Shown here: positions 1-64,000 of the stretch, one piece after another
How the letters are laid out: the number at the start of each line of letters is the position of its first letter
How positions within the stretch are numbered: the stretch's first letter is position 1
NCBI GenBank assembly: GCA_026707325.1
Contig: JAPOXA010000066.1
Span: 1 to 64,000, forward strand
Direction: 5' to 3'
Source of the DNA: Acidobacteriota bacterium
GTDB lineage: Bacteria; Acidobacteriota; Thermoanaerobaculia; Multivoradales; Multivoraceae
DNA length: 64,000 bases
The notes under the pieces: generated by a model
Database searches by the model: none
What the model was told of the DNA's origin: nothing
Seen by the model: only the letters and a program-made list of their open reading frames with translations
Made by a program: the position numbers and the translations under genes

Positions 1-2
1 AC

Positions 3-971
3 TGGTTCGGCAACAAGTACCTGCAGAACGGCTTCGAGGTCGGCTTCATCGGCGCATCCGACACTCACAACGGCCACCCCGGCTACACCGGGGCCGGCAA
101 CCGTCAACTGGGCGGTCTGGCCGCCGTCTACGCGCCCGAGAACAACGCTGACGCCATCTTCGGCGCGCTCCGCGACCGGGCCGCCTATGCGACAACCGGC
201 GAGCGGATCCTCCTCGAGGCAACTCTCAACGGCACCCGCATGGGTACGCGCCAGGAGGACGCCGCGGTGCGTCGGATCGACTGCCGGGTCAGCGGCACGG
301 CCCCGATCGACGCGATCGACGTGATCAAGAACGGCGCGATCGTCTACACCAGGAGATACCTGGAGAGCGCTCTGTCCGACGAATCGCGGGTGCAGATCAC
401 CTTCGAGTCGTCGACCGAGATCCACGGCGAGCGCACGCCCCCGCGCGGCGGCCGACCGTGGAGGGGAGCGATCCAGGTCGCCGGAGCCGAGCTGGTCGAC
501 TACGACGATCCCTGGTTCACGCAGCCCGCGACCTGGCGAACCGCCCGCAACGCGGAAGACCGCAACCGGATCGACTTCGACTTCCCGACCCGTGGGCGTC
601 CGAAGTCACTCGTTCTCGAGTTGCGCGGCGCAAGCGCCGACACGGTCATCACCGTCGACATGGAGACGACGACCGAATCGCGCGGCTCGGGCGGCTACGT
701 TCGCATCCCCCAGGAACTGCCGGCGAACACCGTGCGGTTCCGGCTCGGCGACCTGAAAGGCCAGGTCGATCGCCGCGAGTACCCGGTGCTCGAGCACACG
801 GACGCACTCTCGGCTCAGATCGTGACCGAGGGACGGGCCCTCGACCAGGAGTTCAGCTTCACCGACCAGGGCGAAGTCCGGCCCGGCGACTACTACTACC
901 TCCGCGTGCGCCAGATCGACGGCAGCATGGCGTGGTCGAGCCCGTTCTGGGTGGGGGAGAGCTCCGGGTAG
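3..971 (+). CDS. DUF3604 domain protein, C-terminal part (5' truncated by window edge)
   Basis: The frame is open from the first bases, so the start lies upstream of the window. The visible 322 residues begin with a PHP-like stretch, GFIGASDTHNGHPGY, which is typical of the metal-binding C-terminal part of DUF3604 proteins, followed by an AYATTGERI segment and a beta-rich tail. DUF3604 proteins are large, usually secreted, putative metal-dependent hydrolases with a PHP-type fold. Their substrate is not known. The stop is followed after 37 bases by the next gene on the same strand, so co-transcription is possible. The family assignment rests on the SDTH motif and its context. The N-terminal domain and any signal peptide cannot be judged here. 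Confidence 0.8.
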   Translation, partial: WFGNKYLQNGFEVGFIGASDTHNGHPGYTGAGNRQLGGLAAVYAPENNADAIFGALRDRAAYATTGERILLEATLNGTRMGTRQEDAAVRRIDCRVSGTAPIDAIDVIKNGAIVYTRRYLESALSDESRVQITFESSTEIHGERTPPRGGRPWRGAIQVAGAELVDYDDPWFTQPATWRTARNAEDRNRIDFDFPTRGRPKSLVLELRGASADTVITVDMETTTESRGSGGYVRIPQELPANTVRFRLGDLKGQVDRREYPVLEHTDALSAQIVTEGRALDQEFSFTDQGEVRPGDYYYLRVRQIDGSMAWSSPFWVGESSG

Positions 972-1008
972 GCTTCAGTAGTAGAAACCCCGAACAAGGA
1001 GAACGGAG

Positions 1009-2079
1009 ATGCGGAAGACCATCGCTCTCATCTGCGCACTGCTCGCCTCGGGCGCCGGCGCCGCCCTGGCGGCCGCAGACGACATTCCCCGCACGCCCAA
1101 CGGCAAGCCCGACTTCACCGGCCGCTACGACATCCGCTCGCTGACGCCCTTCGAGCGCCGGCCCGAGCGGGGCGAGGAACTCGTCCTCAGCCCGGAGGAG
1201 GCGGCCGAGGTCGAAGCCAACCAGCGCCAGCGCGTCCTGGACGGCGACGCCGCCAGTGAGCCGGATCGGCCGCCGCCGGAGAAGGGCGCCTTCATCGACC
1301 GGCAGAGCTACAACTACGCCTGGTTCGACCCCGGCCACACGATGTTCAGGATCGACGGCAAGTACCGCACGTCGATCCTGACGAACCCTCCGAACGGCCG
1401 GATGCCGCCGCTGACGGAAGTAGCCCAGAAGAACCGCGGGGCCTTGCCGCGGTTCATCTGGATGAACGACGACGGCACGGCCTGGTGGCTGGAGTCTGGC
1501 GATACGCCCTTCGACAGCCCGGAGACGATGGTCCTGGGCGTGCGCTGCATCTACCAGCCCGGCGCTTCGATTCCGATCCGCACAATCTCCTACAACAACC
1601 TGAAGACCCTGGTGCAGACCGACGACTATCTGATGATCCACATCGAGTGGATGCACTGGACCCGGGTCGTACGGATCGACGCGGAGCACTCGCCTGCGGG
1701 ATACCAGTCCTACTCCGGCGACTCGATCGGCCGGTGGGAGGGCGACACCCTGGTCGTCGAGACGACGAACTTCCGTCGTGAGGCGGCGCCCCAGATGCTG
1801 CACGGCCGGGAGTCCGCCGGCGTTCCGCGCGGCCCGATGAAGGTCACCGAGCGCTTCAGCCCGATCGACGGCCAGTCTCTGCTCTATCAGTTCGAGGTCG
1901 AGGACGAGGAGTACACGGCGTCCTACGGCGGCGAGATGCCGTGGCCAAGGACCGACCAGTACAACTACGAGTACGCCTGCCACGAGGGCAACTATTCGAT
2001 GCTGGGCCAGCTCAGGGGAGCGCGCCAGCTCGAGAAGGAGTGGATCGCCGCCGGCAGGCCGGTGAAGGGCGGGGAGTAG
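1009..2079 (+). CDS. Secreted protein of a conserved Acidobacteria-type family, function unknown
   Basis: The protein has 356 residues with a clear Sec signal peptide (MRKTIALICALLASGAGAAL, cut near residue 22). An AAGGAG ribosome site lies 7 bases before the ATG. The mature part starts RTPNGKPDFTGRY and carries the blocks IDGKYRTSILTNPPNGRMP, QTDDYLMI, DSIGRWEGDTLVVETTNF and YACHEGNYSM. The same blocks occur in the proteins at 37152 and 38728, so the window holds three members of one family. Such proteins are common beside DUF6152 proteins in Acidobacteria and are normally left as hypothetical. No catalytic motif is recognised. A role outside the cytoplasmic membrane is the only supportable inference. 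The gene is convergent with the SDR gene, with 4 bases between stops. Confidence 0.85.
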   Translation: MRKTIALICALLASGAGAALAAADDIPRTPNGKPDFTGRYDIRSLTPFERRPERGEELVLSPEEAAEVEANQRQRVLDGDAASEPDRPPPEKGAFIDRQSYNYAWFDPGHTMFRIDGKYRTSILTNPPNGRMPPLTEVAQKNRGALPRFIWMNDDGTAWWLESGDTPFDSPETMVLGVRCIYQPGASIPIRTISYNNLKTLVQTDDYLMIHIEWMHWTRVVRIDAEHSPAGYQSYSGDSIGRWEGDTLVVETTNFRREAAPQMLHGRESAGVPRGPMKVTERFSPIDGQSLLYQFEVEDEEYTASYGGEMPWPRTDQYNYEYACHEGNYSMLGQLRGARQLEKEWIAAGRPVKGGE

Positions 2080-2083
2080 CGGC

Positions 2084-2941
2084 TCAGATCATGCTGTAGC
2101 CGGAGCCCTGGCGCTCCGTGCCGAGTCCGCGCCCCTTCTCGATCCAGCCGAACTCTTCCAGGATCGCCTGGCTGTAGGTCACCCGGCCGGTGACCCGGTC
2201 GAGCGGCTCGGTGGCGAGCAGCAGGGCCGCCTGGGCCATGACCTCGACCGTCTCGGCCTCGTTCGGGTCGCGGCCCTCCATCAGCCGGTGATGGCCGGCG
2301 CCCGGCGTGGGCACGATCTGGGACGGGCTGTAGCAGGTCACCGAGACACCGTGCTCGTAGACCTCGGAGGCGAGGCCCTGGGTGAAGCGCTCGAGCGCCG
2401 CCTTCTCGGCGCCGTAGAGGGAACCGCCGGCGAACTGCGGGCCCTTGTAGGGACCGCGGCCCGGGCCGATCGCCGAGCCCGAAGACACGTTGACGATGCT
2501 GCCGGCGCCGCGTTCGATCATCTCGGGCAGCACGAGCTTGGACAGGTAGAAGGGCGCGTGGAAGTTGACCGCGGTCGAGCGATGCCACTTGTTGATCGGG
2601 AAATCCACGACCGGGATGAAGTAGGTCAGGGCGGCGTTGTTGATCAGCACCTCGACCGGCCCGAGCGCATCGCGTACCTCGTTCACCAGGCGCTCGCAGT
2701 TGGGGTACTCGGAGACGTCGCAGGCGAACGCAGTCGCGTCGCCGCCCGCCGCCCGGATCTCCTCGATCGTCTCCTCCAGCGACCCGCCCAGGTAGTGGCC
2801 GCCCTCGGAGAGGGTGCGTGCCGTGCAGGCGACCCGAGCGCCGTGCTCGGCGAACAGCTCGGCGATCGCCTTGCCGATGCCGCGGCTCGCTCCGGTGACC
2901 AGGGCTACCCTGCCGTCGAGCTTCTTTTCTGTCTGCGCCAT
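2084..2941 (-). CDS. SDR-family oxidoreductase
   Basis: This is a 285-residue classical short-chain dehydrogenase/reductase. The Rossmann motif TGASRGIG (residues 16-23), NNA (101-103), a Ser in NVSSGSA (about 154) and the active pair Tyr176/Lys180 in YGAEK are all present. It should therefore use NAD(P)(H) to oxidise an alcohol or reduce a carbonyl. The frame is open further upstream, but the start MAQTEKK fits the family length and has an AAGGAG-type site just before it. It lies 13 bases downstream of the MatB-like ligase on the same strand, so the two are probably one operon. A 3-oxoacyl or hydroxyacyl-CoA substrate is a reasonable guess from the neighbour, but the sequence does not show it. 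Confidence 0.9.
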   Translation of the reverse strand: MAQTEKKLDGRVALVTGASRGIGKAIAELFAEHGARVACTARTLSEGGHYLGGSLEETIEEIRAAGGDATAFACDVSEYPNCERLVNEVRDALGPVEVLINNAALTYFIPVVDFPINKWHRSTAVNFHAPFYLSKLVLPEMIERGAGSIVNVSSGSAIGPGRGPYKGPQFAGGSLYGAEKAALERFTQGLASEVYEHGVSVTCYSPSQIVPTPGAGHHRLMEGRDPNEAETVEVMAQAALLLATEPLDRVTGRVTYSQAILEEFGWIEKGRGLGTERQGSGYSMI

Positions 2942-2954
2942 TGAGCTTTCTCCT

Positions 2955-4430
2955 TCATCGGTTGTACGCGTCGCGGTACCGCTCGCGCAGCACGTTTTTC
3001 TGTACCTTCCCCATCGCGTTGCGCGGCAGTTCGTCGACCCAGTAGAAGCGGCGCGGGTGCTTGTAGCGCGCGAGCCCCGCATCGAGCGCGGAGCGGAGCG
3101 TATCGTCTTCCACGGGCTCGGCTTCGGCGACCAGCACGGCAACCACGCCTTCGCCCAGGTCGCCGTGCGGCGCGCCGATCACTGCCGATTCCGCCACGCC
3201 CGCCACTTCGTCGAGCCGGTCCTCGACCTCCTTGGGGTACACGTTGAAGCCGCCCGCGATGACCAGGTCCTTGCCGCGGCCGACCAGGGTCACGCGGCCC
3301 TCGCCGTCGACGCTCGCGAGGTCGCCGGTGACGAAGAAGCCGTCGCCGCGCATCTCCTCGGTCGTCTTCTCCGGCAGGCCCCAGTAACCCCGGAACAGGT
3401 TCGGGCCGCGGATCTCCAGCGTGCCCACTTCACCCGCCGGCAGTTCGGCGCCGTCCTCACCCACGGCCCGCACTTCGACATCGGGCAGCGGGAAACCGAC
3501 CGTGCCGGCCACCCGGTCTCCGCGCAGAGGGTTCGACGTGATCATCCCGGCCTCGGTCATGCCGTAGCGTTCCAGGATCCGGTGGCCGGTGCGAGCCTCG
3601 AAGTCGCCAAAGACGGCTTCCGTCAATGGCGCCGAACCGGAGACGAACAACCGGATCCTCTCGCAGTCCGCGCTACCGAACCCCGGCTCGGCGAGCAGTC
3701 GCGAATAGAACGTGGGCACACCCATCAGCACCGTCGCTTCGGCCAGCAAGCGGCGCACCTCCGCAGCATCGAAGGCGGGCAGGAAGAGAACCTTCGACGC
3801 GTTCAGGAAGGCCGTGTGCAGCGCTACGAACAGCCCGTGGACGTGGAAGATCGGCAACGCGTGGAGCAGCACGTCCCCGGGCTCGAAGCCCCAGATCTCG
3901 TGCAGGGCGAGAGCGTTCGAGGTCAGGTTGCCGTGGGTGATCATCGCGCCCTTGGAGCGCCCAGTGGTGCCCGACGTGTAGCAGATGGCGGCCAGGTCGT
4001 CGTCTCGGCGAGGTTCGACCGCCGCATCGGGTTCTTGCGCCCGGGCTTCCGACCAGAGCGCGTCGATGCCCACCGCCTGCCGTCCGGCGGCCTCTGCCCC
4101 GACGACGACCCGCGGCGACGCGTCGTCGACGAAGAACGTGACCTCCCGCTCGGTGTAGGCCGTATTCAGCGGCACGTACACGCCACCACAGCGCAACACG
4201 CCCAGGTACAACGCCACAGCCTCCACCGACTTCGGGATCTGAACCAGTACCCGATCCCCGGGCTCGACGCCGCGCTCGCGCAGCGCAGCCGAGCATCGGG
4301 CCGAAGCCTCGTCCAAGTCGCGGTACGTCCACGCCGGCCCGCTCGCGCCTTCGGTAACGCCAACTGGCACCAGGCCGGGATGATCGAGGGCCGTCTCGAA
4401 ACGCTTCGAGAGCAGGCTAAAGAGGTTCAT
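2955..4430 (-). CDS. matB: Malonyl-CoA synthetase-like AMP-binding enzyme (MatB family)
   Basis: The 491-residue enzyme belongs to the ANL superfamily and activates a carboxylate to its acyl-CoA through an acyl-AMP. It shows the P-loop YTSGTTGRSKG (151-161), LPIFHVHGLF, the A5 block RYGMTEAGMITSNPL, GDRVAGTVG, the ITGDL-type block FVTGDLAS, GRGKDLVIAGGFNVYPKEVE and the C-terminal catalytic lysine in NAMGKVQK (Lys475). The GDRV..TVG and GGFNVYPKE blocks, and the short length, match malonate-CoA ligases better than long-chain enzymes. Methylmalonate or another short dicarboxylate is possible. It heads a small minus-strand operon with the SDR gene and is divergent from the lipoprotein gene. No ribosome site is evident upstream of the ATG. 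Confidence 0.82.
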   Translation of the reverse strand: MNLFSLLSKRFETALDHPGLVPVGVTEGASGPAWTYRDLDEASARCSAALRERGVEPGDRVLVQIPKSVEAVALYLGVLRCGGVYVPLNTAYTEREVTFFVDDASPRVVVGAEAAGRQAVGIDALWSEARAQEPDAAVEPRRDDDLAAICYTSGTTGRSKGAMITHGNLTSNALALHEIWGFEPGDVLLHALPIFHVHGLFVALHTAFLNASKVLFLPAFDAAEVRRLLAEATVLMGVPTFYSRLLAEPGFGSADCERIRLFVSGSAPLTEAVFGDFEARTGHRILERYGMTEAGMITSNPLRGDRVAGTVGFPLPDVEVRAVGEDGAELPAGEVGTLEIRGPNLFRGYWGLPEKTTEEMRGDGFFVTGDLASVDGEGRVTLVGRGKDLVIAGGFNVYPKEVEDRLDEVAGVAESAVIGAPHGDLGEGVVAVLVAEAEPVEDDTLRSALDAGLARYKHPRRFYWVDELPRNAMGKVQKNVLRERYRDAYNR

Positions 4431-4490
4431 CGGTTCGACGCGAGTCTGCGGGGAAGACGGTCGATCCTACGCGTGTTGCAAACTAGGACC

Positions 4491-5873
4491 ATGGTCGCCA
4501 GCCGCCCGTCCCGCGCGCCTGGAGCCGCGATCCGTCGCACGCTCCCCGGAGCGACCGCGGCGGTGCTCGCCATGGCCCTTGCCGGCTGCACCGACGACCC
4601 GGTGGCCGAGAGCCTGCACCTCGAGTTCTACCCGCCGTCGGCGGAGGACACTCAACCGGCCGAGGACGAGAGTGTCCCGCCCCCCGAGACGACCGGCTAC
4701 GTGAGGCTCGAGGCCAAGGTCTCGATCCACCGTCACACGGTTCCCGAAGGCAACGCACTGATCGAGCGGCGGTTGAACGACCGAACCGAGGCGTTGATGA
4801 ACGGCTACGACGTCTGGCATCTGCGCTTCGACCGGCTGTACGAGCCGCTCGCCGACGGCGCCGAGTGGGAGCGGGCAGGCAGGGAGCTGACCAGCTACCG
4901 GCGTTGGGCGCTGGTCGGGAACCCGGATGCCGAACTGCAGGAGTTCTTCGCCAACACCGCGATCCGTCCGTCGCTCGCCGTCTGGGACAACGCACGGCGG
5001 GAGCCGGACGACCGGCAACCGCCGCCGCAGACGGTATCGCTGGAGTTCGTCTTCGACGGCGGAACACAGGCGACTGCCGGCGAGTTCGACACCGTCGAGC
5101 GCGGCCTGCGCGGTTTCGCCGTCGACGCCGCCCGCTACCACCGGCGCGTCGCGGCGTTGTGGCGCTACATGGACGAGAACCCGGGCCGCCGTTTCGAGTG
5201 CCTGCGGGCCCTGTTCGCGGCCGCCCGGGGCGAGGAACTGCCCGAATCGACGCTCGTCGCGCCGCCGCGGGAGCTCGCGCTGAACACCGCTCCGCCGGCT
5301 GCCCCCGAGCGGCCGCCGGACCAGCCTGCCTTACGCGACCTCGAACTCGAAATGATCGAGCGGCTCCTGGAGGCCGGCGAGCCGTTGCTGGAGATCTTCG
5401 AGGTTCCGGATGACGACGCCTTCACCCTGCGGGAGCTGTCGCGCCGGGTCTTCGATCCGTTCCCGGCCGTCATCACCGTGCTGCCGGACGGTCCGGTCAC
5501 CGAGGCGGTCGGATTCGCCGAATCGGGAGACGGCTGGACGATTCCCTCCCTTGATCTCTGGCGAGCGTTCCGCAGCCTGGAGGGCAGGTTCGTGTCGCCC
5601 GACCCGCTCCTCTTCCTGCTCGACACGGACGGCAACGACTTCGGCTGCGACGAACAGGACGACGCCTGCAAGGACCGCGAGCGCGTCTTCGCCTTCCTCG
5701 AGCGCGGCGCCTTCGACGCCCGTCCAGGCTCTTCAATGGTGATCCGGCGCGCCCTGGAGACCGAACTGCAACCGCACGACCTGTACCGCCTGACGTGGAT
5801 CCGCGGCGGCACGGACGAGAGCGTCGACGACGGGGACGCCGAGGAAGGCATCCGCGAAACGGCCCGCCGATAG
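4491..5873 (+). CDS. Putative lipoprotein of unknown function
   Basis: The 460-residue product begins with a basic n-region, a hydrophobic stretch and a lipobox LAGC (Cys near residue 27), so it is probably an anchored lipoprotein. The mature part is acidic and alanine/glutamate rich, with no motif I recognise. It contains a DTDGNDFGCDEQDDACKD segment that could bind calcium, and it ends in an acidic tail. The reading frame runs open far upstream over the antisense strand of the ligase gene. The ATG after AACTAGGACC is chosen because the signal peptide begins there. There is no Shine-Dalgarno sequence, and a -10-like CAAACT ends 6 bases before the ATG, so the message may be leaderless. It lies between a divergent ligase gene and the esterase run. 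Confidence 0.72.
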   Translation: MVASRPSRAPGAAIRRTLPGATAAVLAMALAGCTDDPVAESLHLEFYPPSAEDTQPAEDESVPPPETTGYVRLEAKVSIHRHTVPEGNALIERRLNDRTEALMNGYDVWHLRFDRLYEPLADGAEWERAGRELTSYRRWALVGNPDAELQEFFANTAIRPSLAVWDNARREPDDRQPPPQTVSLEFVFDGGTQATAGEFDTVERGLRGFAVDAARYHRRVAALWRYMDENPGRRFECLRALFAAARGEELPESTLVAPPRELALNTAPPAAPERPPDQPALRDLELEMIERLLEAGEPLLEIFEVPDDDAFTLRELSRRVFDPFPAVITVLPDGPVTEAVGFAESGDGWTIPSLDLWRAFRSLEGRFVSPDPLLFLLDTDGNDFGCDEQDDACKDRERVFAFLERGAFDARPGSSMVIRRALETELQPHDLYRLTWIRGGTDESVDDGDAEEGIRETARR

Positions 5874-5904
5874 ACTCCGTCCAAGTCCTTCCCGAGAGGT
5901 GCCC

Positions 5905-7032
5905 ATGACCCGTTCGACCAACATCCGACCCAACCGACGCCCGCCCGGCTTCGCGCCCGTGCTGGCCGCCACCGTCCTCTTCGCCCTCGGCGCCAACTCC
6001 CTCAAGGCGCAGCGGCCCTACCCGCCGGAGATGGAGGGAACGACCTCGGAGGTCTACCGCACCGTCGGCGACGTCGAGCTCAAGATGTACTTCTGCAACC
6101 CCGAGGGGCACACGGCGGACGACCAGCGCCCCGCGATCGTCTTCTTCTTCGGCGGCGGTTGGCGTTCAGGTTCCCCGCTACAGTTCCTGCCGCAGTGCCA
6201 GTACCTCGCGGAACGGGGCATGGTCGCCGCCGTCGCCGACTACCGCGTGGCCACGCGGCACGGTGTGACGGCGGACGAATGCGTCAAGGACGCCAAGAGC
6301 GCGATCCGCTGGCTGCGCGCGAACGCGGACCGGCTCGGCGTCGATCCCAACCGCATCGCCGCCGGCGGGGGCTCGGCCGGGGGTCACCTGGCGGCCGCCA
6401 CCGCGACGCTGCCGGGCCACGATCCCGATCCCGACGGCGTGAGCCCCGTGCCCGACGCGCTGGTCCTGTTCAACCCGGCGACCGTCCTCGCTCCCGTCGA
6501 TGGCGACCCGATGCCGACGGAGGAGGAGCTTGAGCGTTTCGCGGCGCTCGAAGAGCGCTTCGGGGCGCCGCCGGAGTCGATGTCCCCCTTCCATCACCTG
6601 AGAGCGGGCCTGCCGCCCACCATCCTCTTCCACGGCCAGGCCGACCAGACGGTGCCCCACAGCACGGCGGACCGGTTCTGCCGGGGCCTGCGGGACCACA
6701 AGAACCGATGCGACTTCGTCAGCTACCACGAGCAGGGCCACGGCTTCTTCAACTTCGGCCGGGGCGAGGACGGCGAGAACCGGAACAAGTGGTACGACGA
6801 CACGGTCTCCCGCATGGACGGCTTCCTCTACTCCCTCGAGTGGCTCGATCCGAAGCCGAATCCCGACGGCTCGCCGGGCGAGCGCCTGACCTGGGAGGAG
6901 TCGCTCAGCAAGGCGCTCGGCTCGTCCGCCAGCGGACTGCCGAGGACCGAGGAAGAACTGCAGGAGTTCGTCAAGACACTGGGAAACCGGGAAGATGAGG
7001 AGGACGACGACCCGGCGCCACCCGACGAATGA
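5905..7032 (+). CDS. Secreted alpha/beta-hydrolase (BD-FAE / esterase-lipase type)
   Basis: This is a 375-residue serine hydrolase with an N-terminal signal peptide ending near LKAQ (about residue 37). The oxyanion segment FFGGGWRSGS, the nucleophile elbow GGGSAGGHLAA, the acid in HGQADQTVP and the His in GHGFFNFGR form a complete triad. Hydrolases of this type cleave short acyl or feruloyl esters. The true substrate is unknown. A GTG lies 6 bases upstream, but GAGAGG sits 6 bases before the ATG used here. The stop overlaps the start of the PQQ dehydrogenase by 4 bases (ATGA), which indicates translational coupling and possibly a shared pathway for an extracellular substrate. The C-terminus is an acidic, probably disordered tail. 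Confidence 0.87.
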   Translation: MTRSTNIRPNRRPPGFAPVLAATVLFALGANSLKAQRPYPPEMEGTTSEVYRTVGDVELKMYFCNPEGHTADDQRPAIVFFFGGGWRSGSPLQFLPQCQYLAERGMVAAVADYRVATRHGVTADECVKDAKSAIRWLRANADRLGVDPNRIAAGGGSAGGHLAAATATLPGHDPDPDGVSPVPDALVLFNPATVLAPVDGDPMPTEEELERFAALEERFGAPPESMSPFHHLRAGLPPTILFHGQADQTVPHSTADRFCRGLRDHKNRCDFVSYHEQGHGFFNFGRGEDGENRNKWYDDTVSRMDGFLYSLEWLDPKPNPDGSPGERLTWEESLSKALGSSASGLPRTEEELQEFVKTLGNREDEEDDDPAPPDE

Positions 7033-9053
7033 TCCCGCGCCCCGAGATCCGACGGCGCCTCGTCGCCGTTTCGCTGAGCGCGGCCGGCGCCGCGGCCGCG
7101 GCCCACGGCCAGGCAGGCGCGGACCTGAGGCCGGCCTCGGCCAGCGCCACCGAGACACAGCCAGCCGGCGAGTGGCACAACTACGCCGCGGACAGCCACA
7201 GCAGCAAGTACTCGCCTCTCGACCAGATCGACCGCGACAACGTGCACCAGCTCGAGATCGCTTGGCGCTGGAAGTCGATCGACTACGGGATCGCCGCCCG
7301 CCACGAGGGGGTCATTCCGCCCTTCGTCTTCCAGAACACGCCGATGATGCGCGACGGGCGGGTGCTGGTCGCGACCGGGCTGGCCGCGGCCGCGCTCGAT
7401 CCGGCGAGCGGCGAGATCCTCTGGACCTACGATCCGTTCGAGGACGAACAGCCGCGGAACATGGGCCGCGGCGCCGTCCGCGGCGGCGTGACCTGGAACG
7501 ACGGAGACAGGCGGCGGCTCTTCTTCACCGGCAACGGCCGGCTGACCGCCCTCGACGCGGACACCGGCACCCTCGACCCTGACTTCGGAGACGGCGGACG
7601 GGCCGACATGCTCGAGGTCGGGAGCGGAGTGACGCGCCGCCAGTACTTCTGGACCTCGGCGCCCGTCGTGTGCGGCGACTCGATCGTAGTCGGTGAATCG
7701 ACGTCCGACGCCTGGTCGCGGCGCAAGAACCCGCCGGGGATGATCCGGGGCTACGATGCGCGCTCCGGAGCCCTGCGCTGGCGATTCAACATCATCCCCG
7801 AGCCGGGCGAGTTCGGATTCGACACCTGGGACAGTCCCGAAGCGGCCGAGGCCGGCGCCGCCAACGTCTGGACCTGGATCAGTTGCGACCAGGAACTGGG
7901 CATCGCCTACGCGGCAACCAGCACCCCGAGCAACGACTGGTACGGCGGCCACCGCCCGGGAAAGGGCCTGTTCGCCGAGTCGATCCTCGCTCTCGACGCC
8001 GCGACCGGCGAGCTGCGCTGGCACTTCCAGGCGGTGCACCACGGTCTCTGGGACTACGACTTCCCCGCCGCGCCCGTGCTCGCGGACATCGTCGTCGACG
8101 GCAAGCCGATCAAGGCGCTCGCACAGCCCTCGAAGCAGGCGTTCCTCTACGTGTTCGACCGGGAAACCGGCGAGCCGGTCTGGCCGATCGTCGAACTGCC
8201 CGTGCCGCCCTCCGAAGTTCCCGGCGAGCAGGCCTGGCCGACCCAGCCGCACCCGACCTGGCCGCTTCCCTACGACCTCCAGGGGCTGGCCATCGACGAC
8301 CTGATCGACTTCACGCCCGAACTGCGCGCGATGGCGCTCGAGTACGTGTCGCGGTACCGGATCGGCCCGATCTTCCAGCCACCGACACTGATCGAGGGCC
8401 CGGACACGAAGCCGACGATCCAGGTTCCCGGGGCGGTCGGCGGTACGAACTGGAACGGCGCCGCGCTCGATCCGGAGACGAACGTGCTCTATCTGCCGTC
8501 GGTCACCGTGCCGGCCATCCTGGGCCTGCGCCCGCCGCCAGACCCCGCGCGCTCCAACGTTCGCTACCGGGTCGACCTGAGCGAGGCAGACGGTTACGAA
8601 TGGGCGACCCTGCCGAACGGCCTGCCGATCACGAAACCACCCTATGGCCGCCTGACCGCGATCGACCTCGACACGGGCGAGCACCTCTGGATGGTCCCGA
8701 ACGGCGACGGCCCTCGCGATCACCCCGCGATCGCCCACCTGGACCTGCCGCCGCTCGGCCAGCAGGGGCGGGTCTCCGCGCTGGTCACGAAGACCCTGGT
8801 GTTCCTTGCCGACGGCTCGGATGTCATGGTCGTCCAGCCCGAGGGCGCGGGCAGCCGCAAGTTCAGGGCTTTCGACAAGGCGACCGGCGAGGTCGTCTGG
8901 GAAACGGAGTTGCCGAGCGGCGTCAGCGGCGCGCCGATGACTTACCTCCACGAAGGGCGCCAGTACATCGTGATGGCGCTCAGCGGCACGGACTTCGAGA
9001 ACGAACTGCTGGCCCTGGCGCTACCCGAAGCCGCGGTGGCCGCGGCTCCCTGA
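7029..9053 (+). CDS. PQQ-dependent dehydrogenase (quinoprotein, glucose/alcohol dehydrogenase type)
   Basis: The 674-residue protein is an eight-bladed PQQ beta-propeller dehydrogenase. It has a signal peptide (cut near AHGQA), the N-terminal block GEWHNYAADSHSSKYSPLDQ, repeated tryptophan-docking segments such as ALDAATGELRWHFQ and AIDLDTGEHLW, and the HGLWDYDFPA block typical of membrane glucose dehydrogenases and related pyranose enzymes. It would oxidise a sugar or alcohol in the periplasm and pass electrons to the respiratory chain. There is no transmembrane domain and no cytochrome c CxxCH, so a separate electron acceptor is needed. The start overlaps the esterase stop by 4 bases. Substrate specificity cannot be read from the sequence. 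Confidence 0.9.
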   Translation: MIPRPEIRRRLVAVSLSAAGAAAAAHGQAGADLRPASASATETQPAGEWHNYAADSHSSKYSPLDQIDRDNVHQLEIAWRWKSIDYGIAARHEGVIPPFVFQNTPMMRDGRVLVATGLAAAALDPASGEILWTYDPFEDEQPRNMGRGAVRGGVTWNDGDRRRLFFTGNGRLTALDADTGTLDPDFGDGGRADMLEVGSGVTRRQYFWTSAPVVCGDSIVVGESTSDAWSRRKNPPGMIRGYDARSGALRWRFNIIPEPGEFGFDTWDSPEAAEAGAANVWTWISCDQELGIAYAATSTPSNDWYGGHRPGKGLFAESILALDAATGELRWHFQAVHHGLWDYDFPAAPVLADIVVDGKPIKALAQPSKQAFLYVFDRETGEPVWPIVELPVPPSEVPGEQAWPTQPHPTWPLPYDLQGLAIDDLIDFTPELRAMALEYVSRYRIGPIFQPPTLIEGPDTKPTIQVPGAVGGTNWNGAALDPETNVLYLPSVTVPAILGLRPPPDPARSNVRYRVDLSEADGYEWATLPNGLPITKPPYGRLTAIDLDTGEHLWMVPNGDGPRDHPAIAHLDLPPLGQQGRVSALVTKTLVFLADGSDVMVVQPEGAGSRKFRAFDKATGEVVWETELPSGVSGAPMTYLHEGRQYIVMALSGTDFENELLALALPEAAVAAAP

Positions 9054-9081
9054 CCGCCGGCAACAGGCCCCGTAGCACCGG

Positions 9082-10524
9082 ATGAACCTGCGCGCCGTCT
9101 CCGGTCTGGTCGGGCGGCTCCTCCTGCTGCTGGCCGGGGCGCAGTTGATCCCCTTCCTGTTCGCTATCTGGCACGGCGAAGACCGGCCCGCGGCGGCACT
9201 CGGAGGGTCGCTGATCGTCTCTGCTCTCGCCGGTGCGGCCGCCCACTGGTGGGGCAAGCCGCACGAGAAGATCTACCGGCGCGAAGCGACCCTCGTGGTG
9301 GTCGGCGCCTACATCCTGGCCTCCTTCTTCGGCGCTCTCCCCTACCTGCTGAGCGGCGAGATCGCGGATCCGGCCTCCGCCCTCTTCGAGTCCGCCTCCG
9401 GATTCACGACGACCGGCGCCTCGATCCTGACCGACATCGAGCTGGTGAGTCCCAGCATCCTGCTCTGGCGCGGCCTCACGCAGTGGCTGGGCGGCATGGG
9501 GATCCTGCTCCTGTTCGTCGCCCTGTTCCCCAGCCTGGGGCCGGGCGCCCGCCTGCTCTACCGCCTGGAAGTGCCGGGCCCCACCCAGGACATGTTCCAG
9601 CCCCAGGTGCAGAAGACGGCGACCGTGCTGTGGCGCATCTACGTCGGCCTGACCATCGTCCTCATCCTCCTGTTGCTAGCCGGTGGCGCCACCCAGTACG
9701 AGGCGTTCTGCTACGCCTTCACGACGGTGTCGATCGGCGGCTTCGCCCCCTACAACGCGAGCGTCGCCGCCTTCGACTCCGCGTTCATCGAGTGGACGAT
9801 CATCGTTTTCATGCTGATCGCAGGCATCAACTTCTCCCTGATCTTCGCGGTCCGATCGCGGCCCAGCCAGCTCTACAAGGACGTCGAGTTTCGCGCCTAC
9901 ACCTCGATCGCCGCCGTGCTCGTGGCGCTGGTCACCCTGGACCGTTGGCGCAGCACGGACCTGCCGCTGCTGGAGGCCCTCCGGGAGGCCGCGTTCAACT
10001 CCGTGTCCCTGATGACGACGACCGGCTACACGACCAGGGACTACGACTCCTGGAGCGACACGTCGCGCACCCTGCTGCTGCTCGCCATGTTCGTCGGCGG
10101 CTGCGCCGGTTCGACCGCGGGAGGCATCAAGGTCGGCCGGCTCGTCATGACGCTGAAGATGGCGCTGCGCGAGATCCATCTCATGTTCAACCCACGCCGG
10201 GTTCTGGCGCTCTGGATCGGCAAAAGGACGATCAGCGACCAGGTGGCGCGCAGCCTGGGCGGCTTCATGACCCTCTTCGCCTTCCTGTGGCTGGGAGTCG
10301 CCGCCATCCTCGCCCTCGCGGGCAACGACATGGTGACCTCGCTGTCGTCTTCGCTGGCCTGCCTGTCGAACGTCGGCCCGGCGATGGGAGCCGCCGGTCC
10401 GTCACTCGACTACGCCTTCTTCGCCGGCTGGGAGAAGCTGCTGCTGATCGTCCTGATGTGGCTCGGCCGCCTGGAGATCGTGGCCGTGACCGCGCTTCTC
10501 CTGCCCGCCTTCTGGCGCCGCTGA
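9082..10524 (+). CDS. trkH: TrkH-family potassium uptake protein
   Basis: This 480-residue integral membrane protein is the ion-conducting subunit of a Trk/Ktr-type potassium transporter. The four pore-loop filters are visible: SASGFTTTGAS (about 104-114), TTVSIGGFAP, MTTTGYTTRDY and LSNVGPAMG. The GSTAGGIKVGR segment that forms the intramembrane gate is also present. Hydrophobic segments fill the rest of the chain, and the length is normal for TrkH. The gene follows the PQQ dehydrogenase by 28 bases and may be read with it, although no functional link is obvious. The regulatory TrkA/KtrA partner is not in this window, so it must be encoded elsewhere. The gene is convergent with the RutE-like gene. 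Confidence 0.93.
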   Translation: MNLRAVSGLVGRLLLLLAGAQLIPFLFAIWHGEDRPAAALGGSLIVSALAGAAAHWWGKPHEKIYRREATLVVVGAYILASFFGALPYLLSGEIADPASALFESASGFTTTGASILTDIELVSPSILLWRGLTQWLGGMGILLLFVALFPSLGPGARLLYRLEVPGPTQDMFQPQVQKTATVLWRIYVGLTIVLILLLLAGGATQYEAFCYAFTTVSIGGFAPYNASVAAFDSAFIEWTIIVFMLIAGINFSLIFAVRSRPSQLYKDVEFRAYTSIAAVLVALVTLDRWRSTDLPLLEALREAAFNSVSLMTTTGYTTRDYDSWSDTSRTLLLLAMFVGGCAGSTAGGIKVGRLVMTLKMALREIHLMFNPRRVLALWIGKRTISDQVARSLGGFMTLFAFLWLGVAAILALAGNDMVTSLSSSLACLSNVGPAMGAAGPSLDYAFFAGWEKLLLIVLMWLGRLEIVAVTALLLPAFWRR

Positions 10525-10528
10525 TCAG

Positions 10529-11119
10529 CTACTCCACGCGGCACACGTCCTCGAACTCCGGCCGCGGCAGGCGTCCGAACAGGCCTTCGGGATCGCCGTA
10601 GCCGATCGAGCAGAGGAAGTTCGAGCGCACCGTCGTGCCGGGGAAGAACAGCTCATCGCACTTCGCGTTGTCGAACCCCGACATCGGACCGCAGTCGAGG
10701 CCGAGCGATCGCGCCGCCAGCATGAAGTAGGCCCCCTGCAGGGTGGCGTTGCGAAACGCCGTGACTTCGGAGAGTTCCGCGTCGTTCCGGAACATCTCGG
10801 CCATGCCCGGATTGTGGGCGAAGAGCACGTCCATCTTCTCGAAAAAGGCCAGGTCGTAGCCCAGGATCGCGGTCGCCGGCGCCTGCAGGATCTTGTCCTG
10901 GTTGCCGGGCATGGCGATCGAAGCCAGCCGCTCCTTGGCCTCTTCGGTGACCGTGAAGACGACCCGCTGCGGCCAGCAGTTCGCGCTCGTCGGTCCCCAC
11001 TTCATCAGGTCGTGGAGTTCCTGCAGGGTTTCCCCCGGCACCTCACGCGGCAGCCACCGGTTCTGGCTGCGGGCGTCCCGGAACAGGACGTCCATGGCTT
11101 CCTCTGCAATCCTCGGCAT
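10529..11119 (-). CDS. rutE: Malonic semialdehyde reductase (RutE-like, nitroreductase family)
   Basis: The protein has 196 residues, exactly the size of E. coli RutE. It shares the RutE-specific blocks LMKWGPTSANCWP, LQAPATAI, ETAFRNATLQ-like EVTAFRNATLQGAY, GLDCGPMSGFDNAK and IGYGDPEGLFGRLPRP. Enzymes of this family bind FMN and reduce malonic semialdehyde to 3-hydroxypropionate in pyrimidine breakdown, or reduce other aldehydes or nitro groups. No other rut gene is nearby, so a part in uracil degradation is not supported. A link to malonate or beta-alanine metabolism is only suggested by the MatB-like ligase 6 kb away. A GGAGGAA ribosome site precedes the ATG, and a TAGTAT box lies about 24 bases upstream. 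Confidence 0.85.
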   Translation of the reverse strand: MPRIAEEAMDVLFRDARSQNRWLPREVPGETLQELHDLMKWGPTSANCWPQRVVFTVTEEAKERLASIAMPGNQDKILQAPATAILGYDLAFFEKMDVLFAHNPGMAEMFRNDAELSEVTAFRNATLQGAYFMLAARSLGLDCGPMSGFDNAKCDELFFPGTTVRSNFLCSIGYGDPEGLFGRLPRPEFEDVCRVE

Positions 11120-11227
11120 GGCGTTCCTCCGGCGGCGAATACTACCGACCCGAAACCCCTCGCGGCCTCGGTGTTTCGGCCCATCCCGTCCTCGCCCAAG
11201 GGCCTGCGGCGCAGGCTCCTGGGCCGC

Positions 11228-12799
11228 TCAATCGGTCGCCGGCACGCGCCGGAACAGCGACCCCACGTGGGCCTCGGGCAGCGGCTTCGTCGCCAGCGAC
11301 ACGGCCGCGGTGCAACCCATCGCGAACAGTCCGGCGAGCGCCGCGCAGGAGGTCGGGTTCGGCGCCTCGCCGTGCAGCCAGGAGAACACCGGGTGCAGGA
11401 AGCTGCCCTCGAACCAGGCCGGATCGATGACGCCGGTGTGGAGGATCAGGAAGGAACTGAGGCCCACGATCAACCCCGTGTACGCGCCGGTTCGCGTCAC
11501 GCCGCTCCAGAGCGCGCCGAGCACGAGCGGACCCGCGAAGGCAGCCATCATGCCGCCGTTCCCGGTCCAGACCAGGATGGCGATGTTCATGTCCATCAGC
11601 ATCCAGGCCATCGTCACGCAGACGACCATCACCCCCACGGTCGCCCAGCGGCTGATGACCAGCACCCGCCGGTCGAGCTGCTCGTCACTGAGGTGCGAGT
11701 GGAAGCGCGGCGCGATCGTCCGCCGGTAGAGGTCGTTCGCCACGATTTGCGACGAGGACACGACCAGCCCGTCCGCCGTCGACATGACGGCCGACAGGAT
11801 GCCGACGCCGATGAGCGCGGCCAGCCAGGCCGGGAAGAGCTCGATGAACAGCGCCGGCAGCGCCTCGTTCGGGGTCGAGCCCTCTTCATACAGGCGGCCG
11901 CCGAGCACCGCCCGGGCCAGGGCGCCGCCGAGGCCGAGCATGCCCAGTGTGACGCCGAAGACGGAAGCGAAGCGCAGGAAGGTGAAACGCGACTTGCCGG
12001 TCTTGAGCGCCCAGATCTTGTTGCCGATGTGCGGCAGCAGCCCGAGCGGAATGTGGGCCAGCAGCACCGCCAACTGCGACCACCAGGAGTGGTAGAGCGG
12101 CGTCGAGCGGTTGATCCAGCCGACCTGGTTCGGGTCCTGTCCGCGAATGTTCGAGATGACCGTGCCGACTCCGCCGTCCAAGCCGGCGCCGAAGAGGAAC
12201 AGGAGGATCACCAGCACGCCGATCAGCAGCATCAGGAAGCCCTGCACGCCGTCGGTGAGGATGTCCGCGTGGGCGCCGCCCAGGGACACGTAGACCATGA
12301 GCACGACCGCCGTGATCCCCAGCGCCCAGGCCGGCGACAGGCCGAGCATCGTCTCGAACATGACCAGTCCCGAAAGGAGCTGGCCCGCCAGGTAGAAGAA
12401 GAGGAGCAGGGACGCCACGGTGACGATCACGCGGATGCCGTCCGACTGGTAGCGGTCGCCCAGGAACTCCGGGATCGAACGCGAACCGAACCGCTCGCCC
12501 ACGTTCGCCACCAACCGCATGCAGATCAGCACGCCCAGGTACACGCCCGCCGGGTAGAGGACCGCCGACAGCAGCGCCGCCGTGCCGTGCTCGTAGGCGA
12601 GGCCCGGGAAGCCGAGGAACGTCGCACCGCTCGCGGTCGTTGCCGCGAATGCGAGGGCGAGGAAGAAGGGGCCGTAGGCGGCCCGAGCCGTGGCGAAGTC
12701 GTCCGCCCCCTGGACCCGGTTCCGGCCGATCACGCCGAAGGCCAGCATGCCGCCCAGATAGACGACGAGGAACAGCCAGGACCAGACGATCAAGCTCAT
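11228..12799 (-). CDS. Sodium:solute symporter family protein
   Basis: The 523-residue polytopic protein has about 13 hydrophobic segments and the hallmarks of the SSS (LeuT-fold) family, including the ASGATFLGFPGLAYEHG region in TM3 and the LSAVMSTADGLVVSSSQIVANDL signature region around residue 320 (ADG..V..SQI). It would import a solute driven by sodium. The substrate could be proline, pantothenate, a monocarboxylate or a sugar and cannot be settled here. The frame is open upstream, but the ATG at MSLIVWSWLF places the first transmembrane helix at the N-terminus as the family requires. The gene stands alone, divergent from the secreted protein gene at 12954. Confidence 0.88.
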   Translation of the reverse strand: MSLIVWSWLFLVVYLGGMLAFGVIGRNRVQGADDFATARAAYGPFFLALAFAATTASGATFLGFPGLAYEHGTAALLSAVLYPAGVYLGVLICMRLVANVGERFGSRSIPEFLGDRYQSDGIRVIVTVASLLLFFYLAGQLLSGLVMFETMLGLSPAWALGITAVVLMVYVSLGGAHADILTDGVQGFLMLLIGVLVILLFLFGAGLDGGVGTVISNIRGQDPNQVGWINRSTPLYHSWWSQLAVLLAHIPLGLLPHIGNKIWALKTGKSRFTFLRFASVFGVTLGMLGLGGALARAVLGGRLYEEGSTPNEALPALFIELFPAWLAALIGVGILSAVMSTADGLVVSSSQIVANDLYRRTIAPRFHSHLSDEQLDRRVLVISRWATVGVMVVCVTMAWMLMDMNIAILVWTGNGGMMAAFAGPLVLGALWSGVTRTGAYTGLIVGLSSFLILHTGVIDPAWFEGSFLHPVFSWLHGEAPNPTSCAALAGLFAMGCTAAVSLATKPLPEAHVGSLFRRVPATD

Positions 12800-12953
12800 G
12801 CGCGAAGCGGTCACCGTATCGCAGGAGCGGACCGGGGCCAAGCCGACACGCGGTCTCGGAATCGATCCGGGTTCGACGGTGAGTGCTGAAACCACAGGCC
12901 GTCCGGCGGCGTAGATCCCACTGCCGACGCTCACGACCCGGGAGGTCTCATCC

Positions 12954-13787
12954 GTGCGTCAAACCCGTCTCTTCCGGGCGGCGATCACCGCCGTCCTGCT
13001 CACCGCGCTGCCAACCGCCGGAATCGCCGAAAGGGTGCGGATTCCAGCCGGAACGACGGTCTACTGCGTCCTCGACGAGAGCCTCTCGACGAAGAAGAAA
13101 TCAAGCAACTTCGTCCGGCTGGGAGACCGCGTCCGCGCCAAGGTCGCCGAGGATGTCGTGATCGACGGCCGCGTCGTCATCGAAGCGGGCACCGTGGTCT
13201 GGTCCGAGGTCAGCAAGGCCCGGCGGGCCAAGGTCGCCGGCATCCGGGGTCGACTCGAGGTCGAAGCCAACACCGTCGCCGCGGTGGACGACACGTCGAT
13301 CCGCCTCGCAGGCGGCTACGACCGCTCCGGCAGGGGCCGCTTTGTGACCGCCGCCGTCCTGGCCAAGGTCATCGCCTGGCCGTTCATCCTGATCAAGGGC
13401 AAGCAGGCGCACTTGAGCCGCGGCGTCATCTTCGACGCGCAGACCGCGGCTCCGGCCGAAGTGGACGTCGTGGCGGCGCGGGATCTCCCGGTTCTCCGCG
13501 CCGACATCCCCGGATTCGAAGTCAGGATCCCGTACGACAGCATCGACCCAGAAGTCCGCCTCGCCAGCCTGCCGCTCCAGTTCACGGGCTTGGCCGCGGA
13601 TCCCGGCGAGGCCCACGTCACCGCGGTCAACGGCCAGAAGATCCGACGGATCGAGATCCACGTCGTCGACGGAATGGGCGAGGTCGACTTCCAGGAACTG
13701 GCCGAGCACTTCCGCCTCGGCATGAACCGGTTCACCGTCACGGTGGAAGGCCAGAGCGTGGACGTGCTGCTGGAGTTCGAGTTCTAG
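12954..13787 (+). CDS. Secreted protein of unknown function
   Basis: The protein has 277 residues with a signal peptide (RQTRLFRAAITAVLLTAL, cut near IAE). The mature part starts VRIPAGTTVYCVLDESLSTKKK and contains SNFVRLGDRVRAKVAEDVVIDG followed by an alternating valine-rich segment. This resembles surface-exposed beta-sandwich domains that hold a 'conjugal transfer/TrbI-like' or SH3-like fold, but no family can be named. A single hydrophobic segment (AVLAKVIAWPFILI) near residue 140 may be a membrane or lipid contact. The start is GTG, chosen because GGAGGT lies 7 bases upstream and the signal peptide begins there. It is divergent from the symporter gene and has no partner. Confidence 0.72.
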   Translation: MRQTRLFRAAITAVLLTALPTAGIAERVRIPAGTTVYCVLDESLSTKKKSSNFVRLGDRVRAKVAEDVVIDGRVVIEAGTVVWSEVSKARRAKVAGIRGRLEVEANTVAAVDDTSIRLAGGYDRSGRGRFVTAAVLAKVIAWPFILIKGKQAHLSRGVIFDAQTAAPAEVDVVAARDLPVLRADIPGFEVRIPYDSIDPEVRLASLPLQFTGLAADPGEAHVTAVNGQKIRRIEIHVVDGMGEVDFQELAEHFRLGMNRFTVTVEGQSVDVLLEFEF

Positions 13788-13848
13788 GAGCCGCCGTCAG
13801 CGAACACACCGGCCGGGGAGCAAGGACCGGCTCCGCTACTGTTTGGCC

Positions 13849-16071
13849 ATGCTCAAGATCCTTCGGCCTTGGCGCCTCGGTCCGTTCGTTCTCCTCGTCC
13901 TTCTCGCGCTCCAGCCGGCAACGGCGCAGCAGGAGCCCCTGGAGCTTCAGCACATCTACGGGCCAGACGCACTCGACTTCTCGCCCGACCTGCCGCGGAT
14001 CCGCTGGTTGCCCGGCGGCCTGGACTATCTGCATCCCGAGGACAACGAGGACGGCGCCGGCACGAGCTGGATGTTCGTCGACGCGGCGACCGGAGACGCG
14101 GAGCCGTTCTACGATCCGCGGCCTTTGGCTGAGGCCCTGGAGGGGCAGCTTCGGCTGGACGCTGAGGACGCCGCCGCCAGGGCGCGGCCCGGTTCCCTGC
14201 GCCTCGCGCCGGACACCGACCGGCTCCTGCTTCGACTTGCCTCCGACCTGTTCGTCTGGGATTTCTCCGCCGAGACGCTGACACGCCTCACCCACGGCCC
14301 CGAGGACGAGGAACTCGCCCGCTTCTCGCCCGACAGCCGCAGCGTCGCCTTCGTGCGCGACGCGGACCTGTACGTTGTCGACCTCGCGGGCGACGAAGTG
14401 CGGTTGACCACGAACGGCGGCGAGAACACCCTGAACGGCAAGCTCGACTGGGTCTATCAGGAGGAGATCTACGGCCGCGGCAACTACCATGCCCACTGGT
14501 GGAGCCCCGATAGCCGCCGCATCGCCTTCCTGCAGAGCGACGAGCGCGACGTGCCCCGCTTCACAGTGGTCGATCACGTCCCGTTCCGGCCGCCGCTCGA
14601 GGTCTACCCCTACCCCAAGGCCGGCGATCCGAACCCTCGCGTCCGGCTGGGCGTCGCCAGGGCCAGTGGCGGGGGCGTCACCTGGATCGATCCGGGCCTC
14701 TACGGACACGCCGAGATCCTGATCGTAAACGTCACGTTCTCGCCCGACGGCGACGTCTGGTACCAGGTCCAGGACCGCCGGCAGACCTTCCTCGATCTGC
14801 ACCGGGCCGACCCCGACATCGGCAAGTCGGAACGGGTGCTGCGGGAGGAGTCCCACGCTTGGGTCAACGTGCTCGGTCCGCCGCGTTTCCTCGAGGACGG
14901 CGGCTTTCTCTGGCTCAGTGAACGCACCGGCTTCCAGCACGTCTACCGCTACGACAACGACGGAGAGCTGGTCAATCCGCTCACCGAAGGACGCTGGGAA
15001 GTGCGCTCCCTGAACGCGGTCGACGAAGCGGCTGAATCCGCCTACGTCTCGGGTACCTACCGCTCGGCAATCGGTGCCGACGTCCTGCGTGTCGCTCTCG
15101 ACGGCGCGGGCCCTACCCTGCTCACCGAAGAACCCGGCAGCCACCGCGCAAGCTTCCCGGAGGATGGGCCGATCGAGCACTGGATCGCCACTTCGAGCGA
15201 CCTTCACACACCGACGACGATGACCCTGAGGCGCGCCGACGATGGCGAGACGGTCCGCGAGCTCGGCGGCGGCGAGGTGCCGGACATCGAGCGGTTCGAA
15301 GTCTCACCGCCGGAACTCCTGACCATCGAGACCAGCGACGGCGTCGACCTGGCGGCAATGCTGATCCGGCCCCACGGCTTCGATCCAGCCCGCGTCTATC
15401 CCGCCTGGGTCCACGTCTACGGCGGTCCCCACGCTCAGCAGGTGCGCGACGGCTGGCAGGGCTCACGCGGCATGTGGTTCCAGTATCTCGCGCAGCAGGG
15501 GATCGCCGTCCTCGTCGTCGACAACCGGATCGCATCGGGCAGGGGAGTCGAATCGACCTGGCCGGTGTACAGGAACTTCGGCGAGCAGGAGCTGATCGAC
15601 CTGGTCGAAGCCGTCGACTGGCTCGGCACGAAGCCGTGGGTCGACGCGGAGCGGATCGGCCTCGACGGCTGGAGCTTCGGCGGCTACATGACGCTCTTCG
15701 CGCTCACCCGCTCCGACCGGTTCCGCGCCGGCATCGCGGGCGGCAGCGTCGTCGACTGGCGCGCCTACGACTCGATCTACACCGAGCGCTACATGTCGAC
15801 TCCGGACGACAATCCTGACGGCTACGACCGCACCTCGGTGCTCGAGACGGCCGGGGACCTCCACGGCGACCTGCTGATCATCCACGGCACGATGGACGAC
15901 AACGTCCACATGCAGAACACCCTGCAAATGGCCTGGAAGCTCCAGAAGGCCGGCAAGCCCTTCGAGATGATGCTCTACCCGAAGTCACGCCACGGTGTGA
16001 CCGACCCGGACCTCTCGCTGCACCTCCGCGAGACGATGGCTCGCTTCATCCTGAAGACGATCGAGCCCTAG
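13849..16071 (+). CDS. Dipeptidyl-peptidase IV-like serine peptidase (family S9B)
   Basis: The 740-residue exopeptidase carries a signal peptide (cut near ATAQ), an N-terminal eight-bladed propeller with the DPP IV signature LDWVYQEEIYGRGNY, and a C-terminal alpha/beta-hydrolase domain. The nucleophile is Ser609 in DGWSFGGYMT, the Asp lies in HGTMDDNVHMQ and the His in SRHGVTDP. Glu residues of the DWVYQEE motif bind the substrate N-terminus. It should remove X-Pro or X-Ala dipeptides from peptides in the periplasm. An in-frame TTG lies 6 bases upstream, but the ATG starts the signal peptide directly. A TACTGT box ends 6 bases before this ATG, consistent with a leaderless message. Confidence 0.92.
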   Translation: MLKILRPWRLGPFVLLVLLALQPATAQQEPLELQHIYGPDALDFSPDLPRIRWLPGGLDYLHPEDNEDGAGTSWMFVDAATGDAEPFYDPRPLAEALEGQLRLDAEDAAARARPGSLRLAPDTDRLLLRLASDLFVWDFSAETLTRLTHGPEDEELARFSPDSRSVAFVRDADLYVVDLAGDEVRLTTNGGENTLNGKLDWVYQEEIYGRGNYHAHWWSPDSRRIAFLQSDERDVPRFTVVDHVPFRPPLEVYPYPKAGDPNPRVRLGVARASGGGVTWIDPGLYGHAEILIVNVTFSPDGDVWYQVQDRRQTFLDLHRADPDIGKSERVLREESHAWVNVLGPPRFLEDGGFLWLSERTGFQHVYRYDNDGELVNPLTEGRWEVRSLNAVDEAAESAYVSGTYRSAIGADVLRVALDGAGPTLLTEEPGSHRASFPEDGPIEHWIATSSDLHTPTTMTLRRADDGETVRELGGGEVPDIERFEVSPPELLTIETSDGVDLAAMLIRPHGFDPARVYPAWVHVYGGPHAQQVRDGWQGSRGMWFQYLAQQGIAVLVVDNRIASGRGVESTWPVYRNFGEQELIDLVEAVDWLGTKPWVDAERIGLDGWSFGGYMTLFALTRSDRFRAGIAGGSVVDWRAYDSIYTERYMSTPDDNPDGYDRTSVLETAGDLHGDLLIIHGTMDDNVHMQNTLQMAWKLQKAGKPFEMMLYPKSRHGVTDPDLSLHLRETMARFILKTIEP

Positions 16072-16076
16072 CTCCG

Positions 16077-16676
16077 CTAGCGCGGCAGGGACTGGGTGCG
16101 CCGGCGTCCCCGCCGGCATCCGGCGCGAAGCGCCGGCTTTCTGGACCTTCTGCCGCGCTGGCTGCGCCAGGCGCGCACGGTCAGCGCCAGCGTCGCGATC
16201 GTGCCCCAGGACAGCCCCACGACGACACCCGCGTCCAGGATGCCCCGCCACGGCTGATCCAGGCGGTGAACCAGCACGATCAGCACCAGGATGCCGACGG
16301 TTCCGAACCAGACGCCGAGACGCTCGCGTCGCGTTCCTTCGAAGTAGCCGGCGGCGTAGAGGGGCGCGAGCACCACGCGCAACAGCGTCGGTTGGCTGCG
16401 AACCGCCATCGCCCGCTCCGCCACGCGCGGCGAGAACCGCAACTGAAAGCCGCGCAGCCCTTCCGACCAGGCCATGAAGGGGATGATCGCGAGCAGCGAA
16501 GCCCAGTGATACCAGGCGAACGGATGATCGAACGCGGCCATCGAGATCCGGGCCAGCCGGTACACAGCCCACACGAGCAGGCCGACGATCCCGCCGACTG
16601 CCCAGAGCGCGCCGGCCGTCGCCACCGCGCGGCCGATGCCGGGCGACTCGTACTCGGCCGTTCCTGCTTCACTCAT
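16077..16676 (-). CDS. Small integral membrane protein, function unknown
   Basis: The 199-residue protein has about four hydrophobic segments: VATAGALWAVGGIVGLLVWA, YHWASLLAIIPFMAW, VWFGTVGILVLIVLVH and AGVVVGLSWGTIATLALTV. No family is recognised. The final ~25 residues are very arginine rich and are encoded by the palindromic element at 16080-16158, so the ancestral protein probably ended earlier. The start overlaps the stop of the upstream metallo-beta-lactamase gene by 8 bases (ATGAGTGA), which makes translational coupling very likely. A link to that enzyme is therefore plausible, but nothing else indicates a role. Confidence 0.75.
   Translation of the reverse strand: MSEAGTAEYESPGIGRAVATAGALWAVGGIVGLLVWAVYRLARISMAAFDHPFAWYHWASLLAIIPFMAWSEGLRGFQLRFSPRVAERAMAVRSQPTLLRVVLAPLYAAGYFEGTRRERLGVWFGTVGILVLIVLVHRLDQPWRGILDAGVVVGLSWGTIATLALTVRAWRSQRGRRSRKPALRAGCRRGRRRTQSLPR
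16080..16158 (-). repeat. REP-like three-way-junction palindrome overlapping a gene 3' end
   Basis: A 9-bp outer stem (GCGCGGCAG at 16080-16088 with CTGCCGCGC at 16150-16158) encloses two perfect hairpins. The first is GCCGGCG/CGCCGGC with loop TCCC (16100-16117). The second is CCGGCGC/GCGCCGG with loop GAA (16120-16136). Together they can fold as a three-way junction. The element begins next to the stop codon of the minus-strand gene and supplies its last ~25 codons. I infer a repetitive extragenic palindrome that has moved into, or grown over, the end of the gene. No second copy was found in this window. Confidence 0.6.
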
Positions 16677-17970
16677 CCGAGGCGAGATCGCGCCGGCCCT
16701 GGTCGCTGGCCAACGCCGCGTGGTTCAGGATGTTGCGCGCCATGGACGAGACTTGTGTCTCGGCATTCGCCCGGTAGATCGCGGCCCGCGCGCTATCCAC
16801 GTCCGCGCTCTCCGGCGCTGCGTGCCGGGCCGCCTCGATCAGGTGGCACGCGACCGCGTGGCGCCCGGCCGCGGACTCGGACCGCGCCGCCTCGATCACT
16901 CTCTCCACGCCGCCCGCCAGTTCGACCCAGGCTTCGGCCTGCTCCCTCTTCGTCGCCGGCACGACGTTGTCGAACTCGCCGTCCCACCAGCCGCCGTAGC
17001 GCCGCCAGACCATCCGCACCAGGAAGCTCGGATCGTCGTAGACCGGCTGAAGATAGGGCTCGTCCGCGAGGTCGGTCGGCGGAGTGACCGCCTGGAGCAC
17101 CTGGTCGAGACTCAGCCCCCTGTTCATCGCCGCCACGCTCTGTTCTTCGATCGACCGCAGATAGCGGGCCGTTCCGCCCAGTGCCCGGCGCACCCGGTCC
17201 GCGCCCAGGATCGGCAGGCCATGCCCCGGGAGGAGGAGCTCGGCGCCGAGCGGCACCATCCGCTCCAGGCTGTCCGCCCAGTCGCCGACGTAGCGCTGCA
17301 CCTTCTGCGGGTTGCCCGCGTTCGGCACCGCCCAGATGAACAGGTCGCCGGTGTGGAGAATGCGGCGCTCCGGAATCCAGGTCCAGGTGATGTCGTCCGT
17401 CTCGCCGCGGCCGTGGGTCAGTTCGAAGGTCAGTTCGCCGCGCCGGAAGGTCAGGCTGCTGCCGTACAGGACGTCCGGGTACCGGTAGCTGTCCGGCCAG
17501 CGGTAGTGCGGCGCGTCGATCGCGAACTGGCGGCGGTTGATCGCCGTGTTCCAGCCCAGGGTCGCCCGGTAGCGGTCGAAGTGGCCCGGCACCCGCTCGT
17601 GGGCGTACACGGTGGGTCGCGGCCAGCCCCGCTCGTCCGCCTCGGCGTCGAACGCGGTGACCGAGAACACGTGATCCACATGGTGGTGCGAGTAGATCGC
17701 GGCGACGACCGGCGTCTCCGGCCATTCCCTCCTCGTCTCCTCGAAGCAGCGCTTCACGTCGAGCAGGTGGCCGGCGTCGAGCATCACCAGCCCGTCGCCG
17801 CTGTCGACGACGTAGAAGCCGGCGATGCCCTTGAAGCCGAGCACACCGTCCATGAGCCGGCAGGAGCCCGGGTAGTAGCGATGCACCGGGTGGTGCTCGA
17901 ACTGAAGGTCGAGTTCTCCGCGCCAGGCCCGCTCGGCCAGTTCCAGGAGGTCCAGGTATTCGTCAGGCAT
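16669..17970 (-). CDS. MBL-fold hydrolase related to alkyl sulfatases
   Basis: The 433-residue enzyme has a metallo-beta-lactamase fold with the zinc motif SHHHVDHVFS (HxHxDH), a later metal ligand in LHTGDLFIW and another in LLLPGHGLPI. The region after it (YLQPVYDDPSFLVRMVWRRYGGWWDGEFDNVVPA) resembles the dimerisation domain of SdsA1-type alkyl sulfatases, with a helical C-terminus. There is no signal peptide. It probably hydrolyses an ester, sulfate ester or related bond. The exact reaction is unknown. There is no Shine-Dalgarno site. A minus-strand TAACGT box ends 8 bases before the ATG, consistent with a leaderless transcript. It is divergent from the DUF5916 pair and is coupled to the membrane protein downstream. 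Confidence 0.83.
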   Translation of the reverse strand: MPDEYLDLLELAERAWRGELDLQFEHHPVHRYYPGSCRLMDGVLGFKGIAGFYVVDSGDGLVMLDAGHLLDVKRCFEETRREWPETPVVAAIYSHHHVDHVFSVTAFDAEADERGWPRPTVYAHERVPGHFDRYRATLGWNTAINRRQFAIDAPHYRWPDSYRYPDVLYGSSLTFRRGELTFELTHGRGETDDITWTWIPERRILHTGDLFIWAVPNAGNPQKVQRYVGDWADSLERMVPLGAELLLPGHGLPILGADRVRRALGGTARYLRSIEEQSVAAMNRGLSLDQVLQAVTPPTDLADEPYLQPVYDDPSFLVRMVWRRYGGWWDGEFDNVVPATKREQAEAWVELAGGVERVIEAARSESAAGRHAVACHLIEAARHAAPESADVDSARAAIYRANAETQVSSMARNILNHAALASDQGRRDLASDE

Positions 17971-17978
17971 GGGGGCGG

Positions 17979-18029
17979 ACGTTACCGCAGCGCGGGCGGC
18001 GGCTGGACGAAGAACGCTGCTGTTAGCCT
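17979..18029. promoter_or_regulatory. Divergent promoter region, probably leaderless on both sides
   Basis: Only 66 bases separate the two divergent starts. On the minus strand TAACGT (17979-17984) ends 8 bases before the MBL-gene ATG. On the plus strand TAGCCT (18024-18029) ends 7 bases before the GTG of the DUF5916 gene. Neither start has a Shine-Dalgarno sequence. The -10-like boxes at this spacing are inferred, and no convincing -35 box was seen. Confidence 0.4.
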
Positions 18030-18036
18030 GCGTCCC

Positions 18037-20283
18037 GTGAAACGGAGCCTGCCCGCGACTGTGGGCCTGTTGGGTTTCCTCGCGGGCGCCCCCGTCGCCG
18101 GTCAGGAGCAACCGGAAGCCGGCGCCGAGCGCCCGAGCATGGCCGCGACCCGAGTGGAGCGGGGGCCGAACGTCGACGGCGACCTGAGCGACGCCGTCTG
18201 GGCCCAGTCGGAAGTCGGCACGAACTTCATCCAGCACGAACCGCTCGACGGCGTGCCGGCCACCGAGCAGACGGAAGTCCGTGTCGTGTTCACCGACAGC
18301 ACGATCTACTTCGGCATCACCGCCTTCGACGCCAACCCCGACGCGATCATCGCCAGGGAGATGGAGCGCGACAGCCGCATCTTCCAGGACGACTCGATCA
18401 TCCTGCTGCTCGACACCTTCTACGATCGGCGCAACGCCTACGCTTTCGAGACGAACCTGAACGGCGCCCGCACCGACACCCTCGTCACCGACGAAGGTCG
18501 CGACCTGAATCTGGAGTGGGACGGCATCTGGCAGTCCGCCGCGCGGCGGACCGGCTTCGGCTGGACGGTGGAGATCGCGCTTCCGATCTCCACTCTCCGG
18601 TTTGACCCGGCCGCTCCGGCCTGGGGGTTCAACGTGCAGCGCTACATCGCCCACAAGCGCGAGATGACCCACTGGTCGGGCCTGCCACGCGAGGTCGGCA
18701 CGCTCGGGCAGGTCGGCTCCCAGGTCCTGCCCGTCCACCGGGTGTCGATGGCGGGAGAACTCACCGGGCTCGCCGGGCTGTCCCAGTCGGCGCAACTTCA
18801 GATCAAGCCCTTCGTCATCGGCGACGTCAGTGAGGACCCTCGCCTCGACGTCGATCCGGTCTCCGACGGCGACTACGGTCTCGACCTGAAGTGGGGCGTC
18901 ACCCGCTCCCTGGCGCTCGACCTGACCTACAACACGGACTTCGCGGAGGTCGAGGTCGACGAACTGCAGACGAACCTGACCCGGTTCTCGCTGTACTTCC
19001 CGGAGAAGCGCGACTTCTTCCTGGAGAACGCCGGCATCTTCGACTTCGGTCCTCCCCACCGGCTCTTCTACGAACCTCCCGTGCTCAAGACCTTCTTCTC
19101 GCGCCGGGTCGGCCTCGAGGCGGGCGAGCAGGTCCCGATCGACTGGGGCGCCCGCCTGACCGGACGGGTCGGGGGCTGGAACCTCGGCGTTCTTCGGGTC
19201 GCGACGGCCGGCATCGCAAAGGAAGATGGCCAGCTTCCGGCCAACGCGTTCACCGTCGCGCGCCTCAAGCGCAACGTCGGCCGGCGCTCGTCGGTCGGCG
19301 CGATGATCACCGAAACGGCGCCCGACGGCGCGGCTGCGAACCGGGTCGTCGGCGTCGACTTCGACTACAAGCCCACGTCCACGCTCGGCTTTGGCGGCTT
19401 CTGGACGAGTAGCGGCGCCAGCGAGGAAACGGCCGAGGCCGGCGGCGCCAGCGACTCCGAAGAGGCCGCGTACGGCTTCAACTTCGACTACCAGGGCCGA
19501 GACCTGACGGTCTACCTCGACGCCCAGGACATCGAAGAGGAGTACCACCCGGCGGCGGGGTTCTTGCTGCGAAGCAACGTCCGTCACCTGAACCCGATGA
19601 TCCAGTGGTTGCCACGGATCGAACGGGGCTTCGTCCGCACCTGGTTCACGGAGATCAGGGCCGACTACTACGAGACCCTGGACGGCGGTGAGCTGGAATC
19701 CCGCCAGATCGAGATATCACCGATCGGCATGCGGACAACGAGCGAGGACCGCTGGCGCCTGGGCTATCTCCACGAGACCGAGAACCTGGTCGCACCATTC
19801 GAAGTCTCGCCGGGAGTCGTGATTCCGCCCGGCTACTACGAATTCGACGCTGTGCGGTTCTCCATCTACAGCAACCAGAGCCGCTTCTTCGGCCTGCGCT
19901 CCCGTATCGCCGTCGGCGACTTCTACACCGGTACGCAGGTGTCCGGCCGCACCACGATCAACTTCAAGTTCTCGAAGCACATTCAGACCGAGACTCGATG
20001 GGTCTTCAACAACATCGAACTTCCCCAGGGCGCCTTCGACGTCGGCCTCTACAGCCAGCTCGTGAACTTCACCTTCACACCGAACCTGCGGCTGAACACG
20101 ATCCTTCAGTACAACGATCTCTCCGGCGACCTCGGCACGAACATCCGCCTGCACTGGATCTACAGGCCCGGCTCCGACCTGTTCGTCGTTTTCAACGAGA
20201 ACTGGATGGCCGAAGATCTGCGCTACCGGCAGAGCACCCACCGCCAGATCGCGGTGAAGTTCACCTACCTGATCCAGCCCTAG
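18037..20283 (+). CDS. DUF5916 outer-membrane barrel protein with CBM9-like N-terminus (copy 1)
   Basis: The protein has 748 residues, with a signal peptide cut near PVAGQ. Residues ~35-210 match carbohydrate-binding family-9-like domains (VDGDLSDAVW, VVFTDSTIYFGITAFD, FQDDSIILLLDTFYDRRNAYAFE, WTVEIALPISTLRF). The rest is a DUF5916 region with many amphipathic strands (LALDLTYNTDFAEVEVDE, FFPEKRDFFLENAG-type block) ending in a beta-barrel C-terminus. An outer-membrane location with sugar or aglycone binding is inferred from the family. The start is GTG, without a ribosome site. The next gene is a close tandem paralogue 3 bases downstream, sharing long identical segments such as NLNGARTDTLVTDEGRDLNL. 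Confidence 0.88.
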   Translation: MKRSLPATVGLLGFLAGAPVAGQEQPEAGAERPSMAATRVERGPNVDGDLSDAVWAQSEVGTNFIQHEPLDGVPATEQTEVRVVFTDSTIYFGITAFDANPDAIIAREMERDSRIFQDDSIILLLDTFYDRRNAYAFETNLNGARTDTLVTDEGRDLNLEWDGIWQSAARRTGFGWTVEIALPISTLRFDPAAPAWGFNVQRYIAHKREMTHWSGLPREVGTLGQVGSQVLPVHRVSMAGELTGLAGLSQSAQLQIKPFVIGDVSEDPRLDVDPVSDGDYGLDLKWGVTRSLALDLTYNTDFAEVEVDELQTNLTRFSLYFPEKRDFFLENAGIFDFGPPHRLFYEPPVLKTFFSRRVGLEAGEQVPIDWGARLTGRVGGWNLGVLRVATAGIAKEDGQLPANAFTVARLKRNVGRRSSVGAMITETAPDGAAANRVVGVDFDYKPTSTLGFGGFWTSSGASEETAEAGGASDSEEAAYGFNFDYQGRDLTVYLDAQDIEEEYHPAAGFLLRSNVRHLNPMIQWLPRIERGFVRTWFTEIRADYYETLDGGELESRQIEISPIGMRTTSEDRWRLGYLHETENLVAPFEVSPGVVIPPGYYEFDAVRFSIYSNQSRFFGLRSRIAVGDFYTGTQVSGRTTINFKFSKHIQTETRWVFNNIELPQGAFDVGLYSQLVNFTFTPNLRLNTILQYNDLSGDLGTNIRLHWIYRPGSDLFVVFNENWMAEDLRYRQSTHRQIAVKFTYLIQP

Positions 20284-20286
20284 GGC

Positions 20287-22554
20287 ATGCAGAGACCCAC
20301 GCGAATCGCTCCGGCACTGGCCCTCATTCTCGTCGCGGCCGTGCCGGCAACCGGCATCCAGGAAGCAGCGTCCGGCGTCGAGCGTCCCACGATGGCCGCC
20401 ACCCGGGTCGAGCAGGGTCCCAACGTCGACGGCGATCTGAGCGACCGGGCCTGGCAGGCGTCCGAGGTCGGCAGCGACTTCATGCAACACGAACCGCTCG
20501 ACGGCGTGCCGGCGACCGAGCAGACGGAAGTCCGGGTCGTTTTCACGGACAGCACGATCTACTTCGGCATCACCGCGTTCGACGCGAATCCGGACGCGAT
20601 CATCGCGAAGGAGATGGAGCGGGACAGCCGCATCTTCCAGGACGACTCGATCATCCTGCTACTGGACACCTTCTACGATCGGCGGAACGCGTACGCCTTC
20701 GAAACGAACCTGAACGGCGCAAGGACCGACACCCTGGTCACCGACGAAGGCCGCGACCTGAACCTGGAATGGGACGGCATCTGGTCCGTCGCGTCCCGGA
20801 AGACCGCTGCAGGCTGGACCGCCGAGATCGCCATTCCCATCTCGACGCTGCGTTTCGATCCGGCGGCTCCCGCCTGGGGCTTCAACGTCCAGCGCTACAT
20901 TGCGCACAAGCGCGAGATGACCCACTGGTCGGGTCTGCCCCGCGAAGTCGGCGTACTCGGTCAGGTCGGCTCCGAGGTCCAGCCCGTGCACCGGGTGTCC
21001 ATGGCCGGCGAACTGACCGGGCTGACCGCGCTCAACCAGTCGGCGCAGCTTCAGATCAAGCCCTATGTCATCGGCGACGTCAGCGAGGATCCCCGCCTCG
21101 ACCTGGACCCGGCCACCGACGGCGACTACGGCCTGGACCTGAAGTGGGGCGTCACCCGTTCCCTGGCCCTCGACCTGACGTACAACACGGACTTCGCCGA
21201 GGTCGAGGTCGACGAGCTGCAAACGAACCTCACCCGGTTCTCGCTCTACTTCCCCGAGAAGCGCGACTTCTTCCTCGAGAACGCCGGAATCTTCGACTTC
21301 GGCCCTCCTCACCGCCGCTTCTACGAACCGCCGGTGCTCAAGGCGTTCTTCTCGCGGCGAGTCGGTCTGGACGCGGGGCGGCAGGTACCGATCGACTGGG
21401 GGGCCCGCCTGACCGGGCGCGTGGGCGGCTGGGACATCGGCGTCCTGCGGGTCGCGACGGCCGGCCTCGAGAAGAACGGTGGAGCCCTGCCTCCGAACGC
21501 GTTCACGGTCGCCCGCCTGAAGCGAAACGTCGGCGAGCGGTCATCGATCGGCGCGATGCTCACCGAAGCGGCGCCCGACGGGGAACTGGCGAATCGGGTC
21601 GCCGGTGTCGACTTCGTCTACAAGCCGGGCCCGAAGGTGATCTTCGGCGGCTTCTGGTCCAGCAGCGGCATCAGCGAGGAGCCGTCCGCCAGTTCCGGGA
21701 GCGCCACGTCAGACGATTCCGCCGACGGCGGCGAATCGGCCTACGGACTCAACTTCGACTACCAGGGCCGCGCGCTGACCGTGTTCCTGGACGCCCAGGA
21801 GATCGAGAAGGACTACGACACCAAGGCCGGCTTCCTCCTGCGCCGGAACGTCCGTCATCTGAATCCAATGGTCCAGTGGTTGCCCCGGATCGACCGGGGC
21901 TCCGTCCGCTCCTGGTTCACGGAACTGAACGTCGACTACTACGAGACCCTGGACGACGGCGAGTTGGAAACCCGGCGGATCCAGTTCTCGCCCATCGGCA
22001 TGCGAATGACCACCGAGGACCGGTGGCGGCTGGGCTACGTCCACGAAACGGAGAACCTGGTCGCGCCCTTCGAAGTGTCGCCCGGAGTCGTGATCCCACC
22101 GGGACGCTACGAGTTCGACACGATCGAGGCAGCCAGCTTTACCAACCAGAGCCGCCTGCTCGGCTTCCGCGGGGTCATCGGCGCCGGCGACTTCTACAAC
22201 GGCACCCAGACCTCAGGCCGCGTCACCTTCACTCTCCGCCTCTCGAAGAACCTGCAGACGGAAACCCGCTGGGTCTTCAACGATGTCGAACTGCCCCAGG
22301 GCGCCTTCGACGTCGGCCTCTACAGCCAGCTCGTGAACTTCACGTTCACCCCGAACCTGCGGCTGAACACGATCATCCAGTACAACGACCACTCCGGCGA
22401 CCTCGGAACGAACATCCGCCTGCACTGGATCTACAGGCCCGGCTCCGACCTGTTCGTCGTCTACAACGAGAACTGGATGGCAGAGGACCTGCGCTACCGG
22501 CAGAGCACTCACCGCCAGATCGCAGTCAAGTTCACCTATCTGATCCAGCCGTAG
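20287..22554 (+). CDS. DUF5916 outer-membrane barrel protein with CBM9-like N-terminus (copy 2)
   Basis: The 755-residue tandem paralogue of the preceding gene follows 3 bases after its stop. Nearly the whole length aligns. The blocks EPLDGVPATEQTEVRVVF, ALDLTYNTDFAEVEVDELQT, FYEPPVLK.FFSRRVGL and the last 60 residues are almost identical, whereas the signal peptide and the loop near residue 470 (a serine/glycine-rich insertion of about 7 residues) differ. This points to a duplication followed by divergence of exposed loops, which may alter ligand choice. A more distant third member lies at 41613 on the other strand. Function and location are inferred as for copy 1. The stop is followed by the promoter-like sequence of the helicase gene. 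Confidence 0.88.
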   Translation: MQRPTRIAPALALILVAAVPATGIQEAASGVERPTMAATRVEQGPNVDGDLSDRAWQASEVGSDFMQHEPLDGVPATEQTEVRVVFTDSTIYFGITAFDANPDAIIAKEMERDSRIFQDDSIILLLDTFYDRRNAYAFETNLNGARTDTLVTDEGRDLNLEWDGIWSVASRKTAAGWTAEIAIPISTLRFDPAAPAWGFNVQRYIAHKREMTHWSGLPREVGVLGQVGSEVQPVHRVSMAGELTGLTALNQSAQLQIKPYVIGDVSEDPRLDLDPATDGDYGLDLKWGVTRSLALDLTYNTDFAEVEVDELQTNLTRFSLYFPEKRDFFLENAGIFDFGPPHRRFYEPPVLKAFFSRRVGLDAGRQVPIDWGARLTGRVGGWDIGVLRVATAGLEKNGGALPPNAFTVARLKRNVGERSSIGAMLTEAAPDGELANRVAGVDFVYKPGPKVIFGGFWSSSGISEEPSASSGSATSDDSADGGESAYGLNFDYQGRALTVFLDAQEIEKDYDTKAGFLLRRNVRHLNPMVQWLPRIDRGSVRSWFTELNVDYYETLDDGELETRRIQFSPIGMRMTTEDRWRLGYVHETENLVAPFEVSPGVVIPPGRYEFDTIEAASFTNQSRLLGFRGVIGAGDFYNGTQTSGRVTFTLRLSKNLQTETRWVFNDVELPQGAFDVGLYSQLVNFTFTPNLRLNTIIQYNDHSGDLGTNIRLHWIYRPGSDLFVVYNENWMAEDLRYRQSTHRQIAVKFTYLIQP

Positions 22555-22575
22555 CCCGGGACTTCCCGCCGCCAC

Positions 22576-22605
22576 TTGGCCTCATCCCCGGTTTTGGGCT
22601 ACAAT
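22576..22605 (+). promoter_or_regulatory. Sigma-70-like promoter for the SNF2 helicase gene
   Basis: TTGGCC (22576-22581) and TACAAT (22600-22605) are separated by 18 bases in the short gap before the helicase gene. The -10 box differs from consensus by one base. Transcription would begin near 22612, leaving an untranslated leader of about 145 bases in which I see no riboswitch or clear hairpin. Confidence 0.5.
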
Positions 22606-22756
22606 CGCGGAGCTTTCACGGCGCCGCGAGGCAGGGGACCGTCCACCCCGGCTGTCGCCACCAGATGCCTCAAAGCGGCCGCGCCTCAGCTTCCCGAGAC
22701 GTCAACCACGTCGCCCCGTCCTCCGGGAGGAACTGAACTGCCAGCCGGCGGCGCCA

Positions 22757-25700
22757 GTGGACTCAACGGGTCGATACCCCACCGGAATGCCAGAAGCGCA
22801 AGGCGAACACCCCACCGGGACACCTGCCGTCTCCAAGCGGCGGCCGACTCGCCGTCGGCGGCGTCCCCGTCAACGCGGGGGCGCCGGCAAGACGCGCACG
22901 GTCGCGCTTCATCAGCGCAGTGCGTCTCACTTCCGCCCCGAGGACCGCGAACAGGGCAAAGCGGTCTTTTCGGCAGGAAACGTGAAACTGGAAGTCGACG
23001 GCACCAGCGCCCGGGCCATCGTCGAACCGCTGACGCCCTGCGAAGGCGCCGCCCTGGACGACACGGCCGGGAAAGACGTCGCCACCGTGGAGATCGACTG
23101 GTCGAGAGTTCCCGACGAACGAATTCTCCACGCCGTCTGTGACTGCCGGCAGTTCGCCGGCGGCACGGCGTGCGGGCACATCTGGGCGTCACTGCTCGAA
23201 CTCGCCGCGAAAGAGCCGAAGAGCCAGCCCGCCGGCTCAGGCCGGGTTTCGCTGCGGAAGACCCGGCCTCCACAGGTCTCCATACCAGGATCGGCGCTGA
23301 ACACGATGGACCCGGCGACCCCTGCTGCGAACGCACCCTCCCGCCCTTCCCGGCGCACCCGCAGGAGCCGCAGCCGGCGCCGGAGGCGAACACCGACAAC
23401 GACGACCTGGAGGTCGGTCGTCGACGCCGTTCGCGAGGACATCGAGCAGCAGGGCCTTCCCGAGAAGACCTCTTCCTCAAGGCACGGAGAGCCCGAGATC
23501 CGGTTTCTGATCAACGCCACGACAAGCCGCAACGCCGGCGGCCTGATGATCGACATCTTCGGCCGCAAGCGGAATCCGCAGGGCGAGTTCGGCAAACTGA
23601 AACGGCTCAACATCGACCACGCCAAAGTCGAGGAACTGCTCGGCCTGAACTCGCTTGACGCCGAGGGTTCTCCGACGAACGGAGCGTCCGCGACCGCGGA
23701 GCCGGCGATGGTCACGGCGCTGCCGCCCGAGGCGCCGCAGCGCCAGGGGCGCAAGCGGAAGGCCGGGCGTGGCCGACCCTCGGGTCGCCCCCAGATCCAG
23801 CGCGTGTTCGTGCCCCTAAACTGGGTCGATCACCTGCTGCCCCGCCTCAGCGCGAACGACCAGCTCTTCTGGTGGGACGGCCGTTCCCTCGCCAACCTGC
23901 ACCCGGTGAGCTTTGACGACGGCGCGCCCTGGCGCCTCACCCTGCAACTGGAGATCGCCGCCGCCAGCCGTATCCGACTCCGCGGGCTGCTCAAGCGGGG
24001 CGACGAGACGACGCCCCTAAGCCGTGCGGCCCTCGTGCTGCCGTATCCCAACGGCAACGGTGTCGTCCCGCGCGCAGACGCGGCAGAGCCCGGCAACACG
24101 CTGCTGCTGCTCGACAACTCGATCGGCCGCCTGCACCTCGAGCCGCAGCGCGACCAGCCGTGGCACTCGCTGCTCGGTGCGAGCGGCGATCTGGTCATCC
24201 CGGACGAGGACCTGGAAGCGGCCGTGACCAGCCTTCTGGAGCTGCCCGCCCTGCCTCCCCTGGAGCTTCCGGAAGAGGTCTACCTCTCCGAAGAGTCCCC
24301 GGTCCCCCAGCCACGGCTGGCGCTCGAGCCGGAGGACGCGCCGGAGTGGATGAACCCCCAGCTCGAGGCCCGCCTCTCCTTCGGCTACGGCAGCCTGAAC
24401 GTCGACGCCGGCGATCCGAGGTCGGCGGTGGTCGACTGGGAGGAACATCGCTTCGTCCGGCGCGACCAGAAAGTCGAACAGGACGCGCTTGTCCGTCTCC
24501 TCGAGCTCGGCCTGAAGCCGGTCGCATCCAAGACCGGCCACAGCCTGGAGCTCGAGCCGCGCGACCTGCCCGCGGTCGCCGAGCCGCTGCTCACGGAGGG
24601 ATGGGAGGTCGAAGCCCACGGCGCCTCGATCCGGCCGCCAAGCCCGCCGGCGTTACGCATCGAGAGCGGTGTCGACTGGTTCGAGCTCAGCGGCCAGATC
24701 GACTTCGGAGAAGACCAGATCGAGTTCTCGGAGATCCTGTCGGCGATTTCGGAGGGTCGACGATCGGTCGAGCTGGACGACGGATCGAAGGGACTCCTGC
24801 CGGCAGCCTGGGTCGAGAACTACGGCTCGCTAAGCCAGCTCGCCCAGGCCTCGAGCGAAGAGGGACTGCGCTTCCTGCCCTCGCAGGCCTTGCTGGTCGA
24901 CGCCCTGCTCGCGGTGACGCCGCCGGTGAACGTCAGCAAGACCTTTGCCGAGCTGCGCGAGAAACTGAGCACCTTCTCGTCGATCAAGCCGAAGAAGGAG
25001 CCGCGCAGCTTCGTCGGCGCCCTCCGCAACTACCAGCGCCTCGGACTGGGCTGGCTGTGCTTCCTGCGCGAGTTCGGCCTCGGCGGCGTGCTCGCGGACG
25101 ACATGGGGCTGGGCAAGACGATCCAGGCGTTGGCTCTGCTCCGCATGTACCGCACCGCCTCGCGGACCACGAAGCTGCCCTACCTCGTCGTCGCCCCGCG
25201 CAGCCTCGTGTACAACTGGATTGACGAGGCCGCCCGTTTCACACCGGACCTCAAGGTGCTGGAGTACGCGGGTCGCGACCGCGAGGAGCTGCGGGATCAA
25301 GTCGCCTCGGCCGACCTGGTCGTCACGACCTACGGCACGGTCCGCCGCGACATCGGCTATCTGGCGACCGTCGACTTCGACACCGTGATCCTCGACGAGG
25401 CCCAGGCGATCAAGAACGCGACCTCGCAGACCGCCAAGGCCTGCCGCCTGCTGACCGGCAAGCACCGTCTGGCGCTCACGGGCACCCCGATCGAGAATCA
25501 CCTGGGCGAACTCGGCTCGATCTTCGAGTTCCTCAATCCGGGTCTGCTCGGCCGGCTGCCGGCCCTCGACGTGCTGGCCGGTGGCAGGGCGCCGAGCCAG
25601 AAGGAGCTGGCCCTCGTGGCCAAGGGTCTGCGGCCCTTCATTCTCCGCCGCAGCAAGCGAGAGGTGCTCCCGGACCTGCCGGAGAAGACCGAGCAGATCC

Positions 25701-26401
25701 TGCAGTGCACCCTGAACCCGAAGCAGCAGGAAATCTACGATCAGCTCCGCGCCGGCTACCGCGACAGCCTGCTGAAGCAGGTCGAGGACAAGGGTGTCGG
25801 CGGATCGGCGATGCAGGTCCTCGAGGCGCTGCTCCGCCTGCGCCAGGTCGCCTGCCACCCGGGGCTCATCGACGAGTCCTGGAACGACGCCGGCAGCGCC
25901 AAGCTCGAGTCGCTGTTCGAGCAGGTGTCCGAGGTGCTCGCCGAGGGGCACAAGTGCCTGGTGTTCTCCCAGTTCACGTCGCTGCTGGCCTACGTACGGA
26001 CCCACCTCGAGGAGCAAGGCGTCCCGTACGCCTACCTCGACGGCCAGACCCGGAACCGGGGCGAGGTGGTCGAGCACTTCCAGAACGACCAGGACACGAA
26101 CATCTTCCTGATCAGCCTGAAGGCGGGCGGCGTCGGCCTGAACCTGACCGCCGCCGGCTACGTTTTCCTGCTCGACCCCTGGTGGAACCCGGCGGTCGAA
26201 GCGCAGGCCATCGACCGCACCCACCGCATCGGCCAGACCCAGCCCGTCTTCGCCTATCGCCTGATCGCCCGCGACACCGTGGAAGAGAAGATGCTGGAAC
26301 TCCAGCGCTCGAAGCGGCAGATCGCCGACGCGATCCTCGAAGGCGGCGGATCGTCCCTGCGGGATCTCACCGCCGACGATCTCCGGCTCCTGCTGAGCTA
26401 G
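22757..26401 (+). CDS. SWIM zinc-finger SNF2-family helicase
   Basis: The protein has up to 1214 residues. A basic N-terminal stretch is followed by a SWIM zinc finger (C128-x-C130 ... C139-x-H141, in CDCRQFAGGTACGH), a second basic linker, a long region of unknown fold and a C-terminal SNF2 ATPase. That ATPase shows motif I DDMGLGKTIQ (~780), DEAQ (~880), LTGTPIENHLGEL, SLKAGGVGLNLTAAG (~1120) and QAIDRTHRIGQT (~1150). It is probably a DNA translocase that remodels protein-DNA or RNA polymerase complexes, as in bacterial SWIM-SNF2 and RapA-like proteins. The start is uncertain. GTG at 22757 has no good ribosome site, and ATG at 22787 is an alternative. The gene stands alone and ends before a strong hairpin. 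Confidence 0.9.
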   Translation: MDSTGRYPTGMPEAQGEHPTGTPAVSKRRPTRRRRRPRQRGGAGKTRTVALHQRSASHFRPEDREQGKAVFSAGNVKLEVDGTSARAIVEPLTPCEGAALDDTAGKDVATVEIDWSRVPDERILHAVCDCRQFAGGTACGHIWASLLELAAKEPKSQPAGSGRVSLRKTRPPQVSIPGSALNTMDPATPAANAPSRPSRRTRRSRSRRRRRTPTTTTWRSVVDAVREDIEQQGLPEKTSSSRHGEPEIRFLINATTSRNAGGLMIDIFGRKRNPQGEFGKLKRLNIDHAKVEELLGLNSLDAEGSPTNGASATAEPAMVTALPPEAPQRQGRKRKAGRGRPSGRPQIQRVFVPLNWVDHLLPRLSANDQLFWWDGRSLANLHPVSFDDGAPWRLTLQLEIAAASRIRLRGLLKRGDETTPLSRAALVLPYPNGNGVVPRADAAEPGNTLLLLDNSIGRLHLEPQRDQPWHSLLGASGDLVIPDEDLEAAVTSLLELPALPPLELPEEVYLSEESPVPQPRLALEPEDAPEWMNPQLEARLSFGYGSLNVDAGDPRSAVVDWEEHRFVRRDQKVEQDALVRLLELGLKPVASKTGHSLELEPRDLPAVAEPLLTEGWEVEAHGASIRPPSPPALRIESGVDWFELSGQIDFGEDQIEFSEILSAISEGRRSVELDDGSKGLLPAAWVENYGSLSQLAQASSEEGLRFLPSQALLVDALLAVTPPVNVSKTFAELREKLSTFSSIKPKKEPRSFVGALRNYQRLGLGWLCFLREFGLGGVLADDMGLGKTIQALALLRMYRTASRTTKLPYLVVAPRSLVYNWIDEAARFTPDLKVLEYAGRDREELRDQVASADLVVTTYGTVRRDIGYLATVDFDTVILDEAQAIKNATSQTAKACRLLTGKHRLALTGTPIENHLGELGSIFEFLNPGLLGRLPALDVLAGGRAPSQKELALVAKGLRPFILRRSKREVLPDLPEKTEQILQCTLNPKQQEIYDQLRAGYRDSLLKQVEDKGVGGSAMQVLEALLRLRQVACHPGLIDESWNDAGSAKLESLFEQVSEVLAEGHKCLVFSQFTSLLAYVRTHLEEQGVPYAYLDGQTRNRGEVVEHFQNDQDTNIFLISLKAGGVGLNLTAAGYVFLLDPWWNPAVEAQAIDRTHRIGQTQPVFAYRLIARDTVEEKMLELQRSKRQIADAILEGGGSSLRDLTADDLRLLLS

Positions 26402-26494
26402 AGCCGGGCGCCGGGCGGGCGTCCGCACCGCCGCCGCCACGTTAGCCGGCGCGGCGGCTGCGACGACATTCAGCCGGTTCTTCCGGCTGCTTCC

Positions 26495-26537
26495 AAGGGC
26501 CTTCGGAACCGTCAATCGGTTCCGAAGGCCCTTTTGC
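26495..26537 (+). terminator. Rho-independent terminator-like hairpin
   Basis: A perfect 17-bp inverted repeat, AAGGGCCTTCGGAACCG (26495-26511) with its complement at 26517-26533, has a TCAAT loop and is followed by TTTT-G. A smaller hairpin (CAGCCGG/CCGGCTG, loop TTCTT, 26471-26489) lies just before it. It falls between the helicase gene and the peptide locus and probably separates their transcripts. The U tract is short. Confidence 0.65.
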
Positions 26538-26629
26538 GTCTTAGTCGATACACGCGGCCGCTGAACCCACGGCCACCGACAACAACCCGGCCGACCGGCC
26601 GTCACGAAGGCAACCAATGGAGCTGGACG

Positions 26630-26851
26630 ATGACGTCCCCGAACCTCCCACCGAATCTCCGCACACCGCGAACCAGACCGCACGCCGGTCATCGGCTGCG
26701 CGGATGGAACCCCCGACTCTCCCAGCCTCCGGCCAGCGCCCTCGAAGCACGCCTGGCCCGCGCGTTCCACATGCTCGGCGCTCCGTCCGCGCCACTCGTC
26801 TCGATGCTGCACAGCCGGTCCACCGGCCTGGCGGGAAGGCGGCGGCGATGA
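26630..26851 (+). CDS. Possible small first gene of the peptide operon, unknown
   Basis: A 73-codon frame begins at an ATG with GGAG 7 bases upstream and ends in an ATGA overlap with the thioredoxin-like gene. The predicted product is proline and arginine rich, with one helical stretch (LEARLARAFHMLGAPSAPLV). It has no signal peptide and no double-glycine motif. The overlap geometry and position in the operon support a real gene, but third-position GC is lower than in neighbours, and a second open frame from 26617 runs in phase into the next gene. It could instead be untranslated leader. Confidence 0.3.
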   Translation: MTSPNLPPNLRTPRTRPHAGHRLRGWNPRLSQPPASALEARLARAFHMLGAPSAPLVSMLHSRSTGLAGRRRR

Positions 26852-27354
26852 ACCGGCGCCGTCTGGCCACCGCTGCCATCGTCGTGGCCGTTCTCGCCCC
26901 CCTCGGGGGTCTGCTCTGGTTCGAATCCGGGATCCGCGCCCGGCAGGCCCAGCGCCCGGAAGTCGGCGCGATGTTCCCCGCGCTGCCGGGCTTCGCGGAC
27001 GGCGAGACCCTGCCGGCCGCTCCCGGCCGGCTCCGGGTCGTGACCTTCGCCAGGGCCGGCTGCGGGAACTGTGACCGCACCATCACCGCCCTGCGGCGCA
27101 TGGCCCGGACCGAGGGTCCGACCTTCGACCTGATCGCGGTCGTCGCCGGCTCGGGTTCGCCCGAACTCGACGGCGACGGCGTCCACGCGGCCATCGCCGA
27201 TCCGGACGGCGCCGTCTCCAGGCGCTTCGGCGTCGTCCACGTACCGCTGGTGTTCCTGGTCGACGAGCAGTCCCGGATCCTCGCGGTCAGCACCGGAGAA
27301 CGTCCAGACACCGCCTGGCGCTCCTTTCTGGAATCCGGAAGCGATGCGCTCTGA
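26848..27354 (+). CDS. Membrane-anchored thioredoxin-like protein
   Basis: The 168-residue protein has a basic start (MNRRR), one hydrophobic segment (residues ~7-25) and a thioredoxin fold placed outside the membrane by the positive-inside rule. The redox motif is CGNC (Cys72, Cys75) in ARAGCGNCDRT, followed by the cis-proline region VVHVPLVFLVDEQ. The fold resembles TlpA/AhpC-TSA-like proteins. It would reduce, oxidise or shuffle disulfides in exported proteins. It sits directly before a C39 peptidase, with an 11-base overlap, and upstream of four peptides that carry two or four cysteines, so action on those peptides is a good inference. An in-frame extension to 26617 exists but would bury the membrane anchor. 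Confidence 0.8.
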   Translation: MNRRRLATAAIVVAVLAPLGGLLWFESGIRARQAQRPEVGAMFPALPGFADGETLPAAPGRLRVVTFARAGCGNCDRTITALRRMARTEGPTFDLIAVVAGSGSPELDGDGVHAAIADPDGAVSRRFGVVHVPLVFLVDEQSRILAVSTGERPDTAWRSFLESGSDAL

Positions 27355-27964
27355 GCGTTTCCCGTTCCGCCCCCCGCACGCGGCGGCCGCCGGCCTGCTG
27401 GTTGCCGCCGGTCTCGTGACGGTCGCTGCCAGGGCCCTTGGGCCGACCATGGACCGGCTCGCCTGGGCCGCCGCGCTCGACCCGTCGGCGCCGGCCCCGG
27501 GCGAGATCGTTCGCCAGCAAAGGCGCTCCGACTGCGGACCGGCGGCCCTGAAGATGGTCCTCGACCACTGGGGCATCGAGGACACGACCCTCGCCGAACT
27601 CGAGATCGCGACCGGAACCGGCCCGGACGGCACCAGCCTGCTGGCGCTCAAGAAGGCGGCGGAGGAACGGGGCGTGACGAGCCAGGGCCTCCGGCTTCCC
27701 GTCCAGCGGCTTCGCGACATCCCGCTGCCCGCGATCGCTCACGTCCACGGCGACCACTTCGTCGTCATCCGCAGCGCCGGCGACGAACTCGTCATCGACG
27801 ACCCTTCCCTCGGGCGGCTGCGCATGAGTTCCAGGACCTTCGAACGGTCCTGGGACGGCGTCGTTCTCGCCTTTACCAGCGGCCCGCCACCGATTCCCCG
27901 GACGGCCACGATGCCGTCCGTTTCCCCCCAACCCACAACCCTTGAAGGAGATAGCCCTCGATGA
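27344..27964 (+). CDS. Stand-alone membrane-anchored C39-family peptidase
   Basis: The 206-residue protein has an arginine-rich start, one hydrophobic segment (~13-33) and a C39-like cysteine peptidase domain. Cys64 lies in RRSDCGPAALKMVLDHWG with a Gln five residues before it for the oxyanion hole, His138 lies in HGDHFVVI, and Asp153 in IDDPSLG. C39 domains normally form the cytoplasmic N-terminus of bacteriocin ABC transporters and cut after double-glycine motifs. Here there is no transporter fusion, and the topology puts the active site outside the membrane. Three peptides with double-glycine-type motifs follow immediately. The gene overlaps the thioredoxin gene by 11 bases and the first peptide by 4 (ATGA). 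Confidence 0.85.
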   Translation: MRSERFPFRPPHAAAAGLLVAAGLVTVAARALGPTMDRLAWAAALDPSAPAPGEIVRQQRRSDCGPAALKMVLDHWGIEDTTLAELEIATGTGPDGTSLLALKKAAEERGVTSQGLRLPVQRLRDIPLPAIAHVHGDHFVVIRSAGDELVIDDPSLGRLRMSSRTFERSWDGVVLAFTSGPPPIPRTATMPSVSPQPTTLEGDSPR

Positions 27965-28278
27965 AACTCCGCATTGCACTTCTCTCCGCCTTGTTCCTTC
28001 TCGTCGCCGGAACCGCAATGGCCACCCCGACGGCCGGCGAGGCGCCGGACTCGGGCGACCTCGCGCTGGTGGCCACCTGGGACCTCGGGCCGGTCGCCGC
28101 CCATGACGGCTACGCCCTCCGGCCGGAGGCGCCGGTCCAAACGGCCTGGTACTTCCCGGTGCCCTGCGACGCCCCACCCTTTCCCGGGCCGGGCCAGCCC
28201 TTCCCGCTTCCTCTGCCGTTCCCGAACCCCTGGCCCGGTCCCACCGACCAGTGCATTCCCATCCCCCTTCCCTTCTAG
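27961..28278 (+). CDS. Secreted proline-rich small protein, candidate peptide product
   Basis: The 105-residue product has a Sec signal peptide (MKLRIALLSALFLLVAGTAM, cut near residue 21). The C-terminal 40 residues are extremely proline/phenylalanine rich, with FPVPC at 65-69 and a second Cys98, allowing one disulfide that closes a loop of prolines. No clear double-glycine-type motif is seen, unlike the next three peptides. A strong AAGGAG lies 10 bases before the ATG, which overlaps the peptidase stop. It is read as part of the operon. It could be a proline-rich antimicrobial-like peptide or an accessory protein. Nothing in the sequence decides between them. Confidence 0.7.
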   Translation: MKLRIALLSALFLLVAGTAMATPTAGEAPDSGDLALVATWDLGPVAAHDGYALRPEAPVQTAWYFPVPCDAPPFPGPGQPFPLPLPFPNPWPGPTDQCIPIPLPF

Positions 28279-28314
28279 CGCCCCTGCCAATCGCAACGCT
28301 GAAAGGAAAGCGAA

Positions 28315-28488
28315 ATGAATGTCACGTCAACCCTGATCGCGAACCTGCCCGAGGCAGGCCTCGCGACTGTCACCGGCGGAGTCGACTGGGTCGTCGACTT
28401 CAACTGCTGGGCGCTGGCGACCATGGTCGACAGCGCGTTTCCCGGCCTGGGCACCCTCATCGCCCTTCACTGCTACATCCCGCTCTGA
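28315..28488 (+). CDS. Bacteriocin-like peptide with double-glycine leader
   Basis: This 57-codon gene is preceded by AAAGGAAAG. The leader of 22 residues ends LPEAGLATVTGG, matching the double-glycine consensus at positions -12 (Leu), -7 (Leu), -4 (Val) and -2/-1 (Gly-Gly). The Glu is at -10 rather than -8. The predicted core of 35 residues (starting VDWVVDFNCW) is hydrophobic and has Cys31 and Cys53, which could form one disulfide as in class II bacteriocins. There is no Sec signal peptide, so export would need an ABC system, or the short leader may itself act as the signal. The adjacent C39 peptidase and ABC genes make it a likely processed peptide. Confidence 0.72.
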   Translation: MNVTSTLIANLPEAGLATVTGGVDWVVDFNCWALATMVDSAFPGLGTLIALHCYIPL

Positions 28489-28550
28489 CTTCGCGAACCG
28501 GCTTACTCGCAGTCCAGAACCAACCAACACCAAGAAAGGACTCCGAACAA

Positions 28551-28889
28551 ATGAAACCACTCACATTCCTCGTCGCCCTTCTACTACTGCTCGGCGGCGG
28601 TTCCGCTGCCTCAGCGTCGACCGGCCTTGACACTGCGATCAACACCGCCATCCCGAAACTCTCGCTTGACGGCGTTTCGCCGCTCACGCTGGCCGAGATG
28701 TCCGCGCTGACGGGAAGCGCACCTAGCTGGGTGCAGGCCGGCTGCGCCGCGATCGGCGGCTTTACCGGCGGACGCGGAGCCGTGCGACAAATCGCCAAAC
28801 AACTCGGGAAGCGGGTCGTCATCAGCACGGTGTGCCCCGTATGCGGAACCGCAATCACCATCGCAGCCGTAGGCTGTCTCTTTTTCTAG
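28551..28889 (+). CDS. Peptide precursor with Sec signal plus internal GS double-glycine-type motif
   Basis: The 112-residue precursor begins with a Sec signal (MKPLTFLVALLLLLGGGSAA). After a ~25-residue spacer comes LTLAEMSALTGS (residues 45-56), which matches the double-glycine leader consensus at -12 Leu, -8 Glu, -7 Met, -4 Leu and -2 Gly, with Ser at -1. The predicted 56-residue core has four cysteines (65, 95, 98, 109), a glycine-rich AAIGGFTGGRG segment, a basic KQLGKR segment and a hydrophobic CLFF end. The ribosome site is AGAAAGGA. Two successive targeting signals in one precursor are unusual and fit cutting by the adjacent membrane-anchored C39 peptidase outside the cytoplasm. Confidence 0.78.
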   Translation: MKPLTFLVALLLLLGGGSAASASTGLDTAINTAIPKLSLDGVSPLTLAEMSALTGSAPSWVQAGCAAIGGFTGGRGAVRQIAKQLGKRVVISTVCPVCGTAITIAAVGCLFF

Positions 28890-28952
28890 TCGGGGGGCCG
28901 CGCGAGAGTCAACTCCCGTGCTCCCCCATCCAACCCACGGAAAGGAAACCAT

Positions 28953-29249
28953 ATGAAGACACCAATCTCCGTTCTCGTTGTCGCCGCGGTCACGCTGGCG
29001 CCACTGACAGGGTCATTCACTGCGTCAATCGCCGACATCGGCTCGCAGTCGAGTCCGGAAGACACTATTCGCGTCATCTCGGACGAGACCGCGGCGAGGA
29101 TTGAAGGGGCACTGGCCCGGAAGTGGAAGTGCGCCATCACCTCGTTCTCAATTGGAGTCGGTCTGCTGACGATTGCGCCCGCGTTTGGCGGGGTCCCCGC
29201 TATCGCCGCACCCGCCTTCTTCAACGGCGCGGCGTTCTGCCTCATCTGA
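28953..29249 (+). CDS. Peptide precursor with Sec signal plus internal GA double-glycine-type motif
   Basis: The 98-residue precursor starts with a Sec-like signal (MKTPISVLVVAAVTLAPLTG). Residues 42-53, ISDETAARIEGA, fit the double-glycine leader consensus (-12 Ile, -11 Ser, -7 Ala, -4 Ile, -2 Gly, -1 Ala). Cutting there would release a 45-residue core starting LARKWKC, cationic at its N-terminus and then hydrophobic and glycine rich, with Cys60 and Cys96 near the two ends. GAAAGGAAA precedes the ATG. It is the last peptide gene before the first permease, 83 bases downstream. The design repeats that of the preceding gene although the cores are not alike, as in multi-peptide bacteriocin loci. 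Confidence 0.78.
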   Translation: MKTPISVLVVAAVTLAPLTGSFTASIADIGSQSSPEDTIRVISDETAARIEGALARKWKCAITSFSIGVGLLTIAPAFGGVPAIAAPAFFNGAAFCLI

Positions 29250-29332
29250 CCAAGGCGACCACCACTGCGTTCTTGGGGGCGGATAGCCTCCGCCCCCAGG
29301 AACCACAACCGCCCAACCCGGAAGAAGAACGA

Positions 29333-30991
29333 ATGACGACGACTGGAATGAGGCGGCTCCCAGCCCGCAGAATCGGCGCCTTATGCCATGCCTACGTAAC
29401 TGTCTGGAGAAAGACCATGCAGGAGAATCGCTCGACCGTTCTCCTGACCCTCCTCGCGATCCCGAACGTCGCCATCGCGTTCTTCCTGTCCGTCTTCCTG
29501 CCGCGGTTGATCTTCGGACTGGAGGACGCCGCGCTGCGGCGAGGGCTGCTGACGGTCGCCCTTGCCCTAGTGGCCCTCGTCTGGCTCTTTGCCCAGTTGT
29601 TCCTCCAGCGGTCCGTCACCTGGCTGCTGAACATCAGGGAACTCAGTCCACTTCCGTTCGGCTTCAACACCCTCTACCGGCTGCGGTTGGCAGGCTACCT
29701 GGGTGGCGCCTGGCTTCTTGCGCTCGGCTTGGCCGCGCCCTGGTTCGCCGTGACGCGGTCCAACGGCCTGCTCGGCCTGACGATGACGACAGTGGCTATC
29801 GCTCTGGCGGTCGTGATTCAGGGCCAAATCGTCTCCATCGTGGCGAGTCAGCGCGACCGGCTGGTCGAGGGGCTGTTCGGTTCGGCCGTCGTGCTCGCTG
29901 CCATCAGCGCCATCTACCTCGGACTCTACTGGGGGGTTCTGGTGAAGGCGGGCGAGTCGAGTCCCGACGACCTGCTGGGGTGGGTGAGCCATTCGGTCGC
30001 GATTCGCATCGGCGCCTTCACTCCCGCCGGACTCCTCGCCGGCATGCTGGACGACCCGGATGGCGCATGGCGAAACGGAGCTCGCCTTCTGGGCCTCTGC
30101 ACCTACGCCGCCGTCATCGGCACCTGCGACCTGGGGCTGCTGCGCAGGTTGCAGTTCGATTCACCCTCGGGCGCACCGCAGGTCAAACACCCGACCTTGC
30201 CGCTCCCGGCCTTGCTGCGTCGCTTGCGCGCGCTGTCGCCGGGCGGCGTTTTGACCCTTATCGAGATCGAAAGCGGTGCCAGAAACCGCGCTATCCGATG
30301 GTCGATGCTCATCGCGCTTGCGCTCTTCGGCTTTCTTGTCCTTGTAGTAGACGATCCGGTTGTCGCTGTCGCTGGTTCACTCACCTTTGCATGCATGACC
30401 CTCACCGGACACCGCGGCGAAAGAACCCTGCCGACGGGTCGTCTCTGGTCCGAGTCCTTCGCGCTTCCGGTTACTCCGGCTCGCATCCTCCGAGCGATGG
30501 CTCGCGCGCCGTCTCTGGTCGCGATCTGCTTGGCCGGTGCGGCGTTCGCCGTGTGTTTCTTGCAGTTCGGCTGGTTCGGCTCGCTCCATGTTGGCTACCT
30601 CGTTCTTCATTGCTCGGTCGCGATCTTCTACTCCGAAGCTGCCTTCGCGTGGATCGACGCGCGCTGGCAGACTCCGACTGGAGCAGTGGAACCAGACACT
30701 CGCGCAGGGAAAGTACTGACTCGAAACCTGCTGGGCTTCGGCCTGTTGCTTCCCTTCTTCCTCACGCTGTTTCTCTTCACGTACTACGAAGGTGCTCCGA
30801 ACCCGTTTGCAATGAGCATCGCCGGTACGGTCCACGCCGCCCTGGCCGTCGGAGCAGGGCTGGCTTTCCGTTCATCGACGAGACGCCTCGTCGATTCCCG
30901 GGGGCTTGACGCGCTCCTGGGACGGGACGACTCCGAGGCAGGCGCAGCTCTTCCGCCAGCCTCCGTCGACACGCCGTGCAGGAATGTTTGA
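29333..30991 (+). CDS. ABC-2-like exporter permease 1 of the peptide locus
   Basis: The 552-residue polytopic protein has about twelve hydrophobic segments, six before and six after a basic central region near residue 300. It has no ATPase motif of its own. Blocks VTWLLNIRELSPLPFGFNTLY and FTPAGLLAGMLDDP are shared with the two permeases downstream (VTWLLDLEDLLRLPVGF, YTPPGLVAGIVHEP), so all three are paralogues, this one the most distant. A permease role rests on topology, on paralogy and on the ABC ATPase at 34535. The precise family is not identified. The start has GGAAGAAG upstream. It follows the last peptide gene by 83 bases and ends at element B1. Confidence 0.75.
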   Translation: MTTTGMRRLPARRIGALCHAYVTVWRKTMQENRSTVLLTLLAIPNVAIAFFLSVFLPRLIFGLEDAALRRGLLTVALALVALVWLFAQLFLQRSVTWLLNIRELSPLPFGFNTLYRLRLAGYLGGAWLLALGLAAPWFAVTRSNGLLGLTMTTVAIALAVVIQGQIVSIVASQRDRLVEGLFGSAVVLAAISAIYLGLYWGVLVKAGESSPDDLLGWVSHSVAIRIGAFTPAGLLAGMLDDPDGAWRNGARLLGLCTYAAVIGTCDLGLLRRLQFDSPSGAPQVKHPTLPLPALLRRLRALSPGGVLTLIEIESGARNRAIRWSMLIALALFGFLVLVVDDPVVAVAGSLTFACMTLTGHRGERTLPTGRLWSESFALPVTPARILRAMARAPSLVAICLAGAAFAVCFLQFGWFGSLHVGYLVLHCSVAIFYSEAAFAWIDARWQTPTGAVEPDTRAGKVLTRNLLGFGLLLPFFLTLFLFTYYEGAPNPFAMSIAGTVHAALAVGAGLAFRSSTRRLVDSRGLDALLGRDDSEAGAALPPASVDTPCRNV

Positions 30992-31191
30992 CGGACGCCA
31001 TCCCAGCGCGCTAGCGTCCGTCTGTTGGTCGTCAGAGGCGCAGTGGGCCTGCGAGCCGGACCCCCTGCCAGACCTAGCCGCCGCCCCTGGGCTCAGGGTC
31101 GCTCCCTGCGTCGGGCAAGTCGGCGGGGGGTCTCGTTTCTCCTGCGCAGAGCGACCGATTCGGCCCGCCACCAGTCCAGGTGCCGGCCCAC
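30985..31191 (+). repeat. Structured intergenic repeat B, copy B1
   Basis: This copy aligns with B2 at 36889. Both start TGTTTGACGGAC, share GTGGGCCTGCGAGCCGG (31043-31059 here) and, exactly 54 bases after the start of that block, share GGTCGCTCCC. GTGGGCC (31043-31049) can pair with GGCCCAC (31185-31191), and GACCCCC (31059-31065) with GGGGGTC (31126-31132). A promoter-like TTGACG-N18-TAGCGT lies at its 5' end, overlapping the permease stop. It may be a promoter with a structured leader for the downstream genes, a small RNA, or a duplication scar. About 240 bases here carry no gene. Confidence 0.55.
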
Positions 31192-31230
31192 CTTTCCTCA
31201 GAGCCGGCTAGAGCGACACACCAGGACTCG

Positions 31231-32889
31231 ATGGCGACGTTCACGCACCCGGGTAGCCGGGCCGATCTGCTGCTGACGCTCGCGCGGCTCGCCTTGCCGG
31301 ACGCCGTGCGGCGGGCCAACCAATCGTTGACGGTGGCGATCCCGGTTGCCGTCCTGTTTCTCGTGTTCGCGACGGTCGCCACTCTGGCGCTGCTCACGGC
31401 GATCTTCGCCATCGAGAGCGACGTCCTGCGGGGGAATCTCCTCAGCCTGATCGCCTGCTCCGTGACGGCGATCGCGTTGCTCGCCCAAGTGCTGCTTCGT
31501 GCGCCCGTGACCTGGCTGCTCGACCTGGAGGACCTGCTGCGGCTTCCCGTTGGCTTCCGGGACCTGTACGTACTCCGTTTTGCTCTCAGCACGATCGGCT
31601 ACTGGCTCCCCGTTCTCGGTCCCGCCGGCGTCTACCTCGCCGTCGCAAGATCGGGAGGCGTCAGCGGAGCGCCGATCACACTGCTCGCCATTCTGAGCCT
31701 GGTCTGGATCTTCGGCCGCACCGCGGCGATCCTGTCGCTTCTCGTCAACCGCTCGGTCGAAGGCGGACTCGGCACGCTGGCCATGGTGGTGATCATGACT
31801 GCCTGCCAAGGCGCGATTCTCTTCGGCTCGCTGGCGCTCGGCGGCGAGCTCGATTCCGAAGGGATCACTCGGATGATCGAGGAATCCGCTGTTCTCGACG
31901 GCCTCGGCTACACGCCGCCCGGGCTGGTCGCCGGCATCGTCCACGAACCGGGGCCTTCGTTGCCGAATCTGGCGAGACTCGGCGGCCTGATGGCCGTTCT
32001 CGGCGCCTTGGCCGTGGTGGAGTACCGGCTCCTTCTTCGTAGCTACCTGGAGCGCCCCGGCGGTGACCGGCGAGTCGCTTCCGGGGTGCTTCCGCTGACC
32101 CGAATACTCCGAAACTCGCGCCGTCTCACTCCCATTGGAACTCTCTCGGCGCTCGAAATGGAATGCCTGTTGCGCCTCAAACCAGCAAGGCTGCTTCTGG
32201 CAATCGCGGCCGCCTTCGCCCTGGTGTGGATACCGGCCCAAGCCGGTCTCACTGTCGGTCTGGCTGGGGTCATCGGTCTTGCCCTTCACGGTTTCCGAGT
32301 CGAGAAGCAGCCGCCGACCTGCTACGTATGGAGGGAATCGCTCGGCCTGCCCCTCACAGTCCCCCAGATCTTCCGCGCAACCGGCCGCGCGCCCGGCGTG
32401 ATGAGCGTCTTCGTTCTTGCGTTCATCCTGGGTCTGACGCCGCTCGACTGGTTCGGCTGGGGCTTCTTCGTGGTTGCGTCCTGCCTGATGCTCGCCGGCC
32501 TCCTCCTGGCATACGCCGCACACGGCCTGATTCAGGTCTACTGGCCCCAACGCAGTGCCGGCCCGAGCCACGAGACGAATGCCACCAAGTTCGCGGCGTC
32601 TCTCCTCGTACCGCAGGTCGCCTTTGCTCCAGCACTCCTCTCCTTCGCCCTGTACATTCTCTACGCTCGGGAGCGTCTCAGCGCTCTCACCGCCGGGTTC
32701 ATCGCAACGACAGTCCTCCTCCTCGCCGCCGCGGCCGCATACGCCTCTCGGAGACGGCAGGTTCGGGTGCTCAACGCGCGCGGGACTGAACTCCTGCTGG
32801 CGGATCCGCCAGAAACCGCACCGGCAACGTCCGACCAGGCGCCCGACAGAGCGACTGACGGCACGGTGCGGAGGCCAGGCACGACCTGA
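31231..32889 (+). CDS. ABC-2-like exporter permease 2 of the peptide locus
   Basis: The 552-residue membrane protein has about twelve hydrophobic segments and is a tandem paralogue of the following gene, with long identical stretches such as LVWIFGR.AAILSLLVNRSVEG and RFALSTIGYWLPVLGPA, seen at DNA level as well. The shared VTWLLDLEDLLRLPVGF block links it also to permease 1. No ATP-binding motif is present. It probably pairs with the ABC ATPase at 34535 to export or release a product of the locus. The ATG at MATFTHPGSRADLLLT is chosen because the next paralogue starts at the same point. There is no strong ribosome site. Element B1 lies just upstream. The last ~25 residues are polar. Confidence 0.75.
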   Translation: MATFTHPGSRADLLLTLARLALPDAVRRANQSLTVAIPVAVLFLVFATVATLALLTAIFAIESDVLRGNLLSLIACSVTAIALLAQVLLRAPVTWLLDLEDLLRLPVGFRDLYVLRFALSTIGYWLPVLGPAGVYLAVARSGGVSGAPITLLAILSLVWIFGRTAAILSLLVNRSVEGGLGTLAMVVIMTACQGAILFGSLALGGELDSEGITRMIEESAVLDGLGYTPPGLVAGIVHEPGPSLPNLARLGGLMAVLGALAVVEYRLLLRSYLERPGGDRRVASGVLPLTRILRNSRRLTPIGTLSALEMECLLRLKPARLLLAIAAAFALVWIPAQAGLTVGLAGVIGLALHGFRVEKQPPTCYVWRESLGLPLTVPQIFRATGRAPGVMSVFVLAFILGLTPLDWFGWGFFVVASCLMLAGLLLAYAAHGLIQVYWPQRSAGPSHETNATKFAASLLVPQVAFAPALLSFALYILYARERLSALTAGFIATTVLLLAAAAAYASRRRQVRVLNARGTELLLADPPETAPATSDQAPDRATDGTVRRPGTT

Positions 32890-32896
32890 GGTCTCC

Positions 32897-34483
32897 ATGG
32901 CACCGATTGGCAAACCCGGTAGCCGGGCCGATCTGCTGCTGACCCTCGCGCGGCTGGTCCTGCCGGACGCCGTCCGGCGGAGCAAGCAGCCGCTGGCGGT
33001 GGCGATCTTCGTTGCCATCCTGTTCCTCGTGTTCGCGACTGCCGCGACCCTGGGGCTGCTTCCGGCGGTCTTCGCCATCGAGGGCGCCGCCTTGCGGAGA
33101 AACCTCCTGAGCCTGATCGCCTGCTCCGTGACGGCCATCGCGTTGCTCGTTCAGGTGGTGCTTCGAGTGCCCGTGACCTGGTTGCTCGATCTGGAGGACC
33201 TGCTGCGGCTGCCGGTCGGCTTCCGGGACTTGTACGGTCTCCGGTTCGCACTGAGCACGATCGGATACTGGCTCCCCGTTCTCGGTCCCGCCACCGTTTA
33301 CCTCACCGTGATGAGGTCGGGGAGCGTCGGTGGAGTCCCGATCACCCTGCTCGGCATCCTGAGCCTGGTCTGGATCTTCGGCCGCGCCGCGGCGATCCTG
33401 TCGCTTCTCGTCAACCGCTCGGTCGAAGGCAAGCTCGGCGCCCTGGCCCTGGTGGCCATCACGGCTGCCGTCTACGGCGCGATTCTTCTCGGTGGCATGG
33501 CCTTCGGCGGCGAACTCAATTCCGACGGGATTGTCCGGTCAGTCGAGGAATCCGCGGTGCTCGGCGGCCTCAGCTACACGCCGCCCGGGCTTGTCGCCGG
33601 CATCGTCCACGAACCGGGTCCTTCGACGTCGAATCTGGCGAAACTCGGCAGCCTGTTCGCGACTCTCGGCGTGTTGGCGATGCTGGAGAACCGGCTCCTG
33701 CTTCGGGGCTACCTGGAACGCCCCGGCGGCGACCGGCGTGCTGCTTCCTGCAGCCTGCCGGTGGCCAGACTGCTCCGCAAGGCGAAGCGTCTCACTCCGA
33801 CGGGCGTCCTCACGCTGATCGAGATCGAGTGCCTCCTGCGTCTGAAGCCGGCTCGTCTGGTTCTCGCGACGGTTCTGGGGTTCGCCCTCGTCCTGATACC
33901 CACTCTGGGCGGTTTCGCGTTGGGTCCGGCCGCGATTCTCGGCGTCTTTCTGAACGACCTCCGCGTGAGCAAGCAGCCCCCGACCTGCTACGCATGGCGG
34001 GAGTCGCTCACGCTGCCGCTCCCGGTCTGGCGCGTCTTCAGCGCGTCGGGCAGCGCCGTGAACGTGGTGATTCTTCTCCTGTTCGCGTTCCTCCTGGGAT
34101 TGGCATCGCTTGACTGGTTCGGCTGGCCGTTCCTTGTCGTCGCGATCTGCCTGATGCTCGCGACATTCCTCATGGCTACCGGCGGTTACAGCCTGATGCA
34201 GCTCCGTTGGCCTGGACGCAACGATGGGTTCATCAACGATCTCGACGGCGCCAAGCTCGTGGCCGCCTTGGTGGTGGGGCATCTCATGATCGGTCCAGGA
34301 ATCCTCTGCGCCGTTCTCTGGGAGCTCCTTGCAAGTCAGCGCATGACGCCGGCGACGGCCGCGCTCATCGCGGTCGGCGTACTGCTCCTCGCCGCAGCGA
34401 CCGCCCTGGCCTCTCGTCGAAGGCGTAGGGAGGTGCTCCAGGCCCGCGGCCGCGAACTCCTTCTCAAGGACCCGTCCCACTAG
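32897..34483 (+). CDS. ABC-2-like exporter permease 3 of the peptide locus
   Basis: The 528-residue polytopic protein begins 7 bases after the previous stop. It is the product of a tandem duplication with permease 2. The N-terminal half (GSRADLLLTLARLVLPDAVRR, LEDLLRLPVGFRDLYGLRF) is nearly identical and the C-terminal half is more divergent. It lacks the polar tail of permease 2. Two such subunits could form a heterodimeric transmembrane unit with the single ATPase encoded next. The substrate is not shown by the sequence. The upstream peptides are the obvious candidates, but immunity or lipid transport are alternatives. The gap of 51 bases to the ATPase holds its AAGGAAG ribosome site. Confidence 0.75.
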   Translation: MAPIGKPGSRADLLLTLARLVLPDAVRRSKQPLAVAIFVAILFLVFATAATLGLLPAVFAIEGAALRRNLLSLIACSVTAIALLVQVVLRVPVTWLLDLEDLLRLPVGFRDLYGLRFALSTIGYWLPVLGPATVYLTVMRSGSVGGVPITLLGILSLVWIFGRAAAILSLLVNRSVEGKLGALALVAITAAVYGAILLGGMAFGGELNSDGIVRSVEESAVLGGLSYTPPGLVAGIVHEPGPSTSNLAKLGSLFATLGVLAMLENRLLLRGYLERPGGDRRAASCSLPVARLLRKAKRLTPTGVLTLIEIECLLRLKPARLVLATVLGFALVLIPTLGGFALGPAAILGVFLNDLRVSKQPPTCYAWRESLTLPLPVWRVFSASGSAVNVVILLLFAFLLGLASLDWFGWPFLVVAICLMLATFLMATGGYSLMQLRWPGRNDGFINDLDGAKLVAALVVGHLMIGPGILCAVLWELLASQRMTPATAALIAVGVLLLAAATALASRRRRREVLQARGRELLLKDPSH

Positions 34484-34534
34484 ACCCCTGCCCCTACCTC
34501 TACCGCCCCTGCAACCACAAGGAAGAACTCACGG

Positions 34535-35320
34535 ATGGAAGTAATCAAGGCAGAGAACCTGACCCGGTCGTACGGAGGCAACGTCGTCGTCGACGGCGTC
34601 GACCTGGACGTCCGGGCCGGACAGATCCTGGGCTTCGTCGGACCCAACGGGGCCGGGAAGACAACGACCTGGTCCATGCTGACCGGGGTGCTGAATCCCA
34701 CGAGCGGCACGGTCCGTCTGCTGGGCAGGCCGATGGACATCAACGACACGGACCTCAAGCAACAACTCGGCATCGTCCCCGACCACAGCGTGATGTTCGA
34801 GAGCCTGACCGGCGAGGAACTGCTGCTGTCGTATGCCCGCATCTACGGCCTGGGCCGCGAGGACGCCGGGCAGCGAACGGACGAGGCGCTCGCGGTCTTC
34901 GACCTCGAGGACGCCGCGAAGCGGCCGATCACGACCTACTCCCACGGCATGAGGAAGAAGATCCGCCTGGCCGCGGCGACCCTTCACGCGCCGCGGGTCC
35001 TGTTCCTCGACGAGCCGTTCGAGGGAATGGACGCTCTGAGCGCCCGCACCGTCATGTCCATCCTGCAGCAGATGGCCGAGCAGGGAGCAGCCATCTTCCT
35101 CACATCCCACATGCTCGACTACGTGGAGCGCGTGTCGACCCACATCGCCGTCATCAGGGACGGCAAGGTCCTCCTGTCGTGCTCCCGGGAGGAGTTCCGC
35201 GAACTACCCGCCGCCGAAGGGGAAGACGGCGCCGGGCGGCTCGAGAACCTCATTCTCAGTATCTCCAGGCGCGAGAGGTTCTCCCGCCTTTCCTGGATCG
35301 GCAACAGGAGTGCGACATGA
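34535..35320 (+). CDS. ABC transporter ATP-binding protein of the peptide locus
   Basis: The 261-residue nucleotide-binding subunit has Walker A GPNGAGKTTT (36-45), a Q-loop region near KQQLGIVPD, the signature YSHGMRKKIRLAAA, Walker B VLFLDEPFEGMD and the switch His in FLTSHMLDYVE. The signature SHGMRKK, in place of LSGGQ, is typical of ABC-2 exporters such as those for antibiotics and Na+ (NatA/CcmA-like). It is the only ATPase beside three permeases, so it must energise one or more of them. The stop overlaps the start of the first Yip1-like gene by 4 bases, which indicates coupling. A ribosome site AAGGAAG lies upstream. Confidence 0.92.
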   Translation: MEVIKAENLTRSYGGNVVVDGVDLDVRAGQILGFVGPNGAGKTTTWSMLTGVLNPTSGTVRLLGRPMDINDTDLKQQLGIVPDHSVMFESLTGEELLLSYARIYGLGREDAGQRTDEALAVFDLEDAAKRPITTYSHGMRKKIRLAAATLHAPRVLFLDEPFEGMDALSARTVMSILQQMAEQGAAIFLTSHMLDYVERVSTHIAVIRDGKVLLSCSREEFRELPAAEGEDGAGRLENLILSISRRERFSRLSWIGNRSAT

Positions 35321-36096
35321 CCGAGCACCCAGGCAGCATCAACGGCGAACGCAACACCGAAACCGGCGGCAACCACTCACAGGGCCGGAACGCCTGGCCC
35401 ACGGCGCTGCTCGGGCTCTTCGCGTGGCCGCGGCAGAGCTTCGAGATCATCCGGCACCGCAACCCATGGCTCGCAACGCTGCTCCTGGTCCTGGCCGGAA
35501 ACGCCGCCCTGGCCCTGGCCTCGGCGCCGCTGGGCCTCCAGGCCATGCGGGCCCAGCTGACGGAACGGATGCCGGGCAACCCGGAGCAGGTCGACGCCAT
35601 GATGGGGCAGTTCGAACAGGCAGCCGCGGCAGGGCGCTGGCTGGCGATGGCCACCGGTCCCCTCTCCGTGGCCGTCGCACTCGCGATTCAGACCGTGCTC
35701 GTGTGGCTCCTGGCGATCGCCCTCCAGGGACGGCCCCGATTTGTCCAGTCCCTCTCCCTGATGGTCCACCTGGCCGTGATCACCCACCTCAAGAGCTGGG
35801 CCAACTTCCTTCTCCTCCACGTCCGTGGCACCGACGCGATCCGATCGCAACTGGACCTCCAGGCGCCGATGGGACTCGACCTGCTGCTGGCCGGCGACAA
35901 CGCGACGCTCAACGTCGTTTACGCGAGCATCAATCCGTTCACGGTCTGGTTTCTCGCGTTGCTCGGCCTGGGCGCCGCCGCGGTGTTCGAGGTCCCGGAG
36001 CGCAAGGCCTGGCTGCTGGCCGCCATCTACTGGGCAACGACGACGGCCTTCACAGCCGCGGCGACCGGTCTGGCGGCCCGCCTCATGCCGACCTGA
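35317..36096 (+). CDS. Yip1-domain membrane protein 1
   Basis: The 259-residue protein has a polar N-terminal tail of ~35 residues and about five hydrophobic segments. The pattern WPRQSFEIIRHRNPWLATLLLV followed by later LLGLGAAAVFEVPERKAW fits bacterial Yip1-type proteins, which are membrane proteins of unclear function often placed beside ABC transporters. It is translationally coupled to the ATPase (ATGA). The next gene is a paralogue with the same opening and closing blocks. It could be an accessory subunit, or an immunity protein against the locus peptides. Both are inference. Confidence 0.72.
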   Translation: MTEHPGSINGERNTETGGNHSQGRNAWPTALLGLFAWPRQSFEIIRHRNPWLATLLLVLAGNAALALASAPLGLQAMRAQLTERMPGNPEQVDAMMGQFEQAAAAGRWLAMATGPLSVAVALAIQTVLVWLLAIALQGRPRFVQSLSLMVHLAVITHLKSWANFLLLHVRGTDAIRSQLDLQAPMGLDLLLAGDNATLNVVYASINPFTVWFLALLGLGAAAVFEVPERKAWLLAAIYWATTTAFTAAATGLAARLMPT

Positions 36097-36140
36097 CGCA
36101 GCCGTCCCGGAGGTCGATCCCGAGTCGATACAGTCCCCCA

Positions 36141-36839
36141 ATGGGCGAGCCACCGGAGGCCAGCCGTCACCTCTGGTTCAAAGCCCTGATCTGGATCTTC
36201 ACCGCTCCGCGGAAGAGCTTCGTCGTCATCCGCGAGCACCATCCGTGGGGTGCCGGCCTGGCATTAGGCATCTCCCTGATGCTCCTGGCCGGCCTGCTGA
36301 CCGCATGGTGGTTCGGCGATGCGATGGAGAGCATCGGTGACTCCCTCGAGATTCCCTACGGGATGGTCTCGTTCTTCTTCGCGGCCATCCCGCTTGCGCT
36401 GTTGTTCGAGGCACTCGTCCTCCGACTCCTGGCGGCGGCCCTGAAGGGTCGGGCGAGCATCGAACAGTGCCTGTCGCTGGCGCTGCACATCGGCCTGATC
36501 AGCGCCGTGGGGATCGTAGCCCGCTCGCTGTTGAGAACCACCCAGGTCGACGGCATCCTCGACTTGCAGCGCAACATCCTCGACAGGGAAGCCGGCTCCA
36601 GGCTCGACCTGATCGGTCTTGTAGCCGACATGGCGCCGGGCGCCATTCTCGACCTGATGATCCACTCCTTCGCGTTCGTCTGGTCCTTTCTCCTGCTGGG
36701 GCTGGGCGCCGCCGCGGTGTTCCGCCTTTCCAGGTCAGCGGGCTTCGCCATCGCCGCGATCAACTGGGCGGCCGGCAAGGTGCTGGAGATGGGTCTGGCG
36801 GGCCTGGCGGTCGTGGCGATGACGGCGTCCCTGCCCTGA
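36141..36839 (+). CDS. Yip1-domain membrane protein 2
   Basis: The 232-residue paralogue of the preceding protein starts with WFKALIWIFTAPRKSFVVIR, has about five hydrophobic segments and ends with LLGLGAAAVFRLSRSAGF and a last helix. It follows the first copy by 44 bases, with no strong ribosome site. The pair closes the run of genes that begins with the thioredoxin-like protein. The block LLGLGAAAVF is the best-conserved segment between the two. A heteromeric membrane unit or recent duplication is likely. Beyond the family name no function can be given. Element B2 starts 50 bases after its stop. Confidence 0.7.
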   Translation: MGEPPEASRHLWFKALIWIFTAPRKSFVVIREHHPWGAGLALGISLMLLAGLLTAWWFGDAMESIGDSLEIPYGMVSFFFAAIPLALLFEALVLRLLAAALKGRASIEQCLSLALHIGLISAVGIVARSLLRTTQVDGILDLQRNILDREAGSRLDLIGLVADMAPGAILDLMIHSFAFVWSFLLLGLGAAAVFRLSRSAGFAIAAINWAAGKVLEMGLAGLAVVAMTASLP

Positions 36840-36888
36840 CCGGAACGGTCGGTGTCTGTCTCGATCCAACCCAGACAGGCGTCGCCGC

Positions 36889-37044
36889 TGTTTGACGGAC
36901 CATCGACCGCGCGGTAGCTTCTCGCCGTTGGTTGTCGTCGCGCCGTGGGCCTGCGAGCCGGGTCTCCTGCCGAATACAACAGTCGACACCAGGCGCCAGG
37001 TCGCTCCCGGCGCTCGGCGAATAGGCAGGGCGTTTCGTGCCCAC
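36889..37044 (+). repeat. Structured intergenic repeat B, copy B2
   Basis: This is the second copy of the element at 30985. TGTTTGACGGAC is followed by the 17-base block GTGGGCCTGCGAGCCGG (36945-36961) and GGTCGCTCCC (36999-37008) at the same 54-base spacing. GTGGGC (36945-36950) can pair with GCCCAC (37039-37044), and CCTGCC (36966-36971) with GGCAGG (37024-37029). The inner stem differs in sequence from that of B1 yet still pairs. TTGACG-N17-TAGCTT at its 5' end resembles a promoter. The 312 bases between the Yip1 gene and the next start hold only this element and a second promoter. Confidence 0.55.
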
Positions 37045-37106
37045 TGTGCATGGCGACCAACAAGGCCCGGCGCCAACCCTCTCTGCCTGCCTGAGCCGCG
37101 GCATGC

Positions 37107-37115
37107 TGGTATAAC
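37107..37115 (+). promoter_or_regulatory. Extended -10 promoter for the secreted-protein gene
   Basis: TGGTATAAC (37107-37115) is a TGn-extended -10 box close to consensus. It stands out in GC-rich sequence 36 bases before the ATG at 37152. No clear -35 box is seen, as is common for extended -10 promoters. Transcription would start near 37122. Confidence 0.5.
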
Positions 37116-37151
37116 GGTGGCACCAACGGGCTATCGATGAGGGGAGAAAAC

Positions 37152-38249
37152 ATGCCGAGCAGAGTTACTCTCGCTGCCGCCACGGCCGCCGCCATCGCCT
37201 TCCTCGCGGTGCCCGCCGCGCCTGCCGACGACGACGCGATCCCCCGCACGGCCTCCGGCCGTCCCGACCTGACGGGCGACTACGAGATCGCTACGCTCAC
37301 TCCGTTGCAGCGACCGCAGGAGTTCGGCGACAACCTGTACCTGACGCGCGAGCAGGCGGAAGAGATCGTCGAACGGGAGCGCGAGCGGGTAGCGGCCCGG
37401 GCCGCCGTCCGCGCGATCGACGAACCGCCCCCGCCCGGCGGCGCGCCGCCCATCGGTCTGGGCGACGAGTTCCGGGAGACGAGCGGCGCCGGCAACGTCG
37501 GCGGCTACAACAACTTCTGGACCGACCGCGGCAACGACGTGTTCTCGATCGACGGCAGGTTCCGGACCTCGATCATCATCGACCCGCCGAACGGCCGGAT
37601 GCCGCAACTGACCGTCGAGACGCTGCAGAGGATGTCCGAGCGGCGCGGTCGCCGCCGCGGCAACGACGGCACGGCCTGGTGGCTCGAGGTCGAGGGCCCC
37701 GGTCCGTACGACGGCCCGGAGAACCTGGGAGTACCCGAACGTTGCCTGATCGGCTTCGGCTCCACCGGCGGACCGCCCATGCTGCCCGTGCTCTACAACA
37801 ACGCCAAGCGGATCGTGCAGACCGAAGACCACCTGATGATCCTGGTCGAGATGGTGCACGACGCGCGGATCGTCCGCATCGGCGGCGAGCACGCCCCGGA
37901 AGACGAGCGCCGCTGGCTCGGCGACTCGATCGGCTGGTGGGAGGGCGACACGCTCGTGGTCGAGACGACGAACTTCATCGACCGGCCGGCGCTCTTCCTC
38001 GCCTCACGGAACCTCAAGGTGACCGAACGCTTCACCCGGGTGAACGCGGACGACCTGCTCTACTCCTTCACGGTCGAGGACTCGACCGTGTGGAGCGCGC
38101 CCTGGAGCGGCGAGTACCTGTGGCCCGGCACACCAGCCAAGGTCTACGAGTACGCCTGTCACGAGGGAAACTACGCGATGGGCAACATCCTCAGGGGCGC
38201 ACGGCTGCTCGAGGACGAGACGCGCAGCGCGGCCGGCGGCGGCCAGTAG
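37152..38249 (+). CDS. Secreted protein of the local three-member family (second member)
   Basis: The 365-residue protein has a signal peptide (MPSRVTLAAATAAAIAFLAV, cut near APA) and the family blocks IPRTASGRPDLTGDYE, IDGRFRTSIIIDPPNGRMP, NNAKRIVQTEDHLMILVEM, DSIGWWEGDTLVVETTNF and YACHEGNYAMGNILRGAR. It is clearly paralogous to the protein at 1009 over its whole length. The start ATG follows GGGGAG. An in-frame ATG 15 bases upstream is less well placed. The function is unknown. The gene is convergent with a DUF6152 gene and a third, shorter family member, a grouping typical of Acidobacteria. Confidence 0.84.
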   Translation: MPSRVTLAAATAAAIAFLAVPAAPADDDAIPRTASGRPDLTGDYEIATLTPLQRPQEFGDNLYLTREQAEEIVERERERVAARAAVRAIDEPPPPGGAPPIGLGDEFRETSGAGNVGGYNNFWTDRGNDVFSIDGRFRTSIIIDPPNGRMPQLTVETLQRMSERRGRRRGNDGTAWWLEVEGPGPYDGPENLGVPERCLIGFGSTGGPPMLPVLYNNAKRIVQTEDHLMILVEMVHDARIVRIGGEHAPEDERRWLGDSIGWWEGDTLVVETTNFIDRPALFLASRNLKVTERFTRVNADDLLYSFTVEDSTVWSAPWSGEYLWPGTPAKVYEYACHEGNYAMGNILRGARLLEDETRSAAGGGQ

Positions 38250-38272
38250 CTCCAGCGGGAGAACTGCTGCCG

Positions 38273-38698
38273 CTACTGCTCGGTCGGATCCCGGCCGTCG
38301 CGCGGCGCGCCCGTGCCGGAGGAACCCATGAACAGCTTGCGGCCGTCCGGGAAGGTCAGGTCGCGGCCGTTCGCCTTGTTCGAGCCGTCCTTGGCCTGGT
38401 AGCCGTCGACGACGATCTCGGTCCCCGGCAGGAGCGACTTCTTCGTGAAGCCGCGCCGGGCGAGCGTGTTCGGCGTGCCGCCTTCAACCATCCAAACGGT
38501 CGACGTGCCATCGTCGCTCAACACCTCCAGGTGAATCCAGGCGTGGGGGTTGATCCACTCCATCTTCGTCACCTTGCCGCGAAGCTGGAGCGGCCGGTCG
38601 GCGTCGAACTCGGCCGAGAAGGCATGATGAGCGGCGAGCGGTATGGCGAGCACCAGGGCGAGGCCCGCTGCCAGTAGGACGATTCGCTGGAACTTCAT
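38273..38698 (-). CDS. DUF6152 family secreted protein
   Basis: The 141-residue protein has a signal peptide (MKFQRIVLLAAGLALVLAIP, cut near AAH) and the DUF6152 hallmarks HHAFSAEFDADRPL, GKVTKMEWINPHAWIHLEV, GTPNTLARRGFTKKSL and VDGYQAKDGSNKANGRDLTF. Proteins of this family are small beta-rich domains with an OB-like pattern and unknown role. A strong AAGGAGAGGAG site precedes the ATG. It lies 29 bases downstream of the third secreted-family gene on the same strand, so the two are likely co-transcribed. This pairing recurs in the phylum from general knowledge, which suggests a shared periplasmic process. Confidence 0.88.
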   Translation of the reverse strand: MKFQRIVLLAAGLALVLAIPLAAHHAFSAEFDADRPLQLRGKVTKMEWINPHAWIHLEVLSDDGTSTVWMVEGGTPNTLARRGFTKKSLLPGTEIVVDGYQAKDGSNKANGRDLTFPDGRKLFMGSSGTGAPRDGRDPTEQ

Positions 38699-38727
38699 CG
38701 CTGTTCTCCTCTCCTTGTCGGCGCCAG

Positions 38728-39564
38728 TCAGGGACCCGAGTCTGCGCCCTTGCGCAGGTGGCCGTACATCAGCTCCTCGGCGAACTCGACGCACTTGAAC
38801 TCGAGCAACTGCATGTTCGGGTCGACCCGGCGGTAGAGCGGCAGGCTGATCTTCCAGGGCTGGCTGTAGACGTTCTCGTCGGTGATCGTCGCCTCGTACT
38901 GGAGGTGATACGGGCTCATGGCGGTCCAGCGCTCCTCGACGTGGATCGCGTCCGTGTGGTGGTTGCCGCTCGAGTCGAGCCAGGTGTCCGGCACCTGGCT
39001 CGTCACGTCGACGACCAGCGTCTCCCCTTCCCAGCGCCCGATCGAGTGTCCCATCCAGGTGTCGAACGGAGCCTCGAAGCCCTCCCGGTTCATGTAGATC
39101 ACGCGGCTGGCGCTGGCGAACTCGTAGGCGATCAGCACGTGATCGGGCGTCTGGACGATCTGGAACGGGAACGGCATGTAGTTGGCGCGCGGGATGCCCG
39201 GCATGTAGCACTTCACCGCCGGATCGAGCGCCAGCCAGTTCTCGCGGTTCTGGTCGCGCTTCTCCAGGGCCTCCGGCAGGTACGGGATCCTGCCGCCCTC
39301 GACGATGCCGAGACCGCCCGGTATCGCGCCCAGCGCGGCCATCTCGACCACCGGGCCGTGGCGTGCGGCGTGGGGTTCGATGTCCCAGTGCGCAGCGCCC
39401 AGCGCCTGCCAGATCCCGTTGAGATCCGGCCTTTCGTCGTGTGTGCGCGGCGCCCTGTAATCGGTGTCCTGCCCTGCAGCGGGCGCCGCCGCGAGCAGCA
39501 ACGCCGCCTGCAACAATGCCGCAAGCAGCGTCAACACCGTCCGTTCCGTGAGACTCCGCTTCAT
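38728..39564 (-). CDS. Secreted protein of the local family (third, divergent member)
   Basis: The 278-residue protein has a signal peptide ending near AAGQ. It shares only the core blocks with the proteins at 1009 and 37152: DERPDLNGIWQ, FQIVQTPDHVLIAYE, HSIGRWEGETLVVDVT and VEERWTAMSPYHLQYEATI. The length and the C-terminus (LEFKCVEFAEELMYG) differ, so this is a separate subgroup of the same family. GGAGG precedes the ATG. It is followed by the DUF6152 gene on the same strand and is divergent from the VWFA gene. No enzyme motif is evident, and its function is unknown. Confidence 0.83.
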   Translation of the reverse strand: MKRSLTERTVLTLLAALLQAALLLAAAPAAGQDTDYRAPRTHDERPDLNGIWQALGAAHWDIEPHAARHGPVVEMAALGAIPGGLGIVEGGRIPYLPEALEKRDQNRENWLALDPAVKCYMPGIPRANYMPFPFQIVQTPDHVLIAYEFASASRVIYMNREGFEAPFDTWMGHSIGRWEGETLVVDVTSQVPDTWLDSSGNHHTDAIHVEERWTAMSPYHLQYEATITDENVYSQPWKISLPLYRRVDPNMQLLEFKCVEFAEELMYGHLRKGADSGP

Positions 39565-39704
39565 CACAATTCTGCCTCCTCCGATGAGGGCTTGCTCTGG
39601 TCGCGAACGGTGAGAATAGCAGCCCGCTCGCCCGGTTCCGCCGCGACGCGGAAACACGATTCTCTCGGGAAACCGGAAGGGGCTGGCGCTAACATGGTCG
39701 TCCG

Positions 39705-41597
39705 TTGACCGGTTCCGCACGCCACCGCCGGCCGCCGAGGCTGCTGGTTGCTACCGCCGCCATGGCGCTCGCGGCAGCGTCCCACTTCGCGGGCCTGACA
39801 GGGGCCAACGCGCAGGACCGTCGGCCACGGCTGGATCAGATTCGAGAGGACATCGTGCTCCGCGAGTCGATCGACGTCCGGCTGATCAGCCTCGACGCCG
39901 TCGTCACCGACTCCTCCGAGCGGCCGGTGACCGGCCTCACCAAGGACGACTTCGAGCTCAAGGTTCAGGACGAACCCGTCGAGATACTGAGCGTGGCGGC
40001 GGGAGAAGACCTCCGCACCACCGTCACCGGGCGTCTGACGATTCTCCTGTTCATCGACGAGCGCCACCTGCAGCGGAAGCACCGCGACGCGGCCCTGGCC
40101 GAGATCGCGGAAGCCCTCGACGAGGAGATCGCAGCCAACCCGACCTGGGTCGCGGCCGCGGCCTTCGGTGAGCGTCTCGAACCGCTGCTGTCGCCCACCC
40201 GCGACCGCGCGGCGGTGCGGGCGACGATCGAGGCCGCGATGAACCGGGACATCCCGCCGACGACCCTGCGCACCCACCAGCGCTCCGCTTCCCTGGCCAT
40301 GAGGGAGACGCTGCGTCTGATGGCGGCGAAGGGCAGCCGCTACCGTCTCGGCGAGGCCTCCCTCGCCAGTGTGGAGGCGAACCTCCGGAGCTTCGGCCAG
40401 GCCCTGCGCGAGGACACCCTGCTGACCGTCAGCGCGGTGCGCTCGCTGGTCGAGGCGCTCGCCTTCGTTCCCGGCCGCAAGGCGATCCTGTTCGTGAGCG
40501 ACGGCCTGCCCCGCCACCCCCTCGACAGCGCGGCCAAGACGATGTACGACCGCCTCGCGGGCGCCTCCCGGCAGATCGAGGGCGACGAGATGATCAGCGC
40601 CCGCGGCTCGCTCGACCTGAACGACCGCAATCACCGGCCCTTCGGCGTCGACCGGGCCGACCGCATGGGCGTGGCGACGAACATCGTCCAGGTCGACGAC
40701 GGCGGCGCGTTCGCCTTCCAGACGATGGCCGCCGAGCTGAGCTGCGCGGACGCCTTCGATCGACTGGCGGCACTCGCGAACACGCACCGGGTGACCTTCT
40801 ATCCACTCAAGCCGCCGGTCATCGACCCGGCGATCAGCGAACTCGGGGAGAGTTCCAAGGACCGGGGCTCGATCGTCGAGCTGTCGAACGTGCGGACAGG
40901 CCTGAACAGCCTGGCCGGCCTGACCGGGGGCCTCTCCTTCGTCTCCGATACCGGCGTCGCCGAGTTCCTGCAGTCGACCCGCACCGACATCTCGACCTAC
41001 TACTCGCTCTCCTTCACGCCGCCCGACTCGATGGGCGACACCGGCATTCGCGAGATCACGCTCCGGCTGCGGCAGCGGCCCCTCGCCCGACGCGGCTCCC
41101 TCCGCTACCGGGCGAGCTACGCGCCGGTGACGATCCAGCAGAACCTGGCCAGCCGGGCTTGGGGAACGCTGCTGTTCGGCTGGGAGGAAAACAACCACGG
41201 CATGGAGGTCCAGGTCAGGAGATCCGCGTCGCGCGAGCGGCCGGACCAGCCCGGGCACACGCCGCTGGAAGTCAGAGCCAGTCTGCCGATCGCCGACCTC
41301 GAACTCGCACCTGCCCGGGCCAGCCGCAACCCGGTCGCCAGCGGCTTCTTCCGCGTGGTGGTCCAGGTCCAGCGCGACGACGGCAGCCGGATGCCTCCGC
41401 AGCACTTCGACTTCGAGCTGAACGTGCCGGTCGCCGAACTCGAGCAGGCGGCAGGCCAGTACATCGCCGTCCGCAGCGGAGTCGTCCTGCCGCCGGGCTC
41501 CTACCGGCTGGCGGTCGGCATCTGGGAGGAGAACAGCGGACGCTCGTCCTTTGTGGTCCGCGAGCTGGCGGTCCAGGCCGACCCGAGCGTCGCCTGA
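39705..41597 (+). CDS. VWFA-related domain protein (Acidobacteria type)
   Basis: The 630-residue exported protein has a signal peptide (cut near GANAQ). An N-terminal segment, VDVRLISLDAVVTD...PVTGLTKDDFELKVQD, is characteristic of the VWFA-related family first noted in Acidobacteria. A von Willebrand A-like region follows: ILLFIDERHL in place of a full MIDAS DxSxS, then AILFVSDGLPRHPL. The C-terminal third is beta rich. A role in surface protein interaction is assumed for the family. The start is a TTG with no ribosome site, and TAACAT ends 9 bases before it, suggesting a leaderless message. An ATG at 39762 would remove half of the signal peptide's hydrophobic core. Confidence 0.83.
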   Translation: MTGSARHRRPPRLLVATAAMALAAASHFAGLTGANAQDRRPRLDQIREDIVLRESIDVRLISLDAVVTDSSERPVTGLTKDDFELKVQDEPVEILSVAAGEDLRTTVTGRLTILLFIDERHLQRKHRDAALAEIAEALDEEIAANPTWVAAAAFGERLEPLLSPTRDRAAVRATIEAAMNRDIPPTTLRTHQRSASLAMRETLRLMAAKGSRYRLGEASLASVEANLRSFGQALREDTLLTVSAVRSLVEALAFVPGRKAILFVSDGLPRHPLDSAAKTMYDRLAGASRQIEGDEMISARGSLDLNDRNHRPFGVDRADRMGVATNIVQVDDGGAFAFQTMAAELSCADAFDRLAALANTHRVTFYPLKPPVIDPAISELGESSKDRGSIVELSNVRTGLNSLAGLTGGLSFVSDTGVAEFLQSTRTDISTYYSLSFTPPDSMGDTGIREITLRLRQRPLARRGSLRYRASYAPVTIQQNLASRAWGTLLFGWEENNHGMEVQVRRSASRERPDQPGHTPLEVRASLPIADLELAPARASRNPVASGFFRVVVQVQRDDGSRMPPQHFDFELNVPVAELEQAAGQYIAVRSGVVLPPGSYRLAVGIWEENSGRSSFVVRELAVQADPSVA

Positions 41598-41612
41598 CGC
41601 GGCTGGACCTCG

Positions 41613-43844
41613 TCAGCGCTGCATTCGGTAGTTCAGCTTGACGATCACCTGCCGGCCGAGGGGCACTCGGCGGTGGATCGCCTCTGCCATCCAGTTCTTG
41701 TTGTAGACGACGTACAGGTCCGATCCGGGGCGATAGATCCAGTGAAAGCGCGCGTTGACGCCGAGCAGTTCGTCCGCCGTGTTGTACTGCGCGAGCAGGT
41801 TCAGACGAATGTTGGGGGTCCACGAGAGGTCCAACCGCTGCTGAAACTGATCGAAGCTGAAACTGCCGGCGGCAAGCGACACGTCAGTGTACGACCAGGA
41901 AGTCGAGGTGCGCAGCCGCCTCGACAGCCGCAGAGTCACGGTCGACGATGTCGACAACCAGTCGCCGTCGAAGAAGCCGCCCCAGAATGTCAGGTTGTCG
42001 TACCAGACCGCCCGCTTGCCGCTGGTGGAAAAGCCCCCTGCGAAGCCTTCGTTGTCATACAGGCCGGTGGGAACGACGATGCCCGGGGAGATCTCGAACG
42101 GCTCGAACAACTGCTCCTTGGACCAGCGCCGGCCGAACCACAGGAACTCACCGCTCTCGGTGGCGAAGCCGAAAGGCGAGAGGGCGATTCTCTCGCTTTC
42201 CAACCGGCCGTCGCTGCTCCGTTCGAAGCGCTCGACACCCAGGTCGGACCACCAGTTGAGCAGGCCCCACTTCTCGATCCTGGGGCGCCACTCCAGGCGC
42301 GGATAGAACATCCTGAAATCGCGCCGGAGCAGGAAACCGGCCGTCGGCTCGAAGTCCGGCTGCACCTCCACGTAGTCCGCGCTGGCGGTCAGCTCCGGCC
42401 CCTGGTAGGCAAGACCCGCGCCTCGGGTCTGGTTGTCCTCCTCTTCGGCGGCACCCAGCCCGAGGTCGCTTTCCGCCCAGAACCCGGAGACCTCCGTCCG
42501 CTGGGTCGGCTTCAGGTCGAAGTCGAGTCCGATCAGCCGTTCGCTGCCGTGTCCTTCCCGCCCGCCCTGGGTGAAGATGCCTCCGACCGTCGATCGCTCG
42601 CCGATGTTCCTGGTGAAGCGCGCCACGCCGTACGTCGCCGCGGGCACCGCGCTCTCTCCGTCCTCCCCCGCCGGGAGGCCGGCAGTGCCGATCCCCAGAA
42701 CGCCGACGTTCCAGCCCCCGGCGCGCCCCGTGAGCCGCGCACCGACGTCGATCGGCACGGTGCGACCGCCTTCGAGCCCAATCTGTCGAGAGAAGAACGG
42801 CCTCATCAGCGGCTGACCCCACGGCACTCGAGGCCGCGGCCCGAAGTCGAAGACGCCCGCGTTCTCCAGGAAGAAGTCCCGCTTCTCCGGGAAGAAGAGG
42901 GAGAACCGGGTCAGGTTGACCTGCTGGTCGTCGACCTCGACCTCGGCGAAGTCCGTGTTGTAGGTCAGGTCGAGCACCAGGGAGCGGGTGAGCCCCCACT
43001 TGAGGTCCAGTCCACCGTCGAAGTCATCGCTACTGCCCCCGAGAACCTGGTCGTCGCTCCGGCCGGCAACCGCGTAGGGGATGATGTCAAGCTGGCGTGA
43101 CGGCCGAAGACCTCGCAATCCGCTCATATCCCCGGCCAGCGAGACGCGGTAAACGGCAACCTGACCGAACTGCGTCAGGTCGCTGTTTCGGCTGGCCTCG
43201 AGCGGCATCGGCACCCAGTGGGTCTCTTCGTTCCGGCGACGGATCAGCCGCTGCACGTTCAGGCCCCAGACCTCGCTCTGGGGATCGAAGCGCAAGGTCG
43301 AGACCGGTATCGCGATCTCCGCCACCCAGCCCTGGCCGGTCCTGCGCGCTGCCACGTCCCACACGCCGTCCCAGGCCCAGTTCACGTCCCTGCCCTCGTC
43401 GGTGAGCAGGGCGTCGGTGCGGGCTCCGTTCGGATTCGTCAGGAACAGGTAGGCGTTCCGCCCGTCGTGGAACGTGTCGAACAGGAGCAGAATCGAGTCG
43501 TCCTGAAACAGGTCGCTGTCCCGTTCCATCTCCTTGGCCACAATCCTCGCCGGCTCGCGGTCGTTCGCCCGCACCGCGACGTAAAGCGTGTCCGGCGTGT
43601 ACGCGACCGCGAACTCGGTCGACTCGCTCGCCGGCTCGCCGGTGCGCGGCTGCCGCTGGACGAAGCCACTCGCCCACTCCGCGGTCGACCAGGCGGAATC
43701 CGTCAGCTCACCGTCCACGCGAACCGGCCGCTCGAGCTGGAGCGCAGCGACACTGGGCCGGTCCTGGGCGTCGACGAGGGAAGAAGTCAGCAGCGCGACA
43801 ACGGCGCCGCACAAGACTGTCCGGCGCTCGCTGAGCCTGCCCAT
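41613..43844 (-). CDS. DUF5916 outer-membrane barrel protein with CBM9-like N-terminus (copy 3)
   Basis: The 743-residue protein has a signal peptide cut near VDAQ. It has the same layout as the tandem pair at 18-22.5 kb: VDGELTDSAW and FQDDSILLLFDTFHDGRNAY in the CBM9-like part, then SLVLDLTYNTDFAEVEVDDQQVN and a FFPEKRDFFLENAG block, and a closing IYRPGSDLYVVYNKNWM. It is clearly less similar to the pair than they are to each other, so it is an older paralogue. A minus-strand TAAGAT box ends 7 bases before the ATG, with no ribosome site. It is convergent with the VWFA gene and divergent from the DUF3500 gene. The function is inferred as surface binding or import of an unknown ligand. Confidence 0.88.
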   Translation of the reverse strand: MGRLSERRTVLCGAVVALLTSSLVDAQDRPSVAALQLERPVRVDGELTDSAWSTAEWASGFVQRQPRTGEPASESTEFAVAYTPDTLYVAVRANDREPARIVAKEMERDSDLFQDDSILLLFDTFHDGRNAYLFLTNPNGARTDALLTDEGRDVNWAWDGVWDVAARRTGQGWVAEIAIPVSTLRFDPQSEVWGLNVQRLIRRRNEETHWVPMPLEASRNSDLTQFGQVAVYRVSLAGDMSGLRGLRPSRQLDIIPYAVAGRSDDQVLGGSSDDFDGGLDLKWGLTRSLVLDLTYNTDFAEVEVDDQQVNLTRFSLFFPEKRDFFLENAGVFDFGPRPRVPWGQPLMRPFFSRQIGLEGGRTVPIDVGARLTGRAGGWNVGVLGIGTAGLPAGEDGESAVPAATYGVARFTRNIGERSTVGGIFTQGGREGHGSERLIGLDFDLKPTQRTEVSGFWAESDLGLGAAEEEDNQTRGAGLAYQGPELTASADYVEVQPDFEPTAGFLLRRDFRMFYPRLEWRPRIEKWGLLNWWSDLGVERFERSSDGRLESERIALSPFGFATESGEFLWFGRRWSKEQLFEPFEISPGIVVPTGLYDNEGFAGGFSTSGKRAVWYDNLTFWGGFFDGDWLSTSSTVTLRLSRRLRTSTSWSYTDVSLAAGSFSFDQFQQRLDLSWTPNIRLNLLAQYNTADELLGVNARFHWIYRPGSDLYVVYNKNWMAEAIHRRVPLGRQVIVKLNYRMQR

Positions 43845-43893
43845 CGCGCGAATCTTAAGGGCTTGCGCCGTAGAGCGCTACGCGTGAGCTGGC

Positions 43894-43913
43894 GGCGCGG
43901 GCGCGCCCGCGCC
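43894..43913. promoter_or_regulatory. 20-bp perfect palindrome in a divergent intergenic region
   Basis: GGCGCGGGCG and its complement meet without a spacer at 43903/43904, between the divergent DUF5916 (copy 3) and DUF3500 genes. It could be an operator for a dimeric regulator that serves both genes. High GC content makes chance palindromes more likely, so the call is weak. Confidence 0.3.
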
Positions 43914-43999
43914 GATGCGCGATACGCTGGAGCGTCCGAACCGGCAACGAGCCGGCCCGGCAATCGAAGCCGGAACCGACAGACCGCAGGAGACATACG

Positions 44000-45037
44000 A
44001 TGTCCGCACGCATGCTGTTGATCGCCCTGGGCTGCGCCGGCGCGGCTGGGTTCCTCGGCGCCGCCGGCAACGGCAAGACCTCCGACACGATGGCCTCGGC
44101 GGCGAACAACCTGCTCGCCGCCTTGAGCGACGAACAGCGGGCGACCGTCATGCTCGACTTCGACGCCGCCGAGCGCGTCGACTGGCACTTCATCCCCAAG
44201 GAGCGCAAGGGGCTTTCGATGCTGGACATGGACCCAGCGCAGCACCACCTGCTCCACGTCCTGCTCAGTGCCTCGCTCAGCCGCACAGGCTACGGCAAGA
44301 CGGCCACCGTGATGAGCCTGGAGTCCGTGCTGCGCAAGCTCGAGGAAGCGGCCGGCGCCAACCGCTTCACCTCGATGCGCGACCCGCTCCGCTACCACGT
44401 GACGTTCTTCGGAGAGCCGAGCGAAGACGGCGACTGGGGCTGGAGTTTCGAAGGACACCACGTGTCGCTCAACTTCACCGTCGTCGGCGGCGAGGCGACC
44501 GCCTCCAGCCCCCTCTTCCTGGGCGCCAACCCGCACCGCGTTCCCAGCGGTCCGCGCGAAGGTCTGCGCGCCTTGGGCAAGGAAGAGGACCTCGCCCGGA
44601 CGCTGCTCGATTCCCTCGACGACGACCAGCGAAAGCAGGCCGTGATCGGCGATGAGGCGCCCCGCGACATCTTCACGTCGAACAAGCCGCGAGTGGAACC
44701 GGAGGAACCCGAGGGCCTGCCCGCAAGCGGGCTCCGCCCCGACCAGCGGGAACTCCTGAACGCCCTGATCGAGGAGTACGCCGGCAACGTGCCGCCGGAC
44801 CTGGCCGAGAAGCGTCACGCCCAGGTCGAAGCGGCCGGCGACGCGATCCACTTCGCCTGGATCGGTCCGGTGGAGTCCGGCGCGCCCCACTACTACCGGG
44901 TGCAGGCGCCCGACTTCGTCATCGAGTACGACAACGTCCAGAACCGCGCGAACCACAGCCACACCGTCTGGCGCGACTTCGACGGCGATTTCGGCCGCGA
45001 TCTGCTGGCGCAGCACCACCGCGACTACAAGCACTGA
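44000..45037 (+). CDS. DUF3500 domain protein
   Basis: The 345-residue protein has a short signal peptide (cut near GAAG). It is assigned to DUF3500 by the pattern AALSDEQRATVMLDFD, RVDWHFIPKERKGLSMLDMD, GWSFEGHHVSLNFTVV, TASSPLFLGANPH and the late block FAWIGPVESGAPHYYRVQAPDFVIEYDNVQNRANHSH-type, in which repeated His and Glu could bind metal. The family is uncharacterised. AGGAGA precedes the ATG. It is followed 65 bases later by the amidohydrolase on the same strand, which has its own strong ribosome site. A hydrolytic role is possible but not shown. Confidence 0.85.
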   Translation: MSARMLLIALGCAGAAGFLGAAGNGKTSDTMASAANNLLAALSDEQRATVMLDFDAAERVDWHFIPKERKGLSMLDMDPAQHHLLHVLLSASLSRTGYGKTATVMSLESVLRKLEEAAGANRFTSMRDPLRYHVTFFGEPSEDGDWGWSFEGHHVSLNFTVVGGEATASSPLFLGANPHRVPSGPREGLRALGKEEDLARTLLDSLDDDQRKQAVIGDEAPRDIFTSNKPRVEPEEPEGLPASGLRPDQRELLNALIEEYAGNVPPDLAEKRHAQVEAAGDAIHFAWIGPVESGAPHYYRVQAPDFVIEYDNVQNRANHSHTVWRDFDGDFGRDLLAQHHRDYKH

Positions 45038-45102
45038 AACGGCCGTCCAACGGCGGCAAAGTCGTTGCTAGGGTAGCGCCCCCAAACCACCCAGGAGGCG
45101 CT

Positions 45103-46125
45103 ATGTCAGCATCCAAGCCCGGCACGGCCGGGTGGCTTGCCCAGGTCCAGGAAGAAACCGTCGACCCGTCCCGGCGGATCGTCGATCCACACCACCACCT
45201 CTGGCGGCGACCCACGGGCGACTATCTGCTCGAAGACCTGTGGGGCGACACGGAGGCAGTCGGCTCCGACGGCCAGAGCCACAACATCGAGAAGACGGTG
45301 TTCGTCGAGTGCCGGGCCTGCTACCGCGAGGACGGTCCCGACCACCTGCGGTGCGTCGGCGAGACGGAGTTCGTGGCGGAAGCTGCTTCCGCCTCGGCGG
45401 AAGGCGATGGAGCCACGATCTCCGGCATCGTCAGCCACGCGAACCTGACCCTGGGCGAAGGCGTCACGGAAGTGCTCGACGCCCACGAGGCGGCCGGCAA
45501 CGGACTGTTCCGGGGCATCCGCCACTCCGGCGCCCGCGACCCCCACCCCGAGCACCTGCGCATCGCCGGGCGCGCGCCCGAGGGCCTCTACGCCCGCGAG
45601 GACTTCCGGCGCGGCATGAAGGTGCTGGGCGACCGCGGCCTGACCTTCGACACCTGGCACTACCACCACCAGAACCGCGACTTCGCGGCCCTGGCGCGCG
45701 CCGTGCCCGGGACGACGATGATCCTCGACCACTTCGGTACGCCGCTGGGCGTCGGCCCCTACGCCGACAAGCGCGAGGAGATCTTCGAGGCCTGGAAGGA
45801 CGACATCGCCGAGATCGCCGCGTGCCCCAACGTGGTCGCCAAGATCGGCGGCCTCGCGATGCCGGACAACGGCTTCGGCTGGAGCGAACGCGCCACTCCC
45901 GCGACCTCCGACGAGCTCGTCGCCGCGCAGCGCCGCTACTACCTGCACACGATCGAGTGCTTCGGCCCGGACCGCTGCATGTTCGAGAGCAACTTCCCCG
46001 TCGACAAGCTCTCGATCCCGTACCACGCGATGTACAACGGCCTGAAGAAGATCGCGGCCGGCTTCCCGGACGACGAACAGGACGCCATGTTCTACCGGAC
46101 CGCGGCCCGGGTCTACTCCTTGTGA
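45103..46125 (+). CDS. Amidohydrolase-family metal-dependent hydrolase
   Basis: The 340-residue TIM-barrel enzyme belongs to the amidohydrolase-2 group. It has the metal motif IVDPHHHLWRRP at the start of the barrel, a His in WHYHHQNRD, ILDHFGTPLG and the late block MFESNFPVDK with the conserved Asp. There is no signal peptide, so it acts in the cytoplasm. Enzymes of this group include 2-pyrone-4,6-dicarboxylate lactonase, ACMSD-like decarboxylases and L-fuconolactone hydrolase. The substrate cannot be chosen. GGAGG lies 6 to 8 bases before the ATG. Its stop is followed by ~110 gene-free bases before the convergent toxin gene. Confidence 0.87.
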   Translation: MSASKPGTAGWLAQVQEETVDPSRRIVDPHHHLWRRPTGDYLLEDLWGDTEAVGSDGQSHNIEKTVFVECRACYREDGPDHLRCVGETEFVAEAASASAEGDGATISGIVSHANLTLGEGVTEVLDAHEAAGNGLFRGIRHSGARDPHPEHLRIAGRAPEGLYAREDFRRGMKVLGDRGLTFDTWHYHHQNRDFAALARAVPGTTMILDHFGTPLGVGPYADKREEIFEAWKDDIAEIAACPNVVAKIGGLAMPDNGFGWSERATPATSDELVAAQRRYYLHTIECFGPDRCMFESNFPVDKLSIPYHAMYNGLKKIAAGFPDDEQDAMFYRTAARVYSL

Positions 46126-46237
46126 GGCTGCGGCTCCAGGTCGGCGCCCGCGGCCTGCTGGCCGCCGCGTCCGCCTGGGGTCAGGCTCAGGAACTACTCA
46201 ACTCCGGTGTACGTCCGATCGCGGCCCTAACAAGCCC

Positions 46238-46630
46238 TCATCCGGCGCTCGCGCCAGCAACGGCTCCCAGCGCCTGATCGAAGGTACGCACCTCTCGCAC
46301 ACCGCGACGGCGGCAACTGGCGAGATGGCAGAGGTCCCTGGCTCCCAGAGCTGGGTGCAGTTCGTGGAGCTGTCTGGCCAACGTCACGTCCTCGTGTTCA
46401 AGCGGCCAGACCTCAACCCTGGCTCTGGTGATCAACGACAGCGCCCGGTCGAGCGCCCGTAGTCGGGCCACTGGCAGGTAGGCATGAACCAGCTCCTGGA
46501 CCACCTCAGCCGAGGTGCAAAGAGGCGTTGCATTGTCGACGGAGTCCGCGAAGAACTTGCGGGCGGTGTCCCTGAGCGGGTGCGGACGGCCCACCGCGTA
46601 CATGAAAACGTTCGTGTCAACGAAGATCAC
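46238..46630 (-). CDS. vapC: VapC-type PIN-domain ribonuclease toxin
   Basis: The 130-residue PIN protein has the acidic residues of the family: Asp5 in FVDTNVFMYA, Glu in TSAEVVQELVHAY, Asp in GARDLCHLA and the late Asp in TFDQALG. Such toxins cut tRNA or rRNA and are held inactive by their antitoxin. The start is GTG and overlaps the antitoxin stop by four bases (GTGA), the usual operon order of antitoxin first. The C-terminus is short. It is convergent with the amidohydrolase. The catalytic set looks complete, so an active toxin is expected. Confidence 0.88.
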   Translation of the reverse strand: MIFVDTNVFMYAVGRPHPLRDTARKFFADSVDNATPLCTSAEVVQELVHAYLPVARLRALDRALSLITRARVEVWPLEHEDVTLARQLHELHPALGARDLCHLASCRRRGVREVRTFDQALGAVAGASAG

Positions 46631-46923
46631 GTACTCGAAGCGCCCCGTCTACGCGACTCATCGATGACCGCGAGGTGTTCGCTCCACTCCGGCTCGGCAT
46701 CGGGGCCTTCGATCGCATCGCAGCCCTGGAAGAATGCCTCGAGGTCCTCTGGCGTCTCGAACGGATCGGATCGCTGCCCTGCAGCCAGCCGCTGATGTGC
46801 GGCCGCCCTCAGCCACGCGCTCAGCGTCATGCCCTCCCTCTTAGCTTGGTGGACGAACCTGTCTCGGTCTTCATCGGGGATCAGCAACTGCACTCTGGTC
46901 ATTCTCGTCTGCGCCTCGCCCAT
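46627..46923 (-). CDS. vapB: VapB-like ribbon-helix-helix antitoxin
   Basis: The protein has 98 residues, or 91 if it starts at the second Met (46902). The N-terminal TRVQLLIPDEDRDRFVHQAKREGMTLSAWLR has the strand-helix-helix pattern of RHH DNA-binding proteins, and the acidic C-terminus (DPFETPEDLEAFFQ) would wrap around the toxin. The complex is expected to repress its own promoter. An AT-rich imperfect palindrome stands directly upstream of the start. The gene overlaps the toxin start by four bases. The family is assigned by pattern and context, not by a distinctive sequence motif. Confidence 0.8.
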   Translation of the reverse strand: MGEAQTRMTRVQLLIPDEDRDRFVHQAKREGMTLSAWLRAAAHQRLAAGQRSDPFETPEDLEAFFQGCDAIEGPDAEPEWSEHLAVIDESRRRGASST

Positions 46924-46925
46924 CA

Positions 46926-46948
46926 GTATGTGTATCCAGCATACATAC
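46926..46948 (-). promoter_or_regulatory. Candidate operator of the toxin-antitoxin operon
   Basis: A 23-base imperfect palindrome has GTATGTGT and ATACATAC as its two ends, with seven of the eight outer pairs matching. It lies 2 bases upstream of the antitoxin start. It is strikingly AT rich for this genome and contains TATGCT and ATACAC boxes that could serve as the -10. Autorepression by the RHH protein is the expected use. Confidence 0.5.
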
Positions 46949-47083
46949 GACGGCCTATCCGCGTCTACCTCAGGGAGGCTCAGGCGCTACTGACCTAGAC
47001 GTAGGCAGGGCGCGATCTTCGGTCCCGGCTCGCCCTCCCAGGCGTCCGGAGTCACGTCCGCGACAACCGACGACCTCCAGCCT

Positions 47084-47247
47084 GGGCGAGCGCCGGAAGC
47101 CGTCCCAGCGGGCTGGAGGCAAGCGACGCCCGACGCCCGCACGCCTACCTCTGCCGTGACGGAGCGCAGCCGACCGAAGCGAGCGCCGACACCCCACCAA
47201 CCAGGAAAGCGCGAGCGGCCGCAGGGACGGCCTTCCGGCGCTCGCCC
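47084..47247 (-). repeat. Structured intergenic repeat A, copy A1
   Basis: Terminal arms 47084-47106 and 47224-47247 pair over 23 bp with one bulged base. Inside are two blocks identical to copy A2: 24 bases at 47104-47127 (starts CCCAGCGGGCTGG) and 26 bases at 47161-47186 (starts GGAGCGCAGCCG). The outer stem sequence differs from A2, but both pair, so base changes are compensated. The copy lies ~50 bases downstream of the acyl-CoA dehydrogenase stop. This gap of 373 bases between the antitoxin and that gene holds no other feature. A folded RNA or a mobile palindromic repeat are the options. Confidence 0.6.
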
Positions 47248-47296
47248 GGGCGGGTGTAGCCGACGCCGCCGCGCCCCCGCGCCGTCCCGGTGACGC

Positions 47297-48571
<1,275 letters not shown>

Positions 48572-48936
48572 GGCTCTCTTGCTCCTTCTCCCAGAAAGAC
48601 AGGGCTCTGTGATTTGAGGCCGCGAAGCTATCGCAGCCGGCCGGCAGACGCCACAGTCGGGGTGTCCCGGTCGCCGTTTCGGGCGGTCGCCCGATTCAAG
48701 AACCGGAATCCGGGATCCGAATCATGGATCCGCCGGATCCAGCGGTTCGTAGAGATCCGTTCAGGACAGTGAGTTTCCACGTTCGGACCCCCGAGAGCCA
48801 ACCGACGCCTGAACTCGACAAACCCGCGTGGAAACGACACCAAACGGCCTGGCCAGGTGCTCGCCCCATCTTCGTCACAACAACTGGCATCCGCCTTGCT
48901 CAACGGACTTGCGCCCCACAACAGGAGGGACCTTCC
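48572..48936. other. Gene-free region before the TonB receptor
   Basis: These 365 bases lie between two divergent genes. GGATCC occurs three times close together (48713, 48726, 48735), and a fourth GATCC follows at 48754-48758. No consensus promoter, terminator or conserved structure was found. A frame open from 48724 into the receptor gene is judged not to be its start. Confidence 0.4.
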
Positions 48937-51666
48937 GTGTTGTCACATCTTCAAAACGAACATCGAGAAAGCCGCACCGGCACGAGCCGAAGCGCGATCC
49001 TCGGTCTATCCGCCGTCCTGGCGCTTGCTTTCCTGGCCGCCCCGGCGACCGCACAACTCACGGGCCGGCTGGCCGGCCACGTCATGGACGCCGAGGGAAC
49101 GCCGCTTCCCGGCGTCACGGTAACCGTCAACTCCCCCAACCTGATGGGCTCTCGGACCGACTTCGCGGACGCCGACGGCGGCTTCAGCTTCCCCAGCCTG
49201 CCGCCGGGCGTCTACACCGTCGAAGCCGAGTTGGATGGCTTCATCCCGCAACAACGGACCGAGGTCGAGGTCCGATTGAACCGCGTCACGGAAATCCACT
49301 TCTCGATGCCTGCGGGCGAGTTCGGTGAAGAAGTGATGGTCGTCGCCGAAACTCCCGTAGTCGATCCCGAGCAGGTGTCGACCTCGCAGACATTCGGCGC
49401 CGAGTACCTCAAGAAAGCCTCTATCGGCTCGGCCAACCGGAGCTACCAGAGTGTGCTGACCGACGTCGGCGGCGTCGCGGGCGGATCGAACCCGAACGTC
49501 TTCGGCTCGACTCTGGGCGAAAACTCCTTCGTCGTGGACGGCGTGAACACGACGGATCCGGTCACAGCGACCTGGAACATCAACATGAACTTCGACACGG
49601 TCCAGGAGATCAACTTCGAGACCAGCGGATTCGAGGCTCGCTACGGAAACGCGACCGGCGGCGTGGTCAACGTCGTCACGAAGTCCGGCGGCAACTCGTT
49701 CTCGGGCAGTCTGGACGTGCGCTACCGCGACACGGACTTCAACACCAGCGGCGAACACTTCGACACGGACGACAACGTCGTCGAGTTCCAGGAGACGGCC
49801 GCCACACTGGGCGGTCCGATCCGCCGGGACGAACTCTGGTTCTTCGCCGCGGCCAACCCGGTGAAATCGAAGAACACCCCCACCGAGTCGCCGGCCACCC
49901 GCGACTTCGAAGGCATGAACCTCAACGGCAAGCTGACGTGGCAGGCCAGCCCGGAGTGGCAGCTCACCGGCCGGTACATCGGCGAAGACGCAACGATCAC
50001 CAACGCGAACGCTTCCCGCTCCGTGGCGCCGGAAGCCACCCGCTACCAGGAGCAGCCGAAGACAATTCTCGGCGTGGACGCGCTCGGACTGTTGACCTCG
50101 AACCTGCAGTGGCACATCAAGGCCGGGACGGTCCGCGGCGAGCTGAACTCGTTCCCGCAGAGCCGCGACTTCGACACGATCGGTCACGTCGACTCCTTCG
50201 GCGACGGCTCGCGTTCGGTGAACTACACGAACCAGCAGTTCTCGACCCGCGACCGGGACGACCTAACGACGAATCTGGTCTGGTTCACCGATGGCGCCGC
50301 GGGCGACCACGAAGTCGAGGTGGGTGTGGAGTACGCCAGCAACTTCTTCGCCACCCAGAACAACGCCACCGGAGGCGGCTACTCGTTTGGCGACCGTTTC
50401 GGCGCGCCCTACACGCTCCTCTTTTCGCCCATCGAGTCGCCGGCCGAGAACGACGGCAGGCAGTTCACCGCGTACGTCCAGGACACATGGCGCGTACTGC
50501 CGAACCTGACGCTCAAGCTCGGTCTGCGCCACGATGAAGTCGCGTTCGAGAACGACATCGGCAACGAGGTGGCGGCCCTGTCCAAGCTGCAGCCGCGGTT
50601 CGGGATTGCCTGGGATATCGGCGGCGACGCCAGGACAGTCGCTCGCGCAAACTGGGGCCGCTTCATGCACCCGAACGCCCTCACGCTGCCGAGCTTCGCG
50701 AGGGTCAACCAGTTCCCGACGGTCCGCTGGATCTCCTGCTCGTCGTTCCGGCCGCAACTCGGCGCGAACTGCCGCGACGCGTACCCCGGTGAACAAACAG
50801 TCGGCGGCCTGACCTTCTCGAACTGGATCGCCGACCCTGCAGGGTTTGATCCGAACGGCTGGTTCTACAACACGGTGTTCTCGAGTACCGCGAGCAGGAT
50901 CTCGGCCGATCTCGAGCCGACCTACGCCGACCAGTGGAGCGTCGGCGTCGAACGCGAACTGACCCGACGCACATCGATCGGCCTGACCTACATCACCAAG
51001 GAGACCCTGGACATCTTCGAAGACACCTGCAATGGCAACCTGCCGGCGCCGGCCGCCGGGGCGGACTGCGATTTCTACGTCATGGCGAACCTGCCGGGAC
51101 TGGTGCGCGACTACAGCGGCTTCGTCCTCGACTTCGAGTCCCGCTTCACGGACTGGTTCCACGTTCTCGCTTCGTACACGAACTCCGAGTCCGAGGGAAA
51201 CGTCGGCTACACGCAGAACGCCGGGGTCGATTTCGACATCTATCCGGACCACTTCGAGAACACGTACGGGTATCTCTCGGACCACCGGAGGCACCGGGTC
51301 AAGGTGAACGGCTTCGTCGATCTGCCGCTCGACTTCGGGCTGGCGGTCGAGGGTTTCTGGTCGTCCGCGGGCGTCTACGCGCCGACGGTAGCATCCGAGA
51401 CCTACGGCCGTATCTTCACGGAGCGGCGCGGCAGCCGGGAAGCGAACGACCGCTACGGCATGGACGTCCAGGTATCGAAGGGCTTCATCTTCGGACGCGA
51501 CCTGCGCTTCGAGCTGATCGGCGCGGTGTTCAACGTCTTCGACGAAGAGCAGGTCACGACGGTCTGCACACGAGTCGAGGGTTGCGCGGGCGGCCTGGAT
51601 CTGGATGCAGCCACGGCGTACGTGCAGCCGCGGCGCTTCGAAGCGGGAATCCGTTTCGAGTTCTAG
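48937..51666 (+). CDS. TonB-dependent receptor with carboxypeptidase-regulatory-like N-terminus
   Basis: The 909-residue outer-membrane protein has a signal peptide (cut near ATAQL), then a carboxypeptidase-regulatory-like beta-sandwich (GHVMDAEGTPLPGVTVTV ... GVYTVEAELDGF), a plug domain (FVVDGVNTTDPVT, EINFETSGFEARYGNATGGVVNVVTKSGGN) and a ~600-residue barrel that ends with a terminal aromatic residue (FEF). It would import a large ligand with energy from TonB. No partner gene is near, so the ligand is unknown. The GTG start is chosen because AGGAGG lies 8 bases upstream. A longer frame from 48724 would place non-coding-like sequence before the signal peptide. Confidence 0.9.
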   Translation: MLSHLQNEHRESRTGTSRSAILGLSAVLALAFLAAPATAQLTGRLAGHVMDAEGTPLPGVTVTVNSPNLMGSRTDFADADGGFSFPSLPPGVYTVEAELDGFIPQQRTEVEVRLNRVTEIHFSMPAGEFGEEVMVVAETPVVDPEQVSTSQTFGAEYLKKASIGSANRSYQSVLTDVGGVAGGSNPNVFGSTLGENSFVVDGVNTTDPVTATWNINMNFDTVQEINFETSGFEARYGNATGGVVNVVTKSGGNSFSGSLDVRYRDTDFNTSGEHFDTDDNVVEFQETAATLGGPIRRDELWFFAAANPVKSKNTPTESPATRDFEGMNLNGKLTWQASPEWQLTGRYIGEDATITNANASRSVAPEATRYQEQPKTILGVDALGLLTSNLQWHIKAGTVRGELNSFPQSRDFDTIGHVDSFGDGSRSVNYTNQQFSTRDRDDLTTNLVWFTDGAAGDHEVEVGVEYASNFFATQNNATGGGYSFGDRFGAPYTLLFSPIESPAENDGRQFTAYVQDTWRVLPNLTLKLGLRHDEVAFENDIGNEVAALSKLQPRFGIAWDIGGDARTVARANWGRFMHPNALTLPSFARVNQFPTVRWISCSSFRPQLGANCRDAYPGEQTVGGLTFSNWIADPAGFDPNGWFYNTVFSSTASRISADLEPTYADQWSVGVERELTRRTSIGLTYITKETLDIFEDTCNGNLPAPAAGADCDFYVMANLPGLVRDYSGFVLDFESRFTDWFHVLASYTNSESEGNVGYTQNAGVDFDIYPDHFENTYGYLSDHRRHRVKVNGFVDLPLDFGLAVEGFWSSAGVYAPTVASETYGRIFTERRGSREANDRYGMDVQVSKGFIFGRDLRFELIGAVFNVFDEEQVTTVCTRVEGCAGGLDLDAATAYVQPRRFEAGIRFEF

Positions 51667-51749
51667 TAGCCATGTAGCCGTTCGCTAGCCCGTCAGTGGG
51701 CAGCGGACGGCCAGGGTCCGGCGTCTCAAAAGGGGCGAGGCGTCGGGCC

Positions 51750-52286
51750 CTATCCCACCTCCACGGCGGAAGCACGACTCAAGTCGCGCAGCCGGCCGGC
51801 CTGCTCTTCGCTCAGGCCGTGGACCCGCAACAACAACCGACCGTTCGCGACGTGGTGGTCCAGATCCGAAGCCCGGCCACGGCCACTCCGGATCGCCCGG
51901 CCCGGGAGCAGGCCACCCTCCCAGAGCACGCGCAGGACGGTCATGATGATCAGCCCGAGCGCCGTGCCCTCGTACGTCACCACGCCTATTGGCGGCCCGG
52001 CGACGATCGACATGCCGCCGGTGGGCAGCGGATAGGCCAGCGCCGTGCCGGCCGCCAGGCCGAAGGCGGTGAGGCCGCCGAGGACCGCGCCGGACAGGGC
52101 GAACAGCAACACGCGGGACTTCAGCTTCGGCAGCGGCAGTTCGCCTTCTTCCAGCGGCGCCGGACTCCGCACTTCGACCTGCGAGGCCGCGACGCCCGAC
52201 TCGAGCGCGGCTTCGACGACCGCCCGCACGTCCTCGACGCGCTCGTAGGCGGCTTCGACCAGATGCCGCTCTGCGGCCGCCGTCAT
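51750..52286 (-). CDS. actD: DUF3341 protein, ActD-like subunit of an alternative complex III
   Basis: The 178-residue protein has two transmembrane helices, VLLFALSGAVLGGLTAFGLAA and, after PLPTGGMSIVAGPPIGVVTYE, LGLIIMTVLRVLWEGGLLP. The pattern is that of DUF3341/ActD, a membrane subunit of the quinol-oxidising alternative complex III. The start overlaps the end of the NrfD gene by four bases (ATGA). It is the last gene of the minus-strand run. In complete act operons the next genes are actE (monohaem cytochrome) and actF (second NrfD). Neither is present, and the TonB receptor is convergent 83 bases on. Confidence for the DUF3341 family is high, but for the complex less so. Confidence 0.82.
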   Translation of the reverse strand: MTAAAERHLVEAAYERVEDVRAVVEAALESGVAASQVEVRSPAPLEEGELPLPKLKSRVLLFALSGAVLGGLTAFGLAAGTALAYPLPTGGMSIVAGPPIGVVTYEGTALGLIIMTVLRVLWEGGLLPGRAIRSGRGRASDLDHHVANGRLLLRVHGLSEEQAGRLRDLSRASAVEVG

Positions 52287-53683
52287 GCCCCACCTCCGCC
52301 AGGTACCGGTGCCGCCGCCGTCCCCGAGGTCGCCGCGGCGTCCGAAGTCGCACCACCCGCTTCGCCACTTCCCCCGTGCCGCCAGCCCTCCCGCATCTCC
52401 CAGACGGAAACGATCGGCAGCAACTGAGTGAACGTGAAGTAGAGGCAGGCGAAGACACCGACCGCTCCGATCATGATCCCGAGTTCCACCCAGCTCGGCA
52501 TGTAGTCGCCGATGCTGTAGGCCAGCCGCGGCGTCGACAGGGCCGGCACAACGATCAGGAACCGTTCGAGCCACATGCCGACGAGCACGCCGCAGCCGAC
52601 CAGGGCGGTCGGCAGCGGGCGCCGGCCGCGCGGGAAGGAGAGCACCGCGACCGGAATCACCAGGTTGACCACGACCATCGTCCAGAACGGGACCGCAAAG
52701 TCGCCGTGCAGCAGGACGTGGTGCACGTTCTTCTCGAACAGGTCGCCGCTGTACCAGACGGTCAGGTGCTCGGCGAACGTGAAGTAGCCCCAGACCAGGG
52801 ACATCGTTACGAACAGGAGCCCGAGGTTGTTGAACACCCGGTCGGTCAGGAAGTGCTCGAGCGCGAGGCCGCGGCGTAGCAACGCCATCGCGATCATCAG
52901 CACGGCGATCCCCGAGAAGATCGCGCCGACGACGAAGTAGGGCCCGAAGATCGTGCTCTTCCAGCCCGGCGTCTGGGTCATCGCGAAGTCCCAGGACACG
53001 ATCGTGTGAACCGAGACCGCGACCGGGATGATGCCGACGGCAAGAATGCGGATCCCCCACTCCAGGCTGTGCCACTGCTGCGCGGTGCCCCGCCAGCCGA
53101 GCGCGAGGACCGCGTAGAAGCGCTTCCTGAGGCCGGCCGCCGCCCGGTCCCGCATGACCGCCGCGTCCGGGATCAACGGCAGGAACAGGTAGAGGGCACT
53201 GCCGATGATGTAGGTCGTGATCGCGGCGATGTCCCACACCAGCGGCGACCGGAAGTTGGGCCACAGCATCCGGCTGTTCGGGTACGGAACCATGTAGTAG
53301 AAGATCGCCACCCGTCCGAGGTGAATCAGCGGAAACAGGCCGCCGATCGCGAGCGCGAACAGGGTGATCGCCTCGGCCGAACGGGTCACCGGCCGCCGCC
53401 ACTCCGCCTTGGTTACTCGCAGGATCGCCGAGATCAGCGTGCCGGCATGGCTGATGCCGATCCAGAAGACGAAGTTGATGATGTAGAAGCCCCAGAACAC
53501 GGGCCGGTTGATGCCGGTGACGCCGATGCCGTTCGCGATCTGGTAGCCCCAGCAGTAGATGAAGACCAGAGCCAGCGCGCCGCTGGCGAGGGAACCGACG
53601 AGCAGACCCGGACGCCGGCGGTCGAGACGGCCGAGCAGTTGACCGTCGAGGACAGCGGCCGAGGGCTGGGACGCCGCCGTCAC
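52283..53683 (-). CDS. actC: NrfD/PsrC-type membrane subunit, ActC-like
   Basis: The 466-residue protein has about ten transmembrane helices. Blocks [29 protein letters not shown]-like ([28 protein letters not shown]), [25 protein letters not shown] and [13 protein letters not shown] fit the ActC branch of the NrfD family. This subunit binds and oxidises quinol at the periplasmic side and may move protons. The start is GTG, overlapping the stop of the iron-sulfur subunit (GTGA), and the end overlaps ActD, so the three are tightly coupled. The C-terminal ~30 residues are alanine/glycine rich. A second NrfD subunit (ActF) is not in the window. Confidence 0.88.
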   Translation of the reverse strand: [466 protein letters not shown]

Positions 53684-54381
53684 TCGGCCGGCTCCCGCCA
53701 CTCGGAACCACTCAGATAGACGACGCCCGGCCGCGTATCGAGATCGCCCAGCAGGCTGAACGCCCGTGGCGACTCGGCCCACTTCGACACTTCGCTGTCC
53801 GGATCCTCGAGATCGCCGAACGCGATCGCCTTCGTCGGACACGACTGCTGACAGGCGGTCCTGATGTCGCCGTCCGCAACCTCGCGCTCCTCCTGCGCGG
53901 CCTCGTCCTTGCCGGCCTGGATGCGCTGGACGCAGAAGGTGCACTTTTCCATCACCCCGCCGGGACGCACGCTGACGTCCGGGTTCAACTGGGAGTCGAG
54001 CGGCGCGGGGAACTCGGCGTCAAACCAGTTGAAGACGCGCACGGTGTACGGACAGTTGTTGGCGCAGAACCGCGTGCCGATGCAGCGGCTGTACACCATC
54101 GCGTTCAGCCCTTCCGGGTTGCGGTACGTGGCGTAGACCGGGCAGACCGGCTCGCAGGGCGCGGCGCCGCACTGCTGGCAGAGCACCGGCATGAAGCGGG
54201 TGCGGACGTTCGGGAACTCGCCCTCGTAGTAGCGCTCGATCCGCAGCCAGTGCATCACCCGGCCTTCACGCGCCTGTTCTTCGCCGACCGTCTGGATGTT
54301 GTTCTCGGCCGCGCAGGCGACGACACAGGCCTCGCAGCCGGTGCAGCGATCGAGATCGATGGCCATGCCCCAACGCGTCAT
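53680..54381 (-). CDS. actB2: Four-cluster ferredoxin-like subunit, equivalent to ActB C-terminal domain
   Basis: The 233-residue iron-sulfur protein has four cysteine groups: CTGCEACVVAC, CQQCGAAPCEPVC, CIGTRFCANNCPY and CTFC...CQQSC. In the third group the second Cys is replaced by Thr (CIGT). This predicts one [3Fe-4S] beside three [4Fe-4S] clusters, as found in ActB of alternative complex III. Typical ActB fuses this part to the molybdopterin-like part, but here it is a separate gene. It has no Tat signal of its own and would travel with the partner. It would pass electrons from the NrfD quinol site to the pentahaem cytochrome. Both ends overlap neighbours by four bases. Confidence 0.9.
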   Translation of the reverse strand: MTRWGMAIDLDRCTGCEACVVACAAENNIQTVGEEQAREGRVMHWLRIERYYEGEFPNVRTRFMPVLCQQCGAAPCEPVCPVYATYRNPEGLNAMVYSRCIGTRFCANNCPYTVRVFNWFDAEFPAPLDSQLNPDVSVRPGGVMEKCTFCVQRIQAGKDEAAQEEREVADGDIRTACQQSCPTKAIAFGDLEDPDSEVSKWAESPRAFSLLGDLDTRPGVVYLSGSEWREPAE

Positions 54382-56780
54382 GCCTTCTCCTCGCGAGTCA
54401 ACGGCCCCGCCGCAGTGCGCCGAGGCCGGCCCAGCCGGCGCACGAAGCCTCGATCCTCTCCGGCTTCTCGCAGCGCCGCGTGCGCGGCGCCGCTGTCGTG
54501 CGGCGCCCAGCCGACCGGAATCTCCTCCGCCTGGCGCAGGCCGCGGCCGTAAATCACCGGCCGCTCCGCGCGCCGCGGGCGGCGCAACCGCTCGACCCGC
54601 ACTCGAAGATCACCGCGGGCAAACGCGCCGGCCCCGGCAACCCGGCGATCCGCGGTCAGAAGCGCGTTCACGTTCACGCCGCGGCCCCGCGCGTAGCGGC
54701 CGTAGTCCGCGTGGCCGCCGCCGACCGGCACCCCCAGGCAGCCCGGCCGCACTGTGGGCAGGACAATGGCCGGCAGCTCGATTTCAGCCGCGGTGCCCGT
54801 CAGCCGCACGATGTCGCCGGTGCGAACGCCCAGGCCATCCGCGTCGGCCGTCGCCATCTCGACCCACGATCCCCACATCACCGTCGACAGCGGGTCCGGC
54901 AATTCCTGCAGCCACGGCCGGTTCGCCCCGCGGCCGTCGCCGAGCTTCACGGACTCGAACGGGATCAGCGTGAAGGACTCCACGCCCGCGGGAGCGGCCG
55001 GCGCCGGCAGGGACGCCGGATCGGGAAGCCCGGAAGGCGCGCCGTCCCCGCCGACCTGAGCCGGCCGCGCCGGCGCGCGCCGCATCTCCGCCGTTCCGAC
55101 CAGACCGCCGGCGTCCGTCGTCCGGCGCACGAACTGGCGGCCGTTCAGGGCGCCCGCGATCAGCGACGCCGGCAGGACGGCCGGGTCGCTCGCATCGGCG
55201 CCGGCCGCCCTCGTCGCGGTGAAGGCGTCGCTGAGCGAGGCCTCGACCGCCTCCTGGAAGCCCGGCCAGGGCAGCGCGCTCCCGGCGGCCGCCGCGAGCG
55301 CCAGGGACACGTCGCCCGGATGCCGCGCCTCGCCCCGCGGCGCCACCGTCGGCGATGCGACGAGCAGCGCCGGGATGCCGCGCACCGGGTCCGGCTCCAC
55401 CGCCTGGAAGCGCTCCAGGTCGGTCTGGACCGGCAGCACGACATCGGCCCGCAGCGTCGTGTCGTCGAAGAACGCGGAGAGGGCGATCACGGTGGCGGCG
55501 CCCTCGAAGGCGGACTCCAACCCCGGCATCCCGTGCAGCGGATCGGCCTCCGAGACGACGAGCACGCTCGACTGGCCGGCCCCCGCCAGACGATCGACCA
55601 GCGCCGCCGGCGGCAGGGCCGCTTCGGCGTCGCCGGCCATCCGGCCCTCGAAACCGAAGTCGACGCCGGCGAAGACGCCGCCCTCACGCCCCACCGCGCC
55701 GAGCAGCAGGTTGAGCGCCAGCCCGGCGGCGCCCGCGGCAACGCCGTTCTCGCCGTCGAGCGCCGATCCGCCGACCATCGCCAGCGGCCGGCGCCTGCGC
55801 GAGAGCTCCGCGGCGAGGCGCTCGATCCGGCTCGCGTCGATGCCGCAGCGTTCGGCCGTCGCCGCCAGGTCGGGCGGCGCTTCCGGGTAGAGCACCTCGT
55901 AGGCCGCCCGCTCCTCCTGCCCGACCGTTCCCGATCCGAGCAGGAGACCGGCGACGCCGCGCGCGAGGAAACCCTCGCTGCCCGGACGCACCGGCAGCCA
56001 GTCGTCCGCGTTCGCCGCGGTCAGCGAGTGGCGCGCCTCGACCTGCACCAGCTTGCCGCGCCGGTCGGCGGTCAGCTCGGCCCAGGCGCCCGCGAAATGA
56101 GCGGCGCTCCGCCAACCGTCGAGGAAGGGCGCGCCGAGGCTGAGCACGTAGTCGGCCCGCGCGAGGTCATACGCCGGGCGGGTAGCCTCTCCGAAAGCCA
56201 GCCAGGCCGCCTCGCGCTCCACAACCAGATCGGCCGATTGCCAGTGAACCGGCGCCGACGCGCCGACCGCCGCCGCGAACCGGCGCCACAGGCCAAGCAG
56301 CGGCCCCGACGGCGCGCCGGAAACAACCGTCGTCGCATCCGGCGCGGCCGCGATCGCCGTCGCCGCGGACTCGAGCGCTTCCTCCCACGACACTGGTTCC
56401 AGTTCGCCCGAAGGGCCGCGCCGCATCGGCTCCGTCACCCGGTCCGGGTGATACAGCTCCTGCAGGGCCGAGTGCCCCAGCGCGCAGACGCCGCCCGCGT
56501 TGACGAAGCCCTCCGGCAACCCCTCGATCTTCTTCGCCAACCGATCGACTGTCCGCACCTCGATCTCGCAACCGGCGCCGCACTGCCCGCAGATCGACCG
56601 CCGCCACACGGACGCTCCCGGCAGAGCCGCGCTCCGCCGCACCGGCGACTCGATCCACTCCTCGTCCCGGCGGCGGCAGCCCTGCAGCACCGCCACGCCG
56701 GCCGCCGCGTAGACCTTGAAGAAGTCCCGCCGGCCGATCGTGACCCGCGGCTCGCCGCGCTTACGGTCGTTGCCGCTCAT
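54378..56780 (-). CDS. actB1: Molybdopterin-oxidoreductase-like subunit, equivalent to ActB N-terminal domain
   Basis: The 800-residue protein starts with a twin-arginine signal (GRRDFFKVYAAAGVAVLQGC), whose end resembles a lipobox. A [4Fe-4S] motif CGQCGAGC (x3 spacing) with a fourth Cys in GGVCALGHS follows, then the folds of a molybdopterin oxidoreductase up to a final domain with IELPAIVLPT. No selenocysteine or clear Mo-ligand motif is seen in the expected segment (LSLGAPFLDGW), in line with the cofactor-free ActB1 domain. Keeping the N-terminal cluster cysteines is less usual. It starts 7 bases after the cytochrome gene and overlaps the ferredoxin subunit by four. A related CISM complex with another donor cannot be ruled out. 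Confidence 0.84.
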   Translation of the reverse strand: MSGNDRKRGEPRVTIGRRDFFKVYAAAGVAVLQGCRRRDEEWIESPVRRSAALPGASVWRRSICGQCGAGCEIEVRTVDRLAKKIEGLPEGFVNAGGVCALGHSALQELYHPDRVTEPMRRGPSGELEPVSWEEALESAATAIAAAPDATTVVSGAPSGPLLGLWRRFAAAVGASAPVHWQSADLVVEREAAWLAFGEATRPAYDLARADYVLSLGAPFLDGWRSAAHFAGAWAELTADRRGKLVQVEARHSLTAANADDWLPVRPGSEGFLARGVAGLLLGSGTVGQEERAAYEVLYPEAPPDLAATAERCGIDASRIERLAAELSRRRRPLAMVGGSALDGENGVAAGAAGLALNLLLGAVGREGGVFAGVDFGFEGRMAGDAEAALPPAALVDRLAGAGQSSVLVVSEADPLHGMPGLESAFEGAATVIALSAFFDDTTLRADVVLPVQTDLERFQAVEPDPVRGIPALLVASPTVAPRGEARHPGDVSLALAAAAGSALPWPGFQEAVEASLSDAFTATRAAGADASDPAVLPASLIAGALNGRQFVRRTTDAGGLVGTAEMRRAPARPAQVGGDGAPSGLPDPASLPAPAAPAGVESFTLIPFESVKLGDGRGANRPWLQELPDPLSTVMWGSWVEMATADADGLGVRTGDIVRLTGTAAEIELPAIVLPTVRPGCLGVPVGGGHADYGRYARGRGVNVNALLTADRRVAGAGAFARGDLRVRVERLRRPRRAERPVIYGRGLRQAEEIPVGWAPHDSGAAHAALREAGEDRGFVRRLGRPRRTAAGPLTREEKA

Positions 56781-56787
56781 CCAGTCC

Positions 56788-57300
56788 TCACCGGTGGCAC
56801 GCCAGACAGTCGTCGCTGGCCTCGTTCTCACGGTGACACTCGACGCACCAGCCCATGTCGGCCACATTCCGCACCGGCTCGGCCACCGTCATCGAAGCCA
56901 CGTCACCGTGGCAGGCCAAACACTCGACCCCCGCCCGGGCATGGGCCCTGTGGTTGAAATGCACCATCGCCGAGTCGGGAATCACATTGACCTTCGCCCA
57001 CAGGATCGGCTCCCGGTTCTCGTTGGCGAGCATCACTTTCTGGACCTCGGGATGATCGGGAATCTCCCGCCGATGGCAGCCCGCGCACGCCTGCACCGAC
57101 GGCATACCGGCATGCACCCCCTCCTCCGCACCCCGATGGCAACGAACACACTCCAGTCCGGCCTCGATATGAACCTGGTGGTCGTAACCAATCGGCTGCT
57201 CCGGTGTGGGCAGGTTCTGCCTGGGCCCACAGCCCACCAAGGAGACGGTCACCCCGAGCAAGAGGAACCCCAGCCAAGACGAATCCGATCTGGAACTCAG
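56788..57300 (-). CDS. actA: Pentahaem c-type cytochrome, ActA-like (start uncertain)
   Basis: The ~170-residue protein has five CxxCH haem sites (CVRCH, CAGCH, CLACH, CVECH, CLACH), the number found in ActA. A hydrophobic stretch GFLLLGVTVSLVGC ends in a lipobox, so it is probably a lipoprotein on the outer face of the membrane. It would accept electrons from the ActB clusters. No ATG, GTG or TTG fits the signal peptide. The best start is a CTG at 57300, giving SSRSDSSWLGF before the lipobox. The frame continues open through the upstream repeat A2, which may have replaced the native 5' end. It heads the electron-transfer operon and is 7 bases before ActB1. Confidence 0.8.
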   Translation of the reverse strand: MSSRSDSSWLGFLLLGVTVSLVGCGPRQNLPTPEQPIGYDHQVHIEAGLECVRCHRGAEEGVHAGMPSVQACAGCHRREIPDHPEVQKVMLANENREPILWAKVNVIPDSAMVHFNHRAHARAGVECLACHGDVASMTVAEPVRNVADMGWCVECHRENEASDDCLACHR

Positions 57301-57328
57301 GCGCTGCCGAAGCCCCGACGCCGTCCAG

Positions 57329-57567
57329 CCCGGTGCGTGGCCGGAGGGCCTTCCCAGCGGGCTGGAGGCAAGCGACTGCCCATCCGTTCCCGTTGCCGGC
57401 TCCGAACCGGAGCGCAGCCGACCGAAGCGAGCGCGGCCTTCCCCGTCACCCAGAGAGCGTGAACCCGGCGTGGCGCGCTGCGCGCCACCCGCGTCCCAGT
57501 CCGTGCGCCCGTCATCGGGCGCACGGATGGCGCGGCCGCTGGGAAGGCCCTCCGGCCACGCACCGGG
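57329..57567 (-). repeat. Structured intergenic repeat A, copy A2
   Basis: A perfect 32-bp inverted repeat (57329-57360 with 57536-57567) encloses three internal hairpins: GCTCCG/CGGAGC (57399-57413), GTGGCGCG/CGCGCCAC (57470-57488) and an 11-bp stem CCGTGCGCCCG with TCAT loop (57501-57526). The 24-base block at 57353 and the 26-base block at 57409 are identical to copy A1. On the minus strand it starts about 45 bases after the GST stop, the same place as A1 relative to its gene. It ends just before the cytochrome gene. The 312 bases of this gap hold nothing else. Confidence 0.65.
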
Positions 57568-57612
57568 CGGGTACAACCGACGACGCCGCGCCACAGCCAC
57601 CGCGGCCGAGCC

Positions 57613-58224
57613 TCAGACCTCGCGGATCCGCTGGTACGAGGGGACTTCCTGCAGGCCCGTCCAGTAGCGGCGCACGTTGTCGCCGAAGTCGTCGATGCCG
57701 AGCGAGGCCGCGAGCTTCAGGCCGTAGCCGACGCAGATGTCGGCGATCGTGAAGCGGCCGCAGCACAGAAAGTCGCGGCCGTCCGAGGTGGCCGACTCGA
57801 CCAGCCGCAGCCGGCCCAGGAACCACTTGCGGTAGTCCTCCGCAACTTGCGGGACCCGGCGCTCCTCGGGCTCCAGCCGCGTGTAGCGCAGGAACAGCGT
57901 CTGCGGGAAGGTCAGCGTCGCGTCGCTGTAGAACAGCCAGTTGAGGTACGCGCCGTACTCCGGGTCGTCCACGTCGACGGCTAGCGGCGTCGGACCGTAC
58001 CGGTCGACCAGGTACTTCGCGATCCCCGAAGACTCCGTCATGTGAACGTCGCCGTCGATCATGTAGGGAACCGTGCCGAGGAGGTTGGTGCCGAGGTAGT
58101 CCTTCTTGAACACCCGCGGCGGGAAGGGCAGGACGTGCAGGTCGTAGTCGATGCCCATCTCCTCCAGCGTCCACACGGCACGCAGCGAGCGGGCGCCCTG
58201 ACAGTGGTAGAGCTGAATCGTCAC
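57613..58224 (-). CDS. Glutathione S-transferase family protein
   Basis: The 203-residue protein has an N-terminal thioredoxin-like domain (TIQLYHCQGARSLRAVWTLEEMGIDY, cis-Pro in GTVPYMIDGD, TESSGIAKYL) and an all-helical C-terminal domain with FTIADICVGYG. It is of normal GST size. It could conjugate or isomerise a reactive intermediate or act as a lyase. The start overlaps the end of the enoyl-CoA hydratase gene by four bases, so it is part of the acyl-CoA operon. A detoxifying or isomerising step in that pathway is inferred from position only. The glutathione-binding residues cannot be confirmed without a structure alignment. Confidence 0.88.
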   Translation of the reverse strand: MTIQLYHCQGARSLRAVWTLEEMGIDYDLHVLPFPPRVFKKDYLGTNLLGTVPYMIDGDVHMTESSGIAKYLVDRYGPTPLAVDVDDPEYGAYLNWLFYSDATLTFPQTLFLRYTRLEPEERRVPQVAEDYRKWFLGRLRLVESATSDGRDFLCCGRFTIADICVGYGLKLAASLGIDDFGDNVRRYWTGLQEVPSYQRIREV

Positions 58225-59024
58225 GACGAACTACCCGACGGATCGACGGCCACTGCCCAGCTCGGCTTGCGCTTCTCGCGGAAAGCGGCCATGCCCTCCG
58301 CGGCTTCCTCGCCCTGGAACATGCGACGGCTCCATCCCTGGGTCAGCTCGAACCCCTCGGCCAGCGAGATGTCGGGCACCGCCCGCACCAGCTTCTTGCA
58401 CTCGACGACGGCCGTCGGACCGCCCAGGTTGATCGCGTCGATCTCCTCCTGGACCACCGACCACAACTCGTCGCGCGGCACCGCCTTGTGGGCGAGGCCG
58501 TACTCCACCGCCTGGCGGCCACTGAACCGGTCACCGGTCAGGAACAGCCGCATGCCGTGGTGCGGTCCCAGCTTGCGCAGGCAGACGACGGCGATGATCG
58601 CCGGGATCACGCCGATCCGCACTTCGCTGAAGCTGAACATCGCTTCCTCGGCGGTGATGACCAGATCGGAAGCCGCGACCAGGCCCAGGCCACCGGCGAA
58701 GGCATGGCCGTTCACCGCGGCGATCACGGGCTTCTCACCCTCCCAGATCGCAGTCAGCAGATCCGGATAGGGAACGACCCGGTCCGACTCGCCCTCGCCC
58801 GGCTGCCGCTTGAGATCCGCGCCCGAGCAGAAGCCCTTGCCGGCGCCGGTGATCACGATCGAACGGACGGCGGCGTCGGCCTGGGCCGCCGCCAGGTGGT
58901 CGTAGACCTCCGTGATCAAGCCCGGCGACAGTGCGTTGCGCCGTTCCGGTCGGTTGAGCGTGATGAAGGCCGCGCCATTGCGGACCTCGTAGAGCGTGAA
59001 TTCGGTCCCCGGCTGGTTCGACAT
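58221..59024 (-). CDS. Enoyl-CoA hydratase/isomerase family protein
   Basis: The 267-residue crotonase-fold protein has ITLNRPERRNALSPG, the oxyanion segment GKGFCSGADL and the active-site region AAVNGHAFAGGLGLVAASDL with the following FSFSEVRIGVIPA. One acidic catalytic residue (Glu in SFSEVRIG) is visible. It hydrates or isomerises an enoyl-CoA in beta-oxidation or leucine-type breakdown. Two ATGs lie 6 bases apart. The second is chosen because GGAGGAGG then has a spacing of 6, while the first would touch the ribosome site. It lies 30 bases after the carboxylase alpha gene and overlaps the GST gene. Confidence 0.9.
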   Translation of the reverse strand: MSNQPGTEFTLYEVRNGAAFITLNRPERRNALSPGLITEVYDHLAAAQADAAVRSIVITGAGKGFCSGADLKRQPGEGESDRVVPYPDLLTAIWEGEKPVIAAVNGHAFAGGLGLVAASDLVITAEEAMFSFSEVRIGVIPAIIAVVCLRKLGPHHGMRLFLTGDRFSGRQAVEYGLAHKAVPRDELWSVVQEEIDAINLGGPTAVVECKKLVRAVPDISLAEGFELTQGWSRRMFQGEEAAEGMAAFREKRKPSWAVAVDPSGSSS

Positions 59025-59054
59025 TCCCATCCTCCTCCGGCAACCCTCGGCCTG

Positions 59055-61061
<2,007 letters not shown>

Positions 61062-61082
61062 GCCGCCCTCACCACGCCGCCC

Positions 61083-62714
61083 TCACATCCTGAAGACGGC
61101 ATAGCCCTTGGCTCCCTCGACCGCCCGGCTGTGGCAGGCGGACAGCGACAGGCCAAGCACGGTACGAGTGTCGCGCGGGTCGATCATGCCGTCGTCGGAA
61201 ACCCTGGAGGTCGCGTAGAGGCCCAGCGAGCGCTTCTCGGCCCAGTGGATGACGCCGGCGGCCCGTTTCCGGTCCGCCTCCTCGTCGAAGGGGATGCCGC
61301 GCCGCTTCGCGGCCGCCCGGGTGACGATCGTCATCACGCCGGCCATCTGCTCCGGGCCCATGACCGCGATCTTCGCGGTCGGCCAGATGTAGGTGAAGCG
61401 AGTGCCGTAAGCGCGACCGCTCATGCCGTAGTTGCCGGCGCCGTAGGACGCACCGACGATGACCGAGAGGTGCGGCACGGTCGAGTTCGCCACCGCGTTG
61501 ATCATCTTCGAACCGTTCTTCGTGATCCCGCCCTGCTCGTAGTCGGTGCCGACGATGTAGCCGGTGATGTTGTGCAGAAACAGGAGCGGCACGTCGATCT
61601 GGTTGCAGAGCTGGATGAATTGAGTCGCCTTCTCCGCCGACTCGGAGAACAGCGCGCCGTTGTTGCCCAGGATGCCCACCGGATAGCCGTGGATCGACGA
61701 CCAGCCGCAGACGATCGTCGGCCCGTAGAGCGGCTTGAACTCCTCGAACCGCGAACCGTCGACTACCCGGCCGATGACCTCGCGGATGTCGAGCGGCGAG
61801 CGAAGGTCGCGAGAGACGAGGCCGAGCAGCTCCTCGGGATCGAGCACCGGGTCGTCGGGCGGCAGGCTCGGGCCGGGGCCCTCCTTGCGCCAGTTCAGGT
61901 GGGAGACCACATCGCGCAGCAGCCGGATTCCGTCCATCTCGTCCTGGGCCAGGTAGTCGCCCAGCCCCGAAACGCGGCAGTGCATGTCCGCGCCGCCGAT
62001 GCTCTCCGGTTCCGCGTCCTCGCCGGTCGCCATCTTGACCAGGGGCGGCCCGCCGAGAGAGACCATCGCCTGGTTCCTGACGAAGATGTTGTAGTCGCTC
62101 ATCCCCGGCTGGTAGGCGCCGCCCGCGGTCGAGGCGCCGAAGACGATCGACACCGTCGGGATCCGCATCTTGGAGAGCTCGGAGATCTCGTAGAACAGGC
62201 GGCCCGACTCCGCGAAGTGGCCGACGGTCCGCTTCGTCTGCGCGTCCGGATCGTCGCCCGTGTTGCCGCGCAGGTCGGCGCCGGCGGACTCAACGAACTG
62301 GACGTATGGCAGCCGGTTGACTCGCGCGATCTCCAGGCCGCGCATCAACTTCTTGGAGTTGAACTCGTTGAAGGCGCCCGCCCGCACCGACGGGTCGTGG
62401 CCGAGGATCACGCACTCCGTGCCCGAGATCACGCCGACACCGAGCACGAAGCCCGAGCCGACCGTGTAGTAGGAGTTCCAGGCCGCGAGCGGCGAGATCT
62501 CGAGGAACGGGCTGTCCCGGTCGAGGGCGTTCGCAACGCGCTCGCGCACGGGCAGCCTGCCGCGGCTGCGCAGGCGCTTCATCGCCTCCGGCCCGCCGCC
62601 GCCGGCCACCTGCTCGAGCAGGTCGTTCACCTGCTCGATCTGTTCCAGGATGTCGGAACGGTTCTTCCTGAACTGCTCCGAGCGAACGTCGACGTTGGAT
62701 CTGAGAGCCTGCAT
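61083..62714 (-). CDS. Acyl-CoA carboxylase beta subunit (carboxyltransferase)
   Basis: The 543-residue carboxyltransferase has N-terminal and C-terminal crotonase-like halves. Visible blocks are RLPVRERVANALD, VESAGADLRGNTGDD, FGASTAGGAYQPGMSDYNIFVRNQAMVSLGGPPLVK, NNGALFSESAEKATQFIQLCN and GASYGAGNYGMSGRAY. The AGGAYQPGMSD and GPPLVKMATGE segments resemble methylcrotonyl-CoA or geranyl-CoA carboxylase beta rather than the propionyl-CoA type. That is only a tentative choice. It works with the biotin subunit encoded 21 bases downstream. The ligase gene is 69 bases upstream. Confidence 0.91.
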   Translation of the reverse strand: MQALRSNVDVRSEQFRKNRSDILEQIEQVNDLLEQVAGGGGPEAMKRLRSRGRLPVRERVANALDRDSPFLEISPLAAWNSYYTVGSGFVLGVGVISGTECVILGHDPSVRAGAFNEFNSKKLMRGLEIARVNRLPYVQFVESAGADLRGNTGDDPDAQTKRTVGHFAESGRLFYEISELSKMRIPTVSIVFGASTAGGAYQPGMSDYNIFVRNQAMVSLGGPPLVKMATGEDAEPESIGGADMHCRVSGLGDYLAQDEMDGIRLLRDVVSHLNWRKEGPGPSLPPDDPVLDPEELLGLVSRDLRSPLDIREVIGRVVDGSRFEEFKPLYGPTIVCGWSSIHGYPVGILGNNGALFSESAEKATQFIQLCNQIDVPLLFLHNITGYIVGTDYEQGGITKNGSKMINAVANSTVPHLSVIVGASYGAGNYGMSGRAYGTRFTYIWPTAKIAVMGPEQMAGVMTIVTRAAAKRRGIPFDEEADRKRAAGVIHWAEKRSLGLYATSRVSDDGMIDPRDTRTVLGLSLSACHSRAVEGAKGYAVFRM

Positions 62715-62783
62715 GGGAGAACCGCCGCTAGCAGCGGAGCGGCGACGAGAAGTCTGCGTGAAGAGCGGCGATCATGTCAGATC

Positions 62784-64000
62784 TCAGGCCGCGCTGTAGG
62801 CCCCCTTCCGCCACTCCTCCACCAGCACGAACTTCTGGATCTTGCCGGACGGCGTCAGCGGGAACTCGTCGACCCGGTACCAGGCCTTGGGTGTCTTTTG
62901 CGGAGACAGGTTCTCGCGGCAGTAGGTGTGGAGTTCACCGTCGCTCGCCGGATTCGACGGGTCCGCGTCGCGGACGAAGGCGCCGACGATCTCTCCCCAG
63001 CGCTCGTCCGGGAGGCCGACGATCGCGACGTCCGCGACCTGCGGGTGCTCGAACAGCAACTCCTCGATCTCGCGTGGGTAGATGTTCTCGCCGCCGCGGA
63101 TGATCATGTCCCTCAGCCGGCCGGTGATCGTCGTGTAGCCGCGGTCGTCCATCGTCACCAGGTCGCCGGTGTGCAGCCATCCGTCCTCGTCGATCGTCTC
63201 GGCGGTCTTGTCCGGCATCTCGAAGTAGCCGAGCATGACCAGGTAACCGCGGCAGCAGAGCTCGCCCTGTTCGCCGATCGGCAACGTGGCGCCGGTCGAG
63301 GGGTCGATCACCTTCATCTCGGTCTGCGGCAGCACCGGACCGAGCGTGTTCGCCTTGTCCTCCTCGCTGTCGTCCGGCTTCATCAGCGTGACACCCGGCG
63401 ACGCCTCGGTCTGCCCGTAGATGATCGAGAATTGCACTCCGAGCGTGTTCTCGATCCGGCGCACGAGGTCGGCCGGCACGGTCGCGCCGCCGGAGCAGAC
63501 GGTGTGAACCGACGACAGGTCACGGCTGCCGAAGTCGGGATGCTCCATCACCGCGATCAGCATCGTCGGCACGCCCAGGAGGTGCGTGGCGCGGAGCTCT
63601 TCGACCAGCGCCAGCATGAGGCCGGGCTCGAACATGACCAGGTTGACCAGGGTCGCCCGCTGCTGGCAGGGACCGAGGACGCCCAGGACGCAGCCCCCCG
63701 TGTGGAACAGGGGCATCGGGTTCACGTAGGCGTCGCCGGGCGTGACACCCAGACGCTCGGCGACGAAACGGGCGTTGTTCGTGATCCCGCGGTGGTGGAG
63801 GTAGGCGCCCTTGGGGAAACCGGTGGTACCCGAGGTGTACTGGATCTGGACCGGGTCGTCCGGGCTCACCTCGGGAAGCTCGACGTCGTCCGGGGCCGAG
63901 GCCATGAACTCCTCGAACTCGTCGAACGGGATGATCTCCCGGAGGTTCGGCAGGCCGTTCGCCACCTGCCTTAGCGACTCCTCCATCGGATTGCCCCGGA
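62784..64000 (-). CDS. Acyl-CoA synthetase (AMP-binding), N-terminus beyond window edge
   Basis: About 405 residues are visible. The frame continues open through the last bases of the window, so the N-terminal part (normally ~130 more residues) is missing. The P-loop YTSGTTGFPKGAYLHH, the A5 block IYGQTEASPGVT, HTGDLVTMDDRGY, GRLRDMIIRGGENIYPREIE and the catalytic lysine in PSGKIQK are present. It forms an acyl-CoA from a fatty or branched acid and ATP, and so primes the substrate for the downstream carboxylase and hydratase. It appears to be the first of these genes visible. The operon may begin outside the window. Confidence 0.9.
   Translation of the reverse strand, partial: RGNPMEESLRQVANGLPNLREIIPFDEFEEFMASAPDDVELPEVSPDDPVQIQYTSGTTGFPKGAYLHHRGITNNARFVAERLGVTPGDAYVNPMPLFHTGGCVLGVLGPCQQRATLVNLVMFEPGLMLALVEELRATHLLGVPTMLIAVMEHPDFGSRDLSSVHTVCSGGATVPADLVRRIENTLGVQFSIIYGQTEASPGVTLMKPDDSEEDKANTLGPVLPQTEMKVIDPSTGATLPIGEQGELCCRGYLVMLGYFEMPDKTAETIDEDGWLHTGDLVTMDDRGYTTITGRLRDMIIRGGENIYPREIEELLFEHPQVADVAIVGLPDERWGEIVGAFVRDADPSNPASDGELHTYCRENLSPQKTPKAWYRVDEFPLTPSGKIQKFVLVEEWRKGAYSAA

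Follow-up and report, generated by a model that had tools for sequence, protein, structure and literature searches.

We have identified a locus (positions 26848-36839, all genes on a single strand) whose products are probably several small and very hydrophobic peptides, disulfide-bridged and bacteriocin-like, made by a route in which Sec export comes first and cleavage by a C39 peptidase second, with ABC-2 permeases and Yip1 proteins forming a pump that protects the producer. The locus lies in a 64,000-nucleotide window, the whole stretch of an Acidobacteriota contig that was analysed. Normally, a transporter reads double-glycine leaders in the cytoplasm. Here the same leader code is apparently read outside, after Sec, by a stand-alone enzyme, the reverse of the usual bacteriocin order. 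The parts of the locus, their order and conservation, the leader rule, the Cys pattern, the turnover of the peptides and the lack of an alternative C39 transporter in the genus are read directly from the sequences.

We infer every enzymatic and transport step, and the antimicrobial activity of the products, from these features. Precursors in which a Sec signal peptide is followed by a spacer, a double-glycine leader and then a Cys...Cys core would cross the inner membrane via Sec. The anchored C39 peptidase, with its domain in the periplasm, would then cut after G[G/A/T/S] and free a core of about 33-59 residues, and an anchored thioredoxin-like protein would make or correct the disulfide that ties one end of the core to the other. 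Lastly, the ATPase, the tandem ABC-2 permease(s) and the Yip1 proteins would act as a pump shielding the producer from its own membrane-active peptides. This pump may also export precursors that have no signal peptide, such as pepB.

Layout and boundaries of the locus

The genes, their order and their strand are as the initial annotation listed them: a thioredoxin-like protein (trx), an anchored stand-alone C39 peptidase, four small peptides with 2, 2, 4 and 2 Cys, three tandem ABC-2 permeases, an ATPase and two Yip1 proteins. Of the "several" ATGA overlaps reported there, two were found (C39/pepA and ATPase/yip1), and the overlap between trx and C39 is instead 11 bp. The order is kept across the genus (relatives of 'Candidatus Multivorans'), including the flanking SNF2 gene and the gene at 37137, except in one genome cut by contig ends and in one diverged copy sited elsewhere. 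Because other genomes of the genus keep the same order, the arrangement is not due to chance. The genus consists of uncultured Acidobacteriota of sponges and corals.

The upstream boundary of the unit is the intrinsic terminator of the SNF2-helicase gene (about 26495..26534, + strand), a GC hairpin followed by TTTTGCG (-34.6 kcal/mol, z -7.3), which by its sequence sets the unit apart from that gene. A transcription break separating the peptidase from the peptide genes, raised in the initial annotation as a reason to doubt their link, is not indicated: no terminator lies there, and 4 nt are shared by C39 and pepA. A strong RNA hairpin without a T-tract does lie between the peptides and perm1 (29268..29306, + strand; -35.5 kcal/mol and z -4.9 for 29250-29332) and is a possible processing or attenuation site. 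Further downstream is a conserved structured non-coding element with covariation, e1 (30992..31229, + strand), directly 5' of perm2 and 75-97% identical at the same place in other loci of the genus. A second copy, e2 (36909..37075, + strand), lies downstream of the Yip1 genes and shares 69% identity with e1; no further copy was found in the genome. Because such an element precedes perm2-perm3-ATPase-Yip1, this half of the locus may be a second transcription unit. A sigma-70 promoter scan found no promoter, an Rfam scan of the 64-kb window gave no match, and PADLOC returned no match for six proteins.

Dual-signal precursors and the anchored peptidase

Nearly all of the peptides, both here and in relatives, have a Sec-type signal peptide, then a canonical C39 double-glycine leader, then a core. 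The leaders have hydrophobic residues at -12, -7 and -4 and end in GG, GA, GT or GS, and the cores are 33-59 residues long with Cys near both ends. Reported rules for C39 recognition specify positions -4, -7 and -12 with a GG, GA or GS ending (PMC10885120) and L-12, E-8 and L-7 (PMC6363468). We aligned 24 peptide families, defined at the 50% identity level, solely on the G[GAST] that precedes the first core Cys. Hydrophobic residues are then more frequent than background at -12 (23/24, p 6e-9), -7 (19/24, p 7e-5) and -4 (20/24, p 1e-5); the other leader positions in these families have no such excess, with D, E and S in between. The full pattern is present in 52 of the 57 signal-peptide-bearing peptides that are not Pro-rich, of which those outside the genus were in part identified by this very architecture, and in none of 12 comparable ORFs elsewhere, a small control set. 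The combination of signal peptide and double-glycine leader went unmentioned in the initial annotation and carries most of the argument made here. A first leader pattern that we tried missed most leaders and was superseded by the published -12/-7/-4 spacing, and low-stringency single-linkage clustering was dropped after it fused most of the peptides.

The cores are very hydrophobic and rich in Gly and Ala, with no enrichment of GxxxG motifs beyond composition (34 versus 29.4, sd 4.7). The first Cys is at core residue 2-12, and the last lies on average 2.7 residues from the end, compared with 12.1 (sd 1.8) in shuffled cores. All but one of 26 core families have an even number of Cys. These even counts and terminal positions fit with the presence of a redox partner.

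Two of the four peptides in the window have the complete architecture. pepC (28551..28889, + strand) has a signal peptide and the leader LTLAEMSALTGS, followed by a 56-aa core with 4 Cys; pepD (28953..29249, + strand) has a signal peptide and the leader ISDETAARIEGA, followed by a 45-aa core with 2 Cys. Within the genus both are confined to this genome, with no homologue in 20 relatives, and the nearest cores to each are in L074. The simple route misses some of the other products. pepA (27961..28278, + strand), the first peptide in the loci, is a Pro-rich secreted peptide with 2 Cys that has a signal peptide and no clear double-glycine leader; 20 peptides of this type were found. Conversely, pepB (28315..28488, + strand) has a double-glycine leader (LPEAGLATVTGG) and a 35-aa core with 2 Cys, and no recognisable signal peptide. 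Its family has 12 members (dN/dS about 0.9-1), and the same form occurs in 13 loci if a diverged version in L040 is included.

The peptidase (27344..27964, + strand; 206 aa) matches Pfam Peptidase_C39 at 8e-32 and has a dN/dS of 0.15, with Q58, C64, H138 and D153-P154 invariant. Its domain is closest to LahT150, a peptidase crystallised with a double-glycine leader (6mpz; profile match 3.5e-28), and the predicted fold superimposes on that structure with an rmsd of 1.4 A. The initial annotation gave the peptidase an N-terminal anchor with the active domain outside. The anchor covers about residues 13-31, and this topology is supported across the group: peptidases from the genus and from other phyla keep a basic N-terminus and a single hydrophobic segment ahead of the domain. 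The domain is thus predicted to lie outside the inner membrane, topology and signal peptides having been assigned by hydropathy and charge. Across 21 genomes of the genus, all 28 C39 matches are in frames of at most 299 aa, and none of these genomes has an ABC-fused C39. Together with the dual-signal precursors and the nearly universal even Cys counts, this absence strengthens the earlier proposal that export precedes cleavage and disulfide formation.

The resemblance of the C39 domain to ABC-fused peptidases, and the presence of an ABC transporter in the same locus, could suggest a split peptidase-transporter working by the classic cytoplasmic route. We consider this extremely unlikely. The N-terminal anchor with basic residues on its N side is conserved, the permease is of the ABC-2 type and not the ABC-B type of peptidase-transporters, and, because the signal peptide precedes the leader, a cut made in the cytoplasm would leave the core with no export signal. 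A Fap-like system for functional amyloids or fibres, whose assembly an exported C39 would license, is also very unlikely. FapD is a C39 that is both exported and active (PMC5557850), the peptidase here likewise combines an N-terminal signal or anchor (export being predicted) with intact catalytic residues, and the NCBIfam FapD model (NF058616) matches it at 4e-12. However, that match scores 46 bits against a curated cut-off of 330, and the C39s of loci of this type form one clade (support 92/93), apart from ABC-fused C39s and from the FapD-like C39s of the phylum, which form a clade of their own (100/99). Moreover, the short, hydrophobic, Cys-bridged peptides lack Asn/Gln-rich repeats, and we saw no FapF-like pore among the genes of the locus.

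The thioredoxin-like protein and the ABC-2/Yip1 half

Sec export followed by C39 cleavage, the reading that we favor, leaves disulfide closure to trx (26848..27354, + strand, with ATG 26848 as the best start), a membrane-anchored TlpA/DsbE-like protein of thioredoxin fold with a CGNC motif. Its family matches are weak (Redoxin 7e-4, DsbE 6e-4), and the nearest PDB chain is a DsbE (4e-4). An orthologue, 66-93% identical, is immediately 5' of C39 in the main loci of the genus that were compared. The protein could reduce disulfides and not oxidise them.

The permeases perm2 (31231..32889, + strand) and perm3 (32897..34483, + strand) are 65-66% identical to each other, and the divergent perm1 (29333..30991, + strand), whose closest relative found is in L074, is about 29-34% identical to them. 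None of the three matches Pfam or NCBIfam, a PDB sequence search with the permease profile found nothing, and Foldseek alone gave no significant match. An AlphaFold2 model of perm2 (pLDDT 73) aligned by VIA-align to NosY and CcmB with Z of 11.6 and, over both halves, to a mycobacterial ABC efflux pump with Z of 10.2; chance alone can give mostly helical models a Z of up to 13, compared with the 10-12 seen here, and the top rows are consistently ABC-2 permeases. This moderate-confidence predicted structure supports the ABC-2 assignment of the initial annotation. The ATPase (34535..35320, + strand; dN/dS 0.06) is of the ABC-2 exporter type (Pfam ABC_tran 3e-30; NCBIfam drrA 3e-63, under its cut-off). 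yip1 (35317..36096, + strand) and yip2 (36141..36839, + strand) match Pfam Yip1 at 1.7e-10 and 2e-11, and yip2 also matches NCBIfam YknW_fam at 1.3e-5, under the cut-off.

The ABC-2/Yip1 module might mainly be an exporter that extracts or moves peptides on the same Sec-C39-disulfide route, and not an immunity pump. pepB-type precursors need an export route, the genus has no other C39 transporter, and permease number and type vary modestly with the peptide set. We nevertheless regard this as rather unlikely, since signal peptides are already present on most precursors, loci that lack pepB still keep the permease, ATPase and Yip1 genes, and YknWXYZ, a studied Yip1-ABC pump, protects from a Sec-exported peptide. 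By analogy with YknWXYZ, self-protection would explain this half of the locus better than main export, a role raised initially as an alternative to Sec. A peptide-specific role for the permease has modest backing: in partial Mantel tests, peptide set and permease were correlated both with the window included (r 0.31, p 0.006) and without it (r 0.22, p 0.034). By eye, each peptide set seemed to go strikingly with one permease type, but with relatedness controlled for, the association was only modest.

Spread of the locus and comparison with known systems

The initial annotation proposed a search for co-occurrence of anchored C39s with trx, permeases and Yip1. The order trx-C39-peptides-permease-ATPase-Yip1 recurs in other Acidobacteriota (L079/L128, L131) and in Ignavibacteriota (L078), and the same parts are found in other Acidobacteriota classes. 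Peptide genes, whose absence from homologous loci would have weakened the proposal, number 2-4 in every genus locus whose C39-permease interval was covered. Their sequences indicate that peptide sets are swapped between species while locus order stays; L034 and L035, for example, have SNF2 genes 97% alike and peptides 32% alike.

The same route could instead mature peptides that serve as signals or as structural parts of the envelope and are not antimicrobial. As a fixed chromosomal feature of a host-associated genus, with two precursor families under constraint (dN/dS 0.38 and 0.44), the locus might serve such a purpose. We think this unlikely: antagonism would better account for the rapid exchange of peptide sets, the presence of several distinct peptides in each locus, their very hydrophobic cores rich in Gly and Ala, and the linkage to an ABC-Yip1 module.

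We would stop just short of calling it probable that diderms of at least three phyla share a general route of Sec export, dual-signal precursors, periplasmic C39 cleavage, closure by a dedicated thioredoxin and ABC-2/Yip1 protection. The locus has no outer-membrane channel, and its genes do not explain release from a diderm. If the route is real, removal of the leader would no longer be tied to transport, disulfide-closed bacteriocins that do not depend on peptidase-containing ABC transporters would form a large new class, and the poorly understood exported C39 peptidases would gain canonical substrates. Mining tools keyed to ABC-fused C39s or to N-terminal double-glycine leaders may have missed such families. 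In sponges and corals, these peptides could shape the symbiont community.

The gene set is undescribed in the literature searched, which lacks most subscription papers, but an exported stand-alone C39 has a precedent in FapD of the Pseudomonas Fap amyloid (and in FilB of a putative pilus system). FapD needs its active-site Cys and works in the periplasm, and its target is unclear (PMC5557850). Fap proteins have no canonical C39 sites, whereas canonical leaders are encoded beside the C39 here; the clade also differs, and amyloid substrates and a FapF pore are absent.

For the pump, YknWXYZ of Bacillus protects against SDP, a 42-aa toxin with one disulfide (PMC4887032), and both systems join a small hydrophobic disulfide peptide (predicted here) to an ABC pump with Yip1; ATPase, permease and Yip1 genes occur together in the locus by Pfam, NCBIfam and synteny. 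However, SDP has neither C39 nor double-glycine leader, and YknZ is a MacB-type permease with an adaptor, YknX, whereas the locus has predicted tandem ABC-2 permeases and no adaptor gene. Similarly, leaderless and circular bacteriocin clusters can have Yip1 genes and an ABC transporter beside short hydrophobic peptides (PMC11580447), but these peptides have no double-glycine leader, C39 or thioredoxin partner.

The class II bacteriocins and microcins exported by peptidase-containing ABC transporters (LahT, ComA, CvaB) share with the locus the C39 fold, its catalytic residues, several precursors per locus and small cores that are often Cys-bridged. They also share the leader rule of GG, GA or GS with hydrophobic residues at -4, -7 and -12, positions at which such residues are in excess across the 24 families here. 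In those systems, the C39 is fused to ABC membrane and ATPase domains, and the leader is at the precursor N-terminus without a Sec signal. In the locus, by contrast, the C39 is unfused and predicted to be anchored outside, a signal peptide comes first in all but the pepB type, and the transporter is of the ABC-2 type with a separate ATPase.

Gene content and layout

The gene set proposed in the initial annotation was found in full on the + strand at 26848-36839: trx (thioredoxin-like, CGNC), C39, pepA to pepD, perm1 to perm3, an ATPase gene, yip1 and yip2. A strong intrinsic terminator (~26495-26534) lies past the end of the upstream SNF2-type gene, and each peptide gene is preceded by a purine-rich ribosome-binding site. 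The several ATGA overlaps originally described come to two, C39/pepA and ATPase/yip1; the trx/C39 overlap is 11 bp. Pfam matched the C39 domain (8e-32), the ABC ATPase (3e-30) and both Yip1 proteins. Matches of trx to the Redoxin/DsbE families were weak, and the permeases matched no protein family. The neighborhood also encodes two large, similar secreted proteins (20287-22554 and 41613-43844; DUF5916/CBM9 type by Pfam on the first).

A structure model of the permease (pLDDT 73) aligned best with ABC-2 permeases. Its C-terminal half aligned with NosY and CcmB (Z 11.6), and both halves aligned with a mycobacterial ABC efflux pump (Z 10.2). Based on these alignments, the modeled protein is probably a tandem ABC-2 permease.

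The perm2-perm3-ATPase-Yip1 genes are enclosed by a structured non-coding element that has only two copies in the genome, one before perm2 (e1, 30992-31229) and one after yip2 (e2, 36909-37075). Both positions are kept in nearly all main loci of the genus ('Candidatus Multivorans' kin), and e1 is 75-97% identical across species. The common hairpin, closed by GUUGGUCGUC/GGCGACCAAC, has compensatory changes in 6 of 32 pairs (column-shuffle z -7.8), and the element had no match in Rfam. It may act as a regulatory leader or RNA, in the former case giving the ABC half its own transcription unit, or it may mark a cassette or recombination boundary.

Precursor leaders and the anchored peptidase

Taken one by one, the peptides are seemingly unrelated. 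When 24 peptide families were aligned on the G[GAST] preceding the first cysteine of the core (the predicted mature peptide), hydrophobic residues marked -12, -7 and -4 (p 6e-9, 7e-5 and 1e-5) and no other position (e.g., LSDEELAAVSGG, LTLAEMSALTGS, ISDETAARIEGA, LTDAELVSVEGT). This pattern is the published recognition code of C39 peptidases (PMC6363468, PMC10885120), and thus the encoded peptidase and the code match, though apparently outside the inner membrane. A Sec-type signal peptide begins 57 precursors, 52 of which have the whole pattern: leader, cysteine right after the cut site and cysteine at the C-terminus. Cores are hydrophobic, 33-59 residues long and rich in Gly/Ala, with an even number of cysteines in 25 of 26 families. 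The pepB family (28315-28488 in the window) has a double-glycine (GG) leader, no signal peptide and a dN/dS near 1 (~0.97). The pepA family (27961-28278), the first peptide of the loci, has a signal peptide, a Pro-rich C-terminus and 2-5 cysteines, without a GG leader.

The C39 domain is nearest to LahT150 (profile match 3.5e-28; predicted fold within 1.4 A rmsd), a peptidase crystallized with bound leader. Q58, C64, H138 and D153 are unchanged in 11 diverse relatives, and the N-terminal membrane anchor previously assigned to the protein, hydrophobic and behind basic residues, is present in the sequences of all 11. A family search of 21 genomes of the genus found 28 C39 domains, each in a frame of at most 299 aa, and therefore no ABC-fused C39. 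In a tree, the anchored C39s form one clade (support 92/93), with ABC-fused C39s outside it and FapD-like C39s of soil Acidobacteriota on a separate branch (100/99). The window's own genome has a second stand-alone C39 (L003:9886-10341; contig C200:49885-50340) that lacks an anchor, shares 54% identity across the domain and clusters with the genus C39s in the tree. Many small ORFs of unknown type surround it, and the 107-kb contig may be of phage or plasmid type.

Conservation and peptide exchange

Every one of the 21 genus genomes has the permease family, against 0 of 51 others sampled from the order. In the main loci, SNF2 is followed by trx, C39, the peptides, between one and three permeases, the ATPase, one to three Yip1 genes and gene 37137, always in this order; one locus is interrupted by contig ends, and L053 is a diverged second-type locus. 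Named relatives, 'Candidatus Multivorans thiocomprendens' among them, are sponge- or coral-type MAGs of Thermoanaerobaculia/'Holophagales', and from these names we read an association with sponges and corals.

Purifying selection acts on the machinery (dN/dS 0.06 for the ATPase, 0.15 for C39 and 0.54 for trx), whereas the peptides change faster (pepA, 0.54; pepB, as above). No homologues of pepC or pepD were found in the 20 other genomes of the genus. Cores are identical between loci L034 and L046, but only 32% alike between L034 and L035 despite SNF2 proteins that are 97% alike. Constrained machinery and peptide turnover therefore point to one conserved maturation system that serves exchangeable peptides.

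Directly after pepC and pepD is perm1, an extra, divergent permease. In L074, a second-type locus, the nearest cores to pepC and pepD occur together with a near relative of perm1. After correction for relatedness, peptide and permease are modestly coupled across 19 loci (partial r 0.31, p 0.006; 0.22 and 0.034 with the window left out). In four loci (L035, L044, L048, L051), one of two adjoining permease copies repeatedly shows damage (frameshifts, deletions or an early TGA stop), as though it had become redundant when the peptides changed.

Looser profiles were used to search outside the genus. In other Acidobacteriota, L079/L128 and L131 encode trx and C39 together with two signal-peptide/GG precursors, a permease, an ATPase and Yip1, and L129, L130 and L132 have the same set less completely. 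In an Ignavibacteriales MAG (L078), trx, C39 and a peptide occur with an ATPase, Yip1 and two permeases of half size; shorter versions occur in L076, L081 and a Poribacterium (L077). Among 347 genomes sampled from the phylum, seven outside the genus have C39s of the anchored clade, and clear peptides were not seen in two of these (G264, G234). At L079:9830-10702, which corresponds in position to L128, a single frame runs through C39 and into the first peptide with no intervening stop codon. This may be a peptidase-substrate fusion or simply a missing stop; in its close relative L129 the two are separate.

Proposed route and known systems

As originally proposed, cutting and disulfide formation would follow export. 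Sec probably exports the precursor, the anchored C39 would then cut off the GG leader on the periplasmic side, and the thioredoxin-like protein would close the disulfide. The ATPase, ABC-2 permease and Yip1 proteins would protect the cell, by analogy with YknWXYZ and bacteriocin clusters. In Bacillus, YknWXYZ, which includes a Yip1 protein, gives protection against the 42-residue peptide SDP, which has one disulfide (PMC4887032); clusters for leaderless and circular bacteriocins also contain Yip1 genes (PMC11580447). The scheme has no outer-membrane exit step, and pepB and pepA, missing signal peptide and leader respectively, fall outside it.

FapD is a known exported stand-alone C39, proven periplasmic and active, with an unclear target (PMC5557850); the anchored C39s described here are a different clade. 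In soil-type Acidobacteriota (L140-L145), genes neighboring FapD-like C39s encode proteins in which motifs resembling leaders (e.g., LNDAALDRVTAG, ISNEELDSQRGG) come after a signal peptide, which suggests that FapD-type targets may likewise bear a leader behind a signal peptide.

The open-access literature searched reports neither dual-signal precursors (signal peptide plus GG leader) nor, in agreement with the initial annotation, any system with this gene set. Exported stand-alone C39s, GG-leader bacteriocins and ABC-Yip1 protection are each already known singly. There is a fair chance that the system merits a class of its own.

What the first reader, a model, noticed from the sequence alone, without database searches (positions are those of the whole stretch)
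28551..29249. Precursors that join a Sec signal peptide to an internal double-glycine-type cleavage motif
Two adjacent genes encode different cores but the same plan: Sec signal, ~20-25 residue spacer, then LTLAEMSALTGS or ISDETAARIEGA, then a cysteine-containing core. Both motifs fit the double-glycine leader consensus at -12, -4 and -2, with Ser or Ala at -1 (GS and GA are known variants). Two signals in series imply two cuts, the second on the outer side, which matches the topology of the neighbouring C39 peptidase.
Basis: partly seen in the sequence, partly recalled or inferred. Interest (0 to 1): 0.8.

Follow-up and report, generated by a model that had tools for sequence, protein, structure and literature searches.

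The report
Peptides with two serial export signals
A family of small bacterial peptides carries a general export signal followed by a bacteriocin-type "double-glycine" cutting site, and sits beside an enzyme of the matching type that appears to work outside the inner membrane, which points to a two-cut export route that has not been tested at the bench.

Summary
P3 (28551-28889) and P4 (28953-29249) each join a Sec-type signal, a 20-25 residue acidic spacer, a double-glycine-type (GG) motif and a core with an even number of cysteines. On its own P3 is only moderately significant (p about 0.03) and P4 is not (p about 0.14). Relatives settle it. The C39 peptidase operon is present in all 21 genomes of the genus (sponge-associated Acidobacteriota), with rapidly changing cargo. 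Across 20 precursor representatives from 13 core clusters the GG signature recurs just before the first core cysteine (hydrophobic -12 in 18/20, acidic -10/-8, hydrophobic -7/-4, G-2 in 20/20, G/A/S/T at -1; p = 3e-9 against other G[GAST] sites). It is better conserved than the spacer in 5/5 families and stays with the core when the signal part is swapped. Other Acidobacteriota families repeat the plan, often with canonical GG. The standalone C39 has the full catalytic set, an N-terminal membrane helix and the LahT/PCAT1 fold. Best reading: Sec export, then a second cut on the periplasmic side by the C39. FapD (periplasmic C39, substrate unknown) and the Neisseria nap island are the nearest precedents. 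Cleavage, topology and antibacterial activity are inferred. Open problem: P2 has a GG leader but no Sec signal.

The parts
26839..27354 (+). Membrane-anchored thioredoxin-like protein (CGNC), TraF/Redoxin-like; probable partner for disulfides or for keeping the C39 cysteine reduced
   Evidence: Weak Pfam matches below cut-off, TraF E 1.6e-4, Redoxin 7e-4; next to C39 in nearly all genus loci; a redoxin-like ORF also precedes C39 in L127
27344..27964 (+). Standalone C39 peptidase (206 aa) with N-terminal membrane helix 12-44; catalytic Q58, C64, H138, D153
   Evidence: PF03412 E 8e-32; catalytic residues invariant in 23 homologues; model matches LahT 6mpz Z 21.4, rmsd 1.6 A over 129 residues; present in 21/21 genus genomes
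27961..28278 (+). P1: Sec signal plus proline-rich two-cysteine peptide, no GG motif; its signal/spacer is found fused to other motif+core units in L033, L037, L038, L041
   Evidence: negative control for the motif
28315..28488 (+). P2: 57-aa precursor with a 22-aa GG leader (LPEAGLATVTGG|VDW) and no Sec signal
   Evidence: orthologues in most loci of the nearest clade
28551..28889 (+). P3: Sec signal, spacer, motif LTLAEMSALTGS (residues 45-56), 56-aa core APSWVQAGC... (+5, 4 Cys)
   Evidence: core related to L056/L057 114-aa precursors (z about 6)
28683..28718 (+). P3 double-glycine-type motif (GS variant); predicted cut after Ser56
28953..29249 (+). P4: Sec signal, spacer, motif ISDETAARIEGA (residues 42-53), 45-aa core LARKWKC... 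(+3, 2 Cys)
   Evidence: weakly related to L058, L051 and L053 precursors (z about 5)
29076..29111 (+). P4 double-glycine-type motif (GA variant); predicted cut after Ala53
29333..30991 (+). perm1: membrane permease homologous to the two other permeases, grouping with those of the L056/L057 loci that carry P3-like peptides
   Evidence: Tree support 99/94, long branch; lower GC3 shared with P3 and P4
31180..32889 (+). perm2: permease homologous to perm1/perm3
   Evidence: No Pfam match; conserved in genus loci
32894..34483 (+). perm3: permease homologous to perm1/perm2
   Evidence: No Pfam match; conserved in genus loci
34535..35320 (+). ABC ATPase (DrrA-like), likely partner of the permeases for immunity or export
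   Evidence: PF00005 E 3e-30, drrA 214 bits below cut-off; 96-97% identical across the nearest genus loci

Best explanation
P3 and P4 are precursors of bacteriocin-like peptides that leave the cytoplasm by Sec and are matured in two cuts. Signal peptidase removes the N-terminal signal during export, leaving an acidic pro-segment that ends in a double-glycine-type recognition helix. On the periplasmic face the membrane-anchored standalone C39 peptidase binds residues -12, -7 and -4 in its hydrophobic groove and cuts after GS (P3) or GA (P4), releasing cationic, hydrophobic, Gly/Ala-rich peptides whose cysteines are paired with help of the adjacent thioredoxin-like protein. The ABC permease/ATPase set probably protects the producer or moves the mature peptide on. 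Shown here: gene order, motif conservation, C39 fold and catalytic set, cargo turnover, modular swaps. Inferred: the two cuts, topology, disulfides, ABC role, antibacterial function.
For: Cross-family motif profile matches the LahT150 recognition rule (hydrophobic -4, -7, -12; GG, GA or GS at the cut; PMC6363468, PMC10885120): (p = 3e-9; anchors chosen by eye on the G[GAST] before the core). L053 precursor matches bacteriocin leader models TIGR01847 and TIGR03949 exactly at the internal motif, below cut-off. Motif more conserved than spacer in 5/5 families. Signal/spacer swapped while motif+core stay together (L033 break at nt 136-148, motif at 154; L041, L038). Same plan beside TM-anchored C39 genes in other families, with canonical GG in L102-L105 and motif-bearing pairs in L127, the last found after the pattern was defined. 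C39 fold and catalytic residues. No C39-ABC transporter in the genome: only two C39 matches, both in short frames. All 21 cores have 2 or 4 Cys. Positive-inside charges, mean +2.8 before and about 0 after the helix. FapD gives a proven periplasmic C39 (PMC5557850).
Against: No cleavage data. P2, in the same operon, has a good GG leader and no Sec signal, so a purely periplasmic C39 needs another way to reach it. P4's motif is weak alone (Ala at -7). Family B lacks the -12 hydrophobic residue. Some TM-C39 loci have no recognisable Sec+GG neighbour (L106, L107, L109, L148). Charges do not settle topology in L102-L108. No outer-membrane channel gene was identified nearby.
Confidence: 0.72

Rival explanations
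1. The C39 domain faces the cytoplasm and cuts the GG motif before export; the N-terminal hydrophobic segment serves as a membrane tether rather than a Sec signal.
For: P2 has a GG leader without Sec; all classic C39 peptidases act on the cytoplasmic side within PCATs (PMC10885120).
Against: A cut at the motif would separate the core from its only export signal; there is no PCAT in the genome to export it; charges around the C39 helix favour N-in/C-out in the genus; FapD acts in the periplasm (PMC5557850).
Confidence: 0.1
2. The peptides are Sec-exported and C39-cut, but act in structure or signalling (Fap-like fibres, programmed autolysis like Neisseria Naps, or sponge-symbiont contact) rather than killing competitors.
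For: The closest characterised standalone C39 systems are amyloid export (FapD, PMC5557850) and autolysis (Nap island, PMC11798529). Operon present in all 21 genus genomes. Most type-I cores are neutral or weakly charged.
Against: Fast cargo turnover with a conserved apparatus, dedicated ABC permeases that travel with cargo, and cationic P3/P4 cores look like competition peptides.
Confidence: 0.4
3. The motif is a propeptide feature without C39 recognition; another periplasmic protease matures the peptides and the C39 gene has a different substrate (P2 only).
For: No cleavage data; P4 and family B deviate from the consensus.
Against: The positions conserved are the LahT150 recognition positions, recur in 13 core clusters, and occur beside TM-C39 genes in several families, including loci without P2.
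Confidence: 0.12
4. Chance: short Gly/Ala-rich proteins will contain GG-like words.
For: Single-protein p values are modest; 11 of 60 expected by shuffling without the position constraint.
Against: 36 of 60 observed against 5.1 expected with the position constraint; proline-rich Sec controls 0 of 20 under the rule without that constraint; p = 3e-9 across representatives.
Confidence: 0.02

Closest known systems
Pseudomonas FapD (Fap amyloid secretion), PMC5557850
   Same: Standalone C39 with an export signal, shown to be active in the periplasm; client proteins travel by Sec.
   Different: FapD's substrate was unknown in that paper and Fap proteins were said to lack canonical C39 sites. Here many precursors carry a clear motif. 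The window C39 scores higher with the NHLP PCAT model (82 bits) than with FapD (46 bits, cut-off 330). No FapF-like channel was identified.
Neisseria nap island (NapP/NapF, bacteriocin-like peptides), PMC11798529
   Same: C39 peptidase gene beside small GG-motif peptides, proposed cleavage in the periplasm.
   Different: The paper mentions no signal peptide for those peptides and suggests a holin-like protein may carry them across the inner membrane. Here a Sec signal precedes the motif and ABC permeases replace NapF.
PCAT/AMS transporters and class II bacteriocins or microcins (LahT, PCAT1, ComA, CvaB)
   Same: Same C39 fold and catalytic residues (Z 19-21), same recognition positions -4, -7, -12 and GG/GA/GS cut sites (PMC6363468, PMC10885120).
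   Different: Peptidase is not fused to a transporter; the GG leader lies 20-45 residues behind a Sec signal; predicted cut is on the other side of the membrane.
Two-step matured class II lanthipeptides (cytolysin, mersacidin), PMC10885120
   Same: Two successive cuts by two proteases, the second outside the cell.
   Different: There the GG cut comes first, coupled to export, and a serine or other protease makes the second. Here signal peptidase is first and C39 second.

Membership tests
Peptidase C39 (PF03412) | Family HMM above cut-off | tested here: met
   110 bits, cut-off 22
Peptidase C39 (PF03412) | Catalytic Cys, His, Asp and oxyanion Gln | tested here: met
   Q58, C64, H138, D153 invariant in 23 sequences, aligned to LahT Q21/C27/H101/D117
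Peptidase C39 (PF03412) | C39 peptidase fold | tested here: met
   Predicted model pLDDT above 90 in most of the domain; 6mpz Z 21.4, 3k8u 20.8
PCAT / AMS bacteriocin exporter | C39 domain fused to ABC transporter | tested here: not met
   206-aa ORF; both C39 matches in the genome lie in short frames
Class II bacteriocin / microcin precursor | Double-glycine leader with hydrophobic -12, -7, -4 | tested here: met
   P3 fits fully, P4 except -7; family profile
Class II bacteriocin / microcin precursor | Leader at the very N terminus, no Sec signal | tested here: not met
   Motif at residues 45-56 and 42-53, after a Sec-type signal
Class II bacteriocin / microcin precursor | Antibacterial activity and cognate immunity | not testable with these tools
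   Needs assays
FapD (NF058616) | Model cut-off 330 bits | tested here: not met
   46 bits
FapD (NF058616) | Periplasmic location | tested here: inconclusive
   N-terminal membrane helix and positive-inside charges in the genus; not so clear in L102-L108
Sec substrates | N-terminal K/R, hydrophobic stretch, small residues at cut | tested here: met
   By simple hydropathy and reading; no SignalP available

The most novel reading that the evidence does not exclude
A distinct, phylum-wide peptide export route: Sec translocation plus periplasmic double-glycine maturation by a standalone, membrane-anchored C39 peptidase, with quickly exchanged cargo and matched ABC permeases, supplying the missing substrate rule for periplasmic C39 peptidases.
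Probability: 0.55. Interest if true: 0.72.

Novelty: new variant of a known kind. Interest (0 to 1): 0.62.

Why it matters
Double-glycine leaders and C39 peptidases are known almost only as a cytoplasmic, transporter-coupled pair. Periplasmic C39 peptidases exist (FapD), but the FapD paper states that this class had yet to be characterised and that its target was unclear (PMC5557850); the nap island paper leaves inner-membrane passage open (PMC11798529). Here dozens of natural precursors spell out where such an enzyme should cut, which makes the question directly testable. It also flags a peptide family in uncultured sponge symbionts that leader searches limited to the N terminus would miss.

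Tried and rejected
P3 was searched in 20 other genus genomes: no relative, so conservation had to be judged through the apparatus and analogous cargo. NCBIfam and Pfam give no name to the precursors. Plasmid search with the C39 returned annotated PCATs; the one unannotated top hit (Ensifer, L118) proved to be a 717-aa ORF, a transporter-sized fusion rather than a standalone peptidase. Family-level search: three same-family genomes outside the genus lack the C39. TM-C39 loci L106, L107, L109, L148 gave no clear Sec+GG neighbour. A strict motif rule misses family B and the L102-L105 peptides, because their -12 or -7/-4 residues deviate although GG is present. P4 to L056/L057 second-peptide homology is marginal (z 2-3). 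Literature searches for Sec plus double-glycine tandem precursors found no description; only open-licence papers are held. No fold was predicted for the cores.

Full report
What is there. The window belongs to a sponge-associated acidobacterial genus (relatives titled Holophagales, Thermoanaerobaculia, Ca. Multivorans; the sponge association is from general knowledge of these MAGs). An operon runs redoxin (26839), C39 peptidase (27344), P1 (27961), P2 (28315), P3 (28551), P4 (28953), three homologous permeases (29333-34483), ABC ATPase (34535) and two Yip1-domain proteins.

Is the motif more than chance? Related loci decide. The C39 is present in all 21 genus genomes, 90-96% identical in the nearest clade, yet P3 is in none of the other 20: the apparatus is fixed, the cargo changes. 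Reading the small ORFs between C39 and the permeases gave about 90 precursors. Leaving out the proline-rich P1 type and the Sec-less P2, most show Sec signal, acidic spacer, GG-type motif and a Gly/Ala-rich core with 2 or 4 cysteines.

Motif profile. In 20 representatives from 13 core clusters, anchored on the G[GAST] before the core, -12 is L/I/V/M in 18, -11 and -10 are polar or acidic in 70% each, -7 hydrophobic (A included) in 75%, -4 in 75%, -2 Gly in all, -1 G/A/S/T; other G[GAST] sites in the same proteins do not show this (p = 3e-9). The anchors were chosen by eye, but -12, -7 and -4 were not used to choose them. A rule-based count finds 36 of 60 precursors against 5.1 expected with a cysteine-position condition; without that condition it is 36 against 11.2, and 0 of 20 proline-rich controls match. 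The L053 precursor matches TIGR01847 and TIGR03949 at residues 41-70, below cut-off. These positions are those shown for LahT150: hydrophobic -4, -7, -12 matter, Glu-8 does not, GA and GS are cut (PMC6363468).

Modularity. In L033 the signal/spacer of a P1-type gene (nt 1-136, 77% identical) is joined to the motif+core of another family (nt 148-330, 87-90%), with the motif starting at nt 154; L038 and L041 show the same kind of join. In L047 a signal+motif segment is joined to a proline-rich core. Motif and core behave as one unit, signal and spacer as replaceable.

Wider occurrence. Outside the genus, membrane-anchored C39 genes in L102-L105 are followed by pairs of 80-85 aa Sec precursors with canonical GG, for example ...LGPNAEEAVMGG|NCDG and ...LVASVQTQLSGG|VSCD. 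A later search found L127 (another family of the order): redoxin-like gene, C39, Yip1-like protein, then two Sec precursors with MTGAESDSLVGA| and IGDPEAIELVGG|. Four other C39 loci had no clear precursor.

The peptidase. PF03412 at 110 bits; Q58, C64, H138, D153 invariant in 23 sequences and aligned with the LahT catalytic residues. The predicted model has a helix at 12-44 and a confident domain matching LahT with bound leader (6mpz, Z 21.4), PCAT1 and ComA. Flanking charges average +2.8 before and about 0 after the helix, which favours a periplasmic domain in the genus. No C39-ABC fusion exists in this genome.

Recent acquisition. P3, P4 and perm1 have lower GC3 (0.72-0.77) than the other operon genes measured (0.84-0.88). 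perm1 groups with permeases of L056/L057 (99/94, long branches), whose loci carry the P3-like peptides. Cargo and permease seem to travel together, as expected for cognate immunity or export.

Mechanism. Best reading: Sec export, signal peptidase cut, then C39 cut after GS/GA on the periplasmic side, with cysteine pairing. Shown: sequence features, conservation, fold. Inferred: both cuts, location, disulfides, ABC role, activity. Weak points: P2 has a GG leader without Sec; P4 and family B deviate; no outer-membrane channel found.

Known context. FapD is a periplasmic C39 with unclear target (PMC5557850); the nap island pairs a C39 with GG peptides whose inner-membrane passage is unexplained (PMC11798529); reviews list RiPP C39 proteases as PCAT domains (PMC10885120). 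I found no description of Sec plus double-glycine tandem precursors in the held library, which lacks most subscription papers. Hence: a new variant of a known kind.

Noticed in passing
window 30985-31173 (+) and 36889-37075 (+): Two ~190-nt noncoding elements, 70% alike, the only two copies in the genome, flanking the permease/ATPase part of the operon and kept in corresponding places in the genus loci (first copy about 77-96% identical). No Rfam match at gathering threshold; a shared fold keeps 98% of pair cells across 19 sequences with mostly one-sided changes and one clear two-sided change, so a structured RNA is possible.
   Followed up: partly
window 28315-28488 (P2): A canonical GG leader without any Sec signal inside an operon whose other GG precursors are Sec-type; how it would reach an outer-side peptidase is unexplained.
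   Followed up: partly
window 27961-28278 (P1) and orthologues: Conserved Sec-exported proline-rich two-cysteine peptide with a Pro/Phe/Trp-rich end, no GG motif, first cargo gene after C39 in most genus loci; role unknown.
   Followed up: partly
L103 5683-6555 (-): C39 peptidase ORF reads in frame through the following Sec+GG precursor, as if the enzyme were fused to its own substrate, or a stop codon was lost.
   Followed up: no
L047 9312-9773: Chimeric precursor: Sec signal, spacer and GG-type motif (ALELKAVSGT) joined to a P1-type proline-rich core.
   Followed up: partly
L059 (G000:C200:49900-50325): Second C39 gene in the same genome, 160-aa open frame, without redoxin, precursors or permeases nearby; function unknown.
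   Followed up: partly
window 16636-20283 and 20287-22554: Two adjacent, very similar long ORFs; the second has CBM9_1 and DUF5916 matches, so probably a tandem duplication.
   Followed up: no
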